Assembly: GCA_964019415.1 (NCBI GenBank)
Contig: OZ025871.1
Coordinates: 4,618,129 to 4,682,128 of the forward strand
Length of the DNA: 64,000 nucleotides
From: Ianthella basta
Taxonomy: Eukaryota; Porifera; Demospongiae; Verongiida; Ianthellidae
Direction of reading: 5' to 3'
Shown: positions 1-64,000 of the stretch, piece after piece
Layout: each line of letters opens with the position of its first letter
How positions within the stretch are numbered: the first letter of the stretch is position 1
Notes under the pieces: model-generated
What the model was told of the DNA's origin: nothing
Database searches by the model: none
Seen by the model: only the letters and a program-made list of their open reading frames with translations
Program-made: the position numbers and the translations under genes

Positions 1-537
1 CACCAGGATTGCTGGCTCCTTTTATATATCAAATCTGTGTAGGTAGCATATTTGGTTTGCCTTACCTTAGTTGATTGATGTATTTATTGTGTGACTGTGA
101 ATTATGGATGATATTCACTTTCACTGATGGCTGAGATAATAGCGCTTAGCGCTGACTGATCACAGTGGAGTTGCCTTTGAGGAATGTATATAGTGCTGAT
201 TTTGAAACACTTTACTACAGTTTGCCTTTAAACTCAATGTATTATTTTGGCAACAGATAATTATTGTTAATGAATGTGTAGGTATTCAGTTACTTCTACA
301 CATGATAGCATCAAATGTGCTGTTTGTCTTTACTATTCTAACAGCTGTTCCATCTCAAATGACCCTAACAGTAAAATGTATGGCTTAAAGTCTTTTGCTT
401 TAGTGATTCATCAGCAGTTTATTCCTGCATTTCTTCTGAATGTCTGTTGTAAGACCCATTGATGCACATGTTGATGCACAAGAGACATTGACCAGTAAAG
501 GCTGCAATAGATATAATTATACGTACTCTCTGTGCAG

Positions 538-770
538 CTCTCATACACTTGTTAACATTGTCAGTGTCTGCATGCTCTGCAATCAGGCCACTAGTGAAAT
601 GTTTGGCTCTAGATGCTTAGCAGTGGTTTGCAATGCTGATAGAACCCTGCTGCATGATAGCCTTATGTCTTTGCACATTTTGCTGCCTGTCATAGACTTG
701 AAAGAAGCTAGCGATTGTCTTGCATCTTCAGTGGAAGAATTGAATGCTTCACTTGCCTCCAGAATGACAG
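538..770 (+). CDS. putative upstream exon (A0) of the LRR gene
   Basis: Candidate internal exon between an acceptor (tgtgcag) and a strong donor (ACAG then gtaaac). The reading frame is open and ends LNASLASRMTG in phase 1, exactly the phase needed to join exon B1 downstream. The peptide is leucine-rich and helical (LLHDSLMSLHILLPVIDL) but has no clear LxxLxL core, so it may be a spacer or linker rather than a repeat. The acceptor leaves phase 2, so its upstream partner lies outside the window. The frame stays open upstream to an ATG at 440, so a longer exon is possible. Support is splice signals and phase only. Confidence 0.4.
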
Positions 771-1613
771 GTAAACCAGTGTCCTCAACCTGTTTGTATG
801 AGTGTGTACAGAGCCCTGACGTACAGTCTGGTGGAATGTCTGTTTATTGACTTAGCTGGTCTGCTAACAAGTATAAGGTAGCGAAACAGCAGAGAGCTGC
901 ACTACTCCTGTGACTGAAGTGCCTAAGACTTATACCCGCTGTGCACATGTCTGACATTTCTTCAATTTTCAATGTGCGATGAATTTTAATCTCCGTATAT
1001 TTGCTTCTCTCTCCTGCAATATCTAACTATAATCTTGATTAGATTGAAACAAAGATCAGAAGAAAGACTTTGTAAGGAATATATTGTTCAATGTGTTTGA
1101 GCTAGATATTTCACTGTCAAAGGTGACAGGTATGCAGCAAATGCCCTAGCAGTCTGAGTGGAAGGCTGCAGAAAGTAGAGAATGGTATGATCATTCAAAG
1201 TAAAATCTTATTATCTAACTTTTACATGTGGGCTGGAGCTGTAAGCCATTCCATTCCACAGCTATGGCTTGAAAACTGTTGCAGCTACTACTGGACATCA
1301 AAGATGTCAGGTCCTGCGACTTGCTGAAGAAACCATGCATAGCTAATGCCCACATAGAATATTTCAATATTTCATTTACTAACCATTTTAATCTCCAGAG
1401 AGTGAAAAGCCCCCTCAGTGGAGACTGCTTAGCCAAATTGTCAAGGAAGTGCCATTTAACGTTCTTAACTAACTGTGTCACATGACCAAATGAAGTAAAG
1501 ATTGCCAGTGTTGTTAATACATGACCATTAACCTGTAGGACTCTATGGCGCAATAGAGATTGAGGAATTTAGTCTTCTCTAGTAACTTGTGCATTGTCAC
1601 CTAAATCCCACAG
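771..1613 (+). other. intron between candidate exon A0 and exon B1
   Basis: AT-rich non-coding sequence beginning gtaaac and ending cccacag. I see no repeat shared with the rest of the window and no convincing coding signal on either strand. Confidence 0.35.
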
Positions 1614-1744
1614 ATGATCACGTACACAGAAAAGTGGCATGTGTCACTTTAGACGAAACCCAACTTGATGTAGTGTGTGAAAGCATATTCATGTTTAGTC
1701 ATGTGGAGGAACTGAAATTTACAGACATCAAGAACCCCCAACAG
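1614..1744 (+). CDS. LRR exon B1
   Basis: 131-nt exon (acceptor cccacag, donor gtatgg) entered in phase 1 and left in phase 0. It encodes about 43 residues with the type-B pattern: VACVTLDETQLDVV, a cysteine/helix segment, then SHVEELKFTDIKNPQQ. The LxF/LxL-type cores fit a beta-strand to helix leucine-rich repeat. It is the most divergent B copy, with about half its residues matching B3 to B6, so it is an old member of the array. Known role of the family: LRRs form curved binding surfaces. The ligand here is unknown. Identification rests on homology to five other copies in the window and conserved phase. Confidence 0.8.
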
Positions 1745-2149
1745 GTATGGCTGTGGTGCAGTGTGTGTATGGGGTAGGAACAATGGCACTTGATAATTTG
1801 AAAGTTTGCTACAATTTGACTAATCATTATTAAAAATAACTTTGTATCACCGATTGCACTGATGGTGTTAATCTGGTTAGTATTGACCCATTTGGAGTCC
1901 TTTCCATTATTGTATACCTTGACAATGCGTAACAATGCATGGATGTGATCACATGCTGTCCTCATACTGTATCTCTACTGAAGATTTGCTGTTACATGCA
2001 TCATTCCACTGTTGTTGTGAATCAAATGTTGCAACATTAGAATTGATGCTTGTGTGTTTTGCACAGCTGTTTTGTATGTACGTATCTCAGGCAAAATGTA
2101 CTGTAAAGTGGGAATAATATTTATAGCAAATTCCTATTTTGTGTTTGTC

Positions 2150-4440
2150 TTAGTTTAATACATGTATTCACAAGACATGGCATGTGAATGGCAATTAACC
2201 TATGCATGGTTGGCCACTTTATTGGCTTCTGATCGAGTGGACCCATGTGTTCACCTTTTGCTAAACATTCACAATACACTTTTGACCACTTGTGCATAGA
2301 CTACCTTGCTGTATTCAGTCCAGCAGTCTATTTAGAATGTGAACAGCATACTTCACTCAAACCAACACACAGTGGACATACTGAAGCCATGTGTGCACTT
2401 GTGGCCTACAGACTGATTTACCCATGGTGGCAGCTGGTGTGTAATTATATAATGGGCCTGCACTAGTCTTCACAGCAAGCAATATCTGCAGTGTCTAGTA
2501 CAACTCTCAATACTCTCATTTGGAGTGTGCTCCCTGGGAACAGCATGGACCTCTACTGCCAGTCATTGCAATTTTGCCTGCATTGTTGCAGAAGATGGCT
2601 TCCAATTTGAGTGTATATTACTTTCTGAGCTGATTAGTAGTTAAGAGCAGCAATGTATTGGTCTGGTGGTAGTACAGTCAAATGTTGGCATAGGCATTGG
2701 AACACTTTTATAATAGATGAATAAAACTGAAAGTGTTCTGTCCGCTTATACATAGATATCTAACTTATGGGATTACTTGAATCTGCTGGTAAGTCGGGAT
2801 AATAAAGAACAGTCTTTGTGAGATGTATAATTAACAGTTGAAAAGTCTGTAATACAGTAGTTCAAAGTTGGCCCAATAGGCTAGAACTGTGCCAACTTTA
2901 GGCTGCAAGCTGACTGCTTCCTCTAAATCTGCTTAGCCTGCTGCTGCATCTCTATTCTGCACTTAAATCAGGGTTTTGACGATGTAAAGCTGTAGTTGCT
3001 GTGTGTAGCGAGGCTCTGAATCTGGGTCACGGGCTCGCATAGCATTTATATGTATGTGGCTAGCGCTTCAGGAACGCAATTAATGTAATGCTTCAGGAAT
3101 GCAATCAAATACGGCTACAGCGAGCACTTTCTTCAGCTTTCAGGATTCCTGCCTACAGTATTCTCCTTCTTCAGCTTCCAGGACTCACAGGGCACACAGG
3201 GCACCTGCTGCATAGCTAGGCCTACCCAATGACACAGCAGTCATCACCAGTGGACGACGTGCACACAGCTGGGCCTTCTTCCTGCTGCTTCAGCGTCCTG
3301 AGGAGTGAAAGAAAGCGTGGCTGCTTAGCAACAGGATTTGTCCAATGCAGGCAAATGGACATGGAAAAGTGGAGGCTGTCTCTGCCTGCTGCTATCTCAT
3401 CCTGCATGATCCCTCATTTCTAGGGTAAATCTCAGGGTGCTTCCAGTTTGCAAACTGTACCCACACATAGCTGACAGCGTTAACTGTTGAAGTTGGCTCT
3501 ACTTACAATTGCTCTATATATGCGCATGCCCAATGCGATTCTGCTGACATCTCTTGCATACTTATCACCTGCTTCCACTTGCTTACTAGCGTGGCTTCTG
3601 AGTTAGCTTACAACTAGTATGTAACAGTGGACACAACAGAGTAGCAATGCATGAAATGGCTTCGTACTCTTGCCAGTTTTGGAGCCAAGTTCATCACCAT
3701 GATCTAGCCTACATCTTTGATAATCGAAAGAACAGGAGTAAAGGCAGCACTTTTGCAAGATCTGTATTGATAAGGGCTCCCCAGATCAGTATAGTCCCTG
3801 GGCATTAGGACAATGAGGTGTGAGAAGACTGCCCCCTTCTAAGAATGGGGGTGGTGGGGGCCTCAACGGTATGTTGGAAACTTGGACTTGGACACTAACA
3901 CTGCTACCCTAACACTTCACTCAGTAAGGGTCTATTAAATTGCTTTGGCAGTAAGCAATTATGCAATTCTGTTATGTCCTTTCTCACCACCTTCTAATGA
4001 GTGCATTTTGTACATAAGATTATCTGCAGTTGCCTCCTCTATGTATAGTGCTGCTGAAGGTTGAAAAAGCTAATTGCATGCACAAGGCATCCTGCAGAGA
4101 CTTCATAGCTAGCGAGCTTGCAGCTGTAGGTCATCAACTCTCCATCTCTTGAAACATATCTACTTGCATGATCTAGATTTCTATGCAAGCCAGGCACATT
4201 TTCATCTTAAAATTGCTGCACAGCACCAATGCTTACCATGCAATCAACCTTTTTTTATGGTGTTGTGCTTTTCACATGACTTCATCGTGGTAGCTAGACA
4301 TTGTGTGTGCTGCCGTTCTTGATTGCAGTCGCTTGCTGCTAATTGCAGCCATAGATATTGCACATGCACTGCTCAGGCTCGCCCCACAATGCTCTGCATT
4401 CGTCTAGTATGTGAATGTAGTGTGTTTTAAACATGCTATC
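2150..4440 (+). repeat. intronic block S, copy 1 (interrupted)
   Basis: First and most divergent copy of a block that recurs five more times (about 16.0, 19.5, 30.1, 37.2 and 43.7 kb). It carries the shared frame from 2245 (PFAKHSQYTFDHLCIDY... ending NYIMGLH) and, further on, the segment around taacagtggacacaacag. It is split by an extra 0.6 kb not found in the other copies. I do not recognise the block as a known element. Confidence 0.7.
2998..3614. mobile_element. 617-bp insertion in block S1
   Basis: Absent from the five paralogous S blocks, where gctgtagt runs directly into atgtaacagtgg. Here the flanks read ctgTAGT before and TAGTatgtaac after the extra DNA, which fits a 4-bp target duplication. 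No long terminal inverted repeat or coding capacity is evident. The inside has short repeats of cttcaggaatgcaat and cttcagctttcagga. The class of element is unknown. Confidence 0.5.
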
Positions 4441-4460
4441 TTATGACCCTGTGTGCCGTT

Positions 4461-5637
4461 TGTGACGTCATTAAAATGGCGGGAGACCACGCGCGCACAG
4501 TCGCAGGGGACAAGGGAAATCGTGCCCCACAGAGCTCACACGTTGTCTGTCATTGAAATATTCCACAAGCCACCCAGTGTAGAGGTATCGACAGCGTTTC
4601 GGTTGCTTGTCATCAGTCAGTGCCACTTCTCACGGAAGTTTGCAGCGAATGAAGTTGGATCGCCCTCTGTTACAGCGTGTCGTTGCCACCTGCTGCCAGC
4701 AACCATCCTACACCATATTTTCAGTACTGCCCTATAATTGTGAAGGACAACTGAAGAGCAACACAACAGCTAACCACACTGCATGCATCATCAGGATTCA
4801 GAGAACCAGAGATACAGTGCATTACACGCAGTGTGTGGTAAGTTCTAATTACCTCTCCATTACTACGTATCTTGTCCTCCCTCTGGACCTCCTACCTTCT
4901 GTTTGCCCTCTCACCACTCCATGGCGTATCTCACACACTTCACAATTGTTCTTTCTCTCAAGCCTCTTCCTCATCACTCCTACTGCCTGTGCCTACTTCC
5001 ATCTCTTGCCTGTTTTCATTCCTCACACAGTCCAAGCCAGTCACTTTCAAGCACTAACAGCTTTCAACTCTGTAGGCCTTCAATAATGAATAACTGCTTT
5101 CTAGTTTTGAAATGATTCCCCACCACACCCACTGCTGTCAGTGCCTGGTTGATTCCCATCTCAGTATGGCCCAACTACTCTACCCATTCCAATTGGGATT
5201 CTGGCCCCACCACTCCACTGACATTTCACTGCTTCACAATGCCAGCAACTGGTACCTAACCTTTGACTGAGGTTTACTTGTTGGTGTACTATACTATTTA
5301 GATGTAGCTAACACTTCTGACACTGCTGACCACTGTCTAATCATTAAAAGGCTAAGCACGATGCATGTCAATCCACAAGCTGTGAATTGGATCCAATCTT
5401 GCATTCCTGCACCAAAACTGTCTCTGTGGGTGATACTGTATCTGCCCATTAGAATTGTATTGTGAGGTGTTCTGCAGGGATCTCCATCTATCATGTCAGT
5501 AATGTGTTAACAGTAAGTGTTCTTTGGGACACTAGCTGGGGCACTCCTACCAACCTTGGCAGCTGATGACTGTTGACTTGATGCAATGCTAATAGTGTCA
5601 ATATTTCACTGTATACAGTTGTGGTGTATGCAATGAT
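4461..5637 (+). repeat. block P, copy 1: promoter-like head plus dead LINE RT
   Basis: Composite repeat seen seven times. The head has a perfect CRE palindrome TGACGTCA (4463-4470) followed at once by TTAAAATGGCGGGAG, a YY1-type motif containing an ATG. About 350 bp on there is a donor-like AGTGTGTGgtaagt. The second half translates with stops to reverse-transcriptase-like text (LLYPFQLGFWPHHSTD, then a D-x-A-x-x-x-D-T-A-D-H stretch and GVLQGSPSI), matching the QFGFRP, D-x-AFDTVDH and GVPQGS motifs of LINE enzymes. It is a fossil, not an active gene. Confidence 0.7.
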
Positions 5638-6107
5638 CAATTTACTTCCCATTCCCACCAGTCATGATCATTCATATCTTATTCCATTCATTGCAATCCC
5701 GCCCTAACCCACTTTCTGACCTTGTGCATGATGCTAGCAGTTACGTGTGCGTATTTGAAACAGTATGTCTGGTATCCTACTCTAACATATTCAGAAGACA
5801 TGGCACATGAAGGCAACACAGACAGTATAACTTTTGCATGGATGGCCACTTTACTGGCTTATTATTTAGTAAACCATGTGTGCACTGTTTACTCAGCAGT
5901 CACTGAAATGTTAACCATGTGTGCACTTGTGGCCTACTGACTGATTTACCAGTAGTGGCAGCAGGTGTGTTATGGGCTGTGCCGGTATTACAGGAGATTG
6001 ATCTTCAGCTACAGAGAATGGCTTCCATTTAGGGTGCCCTTTGTTGCTGAGTTACTGAAACATTAGGAGCTGCATGCATTGTAGTGCTATAATAGATGTA
6101 TATAATT
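5638..6107. other. intronic sequence with a short partial S-like segment
   Basis: Around 5760-5950 it contains a diverged, shortened piece of block S (ggtatcctactctaacat..., then ccatgtgtgcacttgtggcctac). No gene is seen. Confidence 0.4.
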
Positions 6108-6250
6108 ATTATGTCAAGTTAATGAAAGTCATAACTCGAAAGAAATGTAGGCGAAGAAAGGATAATTGGCACCAGCTGGTATTGAACCCGGGACAGTTTA
6201 CGTCCTATCACATGGTTTCAGCAGCCCAAAGCTAACCAACCAAGCTGGAA
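6108..6250 (-). mobile_element. tRNA-derived SINE-like sequence, copy 1
   Basis: Read on the minus strand it has an A-box-like TTGGTTAGCTTTGGG, then about 40 nt later a good RNA polymerase III B box GGTTCAATACC, and then CAGCTGGTGCCA resembling a tRNA acceptor end. A second copy lies about 360 bp downstream. The cloverleaf is imperfect, so this is a SINE head or tRNA fossil rather than a working tRNA gene. Confidence 0.5.
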
Positions 6251-6439
6251 CAATTCACCCTTCCTTGCCTAATAGGCCAGTTTGGAACAACGTAGTGGCT
6301 CAACCAGCCTTGAAGGTGTGCCACTAACTGCTGCCACTTAGAACCTGCTTACAACAAGTCAGTACAGAACAATGGACCTGAACGGGCAGGCTGCTGCCTG
6401 CAGCCACTAATCAACCCGGTACTGTGCTCCTATTCTATT

Positions 6440-6706
6440 TGCATGTAAGATAAATGAGTCGGTTATAGCCGTGTCAAGTCTAATGAAAGTTACGACTCAA
6501 AAGAAATGTACGAAACAAAGGGAAGATTGGCACCAGCTAGCATCGAACCCGGGAAAACTTATACCCTATCGCGGGGTTTCAGCAGCCCAAGCTAACCAAC
6601 CAGTTCAGAACAATCCAATTTTTCCCTTCCCTGCCCACATTTCTTTCGAATTAGACTTGACATGGTTACAAACAGCTCGTCTATCTTACATACACATACA
6701 TAATTA
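6440..6706 (-). mobile_element. tRNA-like SINE/MITE, copy 2, with inverted ends
   Basis: This has the same tRNA-like core as the copy at 6108 (B box GGTTCGATGCT on the minus strand, ending CTAGCTGGTGCCA). The ends are imperfect inverted repeats of about 50 bp: GTAAGATAAATGAG...GTCAAGTCTAAT on the left and the reverse complement of attagacttgacatgg...ctcgtctatcttac on the right. The combination suggests a SINE core caught inside a terminal-inverted-repeat element. Confidence 0.5.
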
Positions 6707-7926
6707 TTATATAGTCAAATGTTACCATGCCAAGTAATGCCTTGTTGATCAACCTATAATGTATACTTGGATACTAACACTGCTGCCATTGTACAGAGTA
6801 ATGGTCTATGAATTTTGCTCACAGTAAGTATCCAATTCTTTTATGTCCCTTCTCTCTGCACTCTAATGAGTGCATTTCATTGGACACAAGGAAATGCTGA
6901 GGGTTTATGTAATTTGTGCAGATATGAGTTGAAACGTAGAGCCAGTGTTTGCCCCTCTATGTGCAGTGCTGCTTTAGGATTTCAGTCATTATCATCTTTG
7001 ATCAACTTTGGCAAATTGGTAGTTCTTATTATGAATCAGTAAAGTTATGCGATTTCAGTGGGGGATGTGAAATCAGAAGTACTGGGACATGATAGCTCCA
7101 GAGGTTATCACTCAATTGTCAGCATCCTCTAGTCATGTCTAGCTCATCTTATAACTTCTGCAGAATGCTATTAGTTTGTCTCTGTCCATAGGATTATATA
7201 TCTGTGGTCTGTCCTCAATAAGTGACTGTAGTATGTTCTTGACAAGCCCCCTTTTGTCAATTTATCAGTAGCAGGAGACCAAAAACATGCTCACGCTGGA
7301 CTGTATACCAAATAGTAGGAAATATTAGCTTTCACAAAATTTGGTGGATTTAACATGAAAAGCTATTGTCTGGTGTTAAATTTGGCAGATTCTATGTCCA
7401 AAATTCTGATGAAGTCATGGAATTTGACAACGATGGAGGACTATTGATTTTTTGCTTCATGTTGTCACTGTAGCACACCTTCTGATCCTTTTGTCAAGGG
7501 GCACTCTCACACTGTGCTTCTTTCCAGCCTACATTCACATCCTCATCATGTACAGGAGTTTGCCCTCACAGCGTGCACATTCATTCACCTGTTAGTTCCC
7601 TCCCTATGAGAGAGCACCTTGCTCGAGCTCTGCTAATTTCCTCTGTAGCTAGACGCTCAGGTCCATATGAAATGCGAATGTACTCATTGACTGCACTTTA
7701 ATGGAATAGCCTACACAACATACTTTGTACACGGACAGAAATATTGGTGAGAAGTTAAATGTGATGGATTTTTCATGATCTGCCAAACCATCAAATTAAA
7801 ACCCCACCATTACTTCCCACTAAATGGTACTTTCTAAAGTCTCTGTCTGAACCATGTGAAACTTCTTTGACACTAATGAAGTGCCTAATTATTGCTACAT
7901 GCAACTTTATCTTTCCTTCATGGTAG
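6707..7926. other. intron preceding exon A1, no feature recognised
   Basis: Single-copy-looking AT-rich DNA. It includes a short stretch (about 6760-7000) similar to the ctgagtaa...ctctaatgagtgcatt segment of block S. The intron ends in the acceptor catggtag before A1. Confidence 0.4.
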
Positions 7927-8173
7927 ATACTAAGCCCTGAGCTTCTGAGCAAGATGGCTACAGCATTGGCTCAGAACAAGACATTGAAAGTGCTGGATCT
8001 GTCTAGTGCTGAGCAGCATCGGTTTCTGTTGAGACCACAGGCTAAAGGAGACCCGATTCAGTATATCACTTTGAAGCAGTTTATTGAACATCTCATGCTG
8101 GGTGTCTCTCCCAACACCACCCTGGAGAGAGTGGAGCTGGACTTTCCCCCCTGGTTGTCAGGTCAAATCAAGT
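7927..8173 (+). CDS. LRR exon A1
   Basis: 247-nt exon (acceptor ggtag, donor gtgagt) in phase 0 to 1. It encodes ILSPELLSKMATALAQNKTL followed by KVLDLSSAEQHRF and, after a longer spacer, HLMLGVSPNTTLERVELDF. This is the classic NLR/RNI repeat grammar: a helix (LLxxMAxALAxNxTL), an LxLxL strand, another helix, then NTTLxxVxL. It is longer than the other A exons (211 or 229 nt) and diverged, so it predates the recent A2 to A5 burst. It joins B1 upstream and B2 downstream in frame. Confidence 0.85.
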
Positions 8174-8739
8174 GTGAGTTCTTTGTTACAGTTTTGGTCC
8201 CTCTTTTTCTATGCTGATTCAGCAATTAACTTTTGTCAATAGTTTTCAGTTATTTGACTGCTGTGCTGTTGTCCTACTGATGGTCATGTGCCATTTGCTG
8301 CACAGAATGATATTTCTTTAGTATTCTGCACCTAAGACACATTAAAGTTGTGAAAATGTGTCAATGCCTAGCTGTGCATAATGGAACAGCAGCCTTTCCT
8401 GACGGGATTGATCTGCCCTTTGTTTGGTATACATCACAGACACACATGACATGCAAGTAAAGGATCTGCACTTGTTAGTCTCTTACTTTAGCTGTGTCTC
8501 CACTGTGTAGTGTGATTAATTATTATATGACATGGTGACAATCGTGTCCATATTGAGTTCAAGTTTCCTGTATGATTACAGCGTATCTTTGTATTCCTCA
8601 TTACAATTAGTGTATAACATAATACAGTTGGTTAATTTGCTGAAGAAAGTGACATTGGTAATACTGTGAAGGAATGACAGTCATCTTATGTGTGACAGTT
8701 ATTGAAATTTTTATTACAGTCATGTGTAGCTACGTATAT

Positions 8740-8775
8740 AGATTATATAGATATAGATTATATTAGATATAGATT
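8740..8775. repeat. TATAGAT-rich simple repeat
   Basis: Short degenerate array of tatatagat-like units directly before the 5'-truncated LINE fragment. Confidence 0.6.
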
Positions 8776-8784
8776 TGTGCAAAT

Positions 8785-9111
8785 GTGAAGATGAAAAGCG
8801 AGAGGAGGGTCTTGATCAAGCTGAGGGGAGGTACTGCACCGTTTCAAATGGAGACGGGCAGATGGCATGGATTGAAGAGGGAGGAAAGAGTATGCAAAGA
8901 GTGCGACAGTGGAGAGGTGGAAGATGTGGTCCATTGGCTGATCAGGTGCCCAGCCTGGATTGGACATCGTGAGGCACTTTTGAAACAATGTCATGATCAT
9001 TCCTCCAATTCTGATGAAGATACCACAGCAAGACTCCTGTGCCTGGCTTGCCACAACCACAAGATAGCAGCAGATATCCACACCATGTGGAAGGCGCGTT
9101 TTGGCACATAG
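8785..9111 (+). pseudogene. 3' end of a LINE reverse transcriptase (fragment)
   Basis: 108-codon frame with the C-terminal signature of many non-LTR retrotransposon polymerases: LRGGTAPFQMETGRW, REERVCKEC, then EVEDVVHWLIRCP. The spacing C-x2-C ... H-x4-C is a zinc-knuckle-like motif usual at this position. A (TGAT)n tail lies about 160 bp downstream, typical of some LINE 3' ends. It is 5'-truncated: no polymerase core is found upstream, where the sequence is a tatagat simple repeat. Confidence 0.75.
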
Positions 9112-9300
9112 GGCCAGAATGAATTCCCTATACCCTGCATGCCCTTAACTGATTTGTATATTGTATATGTGAAGGACATCATCTAAACAGTTTTATGTAA
9201 ATGTTTGTATATATAGTGCTGCTTTGGGCCAGCCTGGGCCCTAGTGCTGTATGGCATGATGCACTCAAATATTGATTGATTGATTGATTGATTGATATAG
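9112..9300 (+). mobile_element. LINE 3' UTR and (TGAT)n tail
   Basis: Non-coding continuation of the LINE fragment, ending in six tandem tgat units (about 9274-9298). Such short tandem tails mark target-primed insertion in several LINE clades. Confidence 0.6.
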
Positions 9301-9779
9301 TAATTTCCAGTTTGATGTGTAGACTGTCAGTGAAATGTTCTAGGGATAAGTTTGCATCCATCCGTGATGCTGACTGCATTTCTGATGTGCCTTCTCACTG
9401 GTTAGACTGTTAATTGTTTCGCTTCTTTCATTTGAATGGATGTATGGTGTAAGCTGTGTTCCAGGCATGCCTGGTAATAGAACTGTTGTATTTGTTCACT
9501 GTTTGGCCATGTTGTTTCATGGGTTTATTAGATTGTGTGTTTGTCGTTAAGTACTAACTAATTTATTTGAGCAGTTGCAAGACTAAACGTAAACATTGCT
9601 AAAACCAGTTATGGATCAACAAGTGAACTGTGTTTGTCATTGATAGAGTAATAGTCGGCTGTTATTATTCATATGCGCCAGTGCCAGTGCAAAGTGCAGT
9701 GATTTTTGCTGTAGTGTTTCACATAGTGGAGACTGAGGAAGTTAAATTACACTTTATTTAAATAATGAATTCTAGGATC

Positions 9780-10120
9780 TTTGAGCTTACCTAATACATT
9801 GGCCTACAGCAACATGATTGGAGAGATAAGTGTACACCATGAGAACTACCGAACAGACAGTTGTTTATGATACTTGAATTACATGCTGGATTGCTGAAGT
9901 AAGTAATGAAAGAATGAGTCTAGATGGCTGGGACAACGCAGTGGTAAGTAGTCTAGCTGTTTGACTGCGTGAAAGTAGTTGTACATGGTGCTTCCAGTTG
10001 ACTCTGTGAGATGGAGTATTCAAGGTTGTCTGCACAGCGCAAGATGCCATAGATGCGATCCTCCCAGTGACAGCCATGCCTGACGGCACAAGCAGACCAT
10101 CAATATAAATATGAAGAGAA
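9780..10120 (-). pseudogene. internally deleted LINE copy, same family as the right-edge LINE
   Basis: The minus-strand RT remnant matches the LINE at 62.9-64.0 kb in two blocks. Its first part (acagcaacatgattgg, acagttgt..., ttgaattacatgctgg) aligns with about 63,086-63,250. Its second part (gatcctcccagtgacagcca, agaccatcaatataaat) aligns with about 63,790-63,876. The roughly 500 bp between, which hold part of the polymerase and C-terminal region, are missing, so the copy is dead. Confidence 0.65.
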
Positions 10121-10745
10121 ATGGACTAAAATTATGTTATGGAATGCTATTGTCCACGTGTCAAAAGCATCATTCAAGCATCAATTCATGCATTATATAT
10201 TCTTTCTGTAGATAGCAGTTGGTGACAGCTTTCATTGCCCCTGAATACAGACTAGTGCAACAGCATGGCTTGAAGCCAACTACAAGTTTTGGGTCACAAA
10301 CAGATACGTCGGAAATGCCTGCAATACGGCTGCGACGGCCAAGGAACAAAGCCTAGGAGCAAAGCCAACAGCACTCGCTGTTGTCTTCGTCCTTTTGGCA
10401 TTGTTAAGTTCGTCTATACGCCTTCTCGACGCTGTGTATGTCGTTCATTTTCCTTCTGGTGCAACAATGGAGTTCAGTGATCGCGAATCGTCTCCACATC
10501 CTTCTCATTCAGATGGTAGCCTCGCACTCCTGTTCGCCCGGTCAACGTGAAAGCGGCCATTTCAGCAAGAAATGCCCATACGGAATAGCTCTCTAATGTT
10601 TCGTCTTCGCTCTAATGTTTCGTCCGAAAACTCTAAATATTCGTCACCTTCGACGGCCTTCTCCATTCCAGCTCTAATTGCCTCAAAAGACGAAATTTTC
10701 GCTGCACTAGGGGTGACGAATTTTTAGAGAGGATACGGTAGATAC
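10121..10745 (-). mobile_element. probable DNA-transposon remnant with one recognisable end
   Basis: GC-richer than its surroundings. Its right end reads, in reverse, TACCGTATCC...CTAAAAATTCGT and resembles the terminal repeat of the MITE at 46.8 kb (about 20 of 25 positions). Inside are three or four copies of a GACGAA(ac)ATTAGAG-like motif (10,600-10,720). I could not find the opposite terminus and see no convincing transposase. Confidence 0.4.
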
Positions 10746-11284
10746 CAGAGTATTCAAGAATGAATTTGAGGTATTTGTAGTATTTTCATTATTCTGTGAA
10801 GGTGTGAGCGATTATAGACTGATCTGTATTATTACGTGTGTAAGAAAAAAGATGAAAGGGACTCTAAGGAGTGTGAATAGTTTATTTGAAGATGCTCAAC
10901 AGTTATAGAGCTGAATAATGTATGATTTTGTGAGGCCCCAACTCTTGCAAACACTTTGAACATACAATGGAATGACAAGCCTGCTAGCTGCATCCTTTGA
11001 GTGAGTCACATGCTGTTTGTCACCTATATATAGTAGTGCATCCAATGTCTTCTGCCAGTCCTCACTCTCTATACACACAGGTACTCTTTGGGGTTTCTCT
11101 GTGTTGCATATTAAATGACATGGTGGTATGTAATTCAGTGTCTACTACTTTCAGCTCATCTTCATGAGAGTTGTGATTGGTTGAAATATTGTCAGCATCG
11201 TCAGTATATTGCATCACCACTGTGATTCATACTAGTGAATCATCTGCTGATGGTGTTGGTGGAAACTTGATCTGCCTTGCATTT

Positions 11285-11453
11285 GTATTGTATTGTATTG
11301 TATTGTATTGTATTGTGTTGTGTTGTGTTGTGTTGTATTGTATTGTATTGTATTGTATTGTATTGTATTGTATTGTATTGTATTGTATTGTATTGTATTG
11401 TATTGTATTGTATTGTATTGTATTGTATTGTATTGTATTGTATTGTATTGTAT
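11285..11453. repeat. (TATTG)n pentanucleotide microsatellite
   Basis: About 33 tandem tattg units with a short run of tgttg variants near its start. Repetitive ORFs across it on both strands (LYCIV / NTIQY) are artefacts of the array. Confidence 0.95.
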
Positions 11454-11694
11454 TAGTATGTTTACCCCTTCAGCACAAGGCAGGTGTGAATGGGGGGACT
11501 CATTGGGATTTAATTGTTGAAGAACCATATTTGTAAGTTGTAGTAAAGGCCACTAGACTGAAACTAGTCCCTTACAAGACACCCTCCATTTACTTGAAAG
11601 GCCTGCCCAATCTTTGGCATGTACACTGAGGCTGGTGTTTGACAGCAGTGTGGCAGCAATTAGCATAATGTATTCACCATTGTTGCTTGCAGTT

Positions 11695-12812
11695 TAAATA
11701 GAATGGGACCCCGTAAAACCCGGAATGGCAGGAAAGGAATAGGGAACGGGGAATGTCCATATACATTGTATTTTAAGCGAAATAGCAACCTTATTGCATT
11801 AACAATGTAATGAAAAGGGTACTGATAGTGCATGTAAAATGGTTAGTTTTACATTACTCTAATACCAAACTCATCTAACAGATGGGCTACGTGTACACTA
11901 GTAAGAGACATGTCCCTTGGAACTACAAGCTTTGCTGGTTCAAAAGATGGATGCTTCTTCTGTTCACAGCTGAGGGCAAAATGGTAGTGTATATTCTTCT
12001 CTGCTGTTGTGCATTTCAGCTCTCTCGTGAAAGGATCCTTGTAGTGCCGTCTTTCTCAAAATTTGATCGCCAAATCATGGGGTGGAGGGGGAACACTCAC
12101 TGTGTTGACTCTGACGGCACCACCACAGCCACAACAACTCCTTACTATTGTGCTTTTTAAGATGAAGTGTATTGGCAAGTTGGTGACATCTACCAGAAAG
12201 GGTGGTGCGCTGCGTGGTGGAATGTGCCTCATGGTTGATAATGCTGGTGTTTGCAGCTGAGGTGGACGCAGAGAGACAGGTGTGGAAGTTGCCAGAGTAT
12301 GTGCTTCTGGAATTCTTTGAGCCCAAAACCACCATTCAATTAGAACAGTTGGAGAGGATTGGCTTGTCTGCTGGGGAAGTGATGTATTTTAACCAAACCT
12401 CCAGTATCTGGTTTCAACTAGTATACTTGGAGAGGATTGGTGAATGTGACTGCAAGGGAAGTGATATATTATTACCAAGCCTCAACTGGCTTACATTGTG
12501 TACACCAATGACACAGCAACTTTACACAATCTTGCAATCACTTCCCAGACTGGGCAGTTGTTACCTAGGATACGAACTGTATGTCCCATAATAGTTGTGT
12601 ACAGTTTTGGTCCGTATCCTAGGTAACCACTCCCATGGTTTTGGAACAGACTGCAAGTTTTGTTTTAGTATATTAAAATGCTTTGCATTGTTAATACAAT
12701 ATGGTTGCAATTTCACTTAGACAGCAACATTTATATATTGATCATTCCCCATTCCCCATTTCCCGTTCCCCAATCCTTCCTGCCATTCCAGGTTTTATGG
12801 GGTCCCGAATAG
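11695..12812. mobile_element. element with long imperfect inverted arms (about 150-180 bp)
   Basis: The left arm (tgggaccccgtaaaacc, ggaatggcaggaaagg, gcaaccttattgcattaac) recurs inverted at about 12,640-12,812 (ggttttatggggtccc, ccttcctgccattcc, gttaatacaatatggttgc). The middle has an ORF at 12,202-12,591 without recognisable domains, and a small palindrome (gttacctaggatacg ... cgtatcctaggtaac at about 12,559-12,627). Its right edge abuts the dead RT at 12,813, as if it had inserted into it. Confidence 0.55.
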
Positions 12813-13391
12813 AATTGAGATTTAGATCTGTAGTTGGTGTGTCAAAGTCCTTGCTGAGGTCGGGACAGAGGAAGTATACGTCTGCACCATGCATAATATA
12901 TGTTGCTATGGAGCAATGCAGACACTTTGCAAATATGATGTCTGCACAGCTACCGCCTTTGAGCCTGACTAGAAGGGAATTCATTCTGCTTGGGTCTGAA
13001 TCTTTCCAGTAAGATCATTGACAGAATCTTACAAGTTCCATTTCCATTATTGTGATAGGGACAGAGATTTGTCACAGGATCTTGAGGCTTGTTAGGTTTC
13101 TGTAGTGTGACTGGTGTGACTGCACCGAGGTCACATGCTGGATGGATCCCTACAGCAACACTGAGAATATCTGCTATCCACTGAGCAGTCATGTCATGTA
13201 CGTCATGTTGGTAGTGACTGGGTTGGATCATTCCAGGAATGTCTAACCACTATCATTGTGTCTGCACTTGGACTATGCACCAGACAAGAGTACGTGTCTG
13301 TGCTACAGTAGTTCCCTATCTTAGCATTCATATATATCCCCATTGGCACAGTCACATCTCTCTCGTGTATTGCGTTCACGGCTGCCTGCAA
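12813..13391 (-). pseudogene. degraded LINE reverse transcriptase fragment
   Basis: Minus-strand frames with stops and shifts read VTLQKPNKPQDPVTNL, KILSMILLERFRPK, then CADIIFAKCLH and YFLCPDLSKDFDTP. These match early RT motifs (NLRPISLL, ILERIRP and DLSKAFD). One residue of the D-x-x-x-AFD motif is altered (KDFD). No later motifs are present because the inverted-arm element begins there. Confidence 0.6.
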
Positions 13392-13439
13392 CTGCTGATA
13401 AAGTCTTCTTTCAGGTGTGGATCAGACGTATAGTGGGGA

Positions 13440-13723
13440 GATGCAGGCCCTTATGGAATAACAACACAGCACTGCCAGTCCTACGCTTTGCAACCCATAT
13501 CTGCACCAGTCTGGCATTTAAGGCAGAAATGGAACAGCTGGTCCCAGATTTCAAATTGTACCATGTAGATTGGATGGCTTTACAGGAAACAAGGAGGAAC
13601 GTAGAATCTCACCCTGTTGGGGTACCGCTCTCCGATGCTATGTTGTACACTCCTAACAAACGAATTGGCTTTGTAGATGGGAAGAAGGTTGCATCCTTAC
13701 CTTCAAAGATCAGTCGCCACTAG
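13440..13723 (+). pseudogene. AP-endonuclease fragment of a LINE
   Basis: Plus-strand frame with RFATHICTSLAFKAEMEQLV and FKLYHVDWMALQETRRNV, which resembles the N-terminal strands and catalytic-Glu motif (LQETR) of LINE apurinic endonucleases. It is in opposite orientation to the RT fragment just to the left, so two insertions or an inversion are implied. It stops after about 90 recognisable residues. Confidence 0.55.
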
Positions 13724-14487
13724 AGCATGTTACTGTAACTTCCTTCCGCTTCAGCAAGTCGGAACTACCTGTCTCCCGGTGAGATTGAGATATGGTTCAT
13801 CACCTTCACTTGATGGTTGAAGCGTGCGCAGAATGGCTTGGTAGGGTGTGAACCTGCCTGCTATATTAAGGAGCTATTTTTTCAGTGAATATGATAGATT
13901 GAGTAATAATCTAGGCGTGTGCTGTACATTCCTTAACAGCCATCCTCCTGTACTCCACTGTTGATGTCTTCAGTTGTAACCTCAGTGATGCGTATTGAAC
14001 TGCACTACAACTGCACTTACTGAGGACCTTGTGTGGTCACATAGTTCCATTCATTTGCCGTCGTTTTCTGCTAGAGTTGTTTCAGGAGATGACATATGGT
14101 TGTACCGTGATAGGAACAATAGTGCTTAATGTCATTCTGAAGTCCATTCTTGTTCTTGGGTCTCCTGGTGTCACTTTCCTGAGAAGGACTACTGTTCTTT
14201 GTTAAGAATTTCCTATAATTAGAACTGTGCAATTGTCTACACTCTTCATTAGCCTTGATGGACAGGATAGTGTGGCATTGTTTTAGCTTTCATTTTGGAT
14301 AGCTGATGGACACAAATGGGCTGAAATGTGCTAACTGTTAGTGGTGCACTGAGAATACTGTTCTGTTGTCCACTCAGAATTACTTGTGTTAACGAGCTGC
14401 ATTAAACTGAACTGTACTTTATGTTGCCAGTCACGCATGTGGTTGTATGCTGTTTCCTAATTTGTGTCATATCCATTTCTTCTGTAG
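13724..14487. other. intron before exon B2, no feature recognised
   Basis: Non-coding sequence with no clear repeat match, ending in the acceptor ttctgtag. Confidence 0.4.
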
Positions 14488-14618
14488 GTGGTAGTGCACA
14501 GGAATGCGTGGAGAGCATCTCTTTTGATCCTGTCCCACTTGATGTTGTGTGTGATGTAGTGAGGATCTTTGAACATGTGAAGGAGCTTCAGTGTATGAAC
14601 ATCACCATTCCATTGGAG
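14488..14618 (+). CDS. LRR exon B2
   Basis: 131 nt, phase 1 to 0 (acceptor ttctgtag, donor gtttgt). It encodes CVESISFDPVPLDVVCDVV followed by RIFEHVKELQCMNITIPLE. It keeps the PLDVVCDVV core and the FEHVKELxC strand of type B but is diverged from B3 to B6. It joins A1 upstream through a TGT (Cys) junction codon and A2 downstream in phase 0. Confidence 0.8.
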
Positions 14619-15960
14619 GTTTGTATGTCAACTGTATGCATCTCTATGCATGTGCACTCTCTCTTCTGCATCCATGTCACATGCACCTACACCTAGACAT
14701 ACTGAAGTAAGCGAGAGCCATATATTCAACTCTAGTTTCAAATACCAAACTTGTCAAAGTCTTTCTTCCACTAAATGTAACCAATTGTATAAGAGCATAT
14801 CTTGCCACAGGAAGTATGGCTTCTCTTGTCATGTCTTCATTTCAATGATCAGTGATGCAGCTATCAAAGTGCTGTCTATTATATACAGTATATGATACAC
14901 CCATTTTATGTATAAACTATAAGTAGCCCAAACACATTGTATATTGGCCAAGTGGCAAAAGCACTGCTGCTTAGGAAGTTAGCATGCTGCAATGTTCTCA
15001 CTCTTTCACTGTTACTCCAAGTAGTTGGCACTAGTAGTCAGGTGGGTGTGGTCCACTCTTTGTGCCAAAGCAGTTGGCTATTTGCAGCCTATAAGTTGAT
15101 GGCCCTTCATGTAGTGCATGTTGGTTGCCACTGTGAGCACATCTGTTGTCAGTGTGATGTCCACTCCAACCATGCAGTGCAAGAGACCGCATGGTTGTAC
15201 ACACATACCATTTATATTGGCATGGTTTGTAAGAGACTAAGCATTTTACAATACATTTACTGCATATTTGGTACTCTACTTTGAGGATTTGCATGTACGC
15301 ATGTAGTACACAACAAACCACCTGGTGGGATTGTTGCTGGCATGGGTGGTACATTAAACTTGTTTTAGTTGGAGGAGGTCCTCCCACTGTACACAACATG
15401 CCGCTAGGCTACGCTCTGTGCTGTGTCCAGGGTAGCTGTGGAGTTTGCTCTTATCCTTGTGTGGATGAAGTACTTCTCCTAATTGATCAGAAACAATGTG
15501 AACAGCAGTGTGAATACTGATGTCAGTGTGAACATCACACTAAACAAGTAGGCATGAGCACTGATTGGTGTGGAGATCGCTCTGTATTTTTAACAGTGTG
15601 TTGCAGTCAGCTCTAGTTACATGTATACTTCCCACTGAAATGAATGCAGTGTCTGATAATGATGGGATGGTTTTGTCCAGAAAGTTCGGATATAGATGCG
15701 TGATATTGTAAATGATAAGAACTGTTTGTAATGGTGTTAATTACAGTAGCTATAGTATAATGGTGCATCAAGTAGGGGGAAGCACTAGTTGTCAGTGACA
15801 CATGAGTGCAATACAGTGTGTTTACCATGACACACTATTGCAGTGTCTATCTTGTGTTATTTACAGTAACTTTATGTATGTACACTGCTGCACAGGTTGT
15901 TCTGCACATTGGCATGCATCTCAGACATAACCTATTGTAAAGTGCAATGTGTATGAATGT
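14619..15960. other. first part of the 12.7-kb intron B2-A2, no feature recognised
   Basis: No coding pattern and no match to the S, P or Q blocks. Minor short palindromes (gtgtgaacatcacac near 15,525) only. Confidence 0.4.
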
Positions 15961-17626
15961 GGACAGATTTCAGGTAGCCAACACATCTAGCAGGCTTGGA
16001 AAATGAGGAAGAATTGTTGGCTTGTTCTGTGTATTTGGTATGTCTGGTATCCCACTCTAACATGTTCAGAAGACGTGGCACATGAAGGCAATGAAGGAAG
16101 CATAACTTGTACATGGCCACTTTTTGGCTTCTGATCAAGTGGATCCATGTGTGCACCTTTTGCTAAACATTCACAATACACATTTGACCACTTGTGCATA
16201 GACTGCCTTGCTGTGTTCAGTCCATCACTCTCTTTAGATTGTGAACAGAATACTTCATTCAAACCACCACACAGCAAACATACTGAAGCCATGTGTGCAC
16301 TTGTGGCTTACAGACTGATTTACCCATGGTGGCAGCTGGTGTGTAATTATACAATGGGCCTGCACTAATCTTCACAGCAAGCAATATTTGCAGTGTCTAG
16401 TACAACTCTCAAGACTCTCATTTGGAATGTGCTCCCTGGGAACAGCATGGACCTCTACTGCCAGTCATTGCAATTTTGCCTGCCTTGTTGCAGAATTAAG
16501 ATGGCTTTTGTTTTGAGTGTATATTCATGTGACTTTCTGAGTCCTTCGAAAGTTAGGAGCAGCAATGTATTGGTCTAGTGGTAGTACAGTCAATTGTTAG
16601 CATAGGTGTTGGAATATGCACTATTAAAATGGATGGATAAGACTAAACTGTTTTCCTTGTGTATACATTTAAGTCAGCTGCTAAGTGTTCTGCTCACTTA
16701 TACCTAGGTATCCAGCTTTATCGGATTACTTAAGTCAGCTGCTAAGATGGGATGACAAAGAACAGTCTCTGCAAGGTGTATAATTAACAATTGCAAAGTT
16801 TGTAATACAGTAGTTCAAAATAAGGTGGGCAAACTGGCTAGAACTTTGCCAACTTTAGGATGTAAGCTAACTTCTTCCTCTAAACCTGATTAGCCTGCTG
16901 CTGCATCTCCATTCTGCACTTAAATCATCCACTAGCACTTGGCTTGTGACGATGTAAGGCTGTAGTATGTAACAGTGGACACAACAGAGAAGCAGTGCAT
17001 GGAATGGCTTCCTACTGTCACCAGTTTGGTACACCAGCCAAGTTCATCACCATGATCTGGCCTAGGTCTTTTGTAATCAATGATGCAATGTACAGTAGCT
17101 GGGCCCTGAGTGTCAAAATGTGACTGTCTGATACATTTAGCTGGCACGTGAGGAACTCACTACACACAGTGTTAGTGCATGACCATAAACAAAGAGTGGG
17201 AAGTGAGGTGAGCCCCATGATCTTGCCTAGGTCTTTTGTAATTGAAAGAACATGAGTAAAAGCAGCACTTTGGAAGATCTGTACCAGTTGGGGCTCTCCA
17301 AATCAGTACCAGGACTGTGAGGTGTGAGAAGACTGAGGGGGCCTGTCCCCTTCTGAGGAAACTGGGGGGAGAGAGGGGGAGGGGGACCTCTGAAATCAGA
17401 GGTACTGGGACATGATAGCTCCAGAGGTTATCACTAGTTACCTTGTCTACATCCTCCAATCTAGTCATGTCCAACACATGCATCTTGTAACTTACCCTTC
17501 AATGTGTGCAGCATGCTATGGTGTTTTGTGTCTGCTTAATAAGTGGGTGTAGTGTGTTTTTGATATGCCATTTTATTGCCCTGTGTGACCAATCTCTTTT
17601 GTTGACGCTGAACGTTGTCCGCTGAT
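15961..17626 (+). repeat. intronic block S, copy 2
   Basis: Starts at the shared phrase atttcaggtagccaacacatctagc. It includes the open frame 16,147-16,368 (CAPFAKHSQYTFDHLCIDC... ending YTMGLH) and the ccactagcacttggcttgtgacgatgtaa and cttcactgagtaagg-type segments. It lacks the 617-bp insertion of copy 1. It is followed directly by block P2. Confidence 0.75.
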
Positions 17627-18592
17627 TGTGACGTCATTAAAATGGCGGGAGGCCACGCGCGGTCGCGGGGACAAGCTTAAGAGGAATCGTACTACACAAA
17701 GCTCTCACGTTGTATCTCATAGAAATATACCACAATCCACCAAGTGTTGAGGTCTCGACAGCGTTTTGGTTTCTTGTCATTAGTCAGTGCCACTTCTCAC
17801 GGTGACTTACGGAAGTTCGCAGCGAATGAAGTTGAATCGCCCTCTGTTGCAGCGTGTCGTTTCCTCCTGCTGCCAGCAACCATCCTACACCATATTTCTG
17901 GGCCTGTCAGGATTGTAAACAGGACTTGCCACCCCTGTGGCCCAGGGAAGGCCTGCTTGAGGCTAACCGCCTCAATCTTTTGTTGGACTGCGTCGCACTG
18001 GCACCTTTCAATTGGTTCAATTACTGCCCTACTCCCGATAATTGTACAAGTACTACTGAAGAGCAACACAACAGCCAACCTCACTGCATGCCTCATTAGC
18101 ATTTGGAGAACGAGAGATACGGGTCATTAGAGGCAGTGTGTGGTAAGTTTTAATTCCACTCCATTGCTACGTGTCTTGTCCTCCCTCTGGACCTCCTTCC
18201 TTCCGTTTGCCCTCTCATCACTCCATGGCGTATCTCACACACCTCACAGTTGTTCTTTCTCTCAAGCCTCTTCCTCATCACTCCTACTGCCAGTGGCTAC
18301 TTCCATCTCTTGCCTGTTTTCATTCCTCACACAGTCCAAGCCAGTCACTTTCAAGCACTAACAGCTTTCAACTCTGTAGGCCTTCAATTATGAATAACTA
18401 CTTTCTAGTTGAAATGATTCCTCACCACACCCACTGCTGTCAGTGCCTGGTTGATTCCCATCTCAGTATGGCTCAACTACTCTACCCATTCCAATTGGGA
18501 TTCTGGCCCCACCACTCCACTGACATTTCACTGCTTCACAATGCCGACAACTGGTACCTAACCTTTGACTGAGGTTTACTTGTTGGTGTCGG
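17627..18592 (+). repeat. block P, copy 2 (broken by cassette Q)
   Basis: CRE palindrome at 17,629-17,636 followed by TTAAAATGGCGGGAGG, then the body. The RT fossil is cut after the phrase ttactttgttggtg-like (ttacttgttggtg), where cassette Q replaces the next roughly 70 bp. It carries an extra segment around 17,900-18,050 (ggcctgtcaggattg..., caattggttcaatt) not in the other P copies. Confidence 0.7.
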
Positions 18593-19055
18593 ATTTCGGA
18601 CTCTCGCTATCTCTTCTGGTCGTTCTCGCGCTGCGCAATCAAGCGCCGAACGTTTTGCGAAGTTTGCACCATTTTGGTGTGTGACCAGAAAGCTACCACG
18701 TAGCACGTAGCGACAAGAACGAATGTAGACGGCTGTTGAACATATAGTCCAGCAGCTAGAGCGGCTCCTAGGTTCTTTTCTGGGCCACAGAAGTGCCAGC
18801 AAGTAAAATACAAGCGTTCGCTTACCGTTCTCATCTTCTTCGGCAGCACACACTTGCGAAGAATCTAGAGCTGGGCCACGAACACCCCATAGCCTTCCTA
18901 AGGAACAGCACCATGGAATGCAACACCCAATGTCAACATTTTGCGCGAGGAAAGCCACGGAAAAACAAAAGTATGGGGCTTGTACGTAGCCGCCATTTTT
19001 AAGTTGGGCTCACAGTACACGAGCACGAAGTTTGAAATTGGGTCCTAATGGGTTA
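18593..19055 (-). repeat. cassette Q, copy 1: YY1/TISU-type first exon
   Basis: On the minus strand a YY1/TISU-like AAAAATGGCGGCTACG lies near the right end, followed by a short ATG frame (MAATYKPHTFVFPW..., about 32 codons). A second overlapping frame ends in AAEEDENG at a good donor (AACG then gtaagc). The block is much richer in CpG than its surroundings, as captured promoter plus exon 1 would be. It replaces about 70 bp of block P. The donor gene is not recognised. Confidence 0.55.
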
Positions 19056-19440
19056 AATGGCTAAGCACAATCAATGCATGTCAATCCACAAGCTGTGAAT
19101 TGGATCATATCTTGCATTCCTGCACCAAAGCTGTCTCTGTGTCATTGCCAACATTGGTGGTATGGATAGTAACAACTGCAGATAGGTGACACTGGCTGGC
19201 TGCAGGTGTTGTCTGCACTGGCCTAGGCCCAACCATGCACATTCGTGCATGCACATATACTCACAAGTGTGTGTGTGTGCAACAGCAATATACAGTAGCT
19301 GTAGGTGGCAAGGGCCCTGAGTATCAAAATGTGACTGTCTGATACTATTAGCTGGCACGCGAGGAACTCACTACACACAGTGTGGTCCTCGTTAGCACTT
19401 GACAATAAACAAACAGTGGGAAGTGAGGTGAGCCCCACTG
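19056..19440. repeat. block M between Q and S
   Basis: Shared segment (tggctaagcac..., gacactggctggctgcagg, cctaggcccaaccatgcac, ggcaagggccctgagtatc) found after each Q cassette, and in a shorter form after B3 (about 28,290) and B5 (about 42,260). Its start is the continuation of the RT fossil of block P. Confidence 0.6.
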
Positions 19441-21164
19441 GCCACAGTAAACAAATAGAATATGATAATTGGTGTGAATATTGAAGGATTTCAGGTAATC
19501 AACACATCTAGCATGCTTAGAAGATGAAGAAGAATTAATGTCACAATTTGCTAGTTATCTGTGTATTTGGTATGTCTGGTATCCCACTCTAACATGTTCA
19601 GTAGACATGGCACATGGAGGCAACGAACAGAGCATTACTTGTGCTCGACCACTTTGCTGGCTTCTGATCGAGTGGATCCATGTGGTCCATCCCACCTTTT
19701 GCTAAACATTCACAATACACATTTGACCACTTGTGCATAGGCTACCTTGCTGTGTTCAGTCCAGCACTCTATTTAGAATGTGAACAGCATACTTCACTCA
19801 AACCAACACACAGTGGACATACTGAAGCCATGTGTGCACTTGTGACCTACAGACTGGTTTACCCATGGTGTCAGCTGGTGTGTAATTATATAATGGGCCT
19901 GCACTAATCTTCACAGCAAGCAATATTTGCAGTGTCTAGTACAACTCTCAAGACTCTCATTTGTAATGTGCCCCCTGGGAACAGCATGGACCTCTACTGC
20001 CTCCTTTATTGCAGAAGATGGCTTCCATTTTGAGTGCACATTACTTTTTGGTTCATTGAAAGTTATTAGAAGCAACAATGTATTGGTCTAATGGTAGTAA
20101 AGTCAAATGTTAGCAAAGGCATTGGAACACTTTTATAATAGTTTGGTAACTTGAAGTCTAAAAGTGTTGTGCTCGCTTATACATAGATATGTAGCTTTAT
20201 GGGATTACTTAAGTCTGCTGCTAATCGGAATGGTAAAGAACAGTATCTGTGAGGTGTATAATTAACAGTTGAAAAGTTTGTAATACAGTAGTTCAAAGGT
20301 GGCCAAATTGGCTAGAACTGTGCCAACTTTAGGCTGTGAGCTGACTGCTTCCTCTAAACCTGCTTAGCCTGCTGCTGCATCTCCGCTCTGCACTTAAATC
20401 ATCCACTAGCACTTGGCTTGTGACGATGTAAGCTGTAGTATGTAACAGTGGACACAACAGAAAAGCAGTGCATGGAATGGCTTCCCATTGTCACCAGTTT
20501 GGTACACCAGCCAAGTTCATCACCATGATCTGGCCTAGGTCTTTTGTAATCGAAAGAACAGGAGTAACAGCAGCACTTTGGAAGATCTGTACCGACTAGG
20601 GCTCCTCCGATCACTGTAGTCCGTGGGCACCAGGACTGTGAGGTGTGAGAAGACTGAAGGGACCTATCCCCCTTCTAAGAAACTGAAGGGGGGAGGGGGG
20701 CACTGACTTGGACAGTAACACTGCTTCCCTAGCACTTCACTGAGTAAGGTGTATTAAAATTACTGTGGTTAAAAGCAATTTTGCAATTCTGTTATGTCCT
20801 TTCTCTCCACCTTCTAATGAGGGCATTTTCAAACCCGTAGTTGCCTCCTCTATGTATAGTGCTGCTGAAGGTAAAAGCTATTTTTTCTGCATTTGGAAGT
20901 TGTTGTTGAAGCTGAGACTTCAGTAGTGCCTCTGAAGTCAGAGGTAGCTACCAGGACATGATAGCTCCAGAGGCTATCACTCAGTCACCTTGTCCACATC
21001 CTCCAATCTAGTCATGTCTAGCTCATGCATCTTGTAACTATCTCTTCAATGTGTGCAGCATGCTATGGTGTTTTGTGACTGCTTAATAAGTGAATGTAGT
21101 GTGTTTTTGATATGCCATCTTATGGCCCTGTATGCCCTGTGTGACGCTGTAGTTAGCCGCTATA
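19441..21164 (+). repeat. intronic block S, copy 3
   Basis: Near-identical to the S copies at 30, 37 and 43.7 kb. The frame 19,680-19,907 is open (SIPPFAKHSQYTFDHLC... ending YIMGLH). Followed directly by P3. Confidence 0.8.
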
Positions 21165-22370
21165 TGTGACGTCATTAAAATGGCGGGTGGTCACACGCGC
21201 GGTCACAAGGAACAAGAGAAGTGGTACTTCACACACAGCTCGCACGTTGTCTGTGATTGAAACTTACAACAAGCCACCCAGTGTAGAGGTATAGACAGCG
21301 CTTCGGTTTCTTATCTGTCAGCACTACTTCTCACGGTGACTTACGAAATTCGCAGCGAAAAAAGTTGGATCACCCTCGATCTGTTGCAGCGTGTCGTTTC
21401 CTCCTGCTGCCAGCAACCATCCTACACCATATTTCCAGTTTGCCCTATAATTGTGAAGGACAACTGAAGAGCAACACAACAGCTAACCTCACTGCATGCA
21501 TCATCAGGATTCAGAGAACCAGATATACAGGGCATTACAGGCAGTGTGTGGTAAGTATTAATTACCACTCCATTACTAAGTATCTTGTCCTCCCTCTGGA
21601 CCTCCTTCCTTCTGTTTGCCCTCTCACCACTCCATGGCGTATCTCACACACTTCACAGTTGTTCTTTCTCTCAAGCCTCTTCCTCATCACTCCTACTGCC
21701 AGTGCCTACTTCCATCTCTTGCCTGTTTTCATTCCTCACACAGTCCAAGCCAGTCACTTTCAAGCACTAACAGCTTTCAACTCTGTAGGCCTTCAATAAT
21801 GAATAACTGCTTTCTAGTTTTGAAATGATTCCTCACCACACCCACTGCTGTCAGTGCCTGGTTGATTCCCATCTCAGTATGGCCCAACTACTCTACCCAC
21901 TCCAATCGAGAGTCTGGCGCCACCACTCTACGGACATTTCACTGCTTCACAATGTCGAGAACTGGTACCTAACCTTTGACTGAGGTTTACTTGTTGGTGT
22001 ACTATATTATTTAGATGTGGCTAACACTTCTGACACTGCTGACCACTGTATAATCGTTAAACAGCTAAGCACCATGCATGTCAATCCACAAGCTGTGAAT
22101 TGGATCCAATCTTGCATTCCTGCACCAAAGCTGTCTCTGTGGGTGATAGTGTATCTGCCCATTAGAATTGGGGTGTGGGGTGAGGGTGTGGGGTGTTCTG
22201 CAGGGATCTCCATCTATCATGTCAGTAATGTGTTAACAGTAAGTGTTCTTTGGGACACTAGTTGGGGCACTCCTACCAACCTTGGCAGCTGATGACTGTT
22301 GACTTCATGCAATGCTAATAGTGTCAATATTTCACTGCATACAGTTGTGGTGTATGCAATGCTCATCTTG
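21165..22370 (+). repeat. block P, copy 3
   Basis: CRE at 21,167-21,174 plus AAAATGGCGGGTGG. On the ATG of that motif a short frame of about 26 codons runs to a TGA. A donor-like GTGTGTGgtaagtatt lies at about 21,545. The RT fossil follows from about 21,830 (stop after the HHSTDISLL-like segment, then GVLWG/GSPSI-like text). Confidence 0.75.
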
Positions 22371-22633
22371 AGTCATGCCTATTGTTTGACATTTCTGTCA
22401 AAGTTCTTGTTCAAAGTTGCAGTCGCTGATTTAGTTGATCTTAAGTTCTTTCAATTGACCAGCTCTCAAATGGCTTGGTCTACAAAGAAGGAGAGATTTA
22501 CTAGTAATAGATACTAAGTCACACATAAAATGACATAATATTTGATAATATTGATATTGTTTGTAACTTAGCTTTTGCGGCTACATAATTTCCATTTCCT
22601 TCTAAGTGGTACTGCACCACCATCTCTCTGTCC

Positions 22634-22638
<5 letters not shown>

Positions 22639-22718
<80 letters not shown>

Positions 22719-22735
22719 GTGCGTGTGTGTGTGTT
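22639..22735. repeat. (GT)n microsatellite
   Basis: About 48 GT units with a few GC interruptions. The same position in the paralogous units is also a GT array (33,990 and 40,343/40,514), so the array predates the duplications. Confidence 0.95.
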
Positions 22736-22978
22736 GTGTCATGTTAGCCTGTATCACTCCCTCGGGAGTGCAAACAGCATGGAAGGAGGGTGTGTGTGTG
22801 GCATGCTGTCAAGTCCGTCACTGTTGCAATAACGTCCTTCTTTCTGCAATGACTATCGGTTGAACTAAACCTGCTAATGTTAAAGTATTGTGCAACTGAT
22901 GTGCATTGCCCATTTTTGGGGCGCCAAAGGCGCCCCTATATTGTTTTCAGATTTAGGTCTTCGTATGGCTTCATGTTC

Positions 22979-23010
22979 GTATATATATATATATATATAA
23001 ATATATATAT
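22979..23010. repeat. (TA)n microsatellite in segment a1
   Basis: Alternating TA run. The same position in segment a2 (23,400-23,433) is also (TA)n, so it is part of the element. Confidence 0.9.
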
Positions 23011-23333
23011 TTCTGTCATTTTGCAAATGGCGGCGCTCACGTCGTTCTTTACAAAGCTTTAAATCCTCTCTAATGACGTTTCGCCATGTTTGAATCGAAC
23101 GAAATGTGGTCATAAACATGTGTTAATAGAGTGATACTAATAAAAAGCCTCTTCTGCGAGATACAGCTCCAATTATCACTGACGGACATTGTAAAATGGC
23201 CGCGCGCTAGACGCTTTCTGTTTGCTAGGCTCAAAACCATTCTCTTTAGATTTCGCCGTGTATCCAAAGAACGCAAAGTGTTTCTAGAGCATGTTTAAGT
23301 AATATTATTGTGGTAGGAAGCATACGTAACTGT
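23008..23333 (+). repeat. direct repeat b1 of the composite element
   Basis: Near-identical to 25,999-26,336, differing mainly by an aaggaacgt insertion in the second copy. It contains CAAATGGCGGCGCTCACGTCG, a YY1/TISU-type motif with an ATG frame of about 10 codons, and later GTAAAATGGCCGCGCG, a second YY1-like site. Confidence 0.8.
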
Positions 23334-23398
23334 TTTTGGGGCGCCGAAGGCGCCCCTATTTTGTTTTCAGATTTAGGTCTTCGTATGGCTTCATGTTC

Positions 23399-23434
<36 letters not shown>

Positions 23435-23499
23435 TCCGTTGCCGCGGCAACCGCCGGGATATAACTGCAATAAGAAGCCGTTTTGGGGTATAACTGCAA

Positions 23500-24110
23500 T
23501 AAGAAGCTATATACTGCACAGGGGCGATTAAATCCTGATATCACTGCCCAAATATGGAAGTTGTTATTGATAACAACGAAGGTGTCAAATCACACCAAGG
23601 CACATACGTACAAATGCAGCAACCTGCAGTCAGCTTCAACTTTGCGTGGCTTTGGGAGGGCCCGCAAAGCATCGAAAAGGAGAATACTGCCCTCCATCAT
23701 GCTGCAATCAATGCACGCAAGCCAACAACGTACAGCGCTCCGTAGCCGAGCTAGATAAACCATGTACGCGACCCGCACAGTGCACAAACGAGAAACAGCA
23801 AGCTCGCGCACTAATTCGTACGCAAGGGCACTCAAAATCACTGCAGTAGTGGGAACGCACTGTTTCAAGGAGAACAGAAAGTCGAGTAGCGAGCGCAAAG
23901 AACCCTCGAAGGCCGAGAACGTCGCAGAAGCCTCAATCACTTAACTGGCCCCTTAGAGTGTCGCTCCAGTGGCTTAACGTACGGCAAAAACTTCATAGCC
24001 CTTGCGAATTCAACAAAACTTGGCAGCCGGCCCGCTCTTCAGAGCTGTCGTCCTGGAAAAAGCCCGCCTTTCGAATACGAGCCTAGACGCGCTTAGGCGG
24101 AGTATATATC
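23500..24110. other. GC-rich interior of the composite element
   Basis: CpG-rich sequence with overlapping open frames on both strands, the longest on the minus strand at 23,590-23,940 (ASATFSAFEGSLRSLL..., LAVSRLCTVRVAYMVYL). No family is recognised. It may be captured host exon sequence or an element-specific region. Confidence 0.35.
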
Positions 24111-24112
24111 AC

Positions 24113-24209
24113 TTATACCACGGCGCTGAGGTGTATATGGATTTTAGACGCACGCGCCCTCGGGCATCGTGCGTCTAAAATCCATATACACCTCAGCGCC
24201 GTGGTATAA
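24113..24209. repeat. perfect 42-bp-arm hairpin
   Basis: The arms 24,113-24,154 and 24,168-24,209 are exact reverse complements (ttataccacggcgctgagg... and ...cctcagcgccgtggtataa). The 13-nt loop (cgccctcgggcat) can itself pair gccc with gggc. Confidence 0.95.
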
Positions 24210-24237
24210 CTAATACATATATATATATATATATATA

Positions 24238-24963
24238 CTACCACCACACAGTGCAAGTTACAATATCGCAGCCACCACCACCTGTGCCAGTAGAGTATCT
24301 GTGCTAGTTGGTCATAGAAAAAAAGCACCACCAGTGCAAGTTACAGTAGCCACCACCACATGTGTCAGTAGAGTATCTGCGCTAGTTGGTCATAGAAAAA
24401 GACCACCAGTGCAAGTTACAGTGGCACCAGCACCATTCGCACCACCACATGTGCCAGAAAGTAAATGCGCTCAATGGCTGAAGAAAAAGACCACCAGCGC
24501 AAGTTACAGCTGGTCAGAACCTGCACCGCCGCCATTGGAGTGCACGCTGCAGCAAGCAAATGTAAGCTTGCCTAAGGGCATGCCATTGAATTGAGGGTGC
24601 ATGGAAAGAAATTCAATGGCATGCCCTTAGGCAAGTTACATTTGCTTGCTGCAGCGTGCACTCCAATGGCGGCGGTGCAGGTTCTGACCAGCTGTAACTT
24701 GCGCTGGTGGTCTTTTTCTTCAGCCATTGAGCGCATTTACTTTCTGGCACATGTGGTGGTGCGAATGGTGCTGGTGCCACTGTAACTTGCACTGGTGGTC
24801 TTTTTCTATGACCAACTAGTGCAGATACTCTACTGACACATGTGGTGGTGGCTACTGTAACTTGCACTGGTGGTGCTTTTTTTCTATGACCAACTAGCAC
24901 AGATACTCTACTGGCATAGGTGGTGGTGGCTGCGATATTGTAACTTGCACTGTGTGGTGGTAG
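24238..24963. repeat. large foldback: 355-bp inverted arms, 17-nt loop
   Basis: The left arm 24,238-24,592 and right arm 24,610-24,963 are reverse complements apart from a few substitutions and one single-base indel. Each arm is built of diverged repeats of gtgcaagttacagt...ccaccacatgt...agtagagtatct...gctagttggtcatagaaaaa. The mirrored ORFs on the two strands are by-products of the symmetry and purine/pyrimidine bias. Confidence 0.95.
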
Positions 24964-25320
24964 TGGTGGTGTTTTTTCTAGAGCAATGGCGCATATACTG
25001 AATGCATGCATTGTACTGGCACCATGTGGTGGTGGTGGTGGTGGTCATTTTCATCTAGGAATGCATGTGGTGGCCGTAATATTGTAACTTGCACTGTGTG
25101 GTGGTGGTGGTAGTAGTATGTGGTAGCAGCGCCTGATGTGGTGGTCTGTTTTCTTGCAGCTCTAGCACATAATATTATACTGGTGTGCTTATTGCAACTT
25201 CCACTGTGGTGGTGGTGATGGTGGTTGTATTTATCTATGTGGTGGTGTAGTAGCTGGATATTGTGACTGGATAGCTGTGAGCAAGTGTACATGTTGGTGC
25301 TGCTCCGCTCCAGCATAGCG
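24964..25320. repeat. GGT-rich continuation of the foldback family
   Basis: Further diverged repeats of tggtggtggtgg, ttgtaacttgcactgtg and similar, without an inverted partner. Confidence 0.6.
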
Positions 25321-25998
25321 GCTAATGCCTACAAATTGGTGTCAAAATGTGATTGTTCAAAACATCGCCTCCATTTTGTGACTAATTAAGCAATACACAT
25401 GATACAAATGACATGAGGAAATTGGTCATCTAACTGCATCCCCTTAGTATCATGACTTAGCAGGGCTGGGTCGGTAAGATATGCAATGAACCTCATTTTT
25501 CTCGGCCATTTTGCGTCTAATTAAGAAATCCTGCTAATGACATGAACAGTTGGATTATCTGGCTAGGTCCATCAAGTGTCATGACTGAGCGGGCTGGGCT
25601 GGTTGAATACATCATACACCTCACATATGTCGGCCATTTTGAGACTAATTAAGAAATCCCGCTAATAACATAGGAAGGTGGACCACTTGGATGTGTCCAC
25701 CAAGTTTCACGTCTCAACGAGCTCAGTTGCATTCATATACAAGATACCACTATGCATCAATATAAATGTACCATACATTAAGTATTATGCTATGCACATT
25801 TATATTAAGATTTAGCGGGCTGCTTGTAGAAGAACGAAGGCCTAATTAAAAATTCTGCCTCATTCAAAAGTCTTAAAATCTCCCATACTTCAAAAGCACA
25901 CCTATCACATGTTCGTGAGGGGTGCCTAACCCCCCGGGAATTATATTATATTATTTACTTTAGATTAGTGGTGTATATTGTAACTTGCACTGTATATA
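25321..25998. repeat. three diverged ~120-bp tandem repeats
   Basis: Repeated theme of cggccattttg(c/a)gtctaattaagaaatc(c)tgctaat(g/a)acat followed by catcaagtgtcatgact(g)agcgggctgg, at about 25,370, 25,500 and 25,630. No coding sequence. Confidence 0.6.
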
Positions 25999-26336
25999 TT
26001 TCTGTCATTTTGCAAATGGCGGCGCTCACGTCGTTCTTTACAAAGCTTTAAATCCTCTCTAATGACGTTTCGCCATGTTTGAATCGAACGAAATGTGGTC
26101 ATAAACATGTGTTAATAGAGTGATACTAATAAAAAGCCTAAGGAACGTCTCTTCTGCGAGATACAGCTCCAATTATCACTGACGGACATTGTAAAATGGC
26201 CGCGCGCTAGACGCTTTCTGTTTGCTAGGCTCAAAACCATTCTCTTTAGATTTCGCCGTGTATCCAAAGAACGCAAAGTGTTTCTAGAGCATGTTTAGGT
26301 AATATTATTGTGGTAGGAAGCTTACGTAACTGTTTT
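25999..26336 (+). repeat. direct repeat b2 of the composite element
   Basis: Second copy of segment b, with the same YY1/TISU-like motif (CAAATGGCGGCGCTC). It is followed by about 390 bp of tail and the terminal hairpins. Confidence 0.8.
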
Positions 26337-27272
26337 TCTGCGAGGTACAGCCCTAAATATACAACAGAAGTCTTGTGACCCGTAGGCCAATAATGGAGGA
26401 TCAGCGAGTCATGACACATAATTATAGCCATGATTCACTCATAGGGTAGCCTTTTAGCCAGCACACTCCTCCTCCAGGCACAAAGTAACAATTGCTCATT
26501 TAGAATGTCATATAGATCAAAAAGCAGTAGGCAAACATTTACCAGTTTGGTAGGGATGCTTTCACTGGATATGACTGGCTGCTCTGGAGACTTGAAACTC
26601 TTGCAAACCCAACGGTCTAGTGTGTCTTGATGTATCTTTCAGGCCAACAACAATACTGTACTCCCAACTATCTGATTTACTGAACGTACATGGGAAAATT
26701 GCTAGCAAGTAGTTCGAGGTTCAGGGGCGCCCTGGCGCCCCACGAGTTTTTTTACTCGAAATACTTGTTTGACTCTTCTTTGCTGACTCTGAGCTTTAGC
26801 CTTTAAATGTGTTGCTCATTGTATCAGACAGCTGTCTGTGGTCGTGTGTATGCCTTTTGGTGTAACTAGCACAAGCTGAGAGAGGGCACATCTTTAGGTT
26901 TTCAGATGTACTCATGTTCTTTGCAGAACTGTCCAATTTTTCCTCTTTGTGTGACCGCTGGTGTGTTGCTTAAGCTACATCCTTCCAGACTTTTCTTTGT
27001 GACTTGTACTGTTCTAATTGCATTTGCACACCCTGCTACCTACACTCAGTCTACGTATTTCTCCTGCTTATACCCCATTTGTTCCCCTATATCAAGTCTT
27101 CACCAGTCCACATCCCTGCAATGGGTGACCTATTAGCATAGCTGCTTAGCCTTCACTCCTTCTTCTGTCTCATTGTAAGCCATCCCTCCTTTCACCACCT
27201 CCTGCTCTCACAGACTACATATTCTAGATAATTCATATGCTCATGTGTACTTCACCTCCTTGCTCACTGCAG

Positions 27273-27483
27273 AGCCTGAGCCGTGACCTTCTGGACAAGA
27301 TGGCTACATCACTAGCTCAGAACAAGACAATGACAAAGTTGGAATTGATAGGTTATGACTTATCACATAATGAAGAAGTCAAGCTATTCACCCACCACCT
27401 CCTGTTGGGCCTCAGCAACAACACTACATTGACAGATTTGACACTGTGTCTACCAGAGCAGTGCTGGGACTGGCCTTGTGATG
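27273..27483 (+). CDS. LRR exon A2
   Basis: 211 nt, phase 0 to 1 (acceptor cactgcag, donor gtgagt). It encodes SLSRDLLDKMATSLAQN and KTMTK, then the variable LELIGYDLSHNEE, the constant KLFTHHLLLGLSNNTTL, then LTLCLPEQ and CWDWPCDG. These are two LRR strands separated by helices. The framework is shared with A3 to A5; the differences sit right after the two LxL strands. The first codon follows the acceptor directly; an upstream ATG in the intron frame is not expected to be used. The Asp/Gly junction codon is completed by exon B3. Confidence 0.93.
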
Positions 27484-28019
27484 GTGAGTTGAATGACAGT
27501 GTTTGATGTGTCACACTGACCTTGTAAGCTGTGATCATTGTCTGTAAACTGTAATGTGTACAGCTTGTCATACATTGCCTTTAGTGGTCCAGGCTCTCTG
27601 CAACTAATGCTGGAATGATAATGACCACTGCAGATACTGACTTGATGGGTCTCAAAGCTGCTCTCCTTACAACCTGCACCGTGTGCTACCTGGGTCCTAG
27701 TGTTTCATATTGTTGTAGCTTTCTAGTTGTTAGTGACGGCATGATATTGTCCACTTGTAGTTAGATGTACTAATCACTCACACACCTGTCATTTCACTAG
27801 GATACTTACATACATGGGATTAATGCAAGTAGAGATTCACTCACTTGTTGTTGATGTAATAGTAATGGTAGTAGGTAATTGTACTTGACTGCCAACCATG
27901 GCACAACCCATGTAGTTCTAACTGTGTTGTGGAAGGCTTAATTGTCAATGGTGTGTAAACCTTATAATGGACCACACTCACACTTGTAGCAGCTCATTTA
28001 CAAACCATTCTCTCTGTAG

Positions 28020-28150
28020 GCAATGTAGTGCAGAGGAGTGTGAAAAGGGTCACCTTGTCATGTGTTCCACTTGATTTGGTGTGTGGTGTTGTGGATTACT
28101 TTGAACATGTGGAAGAACTGAAGTGTGTGAACATCAAGGACCCACAGCAG
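28020..28150 (+). CDS. LRR exon B3
   Basis: 131 nt, phase 1 to 0 (acceptor tctctgtag, donor gtatgt). It encodes NVVQRSVKRVTLSCVPLDLV, then CGVVDYFEHVEELKCVNIKD and PQQ. It has a VTLxx strand, an amphipathic helix and an LKCVNI strand. It differs from B4 at two residues (K/E and SC/SH) and from B5 mainly at SC/ED, next to the strand. It joins A3 in phase 0. Confidence 0.93.
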
Positions 28151-28261
28151 GTATGTTTGTATAATTATAATTTACATCCCTGTGGGCGTTGTGCATTATG
28201 TATGCAGAGTCTGCTAACTCATAAGAGGAATACAGACAACAAAACCTGCTGCCTTTGATTA

Positions 28262-29157
28262 GCAAACATTAATGTAAAATATATACCAGCATGGCCTTTG
28301 GCTGTACTTGCTCTGCCTCATGTCACTGGCTGGACAGTGCAAGCTATCTTGTGTCGTTTGACTGGTTCCAATTGGCCAACATTGGTGGTATGCATGGTGC
28401 CAACTGCACTTGGGTGACACTGGCTGAACAGCGTTGATGTTGTTTGCACTGGCCTAGGCTCAGCCACGCACATTCATGCATGCACATATACTCACAAGTG
28501 TGTGTGCAACAGCAATGTACAGTAGCTGTAGGTGGCAAGGGCCCTGAGTATCAAAATGTGACTGTTTGTGCACAAGTGGTTTAGCTGGCACGCGAGGAAC
28601 TCGCAAGTATGCCCTTTGACCCACACACACCAGGGCTGTGATTTGTGAGAAGGTTGAGGGGGCCTGTCCCACTTCTAAGAAACCTGGAGGGGGACACTGA
28701 CTTGGACACTTGGACTTGGACACTGACACTGCTACTCTACACTTCACTGAGTAAGGGTGTTATATAATTACTTTGGTTAAAATTGCATTGCTAGGTATCT
28801 TATCCTCCCTCTGAAACTCTTTCCTTCCGTTTGCCCTCTCATCACTCCATGGCATTTTTCACGCACTCACCTACTACCATCTCTTGCCTGTTTTCATTGC
28901 TCACACAGTCCAAGCTAGTCACTTTCAAGCACTAACAGCTTTCAACTCTGTAGGCCTTCAATTATGAATAACTACTTTCTAGTTGAAATGATTCCTCACC
29001 ACACCCGCTGCTGTCAGTGCATGGTTGATTCCCATCTCAGTATGGCCCAACTACTCTACCCATTCCAATTGGGATTCTGGCCCCACCACTCCACTGACAT
29101 TTCACTGCTTCACAATGCCGGCAACTGGTACCTAACCTTTGACTGAGGTTTACTTGT
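28262..29157. repeat. shortened block M plus 5'-truncated block P
   Basis: Block M like that at 19.1 kb, then a P block lacking its CRE/YY1 head (from about 28,780), leading into Q. The same arrangement occurs at 42,233-43,135. In unit 2 this whole stretch is missing. Confidence 0.7.
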
Positions 29158-29638
29158 TGGTGTCGGATTTCGGACTCTTGCCATCTCTTCTGGTCGTTCT
29201 CGCGCTGCGCAATCAAGCGCCGAGTATTTTGCAAAGTAACGCACCATTTTGGTGTGTGACCAGAAAGCTATCACGTAGCGACAAGAACGAATGCAGTCGG
29301 CTGTTGAACATATAGTCCAGCAGCTAGAGTGGCTCCTAGGTTCTTTTCTGGGTCACAGAAGTGCCAGCAAGTAAAATACAAGCGTTCGCTTACCGTTCTC
29401 GTCTTCTTCGGCAGCACACGCTTGCGAAGAATCTAGAGCTGAGCCACGAACACCCCATAGCCTTCCTAAGGAACAGCACCATGGAATGCAACACCCAATG
29501 TCAACATTTTGCGCGAGGAAAGCCAGGAAAGCCACGGAAAAACAAAAGTACGGGGCTTGTACGTAGCCGCCATTTTTAAGTTGGGCTCACAGTACACGAG
29601 CACGAAGTTTGAAATTGGGTCCTAATGGGTTAAATGGC
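29158..29638 (-). repeat. cassette Q, copy 2
   Basis: Same as Q1, with the minus-strand motif AAAAATGGCGGCTACG near the right end and the donor-like gtaagcgaac. Compared with Q1 it has an extra ccaggaaag unit just inside the ATG frame. Confidence 0.6.
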
Positions 29639-30054
29639 TAAGCACAATGCATGTCAATCCACAAGCTGTGAATTGGATCATATCTTGCATTCCTGCACCA
29701 AAGCTGTCTCTGTGTCATTGCCAACATTGGTGGTATGGATAGTAACAACTGCAGATAGGTGACACTGGCTGGCTGCAGGTGTTGTCTGCACTGGCCTAGG
29801 CCCAACCATGCACATTCGTGCATGCACATATACTCAAAAGTGTGTGTGCAACAGCAATATACAGTAGCTGTAGGTGGCAAGGGCCCTGAGTATCAAAATG
29901 TGACTGTCTGATACATTTAGCTGGCACGGGAGGAACTCACTACACACAGTGTGGTCCTCGTTAGCGCTTGACCATAAACAAACAGTGGGAAGTGAGGTGA
30001 GCCCCACTGGCCACAGTAAGCAAGTAGAGTATGATAATTGGTGTGAATATTGAA
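29639..30054. repeat. block M between Q2 and S4
   Basis: Near-identical copy of 19,056-19,440. Confidence 0.7.
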
Positions 30055-31717
30055 GGATTTCAGGTAATCAACACATCTAGCATGCTTGGAAGATGAAGAA
30101 GAATTAATGTCACAATTTGCTAGTTATCTGTGTATTTGGTATGTCTGGTATCCCACTCTAACATGTTCAGTAGACATGGCACATGGAGGCAACAAACAGA
30201 GCATTACTTGTGCTCGACCACTTTGCTGGCTTCTGATCGAGTGGATCCATGTGGTCCATCCCACCTTTTGCTAAACATTCACAGTACACACTTGACCACT
30301 TGTGCATAGACTACCTTGCTGTGTTCAGTCCAGCACTCTATTTAGAATGTGAACAGCATACTTCACTCAAACCAACACACAGTGGACATACTGAAGCCAT
30401 GTGTGCACTTGTGGCCTACAGACTGATTTACCCATGGTGGTGGCTGGTGTGTAATTATATAATGGGCCTGCACTAATCTTCACAGCATGCAATATTTGCA
30501 GTGTCTAGTACAACTCTCAAGACTCTCATTTGGAATGTGCTCCCTGGGAACAGCATGGATCTCTACTGCCTCCTTTATTGCAGAAGATGGCTTCCATTTT
30601 GAGTGCACATTACTTTTGGTTCATTGAAAGTTATTAGAAGCAACAATGTATTGGTCTAATGGTAGTAAAGTCAAATGTTAGCAAAGGCATTGGAACACTT
30701 TTATAATAGTTTGGTAACTTAAAGTCTAAAAGTGTTGTGCTCGCTTACACATAGATATGTAGCTTTATGGGATTACTTAAGTCTGCTGCTAATCGGAATG
30801 GTAAAGAACAGTATCTGTGAGGTGTATAATTAACAGTTGAAAAGTTTGTAATACAGTAGTTCAAAGGTGGCCAAATTGGCTAGAACTGTGCCAACTTTAG
30901 GCTGTGAGCTGACTGCTTCCTCTAAACCTGCTTAGCCTGCTGCTGCATCTTCGTTCTGCACTTAAATCATCCACTAGCACTTGGCTTGTGACGATGTAAG
31001 GCTGTAGTATGTAACAGTGGACACAACAGAGAAGCAGTGCATGTAATGGCTTCCTACTGTCACCAGTTTGGTACACCAGCCAAGTTCATCACTATGATCT
31101 GGCCTAGGTCTTTTGTAATCGAAAGAACAGGAGTAACAGCAGCACTTTGGAAGATCTGTACCGACTAGGGCTCCTCCGATCAGTGCAGTCCTTGGGCACC
31201 AGGACTGTGAGGTGTGAGAAGACTGAGGGAACCTATCCCCCTTCTAAGAAACTGAAGGGGGGAGGGGGGCACTGACTTGGACACTAACACTGCTTCCCTA
31301 GCACTTCACTGAGTAAGGTGTATTAAAATTACTGTGGTTAAAAGCAATTATGCAATTCTGTTATGTCCTTTCTCTCCACCTTCTAATGAGGGCATTTTCA
31401 AACCCGTAGTTGCCTCCTCTATGTATAGTGCTGCTGAAGGCAAAAGCTATTTTTTCTGCATTTGGAAGTTGTTGTTGAAGCTGAGACTTCAGTAGTGACT
31501 CTAAAATCAGAGGTACCAGGACATGATAGCTCCAGAGGCTATCACTCAGTCACCTTGTCCACATCCTCCAATCTAGTCATGTCTAGCTCATGCATCTTGT
31601 AACTATCTCTTCAATGTGTGCAGCATGCTATGGTGTTTTGTGTCTGCTTAATAAGTGAATGTAGTGTGTTTTTGATATGCCATCTTATGGCCCTGTGTGA
31701 TGCTGTACGTTAGCCGC
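30055..31717 (+). repeat. intronic block S, copy 4
   Basis: Starts at ggatttcaggtaatcaacac. The frame 30,249-30,476 is open (SIPPFAKHSQYTLDHLC... ending YIMGLH). Followed by P4. Confidence 0.8.
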
Positions 31718-32384
31718 TATTTGTGACGTCATTAAAATGGCGGGTGGTCACACGCGCGGTCGCAAGGAACAAGAGAAGTGGTACTTCACACACAGCTCGC
31801 ACGTTGTCTGTGATTGAAACTTACAACAAGCCACCCAGTGTAGAGGTATCAACAGCGCTTCGGTTTCTTATCTGTCAGCACTACTTCTCACGGTGACTTA
31901 CGAAATTCGCAGCGAAAAAAGTTGGATCACCCTCGATCTGTTGCAGCGTGTCGTTTCCTCCTGCTGCCAGCAACCATCCTACACCATATTTCCAGTACTG
32001 CCCTATAATTATGAAGGACAACTGAAGAGCAACACAACAGCTAACCTCACTGCATGCATCATCAGGATTCAGAGAACCAGAGATACAGGGCATTACAAGC
32101 AGTGTGTGGTAAGTATTAATTACCACTCCATTGCTAGGTATCTTGTCCTCCCTCTGGACCTCCTACCTTCTGTTTGCCCTCTCACCACTCCATGGCGTAT
32201 CTCACACACTTCACAATTGTTCTTTCTCTCAAGCCTCTTCCTCATCACTCCTACTGCCCGTGCCTACTTCCATCTCTTGCCTGTTTTCATTCCTCACACA
32301 GTCCAAGCCAGTCACTTTCAAGCACTAACAGCTTCCAACTCTGTAGGCCTTCAATAATGAATAAGTGCTTTCTAGTTTTGAAAT
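31718..32384 (+). repeat. block P, copy 4 (cut by the gap)
   Basis: CRE at 31,724-31,731 followed by AAAATGGCGGGTGG. Reads identically, base for base as far as I can follow, to 32,585-33,251 and stops at the run of N. Confidence 0.85.
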
Positions 32385-32584
32385 NNNNNNNNNNNNNNNN
32401 NNNNNNNNNNNNNNNNNNNNNNNNNNNNNNNNNNNNNNNNNNNNNNNNNNNNNNNNNNNNNNNNNNNNNNNNNNNNNNNNNNNNNNNNNNNNNNNNNNNN
32501 NNNNNNNNNNNNNNNNNNNNNNNNNNNNNNNNNNNNNNNNNNNNNNNNNNNNNNNNNNNNNNNNNNNNNNNNNNNNNNNNNNNN
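32385..32584. other. assembly gap, 200 N
   Basis: Exactly 200 undefined bases, a usual placeholder length. Any translated frame through it is meaningless. Confidence 1.
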
Positions 32585-33785
32585 TATTTGTGACGTCATT
32601 AAAATGGCGGGTGGTCACACGCGCGGTCGCAAGGAACAAGAGAAGTGGTACTTCACACACAGCTCGCACGTTGTCTGTGATTGAAACTTACAACAAGCCA
32701 CCCAGTGTAGAGGTATCAACAGCGCTTCGGTTTCTTATCTGTCAGCACTACTTCTCACGGTGACTTACGAAATTCGCAGCGAAAAAAGTTGGATCACCCT
32801 CGATCTGTTGCAGCGTGTCGTTTCCTCCTGCTGCCAGCAACCATCCTACACCATATTTCCAGTACTGCCCTATAATTATGAAGGACAACTGAAGAGCAAC
32901 ACAACAGCTAACCTCACTGCATGCATCATCAGGATTCAGAGAACCAGAGATACAGGGCATTACAAGCAGTGTGTGGTAAGTATTAATTACCACTCCATTG
33001 CTAGGTATCTTGTCCTCCCTCTGGACCTCCTACCTTCTGTTTGCCCTCTCACCACTCCATGGCGTATCTCACACACTTCACAATTGTTCTTTCTCTCAAG
33101 CCTCTTCCTCATCACTCCTACTGCCCGTGCCTACTTCCATCTCTTGCCTGTTTTCATTCCTCACACAGTCCAAGCCAGTCACTTTCAAGCACTAACAGCT
33201 TCCAACTCTGTAGGCCTTCAATAATGAATAAGTGCTTTCTAGTTTTGAAATGATTCCTCACCACACCCACTGCTGCCAGTGCCTGGTTGATTCCCATCTC
33301 AGTATGGCCCAACTACTCTACCCATTCCAATTGGGATTCTGTCCCCTCCGCTCCACTAACATTTAACTGCTTCACAATGCCAGCAACTGGTACCTAACCC
33401 TTGACTGAGGTTTACTTGTTGGTGTACTATATTATTGAGATGTAGCTAACACTTCTGACACTGCTGACCACTGTCTAAAGGGCTAAGCACCATGCATGTC
33501 AATCCACAAGCTGTGAATTGGATCCAATCTTGCATTCCTGCGCCAAAGCTGTCTCTGTGGGTGATACTGTATCTGCCCATTAGAATTGTATTGTGAGGTG
33601 TTCTGCAGGGATCTCCATCTATCATGTCAGTAATGTGTTAACAGTAAGTGTTCTTTGGGACACTAGCTGGGGCACTCCTACCAACCTTGGCAGCTGATGA
33701 CTGTTGACTTGATGCAATGCTAATAGTGTCAATATTTCACTGTATACAGTTGTGGTGTATGCAATGCTCATCTTGAGTCATGCCT
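32585..33785 (+). repeat. block P, copy 5
   Basis: CRE at 32,591-32,598 and AAAATGGCGGGTGG. Complete through the RT fossil (HHSTDISLL-like degraded text, then YYLDVANTSDTADH-like and GVLQGSPSI-like) and on to gtggtgtatgcaatgctc. Its first 667 bp duplicate P4. Confidence 0.8.
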
Positions 33786-33982
33786 TGCCTTCAGGTACAT
33801 AGACTGGTTTTGAATGTACAATATCAGAAATCATTCTTCCCTGTCATTGTTGAAATGTAGTTTGATATTTCTGCCAAAGTTCTTGTTCAGATTTGCTATC
33901 ACTGATTTAATTAAAACTGCATCTTAAGCTTATTCATTCAAACAGCTCTTATAAATGGCTAGATCTCTGTGCGCGTGTGTGG

Positions 33983-33989
<7 letters not shown>

Positions 33990-34044
<55 letters not shown>
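33990..34044. repeat. (GT)n microsatellite
   Basis: About 27 GT units, positional equivalent of the array at 22,639. Confidence 0.95.
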
Positions 34045-34045
<1 letters not shown>

Positions 34046-35297
34046 ATGTTGGCCTGTATCACTCCCTCAGCATGGAAGGAAGGTGTGTGTCATGCTGTGC
34101 ATTCCTTCATTGTTGCTTTGCTATAGTGACCTTCTTTCTGTTGTGACTATACCTGCTAATGTTAAACTATTGCACAACTGATGTGCATTGCCCATTGTTT
34201 GACTCTTCATTGCCGATCCCGACCTTTGCCTTTAAGTGTGTTGCTCATTGTATCAGACAGCTGTCAGTGGTGGTGTGTATGCAGAGCAGAGAGTGGGCAC
34301 ATCTTTAAATCTGCTGATCTGCTCATGTTCTGTGCAGAATTTTCCTCGATCCTTGTGTCATAGTGTGTTGCTCAAGCTACATCCTTCTTGTCTTGTACTC
34401 TTCTAATTGCATTTGGACACCACTACGTATGTATACACTCAGTCTACATATCTCTCCTCCTTATACCCCGTTTGTTCCCCTATCTCAAGTCTTCACCAGT
34501 TGACTTCCCTGCAATGCATGGGGTGACCTATTAGCATAGCTGCTTAGCCTTCACTCCTTCCTCTGTCTCATTGTAAGCCGTCCCTCCTTTCACCACCTCC
34601 TGCTCTCACAGACTACACCTCCATGTGACTGGGGTGATAAGGCTAGTGTCTCTGCAGCCAATGGTGCCACTGGTCCTGTTGCAACCTGCTGGCTTACCAT
34701 GGGGTTCACATAGTCACGTCACGTCACGGGGTCTAAGTAGCTACTTCTTGACTGTGGTATTACAAGAACAAATACAAGTCTTCTACCTGCTACTGTTAAA
34801 CTATTGTGCAACTGATGTACATTGCCCATTGTTTGACTCTCTTCTTTGCCGACCCTGAGCTTTAGCCTTTTAATGTGTTGCTCACTGTATCAGACAGCTG
34901 TCAGTGGTTGTGTGTATGCCTTTTAACTAGAACAAGCTGAGAAAGGACACTGCTTTAGGGCTTCTGATGTACTCATGTTCTGTACAGAACTGTCCATATT
35001 TTCCTCTTTGTGTGACTGCTGGTGTGTTGCTGCAGATTTGTACTGTTCTAATTGCATTTGCACACCCTGCTACCTACACTCAGTCTACGTATTTCTCCTG
35101 CTTATACCCCGTTTGTTCCCCTATCTCAAGTCCACATCCCTGCAATGGTGTGACCTATTAGCATAGCTGCTTAGCCTTCACTCCTTTCTCTGTCTCATTG
35201 TAAGCCATCCCTCCTTTCACCACCTCCTGCTCTCACAGACTACATATTCTAGATAATTCATATGCTCATGTGTACTTCACCTCCTTGCTTACTGCAG
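34045..35297. other. intron upstream of exon A3, internally duplicated
   Basis: The phrase cattgcccattgtttgactcttc occurs twice (34,186 and 34,822). A roughly 600-bp stretch (ctgctaatgttaaactattg ... ctcacagactac) is repeated imperfectly, so this unit carries an extra partial tandem copy of the pre-A intron. No coding signal. Confidence 0.55.
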
Positions 35298-35508
35298 AGC
35301 CTGAGCCGTGACCTTCTGGACAGGATGGCTACATCACTAGCTCAGATCAAGACAATGACAAAGATGGAACTGAAGTGGTATGGCTTATCACCCAATGAAA
35401 ATGTCAAGCTATTCACCCACCACCTCCTGTTGGGCTTCAGCAACAACACTACATTGACAGATTTGTCACTGGATCTACCACCACAGTGCTGGGACTGGCC
35501 TTGTAATG
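35298..35508 (+). CDS. LRR exon A3
   Basis: 211 nt, phase 0 to 1. Constant start SLSRDLLDRMATSLAQIKTM, variable MELKWYGLSPNEN, constant helix KLFTHHLLLGFSNNTTL, second strand LSLDLPPQ, ending CWDWPCNG. Relative to A2 it differs at about six residues in the 13-residue patch after the first strand, but only at a few framework positions. Confidence 0.93.
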
Positions 35509-36044
35509 GTGAGTTGAATGACAGTGTTTGATGTGTCACACTGACCTTGTAAGCTGTGATCATTGTCTGTAAACTGTAATGTGTACAGCTTGTCATACAT
35601 TGCCTTTAGTGGTCCAGGCTCTCTGCAACTAGTGCTGGTAATGATAATGACCAGTGCAGATACTGACTTGAAGGGTCTCAAAGCTGCTCTCCTTACAACC
35701 TGCACTGTGTGCTACCTGGGTCCTAGTGTTTCATATTGTTGTAGCTTTCTAGTTGTTAGTGACGGCTTGATATTGTCCACTTGTGGTTTGATGTACTAAT
35801 CACTCACACCCCTGTCATTTCACTAGGATACTACATACATAGGATTAATGCAAGTAGAGATTCACTCACTTGTTGTTGATGTAATAGTAATGGTAGTAGG
35901 TAATTGTACTTGACTGCCAACCATGGCACAACCCATGCAGTTCTAACTGTGTTGTGGAAGGCTTAATTGTCAATGGTGTGTAAACCTTATAATGGACCAC
36001 ACTCACACTTGTAGCAGCTCATTTACAAACCTTTCTCTCTACAG

Positions 36045-36175
36045 GCAATGTGGTGCAGAGGAGTGTGGAAAGGGTCACCTTATCACATGTCCCACTTGAT
36101 TTGGTGTGTGGTGTTGTGGATTACTTTGAACATGTGGAAGAACTGAAGTGTGTGAACATCAAGGACCCACAGCAG
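36045..36175 (+). CDS. LRR exon B4
   Basis: 131 nt, phase 1 to 0 (acceptor ctctacag, donor gtatgt). NVVQRSVERVTLSHVPLDLV then CGVVDYFEHVEELKCVNIKD and PQQ. Nearly identical to B3. Unlike B3, only about 100 bp of intron precede the deletion scar. Confidence 0.93.
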
Positions 36176-36275
36176 GTATGTATGTATATTTTACATCCCT
36201 GTGGGCGTTGTGCATTATGTATGCAGAGTCTGCTAACTCATAAGAGGAATACAGATAACAAAACCTGCTGCCTTT

Positions 36276-36780
36276 GACTGAGGTTTACTTGTTGGTGTCG
36301 GATTTCGGACTCTTGCCATCTCTTCTGGTCGTTCTCGCGCTGCGCAATCAAGCGCCGAACGTTTTGTGAAGTTACGCACCATTTTGGTGTGTGACCAGAA
36401 AGCTACCACGTACCACGTAGCGACAAGAACGAATGCAGACGGCTGATGAACAAAGAGTCCAGCAGCTAGAGCAGCTCCTAGGTTCTTTTCTGGGTCACAG
36501 AAGTGCCAGCAAATAAAATACAAGCGTTCGCTTACTGTTCTCGTCTTCTTCGGCAGCACACACTTGTGAAGAATCTAGAGCTGGGCCATGAACACCCCAT
36601 AGCCTCCCTAAGGAACAGCACCATGGAATGCAACACCCAATGTCAACATTTTGCGCGAGGAAAGCCAGGAAAGCCACGGAAAAACAAAAGTACGGGGCTT
36701 GTATGTAGCCGCCATTTTTAAGTTGGGCTCACAGTACACGAGCGCGAAGTTTGAAATTGGGTCCTAATGGGTTAAATGGC
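36276..36780 (-). repeat. cassette Q, copy 3
   Basis: Starts at the scar cctttgactgagg after B4. Minus-strand AAAAATGGCGGCTACA motif near the right end. The block is complete, including ccaggaaag as in Q2. Confidence 0.6.
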
Positions 36781-37194
36781 TAAGCACCATGCATGTCAAT
36801 CCACAAGCTGTGAATTGGATCATATCTTGCATTCCTGCACCAAAGCTGTCTCTGTGTCATTGCCAACATTGGTGGTAGGGATAGTAACAACTGCAGATAG
36901 GTGACACTGGCTGGCTGCAGGTGTTGTCTGCACTGGCCTAGGCCCAACCATGCACATTCGTGCATGCACATATACTCACAAGTGTGCGTGTGCAACAGCA
37001 ATATACAGTAGCTGTAGGTGGCAAGGACCCTGAGTATCAAAATGTGACTGTCTGATACATTTAGCTGGCACGGGAGGAACTCACTACACACAGTGTTAGT
37101 ACATGACCATAAACAAACAGTGGGAAGTGAGGTGAGCCCCACTGGCCACAGCAAGCAAATACAATATGATAATGTGTATGAATGTTGAAGGATT
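36781..37194. repeat. block M between Q3 and S5
   Basis: Near-identical copy of the M blocks at 19.1 and 29.6 kb. Confidence 0.7.
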
Positions 37195-38872
37195 TCAGGT
37201 AGTCAACACATCTAGCATGCTTGGAAGATGAAGAAGAATTAATGTCACAATTTGCTAGTTATCTGTGTATTTGGTATGTCTGGTATCCCACTCTAACATG
37301 TTCAGTAGACATGGCACATGGAGGCAACGAACAGAGCATTACTTGTGCTCGACCACTTTGCTGGCTTCTGATCGAGTGGATCCATGTGGTCCATCCCACC
37401 TTTTGCTAAACATTCACAGTACACATTTGACCACTTGTGCATAGACTACCTTGCTGTGTTCAGTCCAGCACTCTATTTAGAATGTTAACAGCATACTTCG
37501 TTCAAACCAACGTACACACAGTGGACAAACTGAAGCCATGTGTGCACTTGTGGCCTACAGACTGATTTACCCATGGTGGCAGCTGGTGTGTAATTATATA
37601 ATGGGCCTGCACTAATCTTCACAGCAAGCAATATTTGCAGTGTCTAGTACAACTCTCAAGACTCTCATTTGTAATGTGCTCCCTTGGGAACAGCATGGAC
37701 CTCTACTGCCTCCTTTATTGCAGAAGATGGCTTCCATTTTGAGTGAACATTAATTTTGGTTCATTGAAAGTTATTAGAAGCAACAATGTATTGGTCTAAT
37801 GGTAGTAAAGTCAAATGTTAGCAAAGGCATTGGAACACTTTTATAATAGTTTGGTAACTTAAAGTCTAAAAGTGGTGTGCTCGCTTATACATAGATATGT
37901 AGCTTTATGGGATTACTTAAGTCTGCTGCTAATCGGAATGGTAAAGAACAGTATCTGTGAGGTGTATAATTAACAGTTGAAAAGTTTGTAATACAGTAGT
38001 TCAAAGGTGGCCAAATTGGCTAGAACTGTGCCAACTTTAGGCTGTGAGCTGACTGCTTCCTCTAAACCTGCTTAGCCTGCTGCTGCATCTCCATTCTGCA
38101 CTTAAATCATCCACTAGCACTTGGCTTGTGACGATGTAAGGCTGTAGTATGTAACAGTGGACACAACAGAGAAGCAGTGCATGTAATGGCTTCCTACTGT
38201 CACCAGTTTGGTACACCAGCCAAGTTCATCACTATGATCTGGCCTAGGTCTTTTGTAATCGAAAGAACAGGAGTAACAGCAGCACTTTGGAAGATCTGTA
38301 CCGACTAGGGCTCCTCCGATCACTGCAGTCCTTGGGCACCAGGACTGTGAGGTGTGAGAAGACTGAGGGGACCTATCCCCCTTCTAAGAAACTGAAGGGG
38401 GGAGGGGGCACTGACTTGGACACTAACACTGCTTCCCTAGCACTTCACTGAGTAAGGTGTATTAAAATTACTGTGGTTAAAAGCAATTATGCAATTCTGT
38501 TATGTCCTTTCTCTCCACCTTCTAATGAGGGCATTTTCAAACCCGTAGTTGCCTCCTCTATGTATAGTGCTGCTGAAGGTACAAGCTATTTTTTCTGCAT
38601 TTGGAAGTTGTTGTTGAAGCTGAGACTTCAGTAGTGACTCTGAAGTCAGAGGTATCTACCAGGACATGATAGTTCCAGAGGCTATCACTCAGTCACCTTG
38701 TCCACATCCTCCAATCTAGTCATGTCTAGCTCATGCATCTTGTAACTATCTCTTCAATGTGTGCAGCATGCTATGGTGTTTTGTGACTGCTTAATAAGCG
38801 AGTGTAGTGTGTTTTTGATATGCCATTTTATGGCCCTATGTGCCCTGTGTGACGCTGTATGTTAGCCGCTCT
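37195..38872 (+). repeat. intronic block S, copy 5
   Basis: As S4, but the shared frame is broken: tttagaatgttaacag gives a stop after ALYLEC, and tacgtacaca adds bases. S6 carries the same two changes. Confidence 0.8.
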
Positions 38873-40015
38873 TTGTGACGTCATTAAAATGGCGGGTGGT
38901 CACAACCGCGGTCGCAAGGAACAAGAGAAGTGGTACTTCACACACAGCTCGCACGTTATCTGTGATTGAAACGTACAACAAGCCATCCAGTGTAAAGGTA
39001 TCAACAGCGCTTCGGTTTCTTATCTGTCAGCACTACTTCTCACGGTGACTTACGAAATTCGCAGCGAAAAAAGTTGGATCACCCTCGATCTGTTGCAGCG
39101 TGTCGTTTCCTCCTGCTGCCAGCAACCATCCTACACCATATTTCCAGTACTGCCCTATAATTGTGAAGGACAACTGAAGAGCAACACAACAGCTAACCAC
39201 ACTGCATGCATCATCAGGATTCAGAGAACCAGAGATACAGGCAATTACAGTCAGTGTGTGGTAAGTATGAATTACCACTCCATTACGTATCTTGTCCTCC
39301 CTCTGGACCTCCTTCCTTCTGTTTGCCTCTCATCACTCCATGGCGTATCTCACACAATTCACAATTGTTCTTTCTCTCAAGCCTCTTCCTCATCACTCCT
39401 ACTGCCAGTGCCTACTTCCATCTCTTGCCTGTTTTCATTCCTCACACAGTCCAAGCTAGTCACTTTCAAGCACTAACAACTTTCAATTCTGTAGGCCTTA
39501 AATAATGAGTAAGTGCTTTCTAGTTTTGAAATGATTCCTCACCACACCCACTGCTGTCAGTGCCTGGTTGATTCCCATCTCAGTATGGCCCAACTACTCT
39601 ACCCATTCCAATTGAGATTCTGGCCCCACCACTCCACTGACATTTCACTGCTTCACAATGCTGACAACTGGTACCTAATCTTTGACTGAGGTTTACTTGT
39701 TGGTGTACTATATTATTTAGATGTGGCTAACACTTCTGACACTGCTGACCACTGTCTAATCATTAAAAGGCTAAGCACCATGCATGTCATTCCACAAGCT
39801 GTGAATTGGATCCAATCTTGCATTCCTGCACCAAAGCTGTCTCTGTGGGTGATACTGTATCTGCCCATTAGAATTGTATTGTGGGGTGTTCTGTAGGGGG
39901 CACTCCTACCAACCTTGGCAGCTGATGACTGTTGACTTGATGCAATGCTAATAGTGTCAATATTTCACTGTATACAGTTGTGGTGTATGCAATGCTCATC
40001 TTGAGTCATGCCTTG
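38873..40015 (+). repeat. block P, copy 6
   Basis: CRE at 38,876-38,883 with AAAATGGCGGGTGG. Complete, but about 55 bp are missing near the end (ttctgtaggggg joins directly to cactcctacc). Confidence 0.75.
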
Positions 40016-40338
40016 CCTTCAGGTACATAGACTGGTTTTGAATGTACAATACCAGAAATCATTCTTCCCTGTCATTGTTGAAATGTAGTTTGATATTCCT
40101 GCCAAAGTTCTTATTCAAATTTGCTATCACTGATTTGGTTGAAACTGCATCTTAAGTTCCTTCAATTGACCAGTTCTCAAAATTTTAATCTCCAAATATG
40201 GAGATGTACTAGTAATAGTTACTAAGTCACATGACATAATATTTGAGGTAATGTATTGGAATAACAGTACTGTAAATTAGCTATTACAGCTACATATTTT
40301 ACTGGTAAGTGGTATTGCACCACCATCTCTTCTATCAG

Positions 40339-40342
<4 letters not shown>

Positions 40343-40388
<46 letters not shown>

Positions 40389-40405
40389 TGTGTGTGAGTG
40401 AGTCT
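40343..40405. repeat. (GT)n microsatellite, first of a pair
   Basis: About 23 GT units, separated by 110 bp of intervening sequence (tctggccagctcaccc ... gaactggactg) from a second array. Confidence 0.9.
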
Positions 40406-40511
40406 GGCCAGCTCACCCTTTTTCTGACGGCATGGCCTCTGAAACAGGGCACTAACCTAGGTGCCCTGCCCTACGCCCTTAGGATTGCAAGGAGACGGAC
40501 TGAACTGGACT

Positions 40512-40512
<1 letters not shown>

Positions 40513-40568
<56 letters not shown>
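40513..40568. repeat. (GT)n microsatellite, second of a pair
   Basis: About 28 GT units. The other units have one array, so the 110-bp middle looks like an insertion into a formerly single array. Confidence 0.9.
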
Positions 40569-40569
<1 letters not shown>

Positions 40570-41240
40570 ATGTTAGCCTGTATCACTCCCTCGCGAGTGC
40601 AAACACCATGGAAGGAGGGTATTTGTGTGGCATGCTGTCAAATCGTACACTGTTGCAATAACGACCTTCTTTCTGCAATGACTATCTGTTGAACTAAACC
40701 TGCTAATGTTAAACTATTGTACAACTGATGTGCATTGCCCATTGTTTGGCTCTTCTTTGCTGACCCTGAGCTTTAGCCTTTAAATGTGTTGCTCATTGTT
40801 TCAGACAGCTGTCTGTGGTTGTGTGTATGCCTTTTGGTGTAACTAGAACAAGCTGAAAGAGGGCACAGCTTTCAGTCTTCTGATGTACTCATGTTCTGTG
40901 CAGAACTGTCCATATTTTCAGGCTTCTTAGTGTGACCGCAGGTGTGTTGCTCAAGCTACATCTTCCAGACCTGTACAGTTCTAATTGCATTTGCACACCC
41001 TGCTACCTACACTCAGTCTACGTATCTCTCCTGCTTATACCCCATTTGTTCCCCTATCTCAAGTCTTCACCTGTCCACTTCCCTGCAATGGGGTGACCTA
41101 TTAGCATAGCTGCTTAGCCTTCGCTCCTTCCTCTGTCTCATTGTAAGCCATCCCTCCTTTCACCACCTCCTGCTCTCACAGACTACATATTCTAGATAAT
41201 TCATATGCTCATGTGTACTTCACCTCCTTGCTCACTGCAG

Positions 41241-41451
41241 AGCCTGAGCCGTGATCTTCTGGACAAGATGGCTACATCACTAGCTCAGAACAAGACAATG
41301 ACAAAGCTGGAATTGAAGGGTGGTGGCTTAAGATCTAATGAAGATGTCAAGCTATTCACCCACCACCTCCTGTTGGGCCTCAGCAACAACACTACATTGA
41401 CAGATTTGACACTGAGTCTACCACCACAGTGCTGGGACTGGCCTTGTGATG
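41241..41451 (+). CDS. LRR exon A4
   Basis: 211 nt, phase 0 to 1. SLSRDLLDKMATSLAQN and KTMTK, then variable LELKGGGLRSNED, constant KLFTHHLLLGLSNNTTL, second strand LTLSLPPQ, ending CWDWPCDG. Against A2, the 65 nt before the first strand differ by one synonymous change, while about ten differences fall in the roughly 36 nt after it. Confidence 0.93.
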
Positions 41452-41989
41452 GTGAGTTGAATGTCAGTGTTTGATGTGTCACACTGACCTTGTAAGCTGT
41501 GATCATTGTCTGTAAACTGTAATGTGTACAGCTTGTCATACATTCCCTTTAGTGGTCCAGGCTCTCTGCAACTAGTGCTGGTAATGATAATGACCAGTGC
41601 AGATACTGACTTGAAGGGTCTCAAAGCTGCTCTCCTTACAACCTGCACTGTGTGCTACCTGGGACCTAGTGTTTCATATTGTTGTAGCTTTCTAGTTGTT
41701 AGTGACAGCTTGATATCGTCCAATCTGTGGTTTGATGTACTAATCACTCACACCCCTGTCATTTCACTAGGATACTTACGTACATAGGATTAATGCAAGT
41801 AGAGATTCACTCACTTGTTGTTGATGTAATAGTAATGGTAGTAGGTAATTGTACTTGACTGCCAACCATGGCACAACCCATGCAGTTCTAACTGTGTTGT
41901 GGAAGACTTAATTGTCAATGGTGTGTAAACCTTATAATGGACCACACTCACACTTGTAGCAGCTCATTTACAAACCTTTCTCTCTACAG

Positions 41990-42120
41990 GCAATGTGGTG
42001 CCAAGGAGCGTGAAAAGGGTCACCTTAGAAGATGTCCCACTTGATGTGGTGTGTGGTGCTGTGGATTACTTTGAACATGTGGAAGAACTGAAGTGTGTGA
42101 ACATCAAGGACCCACAGCAG
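41990..42120 (+). CDS. LRR exon B5
   Basis: 131 nt, phase 1 to 0 (acceptor ctctacag, donor gtacgt). NVVPRSVKRVTLEDVPLDVV then CGAVDYFEHVEELKCVNIKD and PQQ. The strand-proximal pair is ED in place of SC/SH in B3/B4. Identical to B6 except in the last third. Confidence 0.93.
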
Positions 42121-42232
42121 GTACGTTTGTATAATTATATTTTACATCCTTGTGGGCGTTGTGCATTATGTATGCAGAGTCTGCTAACTCATAAGAGGAA
42201 TACAGATAACAAAACCTGCTGCCTTTGATTAG

Positions 42233-43135
42233 CAAACATTAATGTAAAATATATACCAGCATGGCCTTTGGCTGTGCTCTGCCTCATGTCACTGGCTGGA
42301 CAGTGCAAGCTATCTTGTGTCGTTTGACTGGTTCCAATTGGCCGACATTGGTGGTATGCATGGTGCCAACTGCACTTGGGTGACACTGGCTGAACAGCGT
42401 TGATGTTGTTTGCACTGGCCTAGGCTCAGCCATCCACTTTCGTGCATGCACATAATTATACTCACAAGTGTGTGTGCAACAGCAATGTACAGTAGCTGTA
42501 GGTGGCAAAGGCCCTAGCTGAGTATCAAAATGTGACTGTCTGTGCACAAGTGGTTTAGCTGGCACGCGAGGAACTCGCAAGTATGCCCTTTGACCCACAC
42601 ACACCAGGGCTGTGATTTGTGAGAAGGTTGAGGGGGCCTGTCCCACTTCTAAGAAACCTGGAGGGGGACACTGACTTGGACACTTGGACTTGGACACTGA
42701 CACTGCTACTCTACACTTCACTGAGTAAGGGTGTTATATAATTACTTTGGTTAAAATTGCATTGCTAGGTATCTTATCCTCCCTCTGAAACTCTTTCCTT
42801 CCGTTTGCCCTCTCATCACTCCATGGCATTTCTCACACACTCACCTACTACCATCTCTTGCCTGTTTTCATTCCTCGCACAGTCCAAGCTAGTCACTTTC
42901 AAGCACTAACAGCTTTCAACTCTGTAGGCCTTCAATTATGAATAACTACTTTCTAGTTGAAATGATTCCCCACCACACCCACTGCTGTCAGTGCCTGGTT
43001 GATTCCCATCTCAGTATGGCCCAACTACTCTACCCATTCCAATTGGGATTCAGGCCCCACCACTCCACTGACATTTCACTGCTTCACAATGCTGACAACT
43101 GGTACCTAACCTTTGACTGAGGTGTACTTGTTGGT
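42233..43135. repeat. shortened block M plus 5'-truncated block P
   Basis: Copy of 28,262-29,157 with small differences (an extra aatt near 42,452). Confidence 0.7.
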
Positions 43136-43462
43136 GACGGATTTCAGACTCTCGCTGTCTCTCCTGGTCGTTCTCGCGCTGCGCAATCAAGCGCCGAACG
43201 TTTTGCGGAGTTACGCACCATTTTGGTGTGTGACCAGAAAGCTACCACGTAGCATGTAGCGACAAGAACGAATGCAGACGGCTGTTGAACAAATAGTCCA
43301 GCAGCTAGAGCGGCTCCTAGGTTCTTTTCTGGGTCACAGAAGTGCCAGCAAGTAAAATACAAGCGTTCGCTTACCGTTCTCGTCTTCTTCGGCAGCACAC
43401 GCTTGCAAAGAATCTAGAGCTGGGCCACGAACACCCCATAGCCTTCCTAAGGAACAGCACTA
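43136..43462 (-). repeat. cassette Q, copy 4 (truncated)
   Basis: Ends after aaggaacagcac and joins straight into block M at taggcccaacc. The YY1/TISU motif and ATG frame of the other Q copies are deleted. Confidence 0.65.
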
Positions 43463-43715
43463 GGCCCAACCATGCACATTCGTGCATGCACATATACTCA
43501 CAAGTGTGTGTGTGCAACAGCAATGTACAGTAGCTGTAGGTGGCAAGGGCCCTGAGTATCAAAATGTGACTGTCTGATACATTTAGCTGGCACGGGAGGA
43601 ACTCACTACACACAGTGTTAGTACATGACCTTAAACAAACAGTGGGAAGTGAGGTGAGCCCCACTGGCCACAGTAAGCAAACAGAATATGATAATGTGTA
43701 TGAATGTGGAAGGAT
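43463..43715. repeat. right part of block M
   Basis: Only the half from taggcccaaccatgcac onward remains. Confidence 0.65.
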
Positions 43716-45389
43716 TTCAGGTAATCAACACATCTAGCATGCTTGGAAGATGAAGAAGAATTAATGTCACAATTTGCTAGTTATCTGTGTGTTTGGTATG
43801 TCTGGTATCCCACTCTAACATGTTCAGTAGACATGGCACATGAAGGCAACGAACAGAGCATTACTTGTGCTCGACCACTTTGCTGGCTTCTGATCGAGTG
43901 GATCCATGTGGTCCATCCCACCTTTTGCTAAACATTCACAGTACACATTTGACCACTTGTGCATAGACTACCTTGCTGTGTTCAGTCCAGCACTCTATTT
44001 AGAATGTTAACAGCATACTTCGTTCAAACCAACGTACACACAGTGGACAAACTGAAGCCATGTGTGCACTTGTGGCCTACAGACTGATTTACCCATGGTG
44101 GCAGCTGGTGTGTAATTATATAATGGGCCTGCACTAATCTTCACAGCAAGCAATATTTGCAGTGTCTAGTACAACTCTCAAGACTCTCATTTGTAATGTG
44201 CTCCCTGGGAACAGCATGGACCTCTACTGCCTCCTTTATTGCAGAAGATGGCTTCCATTTTGAGTGAACATTAATTTTGGTTCATTGAAAGTTATTAGAA
44301 GCAACAATGTATTGGTCTAATGGTAGTAAAGTCAAATGTTAGCAAAGGCATTGGAAGACTTTTATAATAGTTTGGTAACTTAAGTCTAAAAGTGTTGTGC
44401 TCGCTTATACATAGATATGTAGCTTTATGGGATTACTTAAGTCTGCTGCTAATCGGAATGGTAAAGAACAGTATCTGTGAGGTGTATAATTAACTGTTGA
44501 AAAGTCTGTAGTACAGTAGTTCAAAGGTGGCCAAATTAGTTAGAACTGTGCCAACTTTAGGCTGTAATCTGACTGCTTCCTCTAAACCTGCTTAGCCTGC
44601 TGCTGCATCTCCATTCTGCACTTAAATCATCCACTAGCACTTGGCTTGTGACGATGTAAGGCTGTAGTATGTAACAGTGGACACAACAGAGAAGCAGTGC
44701 ATGTAATGGCTTCCTACTGTCGCCAGTTTGGTACACCAGCCAATTAAGTTCATCACCATAATCTGGCCTAGGTCTTTTGTAATCGAAAGAACAGGAGTAA
44801 CAGCAGCACTTTGGAAGATCTGTACCGACTAGGGCTCCTTCGATCACTGCAGTCCTTGGGCACCAGGACTGTGAGGTGTGAGAAGACTGAGGGGACCTAT
44901 CCCCCTTCTAAGAAACTGAAGGGGGGAGGGGGGCACTGACTTGGACACTAACACTGCTTCCCTAGCACTTCACTGAGTAAGGTGTATTAAAATTACTGTG
45001 GTTAAAAGCAATTATGCAATTCTGTTATGTCCTTTCTCTCCACCTTCTAATGAGGGCATTTTCAAACCCGTAGTTGCCTCCTCTATGTATAGTGCTGCTG
45101 AAGGTAAAAGCTATTTTTTCTGCATTTGGAAGTTGTTGTTGAAGCTGAGACTTCAGTAGTGACTCTGAAGTCAGAGGTAGCTACCAGGACATGATAGCTC
45201 CAGAGGCTATCACTCAGTCACCTTGTCCACATCTTCCAATCTAGTCATGTCTAGTTCATGCATCTTGTAACTATCTCTTCAATCTGTGCAGCATGCTATG
45301 GTGTTTTGTGACTGCTTAATAAGTGAATGTAGTGTGTTTTTGACATGCCATCTTATGGCCCTGTGTGATGCTGTATGTTAGCCGCTATT
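43716..45389 (+). repeat. intronic block S, copy 6
   Basis: As S5, including the same frame-breaking agaatgttaacag. Followed by P7. Confidence 0.8.
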
Positions 45390-46600
45390 TGTGACGTCAT
45401 TAAAATGGCGGGTGGTCACACGCGCGGTAGCAAGGAACAAGAGAAGTGGTACTTCACACACAGCTCGCACGTTGTCTGTGATTGAAACTTACAACAAGCC
45501 ACCCAGTGTAGAGGTATCAACAGCGCTTCGGTTTCTTATCTGTTAGCACTACTTCTCACGGTGACTTACGAAATTCGCAGCGAAAAAAGTTGGATCACCC
45601 TCGATCTGTTGCAGCGTGTCGTTTCCTCCTGCTGCCAGCAACCATCCTACACCATATTTCCAGTACTGCCCTATAATTGTGAAGGACAACTGAAGAGCAA
45701 CACAACAGCTAACCACACTGCATGCATCATCAGGATTCAGAGAACCAGAGATACAGGGCATTAGAGGCAGTGTGTGGTAAGAATTAATTACCACTCCATT
45801 ACTAAGTATCTTGTCCTCCCTCTAGACCTCCTACCTTCTGTTTGCCCTCTCACCACTCCATGGCGTATCTCACAAACTTCACAATTGTTCTTTCTCTCAA
45901 GCCTCTTCCTCATCACTCCTACTGCCAGTGGCTACTTCCATTTCTTGCATGTTTTCATTCCTCACACAGTCCAAGCCAGTCACTTTCAAGCACTAACAGC
46001 TTTCAGCTCTGTAGGCCTTCAATAATGAATAACTGCTTTCTAGTGTTGAAATGATTCCTCGCCACACCCACTGCTGTCAGTGCCTGGTTGATTCCCATCT
46101 CAGTATGGCCCAACTACTCTACCCATTCCAATTGGGATACTGGCCCCACCTCTCCACTGACATTTCACTGCTTCACAATGCCAAGAACTGGTACCTAACC
46201 TTTGACTGAGGTTTACTTGTTGGTGTACTATATTATTTAGATGTGGCTACCACTTCTGACACTGCTGACCACTGTCTAATCATTAAATGCTAAGCACCAT
46301 GCATGTCAATCCACAAGCTGAGAATTGGATCCAATCTTGTATTCCTGCACCAAAGCTGTCTCTGTGGGTGATACTGTATCTGCCCATTAGAATTGTATTG
46401 TGAGGTGTTCTGCAGGGATCTCCATCTATCATGTCAGTAATGTGTTAACAGTAAGTGTTCTTTGGGACACTAACTGGGGCACTCCTACCAACCTTGTCAG
46501 CTGATGACTGTTGACTTCATGCAATGCTAAGAGTGTCAATATTTCACTGTATACAGTTGTGGTGTATGCAATGCTCATCTTGAGTCATGCCTTGCCTTCA
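45390..46600 (+). repeat. block P, copy 7
   Basis: CRE at 45,392-45,399 and AAAATGGCGGGTGG. Complete through the RT fossil. Confidence 0.75.
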
Positions 46601-46788
46601 GGTACATAGACTAGATTTGAATGTACAATACCAGAAATCATTCTTCCCTGTCATTGTTGAAATGTAGTTTGATATTCCTGCCAAAGTTCTTGTTCAAATT
46701 TGCTATCACTGATTTGGTTGAAACTGCATCTTAAGTTCCTTCAATTGACCAGTCCTCAAATTCTTAATCTCCAAATATGGAGATGTAC

Positions 46789-47232
46789 CACCGTAAATAT
46801 TCTAAAAAAATTGACAATCTAAAGTTCACAAACTTCCAGCGATCTTGCCTTGACCCGCTCTAAAACTTTGATATATTTACTGTCTCTACAGCTTGGAAAA
46901 CCTCTAATTTTGGCAAGGGTAAGGTTATATCGCCATTAATTTTGCCTCCATTCTTGATGAGCACGAACGCTTCGCCAATACTGGGGTTCCACACCTTGTA
47001 GACATGATATCTGCAAATAACGCACGATATTGTTACAAAGGAAACGCCAGCGGCTGCCATTTTCTGTACAGAGCCTTCCAAAAAGTGGCGCCAGAGATCA
47101 CTCCAATTTTGCAAGAAGGCTCTATTTTCACAAGAAAAAGACAGCAAAGAAGATCATAATGCCTCCTAACTTTCAAAAGGTTAGATTTGAAATGCAGATA
47201 AAGTTTACGAATTTTTAGAATATTTACGGTAG
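46789..47232 (-). mobile_element. MITE-like element with TA target and captured coding fragment
   Basis: Terminal inverted repeat CCGTAAATATTCTA at the left and TAGAATATTTACGG at the right, then extended imperfect similarity. The paralogous site at 40.2 kb reads gatgtactagtaatag without it; here the flanks are gatgtacCA and TAgtaatag, so TA was duplicated and one copy mutated. On the minus strand an ATG in a YY1/TISU-like context (AAAATGGCAGCCGC, ATG at 47,058-47,060) opens a 66-codon frame containing YHVYKVWNPSIGEAF. From memory this resembles the start of HIRAN-type domains in invertebrate proteins, suggesting a captured host exon. No transposase is present. Confidence 0.7.
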
Positions 47233-47885
47233 TAATAGTTACTAAGTCACACGTACAAACACGTACACTGTCATTGTCTCCCACCTCCCCCAAACTTACT
47301 CACGTACACATGCATGCACACATTGAATATTTGTGTGTATGTGTGTGTGGGGGGGAGGGGGGAGGATAGAGCCTCACAATCTTCAAGGTGGGAACACAAC
47401 TGACCTCTCCAAATCCACTACCAACAGCCTGCCTGGTGTTGGGTTTGGGGGCAAGACTTGTGGTGTACACGTAGCTGTGGTTGTGTGTATGCCTAACAAG
47501 CTGAGAGAGGGCACAGCTTTAGGTTTGCTGATGTACTCATGTTCTGTGCAGAACTGTCCATGTTTTTCTTCTTGTGTCACGGCTGGTGTGTTGCTCAAGC
47601 TGTATCCTTCCAGACTTGTACTGTTCTAATTGCACGTGGACACCCTGCTACCTACACTCAGTCTACGTATTTCTTCTGCTTATACCCCGTTTTGTTCCCC
47701 TATCTCAAGTCCTCTCCAGTCCACTTTCCTGCAATGGGTGACCTATTAGCATAGCTGCTTAGCCTTCACTCCTTTCTCTGTCTCATTGTAAGCCATCCCT
47801 CCTTTCACCACCTCCTGCTCTCACAGACTACATATTCTAGACAATTCATATGCTCATGTGTACTCCACCTTCTGGCTCAATGCAG

Positions 47886-48114
47886 AGCCTGAGCCGTGAC
47901 CTTCTGGACAAGATGGCTACATCACTAGCTCAGAACAAGACAATGACAAAGATGGAATTGAGTTGTTTTGATTCCTATGGGAGGTCCACCCTGACATCTA
48001 ATGAAGATGTCAGGCTATTCACCCACCACCTCCTGTTGGGCCTCAGCTACAACACTACATTGACAGATTTGTCACTGGATCTACCACCACAGTGCTGGGA
48101 CTGGCCTTGTGATG
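47886..48114 (+). CDS. LRR exon A5 (with 6-codon insertion)
   Basis: 229 nt, phase 0 to 1. Framework as in A2 to A4, but the variable patch is MELSCFDSYGRSTLTSNED, six codons longer than in A2 to A4, with the frame preserved. The second strand is LSLDLPPQ as in A3, and the helix reads LGLSYNTTL (N to Y). The lengthened loop follows a predicted beta strand. Confidence 0.93.
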
Positions 48115-48652
48115 GTGAGTTGAATGACAGTGTTTGATGTGTCACACTGACCTTGTAAGCTGTGATCATTGTCTGCAAACTGTAATGTGTACAGCTTGTC
48201 ATACATTGCCTTTAGTGGTCCAGGCTCTCTGCAACTAGTGCTGGTAATGATAATAACCAGTGCAGATACTGACTTGAAGGGTCTCAAAGCTGCTCTCCTT
48301 ACAACCTGCACTGTGTGCTACCTGGGACCTAGTGTTTCATATTGTTGTAGCTTTCTAGTTGTTAGTGACAGCTTGATATCGTCCAATCTGTGGTTTGATG
48401 TACTAATCACTCACACCCCTGTCATTTCACTAGGATACTTACGTACATAGGATTAATGCAAGTAGAGATTCACTCACTTGTTGTTGATGTAATAGTAATG
48501 GTAGTAGGTAATTGTACTTGACTGCCAACCATGGCACAACCCATGCAGTTCTAACTGTGTTGTGGAAGACTTAATTGTCAATGGTGTGTAAACCTTATAA
48601 TGGACCACACTCACACTTGTAGCAGCTCATTTACAAACCTTTCTCTCTACAG

Positions 48653-48783
48653 GCAATGTGGTGCCAAGGAGCGTGAAAAGGGTCACCTTAGAAGATGTCC
48701 CACTTGATGTGGTGTGTGGTGCTGTGGATTACTTTGAACACGTGGAAGAGCTCAACTGTGTGTACATCAGGGCCCCACAGCAG
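48653..48783 (+). CDS. LRR exon B6 (last B)
   Basis: 131 nt, phase 1 to 0 (acceptor tctacag, donor gtacat). Same as B5 up to FEHVEEL, then NCVYIRAPQQ in place of KCVNIKDPQQ, so the final strand is altered. It joins exon C in phase 0. Sequence similarity to the other units stops soon after its donor, marking the end of the duplicated array. Confidence 0.93.
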
Positions 48784-49900
48784 GTACATCTATTACTTGT
48801 TTTACATTGTTGTGGGTACAGTGCATTTGCAGAATAAACAGCTTACAGTAGCTACTGATACAGGTAACAAACAACTGCTGCTGTGGATCATTCAGCTGAG
48901 CTGCAATGGCTCATACATTGTTTGACCTTGATTCCTCACTAATAGACTGTAACAACTGGGGAATGTATGTCAGTTATGTTTTCTTGCCAAGTTAATTGCC
49001 ACTTCTTGACATGTCTGAAGAGAAAACTGCTAGAATATCTTGAGAGTTATTTCCTCGAGAAACTCAATTTTCCTCGATCCTAGTTTTTATTCTAAACTAA
49101 GTTGCCGCCATTTATATTATGCAAAACAGCCGTGCTCGCTTGAGAAATCATGCCTCATTGGCATTGCTACACTGCTTCCTGTACTTGCAGTTGATATGTC
49201 AGACACTTGTTGTTGTTTGTGTTGTGGATGTTCTACAGTACTGATTACAATTACTCTACCAGTGGAATAATGAGAATGTGCACATACTTGTACAAGTGAA
49301 GTGAGGGCTTCTCAGCTGGCGTGGGCATGAGAAAGGGTTAGTTCTCCAGATACCAGCTCAAACCAACAGAGTTTGAACCCTGCCTAGCTTCAAACCCAGT
49401 TAACCTGTGCTTCATCACTACTTCATAACTTTGCAACATTAACGCCTACTCAAGTGGTCTTCTGCCTCTGCAATCAACACTGAGTGTGCCATTACCCCCT
49501 GCACCAGGCAGCTATCTAGTCCAACTCCTCCCTCATAGCCTGCCCTAAATCGTCTCCCACTATCATGTCAGGAATGATGCCAAAGAGCCTGTATATTGAA
49601 GGTTGCATGAGCCAATCCTACCTCAGACCCACAGTTGACAACAGATGACTTCATACGATGCTAAGTGTTTTGTTGTTCAGTGTGGTCATGGTTTATGCAA
49701 TGTTCATCATTCCTCAGTCATTTGGTGTTTGCCAGAATGATCCTTCCATTTGTAGCATATTGTGTCTTTCATTGGCTTGCTGACTGTGATTCAGTTTGGA
49801 TAGTGGATAGGTTTCTACCTGTCCTGTTACCTTACATACACTGTGTAGACTGCAGAGAGTGTGTGGGATGCTTACTAGATCTAATCATGTCATTCTTTAG
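48784..49900. other. intron B6-C, single-copy
   Basis: No array blocks. Non-coding by eye, ending in the acceptor cattctttag. Confidence 0.5.
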
Positions 49901-49993
49901 AGTGGAGTAGCAGAGGATGGCCTTAAGCTGGAGGAGCTTGAAGGAAAGCTGGCTGGACATGGGAGGCTGAAGAAGTTGAGATTTCACTTTTTG
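49901..49993 (+). CDS. exon C: final LRR-like exon
   Basis: 93 nt, phase 0 to 0 (acceptor tctttag, donor gtaagt). SGVAEDGLKLEELEGKLAGH then GRLKKLRFHFL. The phrase GRLKKLRFHF keeps an LRR strand pattern. It links the amplified repeats to the single-copy C-terminal part. Confidence 0.8.
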
Positions 49994-50160
49994 GTAAGTT
50001 CCATCTCTTCAACAGTTGTACACTGCATATTGACTTCGAATCACTCTGGTCCCACAAGGGTACCGTAGCCAACCTTGTACCAGTATTGGATTAGTGGGCC
50101 TCAGTTGCTTGTAAAAAGGGGCACTTTGTTGTAGCTGCTTCCCTGAAATGTCTGTCTTGT

Positions 50161-50431
50161 ATGCACTGTCTGGTGCACTAGTAGTGTTATGTGTTCTATT
50201 GAGCAGAGCATAAGACACAACACTGGCAGTGTTATGTCTGTGCACTGCTCTTCCCCTCTTGCCCATTTAGTTGTATGGCTTGTTACTTATGCCACCAGTT
50301 ATTGGTTAGCTGGTTTTATGAGGCACACAGATACTAGTCTTGAGCCCATCCCATGCACTTCTAGTTGCCATTTTAAACCATCCAACAGTGGGTCTGGTCC
50401 CTAATTTTTGATATTGTGTGGTGAATGCCAT
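50161..50431. repeat. left 271-bp direct repeat of the recombinase element
   Basis: Begins atgcactgtctggtgcac and ends tgtggtgaatgccat. About 95% identical by eye to 52,212-52,485, same orientation. Confidence 0.85.
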
Positions 50432-51213
50432 TTAACACTTGTTCACTCTATCTGTTGGAGGTTGACGCAAGGTCCTGTGCACCACGCTTCCTATAGCTAA
50501 AAGGGGTGGCTGGCTGCCACCCCTTGGAAGTTGTGCCCCTGCCATGGGTGTCGCTGACTCCCATGGGGTGCACTGCCTGGTGATGGCAATCACCCATCGG
50601 TGTGATGGGGGTTCGCTGAACACCCCGTGCATGGCAGTCGCTGACCGCCCCCCTGCAATGTGCTGGAACTGGCATCAGCCGAGCCTGCCCCCAAGCATTG
50701 GCTGTGTGATGGGGATTTGCTGAACCCCTTGTGAGAGCCCCAAGTGGTCGCTGACCACCCCATGCTCTATCTCAACCATGGCTGGTTGACTACCTCTTTC
50801 AACCTTCGAGCCATGCACCTCCCCCTGTGCTAAGTGGTTGTTGGCCCCACAGGGGAGTTGTGCCAAGGGTGAGCTAGCTGCTGGCACTCTTCTAGCTTAC
50901 CATTGGCTTGGAGGAATTGAGGGGGAGCCCCATACCAAATTTCATTAATCACTTCCCGTCTAGTAATTCTCCCCCAATCCTCCCCATACCCTACTCCACC
51001 CGAATCTCCTATCCCTCCTGTGATCCCTCTGACCTCTGTTGCACATAACCATTAGTTGTTAACCATTGAACTGAACACAATGAAAGAACACAACCAACAG
51101 AAGTGTAGATTCGTACATGTGTACATGCATACATGTGACTGTGATAGTACAGATAACACAATGGCAAATCTGATTTGAGTTATACAGCTACTTGCATCAC
51201 GCCACAGACATAT
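50432..51213. mobile_element. non-coding part of the recombinase element
   Basis: GC-rich with imperfect repeats of gtcgctgac...cccatg and ggggttcgctgaac (50,500-50,780). No ORF matches a known domain. Confidence 0.5.
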
Positions 51214-52114
51214 CTATGTAGCCAATGTCCTGGAAAGTTGAGCTAGTTCCTCGCGTGGTACTCGAATGTATCTTTTGTAGCAATCGCTTGACCACCGTCC
51301 AAGGGTCTGAATGGTTGCATCCCCCACGCCATTGGTTGCTGCTGTTGTGCTGGCACCAATCCTAAAGCAATGACCTGAATACCCTGAGGGATCCATCCCC
51401 GCTACCCTCATTGCCGACCTGACCTTGTCTACAAAGTGTGCCCTCGACAGTGGTTGTCCAGACTGCAAGCAGAACAATGGGCCCGGTTCCATGCCCCTCA
51501 CTGCTAGGTAAGTCACCATGGCTGCAATTGGGCAGAGATCGTTGCCTGTCGCACCCACATACAGGTGTATACCTGCTCGCAGTTGGTCGGTTTTGGAACC
51601 CTTCAAATGGATCTGTAACATCAATGGTTCTGCAAATGCCAGGTCCTGAGGCATGAGGTGCTATGCTGGGTTGAACTGGTCTGTGTCTGGGACTGCAATC
51701 TCCCCTGACTGGAGAAAGGCAAAAAAATCCCAAGCAGCAGGCCGCCCACAGTAGGATGTTGTCATAGTTGTAGGGATCCTGGAGTAGTGTGGATTTGATT
51801 CGCCTCAAAATCAACGGTGTGATGGGTAAATGAGTGTCTGGTGACCCCAGTCGCAGACGCTTGGCCCCTTTCAATGCCAAGTCAAGGCGTGGGGTGTTGG
51901 CCAGCGGGTCTTCATATCCCTTTGATACATGCAGATGACGGACTGCCGAGAGGTGCGACCGCATGGTGGAATGTGCCACCTGCTGAGAGAGCTCTGCGAC
52001 AAAAAGGATGAGGCAGTCCTCATTTGTTGGTACACAGTCCAAATTCAGCTTTGTACAAAACTGCAGATAGCGTGCTTGACCTGATTCGTATGCCCTCCTT
52101 GAACCTGCCGCCAA
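51214..52114 (-). pseudogene. tyrosine recombinase of a DIRS/Ngaro/Crypton-type element
   Basis: Two overlapping minus-strand frames. The N-terminal part has the helical core-binding region (SRRAYESGQARYLQFC..., STMRSHLSAVRHLHV). The C-terminal part has the catalytic domain with H-x-x-R in GHCFRIGAS, GRW and the nucleophile region YKRYIRVP. They are separated by a frameshift at a run of seven T (about 51,725) and an in-frame stop just beyond. The position of the first catalytic Arg (usually FLRSGE) reads Gln. No reverse transcriptase is found. It is a dead copy; the gene would have made a site-specific recombinase for element integration. Confidence 0.75.
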
Positions 52115-52211
52115 ACAGTTGGTATGAAGTCTTCAGCAATGCCCTCCAGATGCCTGACAGCCAGTCGGGCTGCTGATCTACCAGGAGCTGTCTCAACGCC
52201 GGGGGAACTGA

Positions 52212-52485
52212 ATGCACTGTCTGGTGCACTGGTAGTGTTTATGTGTTCTACCGAACAGAGCATAAGACATAACACTGGCAGTGTTATGTCTGTGCACTGC
52301 TCTTCCCCTCTTGCCCATGTAGTTGTATGGCTTGTTACTTATGCCACCAGTTATTGGTTAGCTGGTTGTATGAGGCACACAGATACTAGTCTTGAGCCCA
52401 TCCCATGCACTTCCAGTTGCCATTTTTGAAACCATCCAACAGTGGGTCTGGTCCCTAACTTTTGATATTGTGTGGTGAATGCCAT
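52212..52485. repeat. right 274-bp direct repeat of the recombinase element
   Basis: Near-identical partner of 50,161-50,431, from atgcactgtctggtgcac to gtgaatgccat. Confidence 0.85.
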
Positions 52486-53591
52486 GTGATAGGTACATGA
52501 CAGCTGACACCTCAGTGGCTGATCATGGCTACGTTTGCAATGGCAGATGAATGTATTGTTTGTGGGTTCTTAACATTCAGTTTTGGCAGATGGATTAACA
52601 GAGTAGAAATGTCACTAAATGGACTACATCACTAAATCACTGCATCACTAAATGGACAGTAACAACAACAGCAATGGCATGTTTACAAACACTTTTACTG
52701 TGAAATATGCACTTCTGAACAATCTGAATGGTACTTTGTATTTGCAGTACTATAGCTTTGTCTCCACCCCTGTGTTAGCCATTGTAGAGGAAGTGGAGCT
52801 AGGAATGAGGCTACACAGACACATGCACATGCAGTTCTTATAGTTCAGGTATACTGGCTCCAACAGACTATTGACAGGTAGTGACTGTGTACATCATGCA
52901 CCAGTTAACCATCACATTCTACATTCAATCCACACTGCATTGATGGAGGTGGTCAAATGTATTATTTGAGATGACCTAAAGCACTCTGTGTACACTATAG
53001 TGATGTGACTCTGACAGGACTTGATGAGCTGTGTATCAGTGTAGTCCTCTGTCTGTGTCTGACCACATTACATTTCATTCCAACATGTTCAGCTCTAGAC
53101 ATGGTGTGGACTTGGCATGTGTGCTCATCTGCTTGCATGGTATTGTCTCACAGGTGGCTCTCACTTTAGTTGCGTTTAATGTGCAGTAGTTGACGTAGCT
53201 CCAAATGGAAGCCATCATTTGTTATTCAGTTTGTAGTGATTTCAACCTGAGTAGACCATGCACAGTAATGTGCGCACACTCATTGCTGTCAGACAGAAAA
53301 TGGAACAGTCTTGTTTCAGAGTCCATTCATGCAATGTGTCTTCATTGCAGTATGACATTGTGTTGTTGTTACTACCAACGGGCCATGTGTGGTGGGAAGT
53401 AATATACTTGATATTCTGTCACTCTGTGGCTGTCCCACTAAGTTGTTGCTACAACATGGCTCATTTATCTGTGCAGTGACAGTGACAGCTGACACACACT
53501 CCAAACATTTGTAACTTTTCACTTTGTGTACACACTTGTTATAGCACAATAAGTTGTTGTGTTCTGTACTGTTTACTGTTCACTCCTACAG
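52486..53591. other. intron C-D, remainder
   Basis: No repeat or coding pattern recognised. Ends in the acceptor ctcctacag. Confidence 0.45.
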
Positions 53592-53811
53592 TTATCATCA
53601 GTACCACAAACACTTGTACTCAAGTTTGGAGTGGCAGCTGTGAGAGGAGTTGTCAGGAATAAGAACATTACAGAGTTCCAACTGGAGCCTTTTATCAGTG
53701 ACCAACAGGTAGTGGATGGTATACTAGCACAACTCACAGCAGATGAGAGGAGGAAGTTCAAAGTTGGACAAGACAAGTATGCATGCCCCACCATTGAGCT
53801 CTGTCCAGTTG
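53592..53811 (+). CDS. exon D of the LRR gene
   Basis: 220 nt, phase 0 to 1 (acceptor cctacag, donor gtgagt). LSSVPQTLVLKFGVAAVRGV, then NKNITEFQLEPFISDQQVVD, GILAQLTADERRKF and the end TIELCPVG. NKNITEFQLEPF has the LRR strand grammar (NxxLxxxxLxxx). The rest looks like the capping end of an LRR domain. Confidence 0.8.
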
Positions 53812-54447
53812 GTGAGTGGTGCATAGTCAGTCTCCTCATGCAGTGTCTGTGCTGTGTCTGTCAAGTCCTCAGTCAGTTGTATCAGAGAAGCAGCACCTCA
53901 TTCCCCAGGTGGTTGTGCTGGGTTGGGTGAGGCTAGCTCTCTCTTGTGTGTGAACCATGTATCACCTGTAGGTGGTGAAGTGGTCTTCTTGTGTGACTGC
54001 ATTGAGCTGCAGTGCTGTCATTACTGCATGAGTGGGCATGTGTAGCACCCAATGTACATGTATCAGGACCTACATTGCTGCCTGAATGCTGTAGTGCAGT
54101 CAGTTGAGGTGTAGTAGAGTGCAGATATGCTACTAGATATCTACTAGATATGATGGTATTGTCCTAACACTTGAGCACTAGTTTATCGATCCAAATAAGA
54201 GATTTATCCCTCGTGTGTGTAAGGTATGTAAGTTCATTACTGTGTGTGGTTAGACTTTGGAATACGTTCCCATTGTGTGCAAGGAGATCTCCTTATTCAT
54301 CCCAGTCACTCAAGCACACCACCTTCCCCTCTTGCCCTGTGTGTCTGTCTGTTCACATGCTGTGGTGTTTGGTCACCTCCTGTACAGTGAGCCTCGTGTA
54401 GTGAGATGTCCACTTTCTCTGTCCTTGTCTGTTTCACTCACACACAG
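53812..54447. other. intron D-E
   Basis: Non-coding; a (ctac)tagata duplication near 54,130. No other feature. Confidence 0.5.
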
Positions 54448-54533
54448 GTGACCCCTCATCAGGCGATGCTCCTCACTCAACAGGTTCCCGGCCAACTAAT
54501 GAGGACACAGTGATGGACCTGGACAGGACTGAG
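54448..54533 (+). CDS. exon E: hydrophilic linker
   Basis: 86 nt, phase 1 to 0 (acceptor cacacag, donor gtcagt). GDPSSGDAPHSTGSRPTNED then TVMDLDRTE. Ser/Thr/Asp-rich and probably disordered. First exon of the non-LRR tail. Confidence 0.7.
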
Positions 54534-56257
54534 GTCAGTGACATTTCAGAGAGCAGTCTGCATTGTACCATTTCCAACGCAATGCCACAGTTGTCCAGTA
54601 GAGCCTGCCCTGTCCTTTGCCCTCCTTGCCCTGTCCTGCATGATGTCTGCAATGTGACTGTTTACCTGTACATTGTCTAACTTGTCCTGTGAGTCCCTAT
54701 ACTGGACAGACTGGGACATACTCAGGACATCACTCATACATACATACACTTTAATCAGTTGCTAACTAGTTGAGCTGCAATTCTCAGTTCTCAGTTATTA
54801 TTCATCAGCTACTGTACCTTTGTTTATGGTTCATAGTTTAGCACCAGTTGTCACTGGTTATGTAATGCCAGCCCTCACATGATCCTTCACATGGCAAGTA
54901 GGCTAACAAGATGGATAAGGAGATTGGTACTCTCTCAAACTCTTTTATTAGTGATTTTACGTACGTATGTACTCTGTTTTGTTTCATGAGATACTGCACA
55001 TGTATAGTGATCACTGATCTTCCCAATGATTGGACCCATTCCCATTCCAACTGTTCATTGACCAGTTGTCAGGTTTACTGCCAGTTATTACAGTACCAGT
55101 TACCAGTTATGGTCCACTGAGTTCACAGCTCTACATACTGTTTGTCTCCATTGGATGTGGACATCCTCTCTGTGTCCCCTCACAAGCACGTCCACCCGTA
55201 GTTCATGTTAACGTTTACTTAAGTTCAAAGTTGTAACTAAACCTCCCCTCCCCAACACAGTCTACTCCTGATTAATCACTTGTAACCAGGTTGTCATTAA
55301 TTTTGTCGGCTCAGCCTGCTGAGTAAAAGGACAGCTCTAGCTATTTTCTTCACAGCATCTGAGGAAGTATGAAAACCAACAGTAGTTAACATGGAGGATG
55401 TTCAGCTGTTCACACTTTGCAGTTAACAATTGGATCACAGTACCTGGCACCTTACAGCAATTGCTCACTGACAGCAATCACTAAATGTCAAGCTAACCTT
55501 CCTCCCTTGTATGGGTTGCATTAGCTAGTAGTGTCCCACACTGTCCTTTGGTAGACTGAGGCATCGAAATGGCAGTGGGCCTACTTTACAATACGCTAAC
55601 ACACAGTACTCATACTCATGGTCCATTAGGCTGTTGCCTGCTTCTGTTATAGGAAGAACAATAATATTTTTCCACTCATGAGCTTTCATTTTGTACGAAT
55701 TCATCATTATGCACCCTGAGTTGGAGTGACATTGTGTTGCATGTGTCCTACTGTTAGTGTACTGAACCACTCTCTTCACAAACCTAGGCCCACCAAGAAT
55801 CCTATCTGGACTAGCATTCCTCAAATGCCATACTGTTTGCCTGTACACCATCTAATGTGTTCTGTGTGTTCTTCAAGACATCTCTAGCTCACACACCCTG
55901 TCTGTTGGTGTCTTGTTTCCTCCTTGGATGTGGAGTTCCTCTGAACTATATGTAGTGCCTACTGAGTCTACGGATCTGGAGTGTCTGCAGAACCAAAATT
56001 ACTATTACAGAAAGTACGCGCATACTCATGGTCCATGTGGCTGCACCATGGGCTATACTGGACCCTTCCCCTACAGTATATTGCTGTAAAGTATGATGAC
56101 AGGTGTTGACAGGTGTTGTCAGAACGTCTCCTAGTAATCTTGGACCCGACACTTTCTCTCCTGCGCTGATGCGAATTGTGTGACCAGTTGTATCTTGTAA
56201 ACATCATGCTCTAGCAATAGTCTGGCATGTTGCTACCATCCCAACAAGCGCTCGGGG
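54534..56257. other. intron E-F, left part
   Basis: No element or coding pattern recognised. Confidence 0.4.
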
Positions 56258-56597
56258 GGCGGGTTAAGGGAGGGACGGTCTAGCGGCAATAGCGATTAGT
56301 TAACACCTGTTTGGCCAATCAGATGCGAGTACCGCGAATCACGGCAATGATATTCATGACTTGTGGTTCCGTCCTGATTCTAATTTCTACGTACGATTGA
56401 GCCGAAATACCTCCATGAACATGCAAGAAGACAGCTTGGAGAGGAGTCTGAGTCTCGAGGGAAGCCACGCTCTAAAGACAATGTCACCGTTCTTGGCACG
56501 CATGTACACGTACGTGGCGCTAATTGATATAACAGTGGTGTCGAGGTGTTAACTAATCGCTATTGCCGCTAGATCGTCCCTTCCCTTCCGCGCATGT
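56258..56597. mobile_element. MITE with ~37-bp terminal inverted repeats
   Basis: The arm 56,272-56,308 (gggacggtctagcggcaata...) and the arm 56,544-56,580 pair with one mismatch, and weaker pairing extends about 15 bp outward. CpG-rich interior without coding capacity. A third partial copy of the end (gggacggtctagcaag) lies just outside at about 56,611. Confidence 0.75.
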
Positions 56598-57083
56598 AGG
56601 CGTTTACGTGGGACGGTCTAGCAAGCCAGACTAACTCTAACAATGGCTCAGTTCCAGTACTGAATAGGTGCATGTCCTCCCTGTCATAAAACACACAGTT
56701 TCCCCCACTAGTCCACACAAACAACATGCTCAGTCAAATGTAGGATAGACTTTGTATGTGTGTGCTCTGTTTGAACTGTTTGCCAGTGTCATCTAAGAAC
56801 AGGAGAACCTTGTCTTTGTGCACTGGTACCGTTGGCTGTAGTACCTCAACATCTTGTAGCAAGTCAATTCTGCTCACATTCACTGTATGCCATAGACTGA
56901 TGTGGTGTTTGTGTCTGTTCTTGTCTGTATGTCACTGTATTGTGATGGCAGTGGTGCTGATTTCAGTACCTGATATAGACTGTGTGCTTATGCCCATAAA
57001 TGGTTAGGTACAATGTAATCCATGTGTATGTACATACACACACAAATGCCCGCTATCAAACTACCCCTCTCTAGCACCCTCAG

Positions 57084-57191
57084 ACTGTCCTGGCAGGCAG
57101 GACCCCAGAGGAGGAAGAGGAGGACAAGGAGGAGGAGGGGACCTCTCTACCTGTAAAGAAGAGTAGAAAACTGGTGCAGGGCCAGGAGGAG
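57084..57191 (+). CDS. exon F: acidic stretch and basic NLS-like cluster
   Basis: 108 nt, phase 0 to 0 (acceptor ccctcag, donor-like gtgggt). TVLAGRTPEEEEEDKEEEGT then SLPVKKSRKLVQGQEE. The acidic run followed by PVKKSRK looks like a monopartite nuclear localisation signal. The frame stays open for the next 66 nt, so the short intron to exon G may be retained in some transcripts. Confidence 0.75.
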
Positions 57192-57257
57192 GTGGGTGTG
57201 GAGAGGTGCCTGCATGGTACTGTCAATTCACACTGTACCACTTCCTGTTTGGTACAG

Positions 57258-57554
57258 GCCGACAGCACTGGTCAATTGGAAGACCCCACCTCACAAGTAT
57301 CCCCAAGCAATGGTGCTTCTATCACCTCTTCTGCAACAGTAGTCATTGACCTGAGTGATGACTCACAGATGAGCTCCAGCCGCAGTTACTCACAGAATGA
57401 GGATGAGTACGTTATGCCGCCCACACCACCGGAGTTCACTCAAGTGGGCGGGTCACCTGACTGGGGAGAGTGCTCAGCCCGCACCAACCTCAGCTACATT
57501 CACCCACTGAATGCCAAGTACTTGAAGAGAGCCGCCATTAGTCCAGAGGAGAAG
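57258..57554 (+). CDS. exon G: SUMO-interacting-like motif and Pro-rich segment
   Basis: 297 nt, phase 0 to 0 (acceptor tggtacag, donor gttggt). Contains SSATVVIDLSDDSQMSSS, the classic hydrophobic-acidic-serine pattern of SUMO-interacting motifs, then DEYVMPPTPPEF and NLSYIHPLNAKYLKR. Low complexity apart from these. It suggests a nuclear or chromatin-linked partner; the family is not recognised. Confidence 0.75.
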
Positions 57555-57892
57555 GTTGGTCTGGGCAAGTGGTGAATTGAGAGGGGAAGCTGGAGTTGTC
57601 GCTAGCTTCCTGTGGTAACCCTTAATGCTAGCACAGTAGTTGTCCTTGTGAGGTGGGACACATTCAACAGCTGCCATGTGTCAGATTGGGTCAGAGTGCA
57701 TGGCTTGTTTAGTTATATCTCAAACATCATTCCACACTCTTCACTTGTTAGAACCTCGATTCCTCATTCATTAATTCATTTAGTGTGACTTGGTTGCTGG
57801 TATCAGCTTCTGCTTATTTAATAGTGTCAGGTGAGCAAAATGGATGTGCACAGCTTTATGTGCCTCTCTTTCTACTCTCTTATATTAAACAG

Positions 57893-58714
57893 GTCACCAG
57901 TCTAGTCCCAACCACTCCAACTACTGCCCACCTAAGCACTGGGCAGTTGTTGACAACATTTCCAGCCATCTTGTTTGCCCAACGCTCACTCCCATCCCAA
58001 CCTGTCTGTATGACCAGTCAAGCACTGCCAACTGTTTTCACCACTGCTCACTCTACTGTTGCTCCTGAGATGCACAGTCAAGGCAGACTAGGACACCACA
58101 GCATGCACCATCACCCCGAGGTGGTGTGGGGACAGCATCAAATGCAGCAGTTAGCAGCCACACAGTATCAACAGCAGCAGCAGATGTCTACCAGTGAGGC
58201 GGGGCCTACTGGCTCCTCCCCCTCCAATCCCAGTCCCTACTGCAGCTCCTACAGAATTGATTGCCCAGTGACTGGCATGCCACAGGGTGTGCCATCAGCC
58301 CCCTCTTTGGCACTGGCACATACACAAGTGCAATATGCCAACCTACTTCAGCAACAGCAGATGTTGTTTAACCACTGGTATGGCATGATGCTGCAGGGAG
58401 CCATGCTGGGTCTTCACCCTTCTACCATGATGACCTTGGAGCAGTACCAGGCCTACCAGACTGCACTGCAGGGCACTCAGGTGCAGCAGTTGAGGCAGAT
58501 GGAGCAGACGGCACAGCAGCCCACCACTCCTGAGGTGGGTGTGGTACAGCAGGCAATGGTGCACCAGACACCTCCCCACCTCACGTCACTACAGGACTCC
58601 TCTGTGAGACAGACCCCCTGCCAGTCAGTGAGGAGCCAGTTGTCTGCAGTGGACCCTCCCTTACAAGGTGCAGTGCAGTGGTTGGGTGTATGTGTTGAGG
58701 CTTTGAACTACTGA
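57893..58714 (+). CDS. exon H: Gln/Pro/Thr-rich region, possible C-terminus
   Basis: Acceptor ttaaacag, phase 0. About 270 codons with HHSMHHH, QMQQL, QYQQQQQM and LLQQQQMLF clusters. This composition is typical of transactivation or condensate-forming tails. Two ends are possible: run on to the TGA at 58,712-58,714 (terminal exon), or use a donor at 58,667 (CAAG then gtgcag, phase 1) into exon I. I favour neither strongly. Confidence 0.75.
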   Translation, partial: VTSLVPTTPTTAHLSTGQLLTTFPAILFAQRSLPSQPVCMTSQALPTVFTTAHSTVAPEMHSQGRLGHHSMHHHPEVVWGQHQMQQLAATQYQQQQQMSTSEAGPTGSSPSNPSPYCSSYRIDCPVTGMPQGVPSAPSLALAHTQVQYANLLQQQQMLFNHWYGMMLQGAMLGLHPSTMMTLEQYQAYQTALQGTQVQQLRQMEQTAQQPTTPEVGVVQQAMVHQTPPHLTSLQDSSVRQTPCQSVRSQLSAVDPPLQGAVQWLGVCVEALNY

Positions 58715-59261
58715 GGGCACCACTGAAGTAAAGAAACTATCACTAACACACCAACCAGTTACACACAACACTACAGGACAGTCATTTGTATAGCAACAAA
58801 ATGTTGTTCATTAGAAATGATGTGTTTACAGTATGAGCTTCTCCAAACTGCCCAACAGGTGTTCTCACTGTTGTGGCACATGTCATGTTGATATAGTGAA
58901 CTGCATGGGTACAACTACTGTAGACTGGACAGGCAGTAGTGAAGCAGTTTGTCTAACCATGAGCCCTCTGTACTTGGATGTGACTGACATATTTCCTCAT
59001 CAATGCATGGTCTGCCGTGGTGATACCCAGTCTCCAGAAAGTTCACATAATAATAGTTTGTTAAACAAAATGTACTGTACATAGTAATCTACTGTGCTAA
59101 GTTTCATCTGCTGTCAGTGGACAATAGCTTCATTTTAATGGTAACATTCAGAATGTTTTAGTACAATGCTCTGCATGTGTAGAGTGCTGTGTGCTGTAAT
59201 GGTTTTAAATGTTTGTGAATTGTGTGCAGTTTTGCATTATTTATATTGGCACTGTCTGCAG

Positions 59262-59380
59262 ACCCTGATGGATCAGGTCCCTCTGTTGGTGGACCTCCAT
59301 CATCAAAGGAAAGGAAGGGAGACAACACACGGCAAGGTTATTATGAATTATATACTGAGTGTGCTAAATGTTATGGATAG
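59262..59380 (+). CDS. exon I: alternative last exon
   Basis: Acceptor ctgtctgcag. Entered in phase 1 from H it reads DPDGSGPSVGGPPSSKERKG, DNTRQ and then GYYELYTECAKCYG before a TAG at 59,378. A weak donor (CAAG then gttatt) also exists at 59,337, but no downstream acceptor keeps a long open frame in the required phase, so a terminal exon is simpler. A (TG)n array follows at once. Confidence 0.5.
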
Positions 59381-59387
59381 CCCACAA

Positions 59388-59498
<111 letters not shown>

Positions 59499-59600
59499 AA
59501 AAGTCCCAGCAACAGCAGCACAGTGGATCTGTCAGTGACACACAACCATGGAGCAGCACCTCAAGATCAAGAAGCTTTGTCTCACCAGTTGACACTGTCA
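59499..59600 (+). CDS. possible Q/S-rich exon after the TG array
   Basis: A frame SQQQQHSGSVSDTQPWSSTS with RSRSFVSPVD follows an acceptor-like tgtgtcaaaag and has the same composition as exon H. The phase does not match exon I, so it could only follow a different donor. Weak support. Confidence 0.25.
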
Positions 59601-59634
59601 CATGCACACAGACACACACTACTCATTATTCCAT

Positions 59635-59825
59635 ATGCATACACATGCATACACCGTCCATATGCATACAGACAACCCACGCCTCATATGCATACACACA
59701 ACCTCCATATACACGTACACAACCTCCATATGCATACACACAACCTCCATATACACGTACACAACCTCCATATGCATACACACAACCTCCATATGCATAC
59801 ACATGATCCCCATATGCATACACTC
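59635..59825. repeat. minisatellite of ccatatgcatacacacaacct units
   Basis: About nine 21-bp units, several alternating between ccatatgcatacacac and ccatatacacgtacac, giving a 42-bp higher-order period. ORFs across it on both strands are products of the repeat. Confidence 0.9.
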
Positions 59826-59972
59826 TTGCCACTACTAAAACCCCAACCAAGAGTCATTTAACAGTTTTAATTTGTGCCATGTGTCCCTTAACATGTAGAC
59901 AATAACTGTTATTCCGATGACTCCATTTCCTTATTTTTGTACTGTTGTCTTATAATAAGGAGATGTTTTGCC

Positions 59973-60849
<877 letters not shown>

Positions 60850-60984
60850 TGCTAGCCAGTATATAATCTGACGTAGCCCAGACCCACTTCCAGCCATTAT
60901 TCGTATATTGCGCAAAGGACCCTTTGCACAATGTGAAATGGCTGGAAGTGCATGGCCAGGTCTGGGCTACGTCAGACTAGCAAG
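60850..60984. mobile_element. foldback element, ~135 bp
   Basis: Nearly whole-length palindrome: TCTGACGTAGCCCAGACC and CACTTCCAGCCATT on the left pair with AATGGCTGGAAGTG and GGTCTGGGCTACGTCAGA on the right. The centre is GCAAAGGACCCTTTGC. Each arm has a small unpaired insertion. Confidence 0.8.
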
Positions 60985-61861
60985 CCAATATATATATATA
61001 TAGCTATACATAGCTGTAGGGACATCATACACCACATCTGTGTTGTGTGGCATTTGTAGGTGTGTGTGGTGAACATATTGCATGGCTGCTGGTTATCTGC
61101 TTGAGTGGTATATATAGACAATTATTGCAAACGGCTACACCGATCCCCTCTCGTCTATACTAATGCATGCAGCCTGCATGGCTTCTTCATTATGCATTAT
61201 CGATTTGGATACACACAGGAACTTGAGACCACATGCAAACATAAGCTTCTTCCCTCATAGCTGAACATGACACGTGTGCAAGTGTGTGCTTGCCAATTGC
61301 AAAATGACATTGTGTTCTTTTGCATAATTATAACATTATTATAATTTATGCCAATTAAAGTCTATAACCCATTCAAGGTTAATATTATATCCTTGCCATG
61401 TCCTAAGGCTCAGCTGGTTTCCAAACAAGTACAGCTGTGCATGATCTTTAATTGCCCAAAAGGCCAGTGGATGCCATTGACCTTCTATTTAATTGCCACC
61501 ATAATAGACTGCTATGATTGTATGCTTTTGAGATCATGAATAATATACAACAAACTTATATTATAGCGTCTACAAGTTGAAAATGAATCAGATCACGCCA
61601 CTTGGCCCACTGATATGATTCATCTTACATCAATACAGAAAGAATATAGTTAAGAATGGGAATCTTCGATATCGCAGGCACTCATATGATCATCGTAGAA
61701 GTTAGCTATAGTTCAGTGCACACTTTGATGTTTACATAGCATACGTATCACATGCTATTTGCACTGGAAAAGGCCATATTGCATGCACACACTGTCCATT
61801 CATGTGCTCCACTTTGATTGCTATATTCTTCCCCATGTACTGCTGCCAACACCTCATGCAG
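60985..61861. other. no gene recognised
   Basis: AT-rich, with a (TA)n run at about 60,988 next to the foldback element. No coding or repeat signal. Confidence 0.4.
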
Positions 61862-62006
61862 AGTGACATACACCATGGGACCACACCACAGTACACACGT
61901 GCACCCTCCACAGCATCAGCTATATATCTCCTCAATCCCACCACAACGGACTCGGCCAGCACCACCAACCTCTAGTGTGGATCCATATTATTCTGCAGCA
62001 CAGTAG
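61862..62006 (+). CDS. possible P/Q/H-rich terminal exon
   Basis: Acceptor acctcatgcag. In phase 2 it reads VTYTMGPHHSTHVHPPQHQL then YISSIPPQRTRPAPPTSSVD and PYYSAAQ before a TAG. The composition matches the tail of the LRR gene, but no upstream donor of matching phase is identified. Confidence 0.3.
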
Positions 62007-62248
62007 TGTGTTGCCATGGCAACTGGTAGTCCATACAGCTTGATCTTTGCAACAAATATATAATTGCCTCAACCTACTCCATGCCTGTGCACGCAAGTCA
62101 TGTTCTGTCAAATCTGCATGATGTGCTTCCATGTGGATGACCCAGAGGGTCCTTAAATCCTTCCAGTCATTGGGCTCACTTGGAGATGTCCCATTTTGAG
62201 TACTTGTACTAGTCTGTAAATTTAATGTCATCTTCCCTCTCCTTTCAG

Positions 62249-62395
62249 AAGGACGTACCTCCTTTTGTCTGCTACTGTTCCATGTCCTTCAGGATCACTA
62301 CTCCTCCCCCACCCCCTACTACACCCCCTGCCCCACCCTCTGTCCTACCTTCTGCTTCATCCCCTGCCCAGCCACTGCCACGCCCACATAGCCAG
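62249..62395 (+). CDS. possible proline-rich exon
   Basis: 147 nt between acceptor cctttcag and donor gtgaga, phase 0 to 0: KDVPPFVCYCSMSFRI then TTPPPPPTTPPAPPSVLPS and ending PRPHSQ. It could be another exon of the LRR gene or of a separate gene. The next acceptor (attacag, 62,510) would give a short terminal frame. Confidence 0.35.
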
Positions 62396-62904
62396 GTGAG
62401 AGGCCTAAGCTGTACCACCAATGACAACACAGTACCATCCCTGCGTGTATCCAAGGAGGTGTACACCGCTTCCAGGAGGGTCGATCACACTCTTCTCTCT
62501 AGCATTACAGGAGGAGCACCTCATCCTTTGCCTCCTCCTCATGTGAACTGCTCCCTCCAAACATTTACATGTCATGTGTTCCAAGTGAGTCCCTATAGCA
62601 GTGAGGCCTGGAGCTCTGGACCCAGTCAATAGAACACTCAGTATACACCTCCTCCTCCTCCTCCAGATCTCCTTTGAGCAGTACTAGTGACCTGCTCCTC
62701 CACAGACTGAAGAGGGCAGTGTCCTGGTTGGGACTGAACAGAAGGCACATAGTCTGTGTGTAGGGAAGTGCTTTATGACTCGCGTCACCTTTTGTCCTAA
62801 TTAGTTCTTGTTTTATCTCAACTGATGCTTGAAACACTATCTCCCATCGCTCCACACAAAGTCATGCAGTGCCTGCAGTTTAGGACATTAAAATTAATTC
62901 ATTT

Positions 62905-62984
62905 GCCTCAATTTATATTATTATTATTATTATTGAAAAACACACCAGTGAAGGTGCAAAAGAGCAGACACAGCACAAGTTAAG
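62905..62984 (-). mobile_element. LINE 3' UTR with (AAT)n tail
   Basis: On the minus strand the LINE stop codon is followed by about 50 nt and then six or seven AAT units, the tandem tail of a target-primed insertion. Confidence 0.75.
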
Positions 62985-64000
62985 TTACATGGTGGAGGCT
63001 GAGGATACAATAAAGTCTAATTCTGACTGAGCAAAATGGGGAATTACAGAGTGAGTATCTCGGATCTCTCTAATTAGATGACCCACAGCAACATGATCGG
63101 TGGAATAAGATTTACAATGAGAAGGACCAAACATACAGTTGTACCCTATAAAACCTGAATTACATACTAAAGAACTTTCATGAAAAACAGAACGAATGAA
63201 ACTAGATGAGTGAGATAATGCAGTGGAAAGTAGTCTGATAAATCTGAAATAAATGATGTTGTAAATGCTTTTAGTAAATCCAACAGCATGGGCAATAGAC
63301 GTATGGCAATTGTGTGGGAGATTCCAAATTCGTCTGATAACATTGTTAAACGACACATGAAGAGATCGGATGTCTGGGGCATCGAGCCTCCACAATGCGC
63401 ACCCATACAGTGAAAGACAGTATGCATTGAATAGTTTCATCTTTGTCTCCGGATTACACCCCTTGAATCGAAACAGGACAGAGTTAGCCTGGCGGATAAA
63501 TGCCATTGATTTTAAATGAATATCCAGCTTATCAGACAAGTCATACTGCAAAGTATTCCCAAGGTGAACGACTGAATCAACCATAGGCAGGCAGTGGCCA
63601 CAGAGTGAGAAGCGGGTATGATCAGAACCTGCAGTACGTCTAAAACATATAAGTTGAGTCTTATCAGCATTGAATTGAATCCCATGAGCCTGAGCATATT
63701 GTTCACATAGGGCAAGCATCTTTCTAAGGGCATCTGGGGATGGAGCAAGAATGGTTAGATCATCGGCATAGCAAAAAGCCCCGGAGAAGTGATCCTCCCA
63801 GTAACAGCCACGACCACTAGTACGAAGTGAATCTAGCAGGCCATCAAGATAAATTGTGAACAATATTGGGCTAAGGACACCGCCTTGGCGAACCCCATTG
63901 GAGACCTCAAAGTGGTCAGAGGATTTACCCAACCATCGAACACACAATTTCTGAGACTTGTACCACTGCAATAACAGACGTACAATAGGCTTGGGCATTC
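62985..64000 (-). CDS. LINE reverse transcriptase, C-terminal half (runs off the edge)
   Basis: Open for at least 337 codons without a stop. RT motifs in order: VSNGVRQGGVLSPILFTIYL (RT4-type), FCYADDLTILAP with the catalytic YADD, IQFNADKTQLICF (motif D) and VVHLGNTL (motif E). The thumb/C-terminal region follows (YCLSLYGCALWRL, IRRIWNLPHNCH). It copies element RNA at the nicked target. The 5' part (endonuclease, early RT) is beyond the window. Because the frame is intact, this is the youngest LINE seen here. Clade is CR1/L2/Jockey-like, not resolved. Confidence 0.9.
   Translation of the reverse strand, partial: MPKPIVRLLLQWYKSQKLCVRWLGKSSDHFEVSNGVRQGGVLSPILFTIYLDGLLDSLRTSGRGCYWEDHFSGAFCYADDLTILAPSPDALRKMLALCEQYAQAHGIQFNADKTQLICFRRTAGSDHTRFSLCGHCLPMVDSVVHLGNTLQYDLSDKLDIHLKSMAFIRQANSVLFRFKGCNPETKMKLFNAYCLSLYGCALWRLDAPDIRSLHVSFNNVIRRIWNLPHNCHTSIAHAVGFTKSIYNIIYFRFIRLLSTALSHSSSFIRSVFHESSLVCNSGFIGYNCMFGPSHCKSYSTDHVAVGHLIREIRDTHSVIPHFAQSELDFIVSSASTM

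Follow-up and report, generated by a model that had tools for sequence, protein, structure and literature searches.

Nearly identical LRR exons in predicted NACHT-LRR (NLR) genes of the sponge Ianthella basta were observed to vary strongly at a few codons, which lie on or just after the predicted LRR strands, while the surrounding exon and intron sequences are almost uniform. It is likely that this pattern arose from diversifying selection on the LRR face of NLRs, combined with the exchange of LRR modules and the shuffling of short tracts. We describe here the exons of one 64,000-nucleotide stretch of DNA (the window) and their relatives elsewhere in the same assembly.

Exon layout and variable codons

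The LRR exons of the window and the variable parts of its A exons are the following.

1614..1744, +, exon B1 (LRR; first B-type exon after the NACHT exon), phase 1 to 0
7927..8173, +, exon A1 (LRR, A1 type)
14488..14618, +, exon B2 (LRR, B2 type)
27273..27483, +, exon A2 (two LRR strands), phase 0 to 1
27342..27371, +, hypervariable patch of A2 (codons 24–33)
27441..27458, +, second variable spot of A2 (codons 57–62)
28020..28150, +, exon B3 (two LRR strands), phase 1 to 0
35298..35508, +, exon A3
35367..35396, +, hypervariable patch of A3
35466..35483, +, second variable spot of A3
36045..36175, +, exon B4
41241..41451, +, exon A4
41310..41339, +, hypervariable patch of A4
41409..41426, +, second variable spot of A4
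41990..42120, +, exon B5
47886..48114, +, exon A5 (patch six codons longer)
47955..48002, +, hypervariable patch of A5, long form
48072..48089, +, second variable spot of A5
48653..48783, +, exon B6

Exon A is bordered by a CAG acceptor and a GTGAGT donor and runs from phase 0 to 1, and exon B, about 0.5 kb downstream, runs from phase 1 to 0. Therefore, an A-B pair has a whole number of codons and only the order A-B-A-B is frame-safe. The window opens a stretch of 264 kb that contains three units with the order B1, A1, B2 followed by two to four A-B pairs; the third unit has the A1 and B2 types repeated ahead of its pairs.

The preliminary description had proposed that exons A2 to A5 share a framework and differ mainly in a patch after the LxL strand and in a second small spot. 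We read all four patch motifs exactly (window positions 27339, 35364, 41307 and 47952, + strand), as well as the second-spot motifs LTLCLPEQ, LSLDLPPQ and LTLSLPPQ (27438, 35463, 41406 and 48069, + strand). The differences between A2 and A4 were indeed concentrated and mostly amino-acid changing: 16 of 213 nt differ, 11 of them in exon nt 67–105 and four in the second spot, and only two of the 16 fall in codons that keep their amino acid (5 and 23).

The same pattern holds beyond these four exons and is larger than was first described. There are at least 118 copies of the A2 type, and we collected 58 distinct ones; 43 came from short regions (50 in number) and 15 from longer loci. Of the 58, 57 were in frame and one was frameshifted. 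Among the 57 intact copies, 62% of the pairwise differences fall in 12 of the 71 codons. In the 81-column alignment of these copies, whose column numbers are used below (in exon A2, residues 57, 59 and 62 correspond to columns 67, 69 and 72), the framework is mostly near-invariant, and columns 24, 26–29, 40–43, 67, 69 and 72 are variable. Columns 30–39 are additional in-frame codons present in at most 14 copies. The leucines between the variable positions are retained in most copies.

Mean pairwise pN/pS was 0.031/0.062 in the framework (59 codons), 0.445/0.261 at columns 24 and 26–29, 0.243/0.293 at columns 40–43 and 0.359/0.120 in the second spot (columns 67, 69 and 72), and the flanking introns differed by 0.049 upstream and 0.055 downstream. 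In the 15 copies aligned together with their introns, diversity was 0.335 at codons 24–29, 0.252 at codons 30–33 and 0.187 at codons 57–62, compared with 0.025–0.035 in the rest of exon A and 0.044 in the A-B intron; the 400 bases upstream of exon A were more diverse (0.088), mainly beyond −150. The spread of variation over exon and intron, which had been set beforehand as a test, was thus uneven, with the patches far above the framework and the A-B intron.

The fold model of exon A, built from 64 sequences (mean pLDDT 82), has a helix at residues 4–16, a strand at 22–26, a helix at 34–47 and a strand at 55–59. Within the modelled strands, leucines 25, 56 and 58 are interspersed with the variable residues 24, 26, 57 and 59, and the variable residues 27–33 and 62 come just after these strands. 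The earlier proposal that the variable residues face the ligand agrees with the model as far as their siting on or just after two strands is concerned; the ligand side comes from the general LRR pattern, according to which they would face the concave side. An LRR exon matched an LRR protein of known structure weakly by sequence (E 0.0055), and fold searches with the single exon were weak as well. The Pfam LRR models remained below cut-off on exons A, A1 and B (LRR_6 reached 12.6 bits on A1 against a cut-off of 23.4, with no match on A2 and B3). Repeats of the WD, ANK or TPR type, as in fungal NLRs, were considered and rejected, with no Pfam match at E up to 1 on exons A2, A1 and B3.

Among 15 copies of exon B, the most variable residues were 14–15, after the first strand, and 35, 37, 38, 40 and 41, around the second; residues 5, 9, 20 and 24 vary as well, and one copy (L004) is disrupted close to its end. 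Outside the patches, diversity was about 0.13 in an alignment that is partly out of register because one copy has a longer intron. The general level of diversity is higher in exon B and its flanks, so the contrast between patch and background is weaker there.

Recombination and probable selection at the patches

A dN/dS well above 1 at the variable codons had been named as a sign of diversifying selection. We observed values of 2.11 at columns 24 and 26–29 and 3.73 in the second spot. Columns 40–43, the right-hand portion of the first patch, fell short of this with 0.79, and that patch as a whole gave 1.42. Diversity at the three codon positions was 0.55, 0.47 and 0.22 for columns 24 and 26–29, and 0.039, 0.024 and 0.050 for the framework. 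All nine codons found at column 28 end in T and all seven at column 41 end in A. For single codons, we used our own grid in the manner of FUBAR on two trees, each of which assumes one history despite recombination. P(beta>alpha) was at least 0.98 on both trees for columns 26, 28, 29, 41, 67 and 69; the framework columns 4, 46 and 50 reached 0.98 on one tree only, and column 24 was not flagged on these two trees. Such one-tree tests are unreliable here, because all four gametes occur in 858 of 2,485 site pairs (mean r2 about 0.03 beyond 20 bases). The excess of amino-acid over silent change, except in the right part of the patch, and the location on or just after the modelled strands nevertheless support the diversifying selection suggested earlier.

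Silent change was also raised in the patches (pS of 0.26 at columns 24 and 26–29 against 0.06 in the framework), which indicates that point mutation and selection are insufficient as the whole account. In 16 disjoint close pairs, the patch had pS 0.188 and pN 0.257, and the framework 0.019 and 0.011, respectively. Recombination is heavy, and patches or parts of patches have seemingly been swapped as short blocks. Identical patches occur on differing downstream sequences, left halves are joined to various right halves, and some long patches, e.g. in L047 and L079, resemble two joined patches. There are 48 distinct patches among the 57 copies, some of them common to several genes.

The raised silent diversity (0.21–0.60) at columns 27, 29, 40 and 42, together with identical patches on differing backgrounds, could also mean that balancing selection holds ancient patch alleles while conversion renews their surroundings, with little new change. 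We regard this as rather unlikely, because silent diversity stays near the framework level at columns 24, 26, 28, 41, 67, 69 and 72, so that much of the change seems young.

Another explanation is that a mutator or a templated process hits the patch and selection only filters the products, as in a diversity-generating element or in V-gene conversion. Silent diversity that is raised in the patch but not in the framework or the A-B intron, the many variable codons of the form NNT, NNC or NNA and the joined appearance of the long patches would all fit. However, by a minimal spanning count the 79 non-silent patch steps include 36, 37 and 6 at the three codon positions, which in an informal comparison is close to what the codons themselves would give (43, 45 and 13%), and the patches shared by several genes are inherited ones. 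Focal mutagenesis is, in our judgement, very unlikely.

Free drift of surface loops in a degenerating or non-immune repeat would agree with the length changes tolerated by the patch and with the frameshift in one of 58 exons, but it is highly improbable, as patch change far above the intron level is unlike drift alone, the leucines between the variable positions are kept and related exons vary at the same place.

NACHT exons and the extent of the array

The NACHT open frame of the window's gene (582 aa; L032:8179-9924) stops 73 bases ahead of the window start. In Pfam, NACHT was the top of 35 families on this frame (E 4e-18; 66.2 bits, cut-off 26.7). NB-ARC was far poorer, at 19.8 bits under a cut-off of 23.5, and a plant-type NLR was therefore rejected. 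In a sister gene, the third unit of the 264 kb stretch, a NACHT domain directly precedes B1, with a weak CARD also upstream (L018:2932-3342; 20.2 bits, cut-off 23.9). The single open reading frame tested upstream of the window's NACHT (L032:2-517) gave no CARD or DEATH match. In the second unit, no NACHT was scored. The NACHT and LRR exons share one strand and the phases of the LRR exons are compatible. Judged by these sequence features, the genes are predicted to be of the NACHT-LRR (NLR) type.

We searched the same assembly (209 Mb, 96 contigs) for both kinds of exon. The counts of both searches are lower bounds. With exon B, 150 of 332 candidates were scored: at least 118 full B3-type exons lie on contig C4, all on the + strand, between 3.98 and 8.34 Mb (about 4.4 Mb). 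Of the remaining scored candidates, one was a partial exon on C4, three were on contig C51, and 28 matched less well and belonged to other B types. The 119 matches on C4 group into 63 clusters of one to four. With the NACHT exon, 78 of 442 candidates were scored, and at least 56 NACHT exons were found on C4, all on the + strand, between 3.97 and 8.32 Mb, with neighbours a median of 74 kb apart. Three groups can be told apart by how similar they are to the query, 11 exons at 86–100% identity, 22 at 60–63% and 23 at 54–58%. The array probably comprises about 56–63 genes.

The near-identical module type, present in one to four copies per cluster, is common to genes with far-apart NACHT domains. 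We compared 48 exon-A copies from 35 genes, none of them more than 50 kb from a NACHT exon. Over framework and flanks, the distance was 0.047 for copies of one NACHT group and 0.043 for copies of different groups (p 0.88 over 1,000 permutations), and 0.032 inside single genes (16 pairs), whereas one pair of group I and group II NACHT exons had a dS of 1.70 and 62% protein identity. The A1-type exons of the array share 61–100% protein identity with the window's A1 (49 matches). As the module DNA is alike across divergent NACHT groups and A1 is less so, it is the A2-B3 modules, not entire genes, that are homogenised, and the uniform background seems to result from this levelling between genes. 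Patch distance was slightly lower within groups (0.313) than between them (0.335; p 0.005), which suggests that the exchange of modules is not wholly free.

A protein search with exon A gave 63 relatives from ENA, JGI and NCBI sources. Of the 60 that were read, 50 fit a simple pattern in which the stretch after the first strand is variable again. The closest of these relatives may come from the same species.

Three B exons at C51:42468-55205 have scores identical to those of three neighbouring B exons of the window and are probably an unplaced second haplotype, which would lend itself to comparing alleles. At 31718-33251 of the window, identical sequences of 667 bases (100%) flank a gap of 200 N (32385-32584), probably an unmerged assembly overlap. 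Both features could hint at copies that are collapsed or chimaeric haplotypes, yet this is hardly credible for an array whose 63 clusters are spread over 4.4 Mb and whose NACHT exons belong to three divergent groups, and given the presence of the exon family with other patches in other public assemblies, some of which may be of the same species.

Further NACHT clusters were observed on contigs C2, C5, C8, C10, C17 and C18, often with all loci of a cluster on one strand. At C10:325952 and C10:1316189, NACHT lies inside open frames of 2,224 and 3,877 aa, much longer than the rest of the 102 listed.

Proposed mechanism and related systems

In the explanation that we favour, the LRR modules would be A-B pairs with four strands each, placed in NACHT-LRR receptors. 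Selection for new binding specificities would act on residues of the concave face. Unequal exchange and gene conversion would copy modules among genes and keep the framework uniform, and the same exchange would reshuffle patches and patch halves among same-strand modules. Each gene would thereby combine a number of different recognition faces with a single signalling unit, and the outcome would be a germline repertoire of microbial recognition. Animal NLRs sense microbes and signal through the NACHT and N-terminal domains, and by analogy the receptor probably senses microbial molecules and signals in this way. The array looks like an inherited repertoire of many specificities.

It is also conceivable, but decidedly unlikely, that the genes draw on a shared pool of LRR modules in which short-tract conversion directed at the patch, perhaps also in body cells, keeps making new binding faces and passes them to genes with differing signalling halves. 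If so, an animal that lacks lymphocytes would possess an anticipatory repertoire.

Plant NLRs and lamprey VLRs have LRRs with variable residues on the concave face; the former use NB-ARC, and the latter are assembled somatically from LRR cassettes without NACHT. The preliminary description had likened the exons to both. The likeness to NLRs is apt, as the genes are predicted to be NLRs, but nothing was found that points to VLRs, and the neighbouring NACHT argues against somatic assembly of the VLR type.

The array resembles the bona fide NLRs of animals, in particular the expanded NLRs of sponges (PMC12909245), in having NACHT followed by LRRs, in large lineage-specific numbers and with some near-identical chromosome neighbours. 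That study, in the parts available to us, compares NACHT domains and architectures, and its main text does not contain the words positive selection, diversifying, hypervariable or tandem. Compared with the genes described in those parts, the LRR modules here are homogenised, hypervariable at a few codons and set in one same-strand array of 4.4 Mb. Zebrafish NLR-B30.2 genes (PMC4852459, consulted in part) also number in the hundreds and show exon-dependent gene conversion and variable LRR copy number. In the portion consulted, selection is assigned to B30.2 and the LRRs are described as not particularly variable, whereas the variation here is carried by the LRRs. The nearest known system in behaviour, as far as the sections consulted go, is that of the fungal NLR repeats of the WD, ANK or TPR type (PMC4986451), which are near-identical, change in number, are shuffled within and between genes and are under positive selection at binding-surface positions. 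The repeat here differs from them in being an LRR, encoded by an intron-separated exon pair behind an animal-type NACHT.

With more than 100 homologous LRR modules in one genome, changing and constant residues can be told apart codon by codon, and the modules could serve directly as receptor variants when ligands are sought. The array also makes it testable whether a germline repertoire of specific recognition is built by module exchange in such animals.

Two other parts of the window were noted. An open-frame stretch between A1 and B2 (12262-12582) has no Pfam match and no copy in the other units of the 264 kb stretch. At 51362-52132 on the − strand, there is an open frame of 256 aa, which resembles a tyrosine recombinase of a mobile element.
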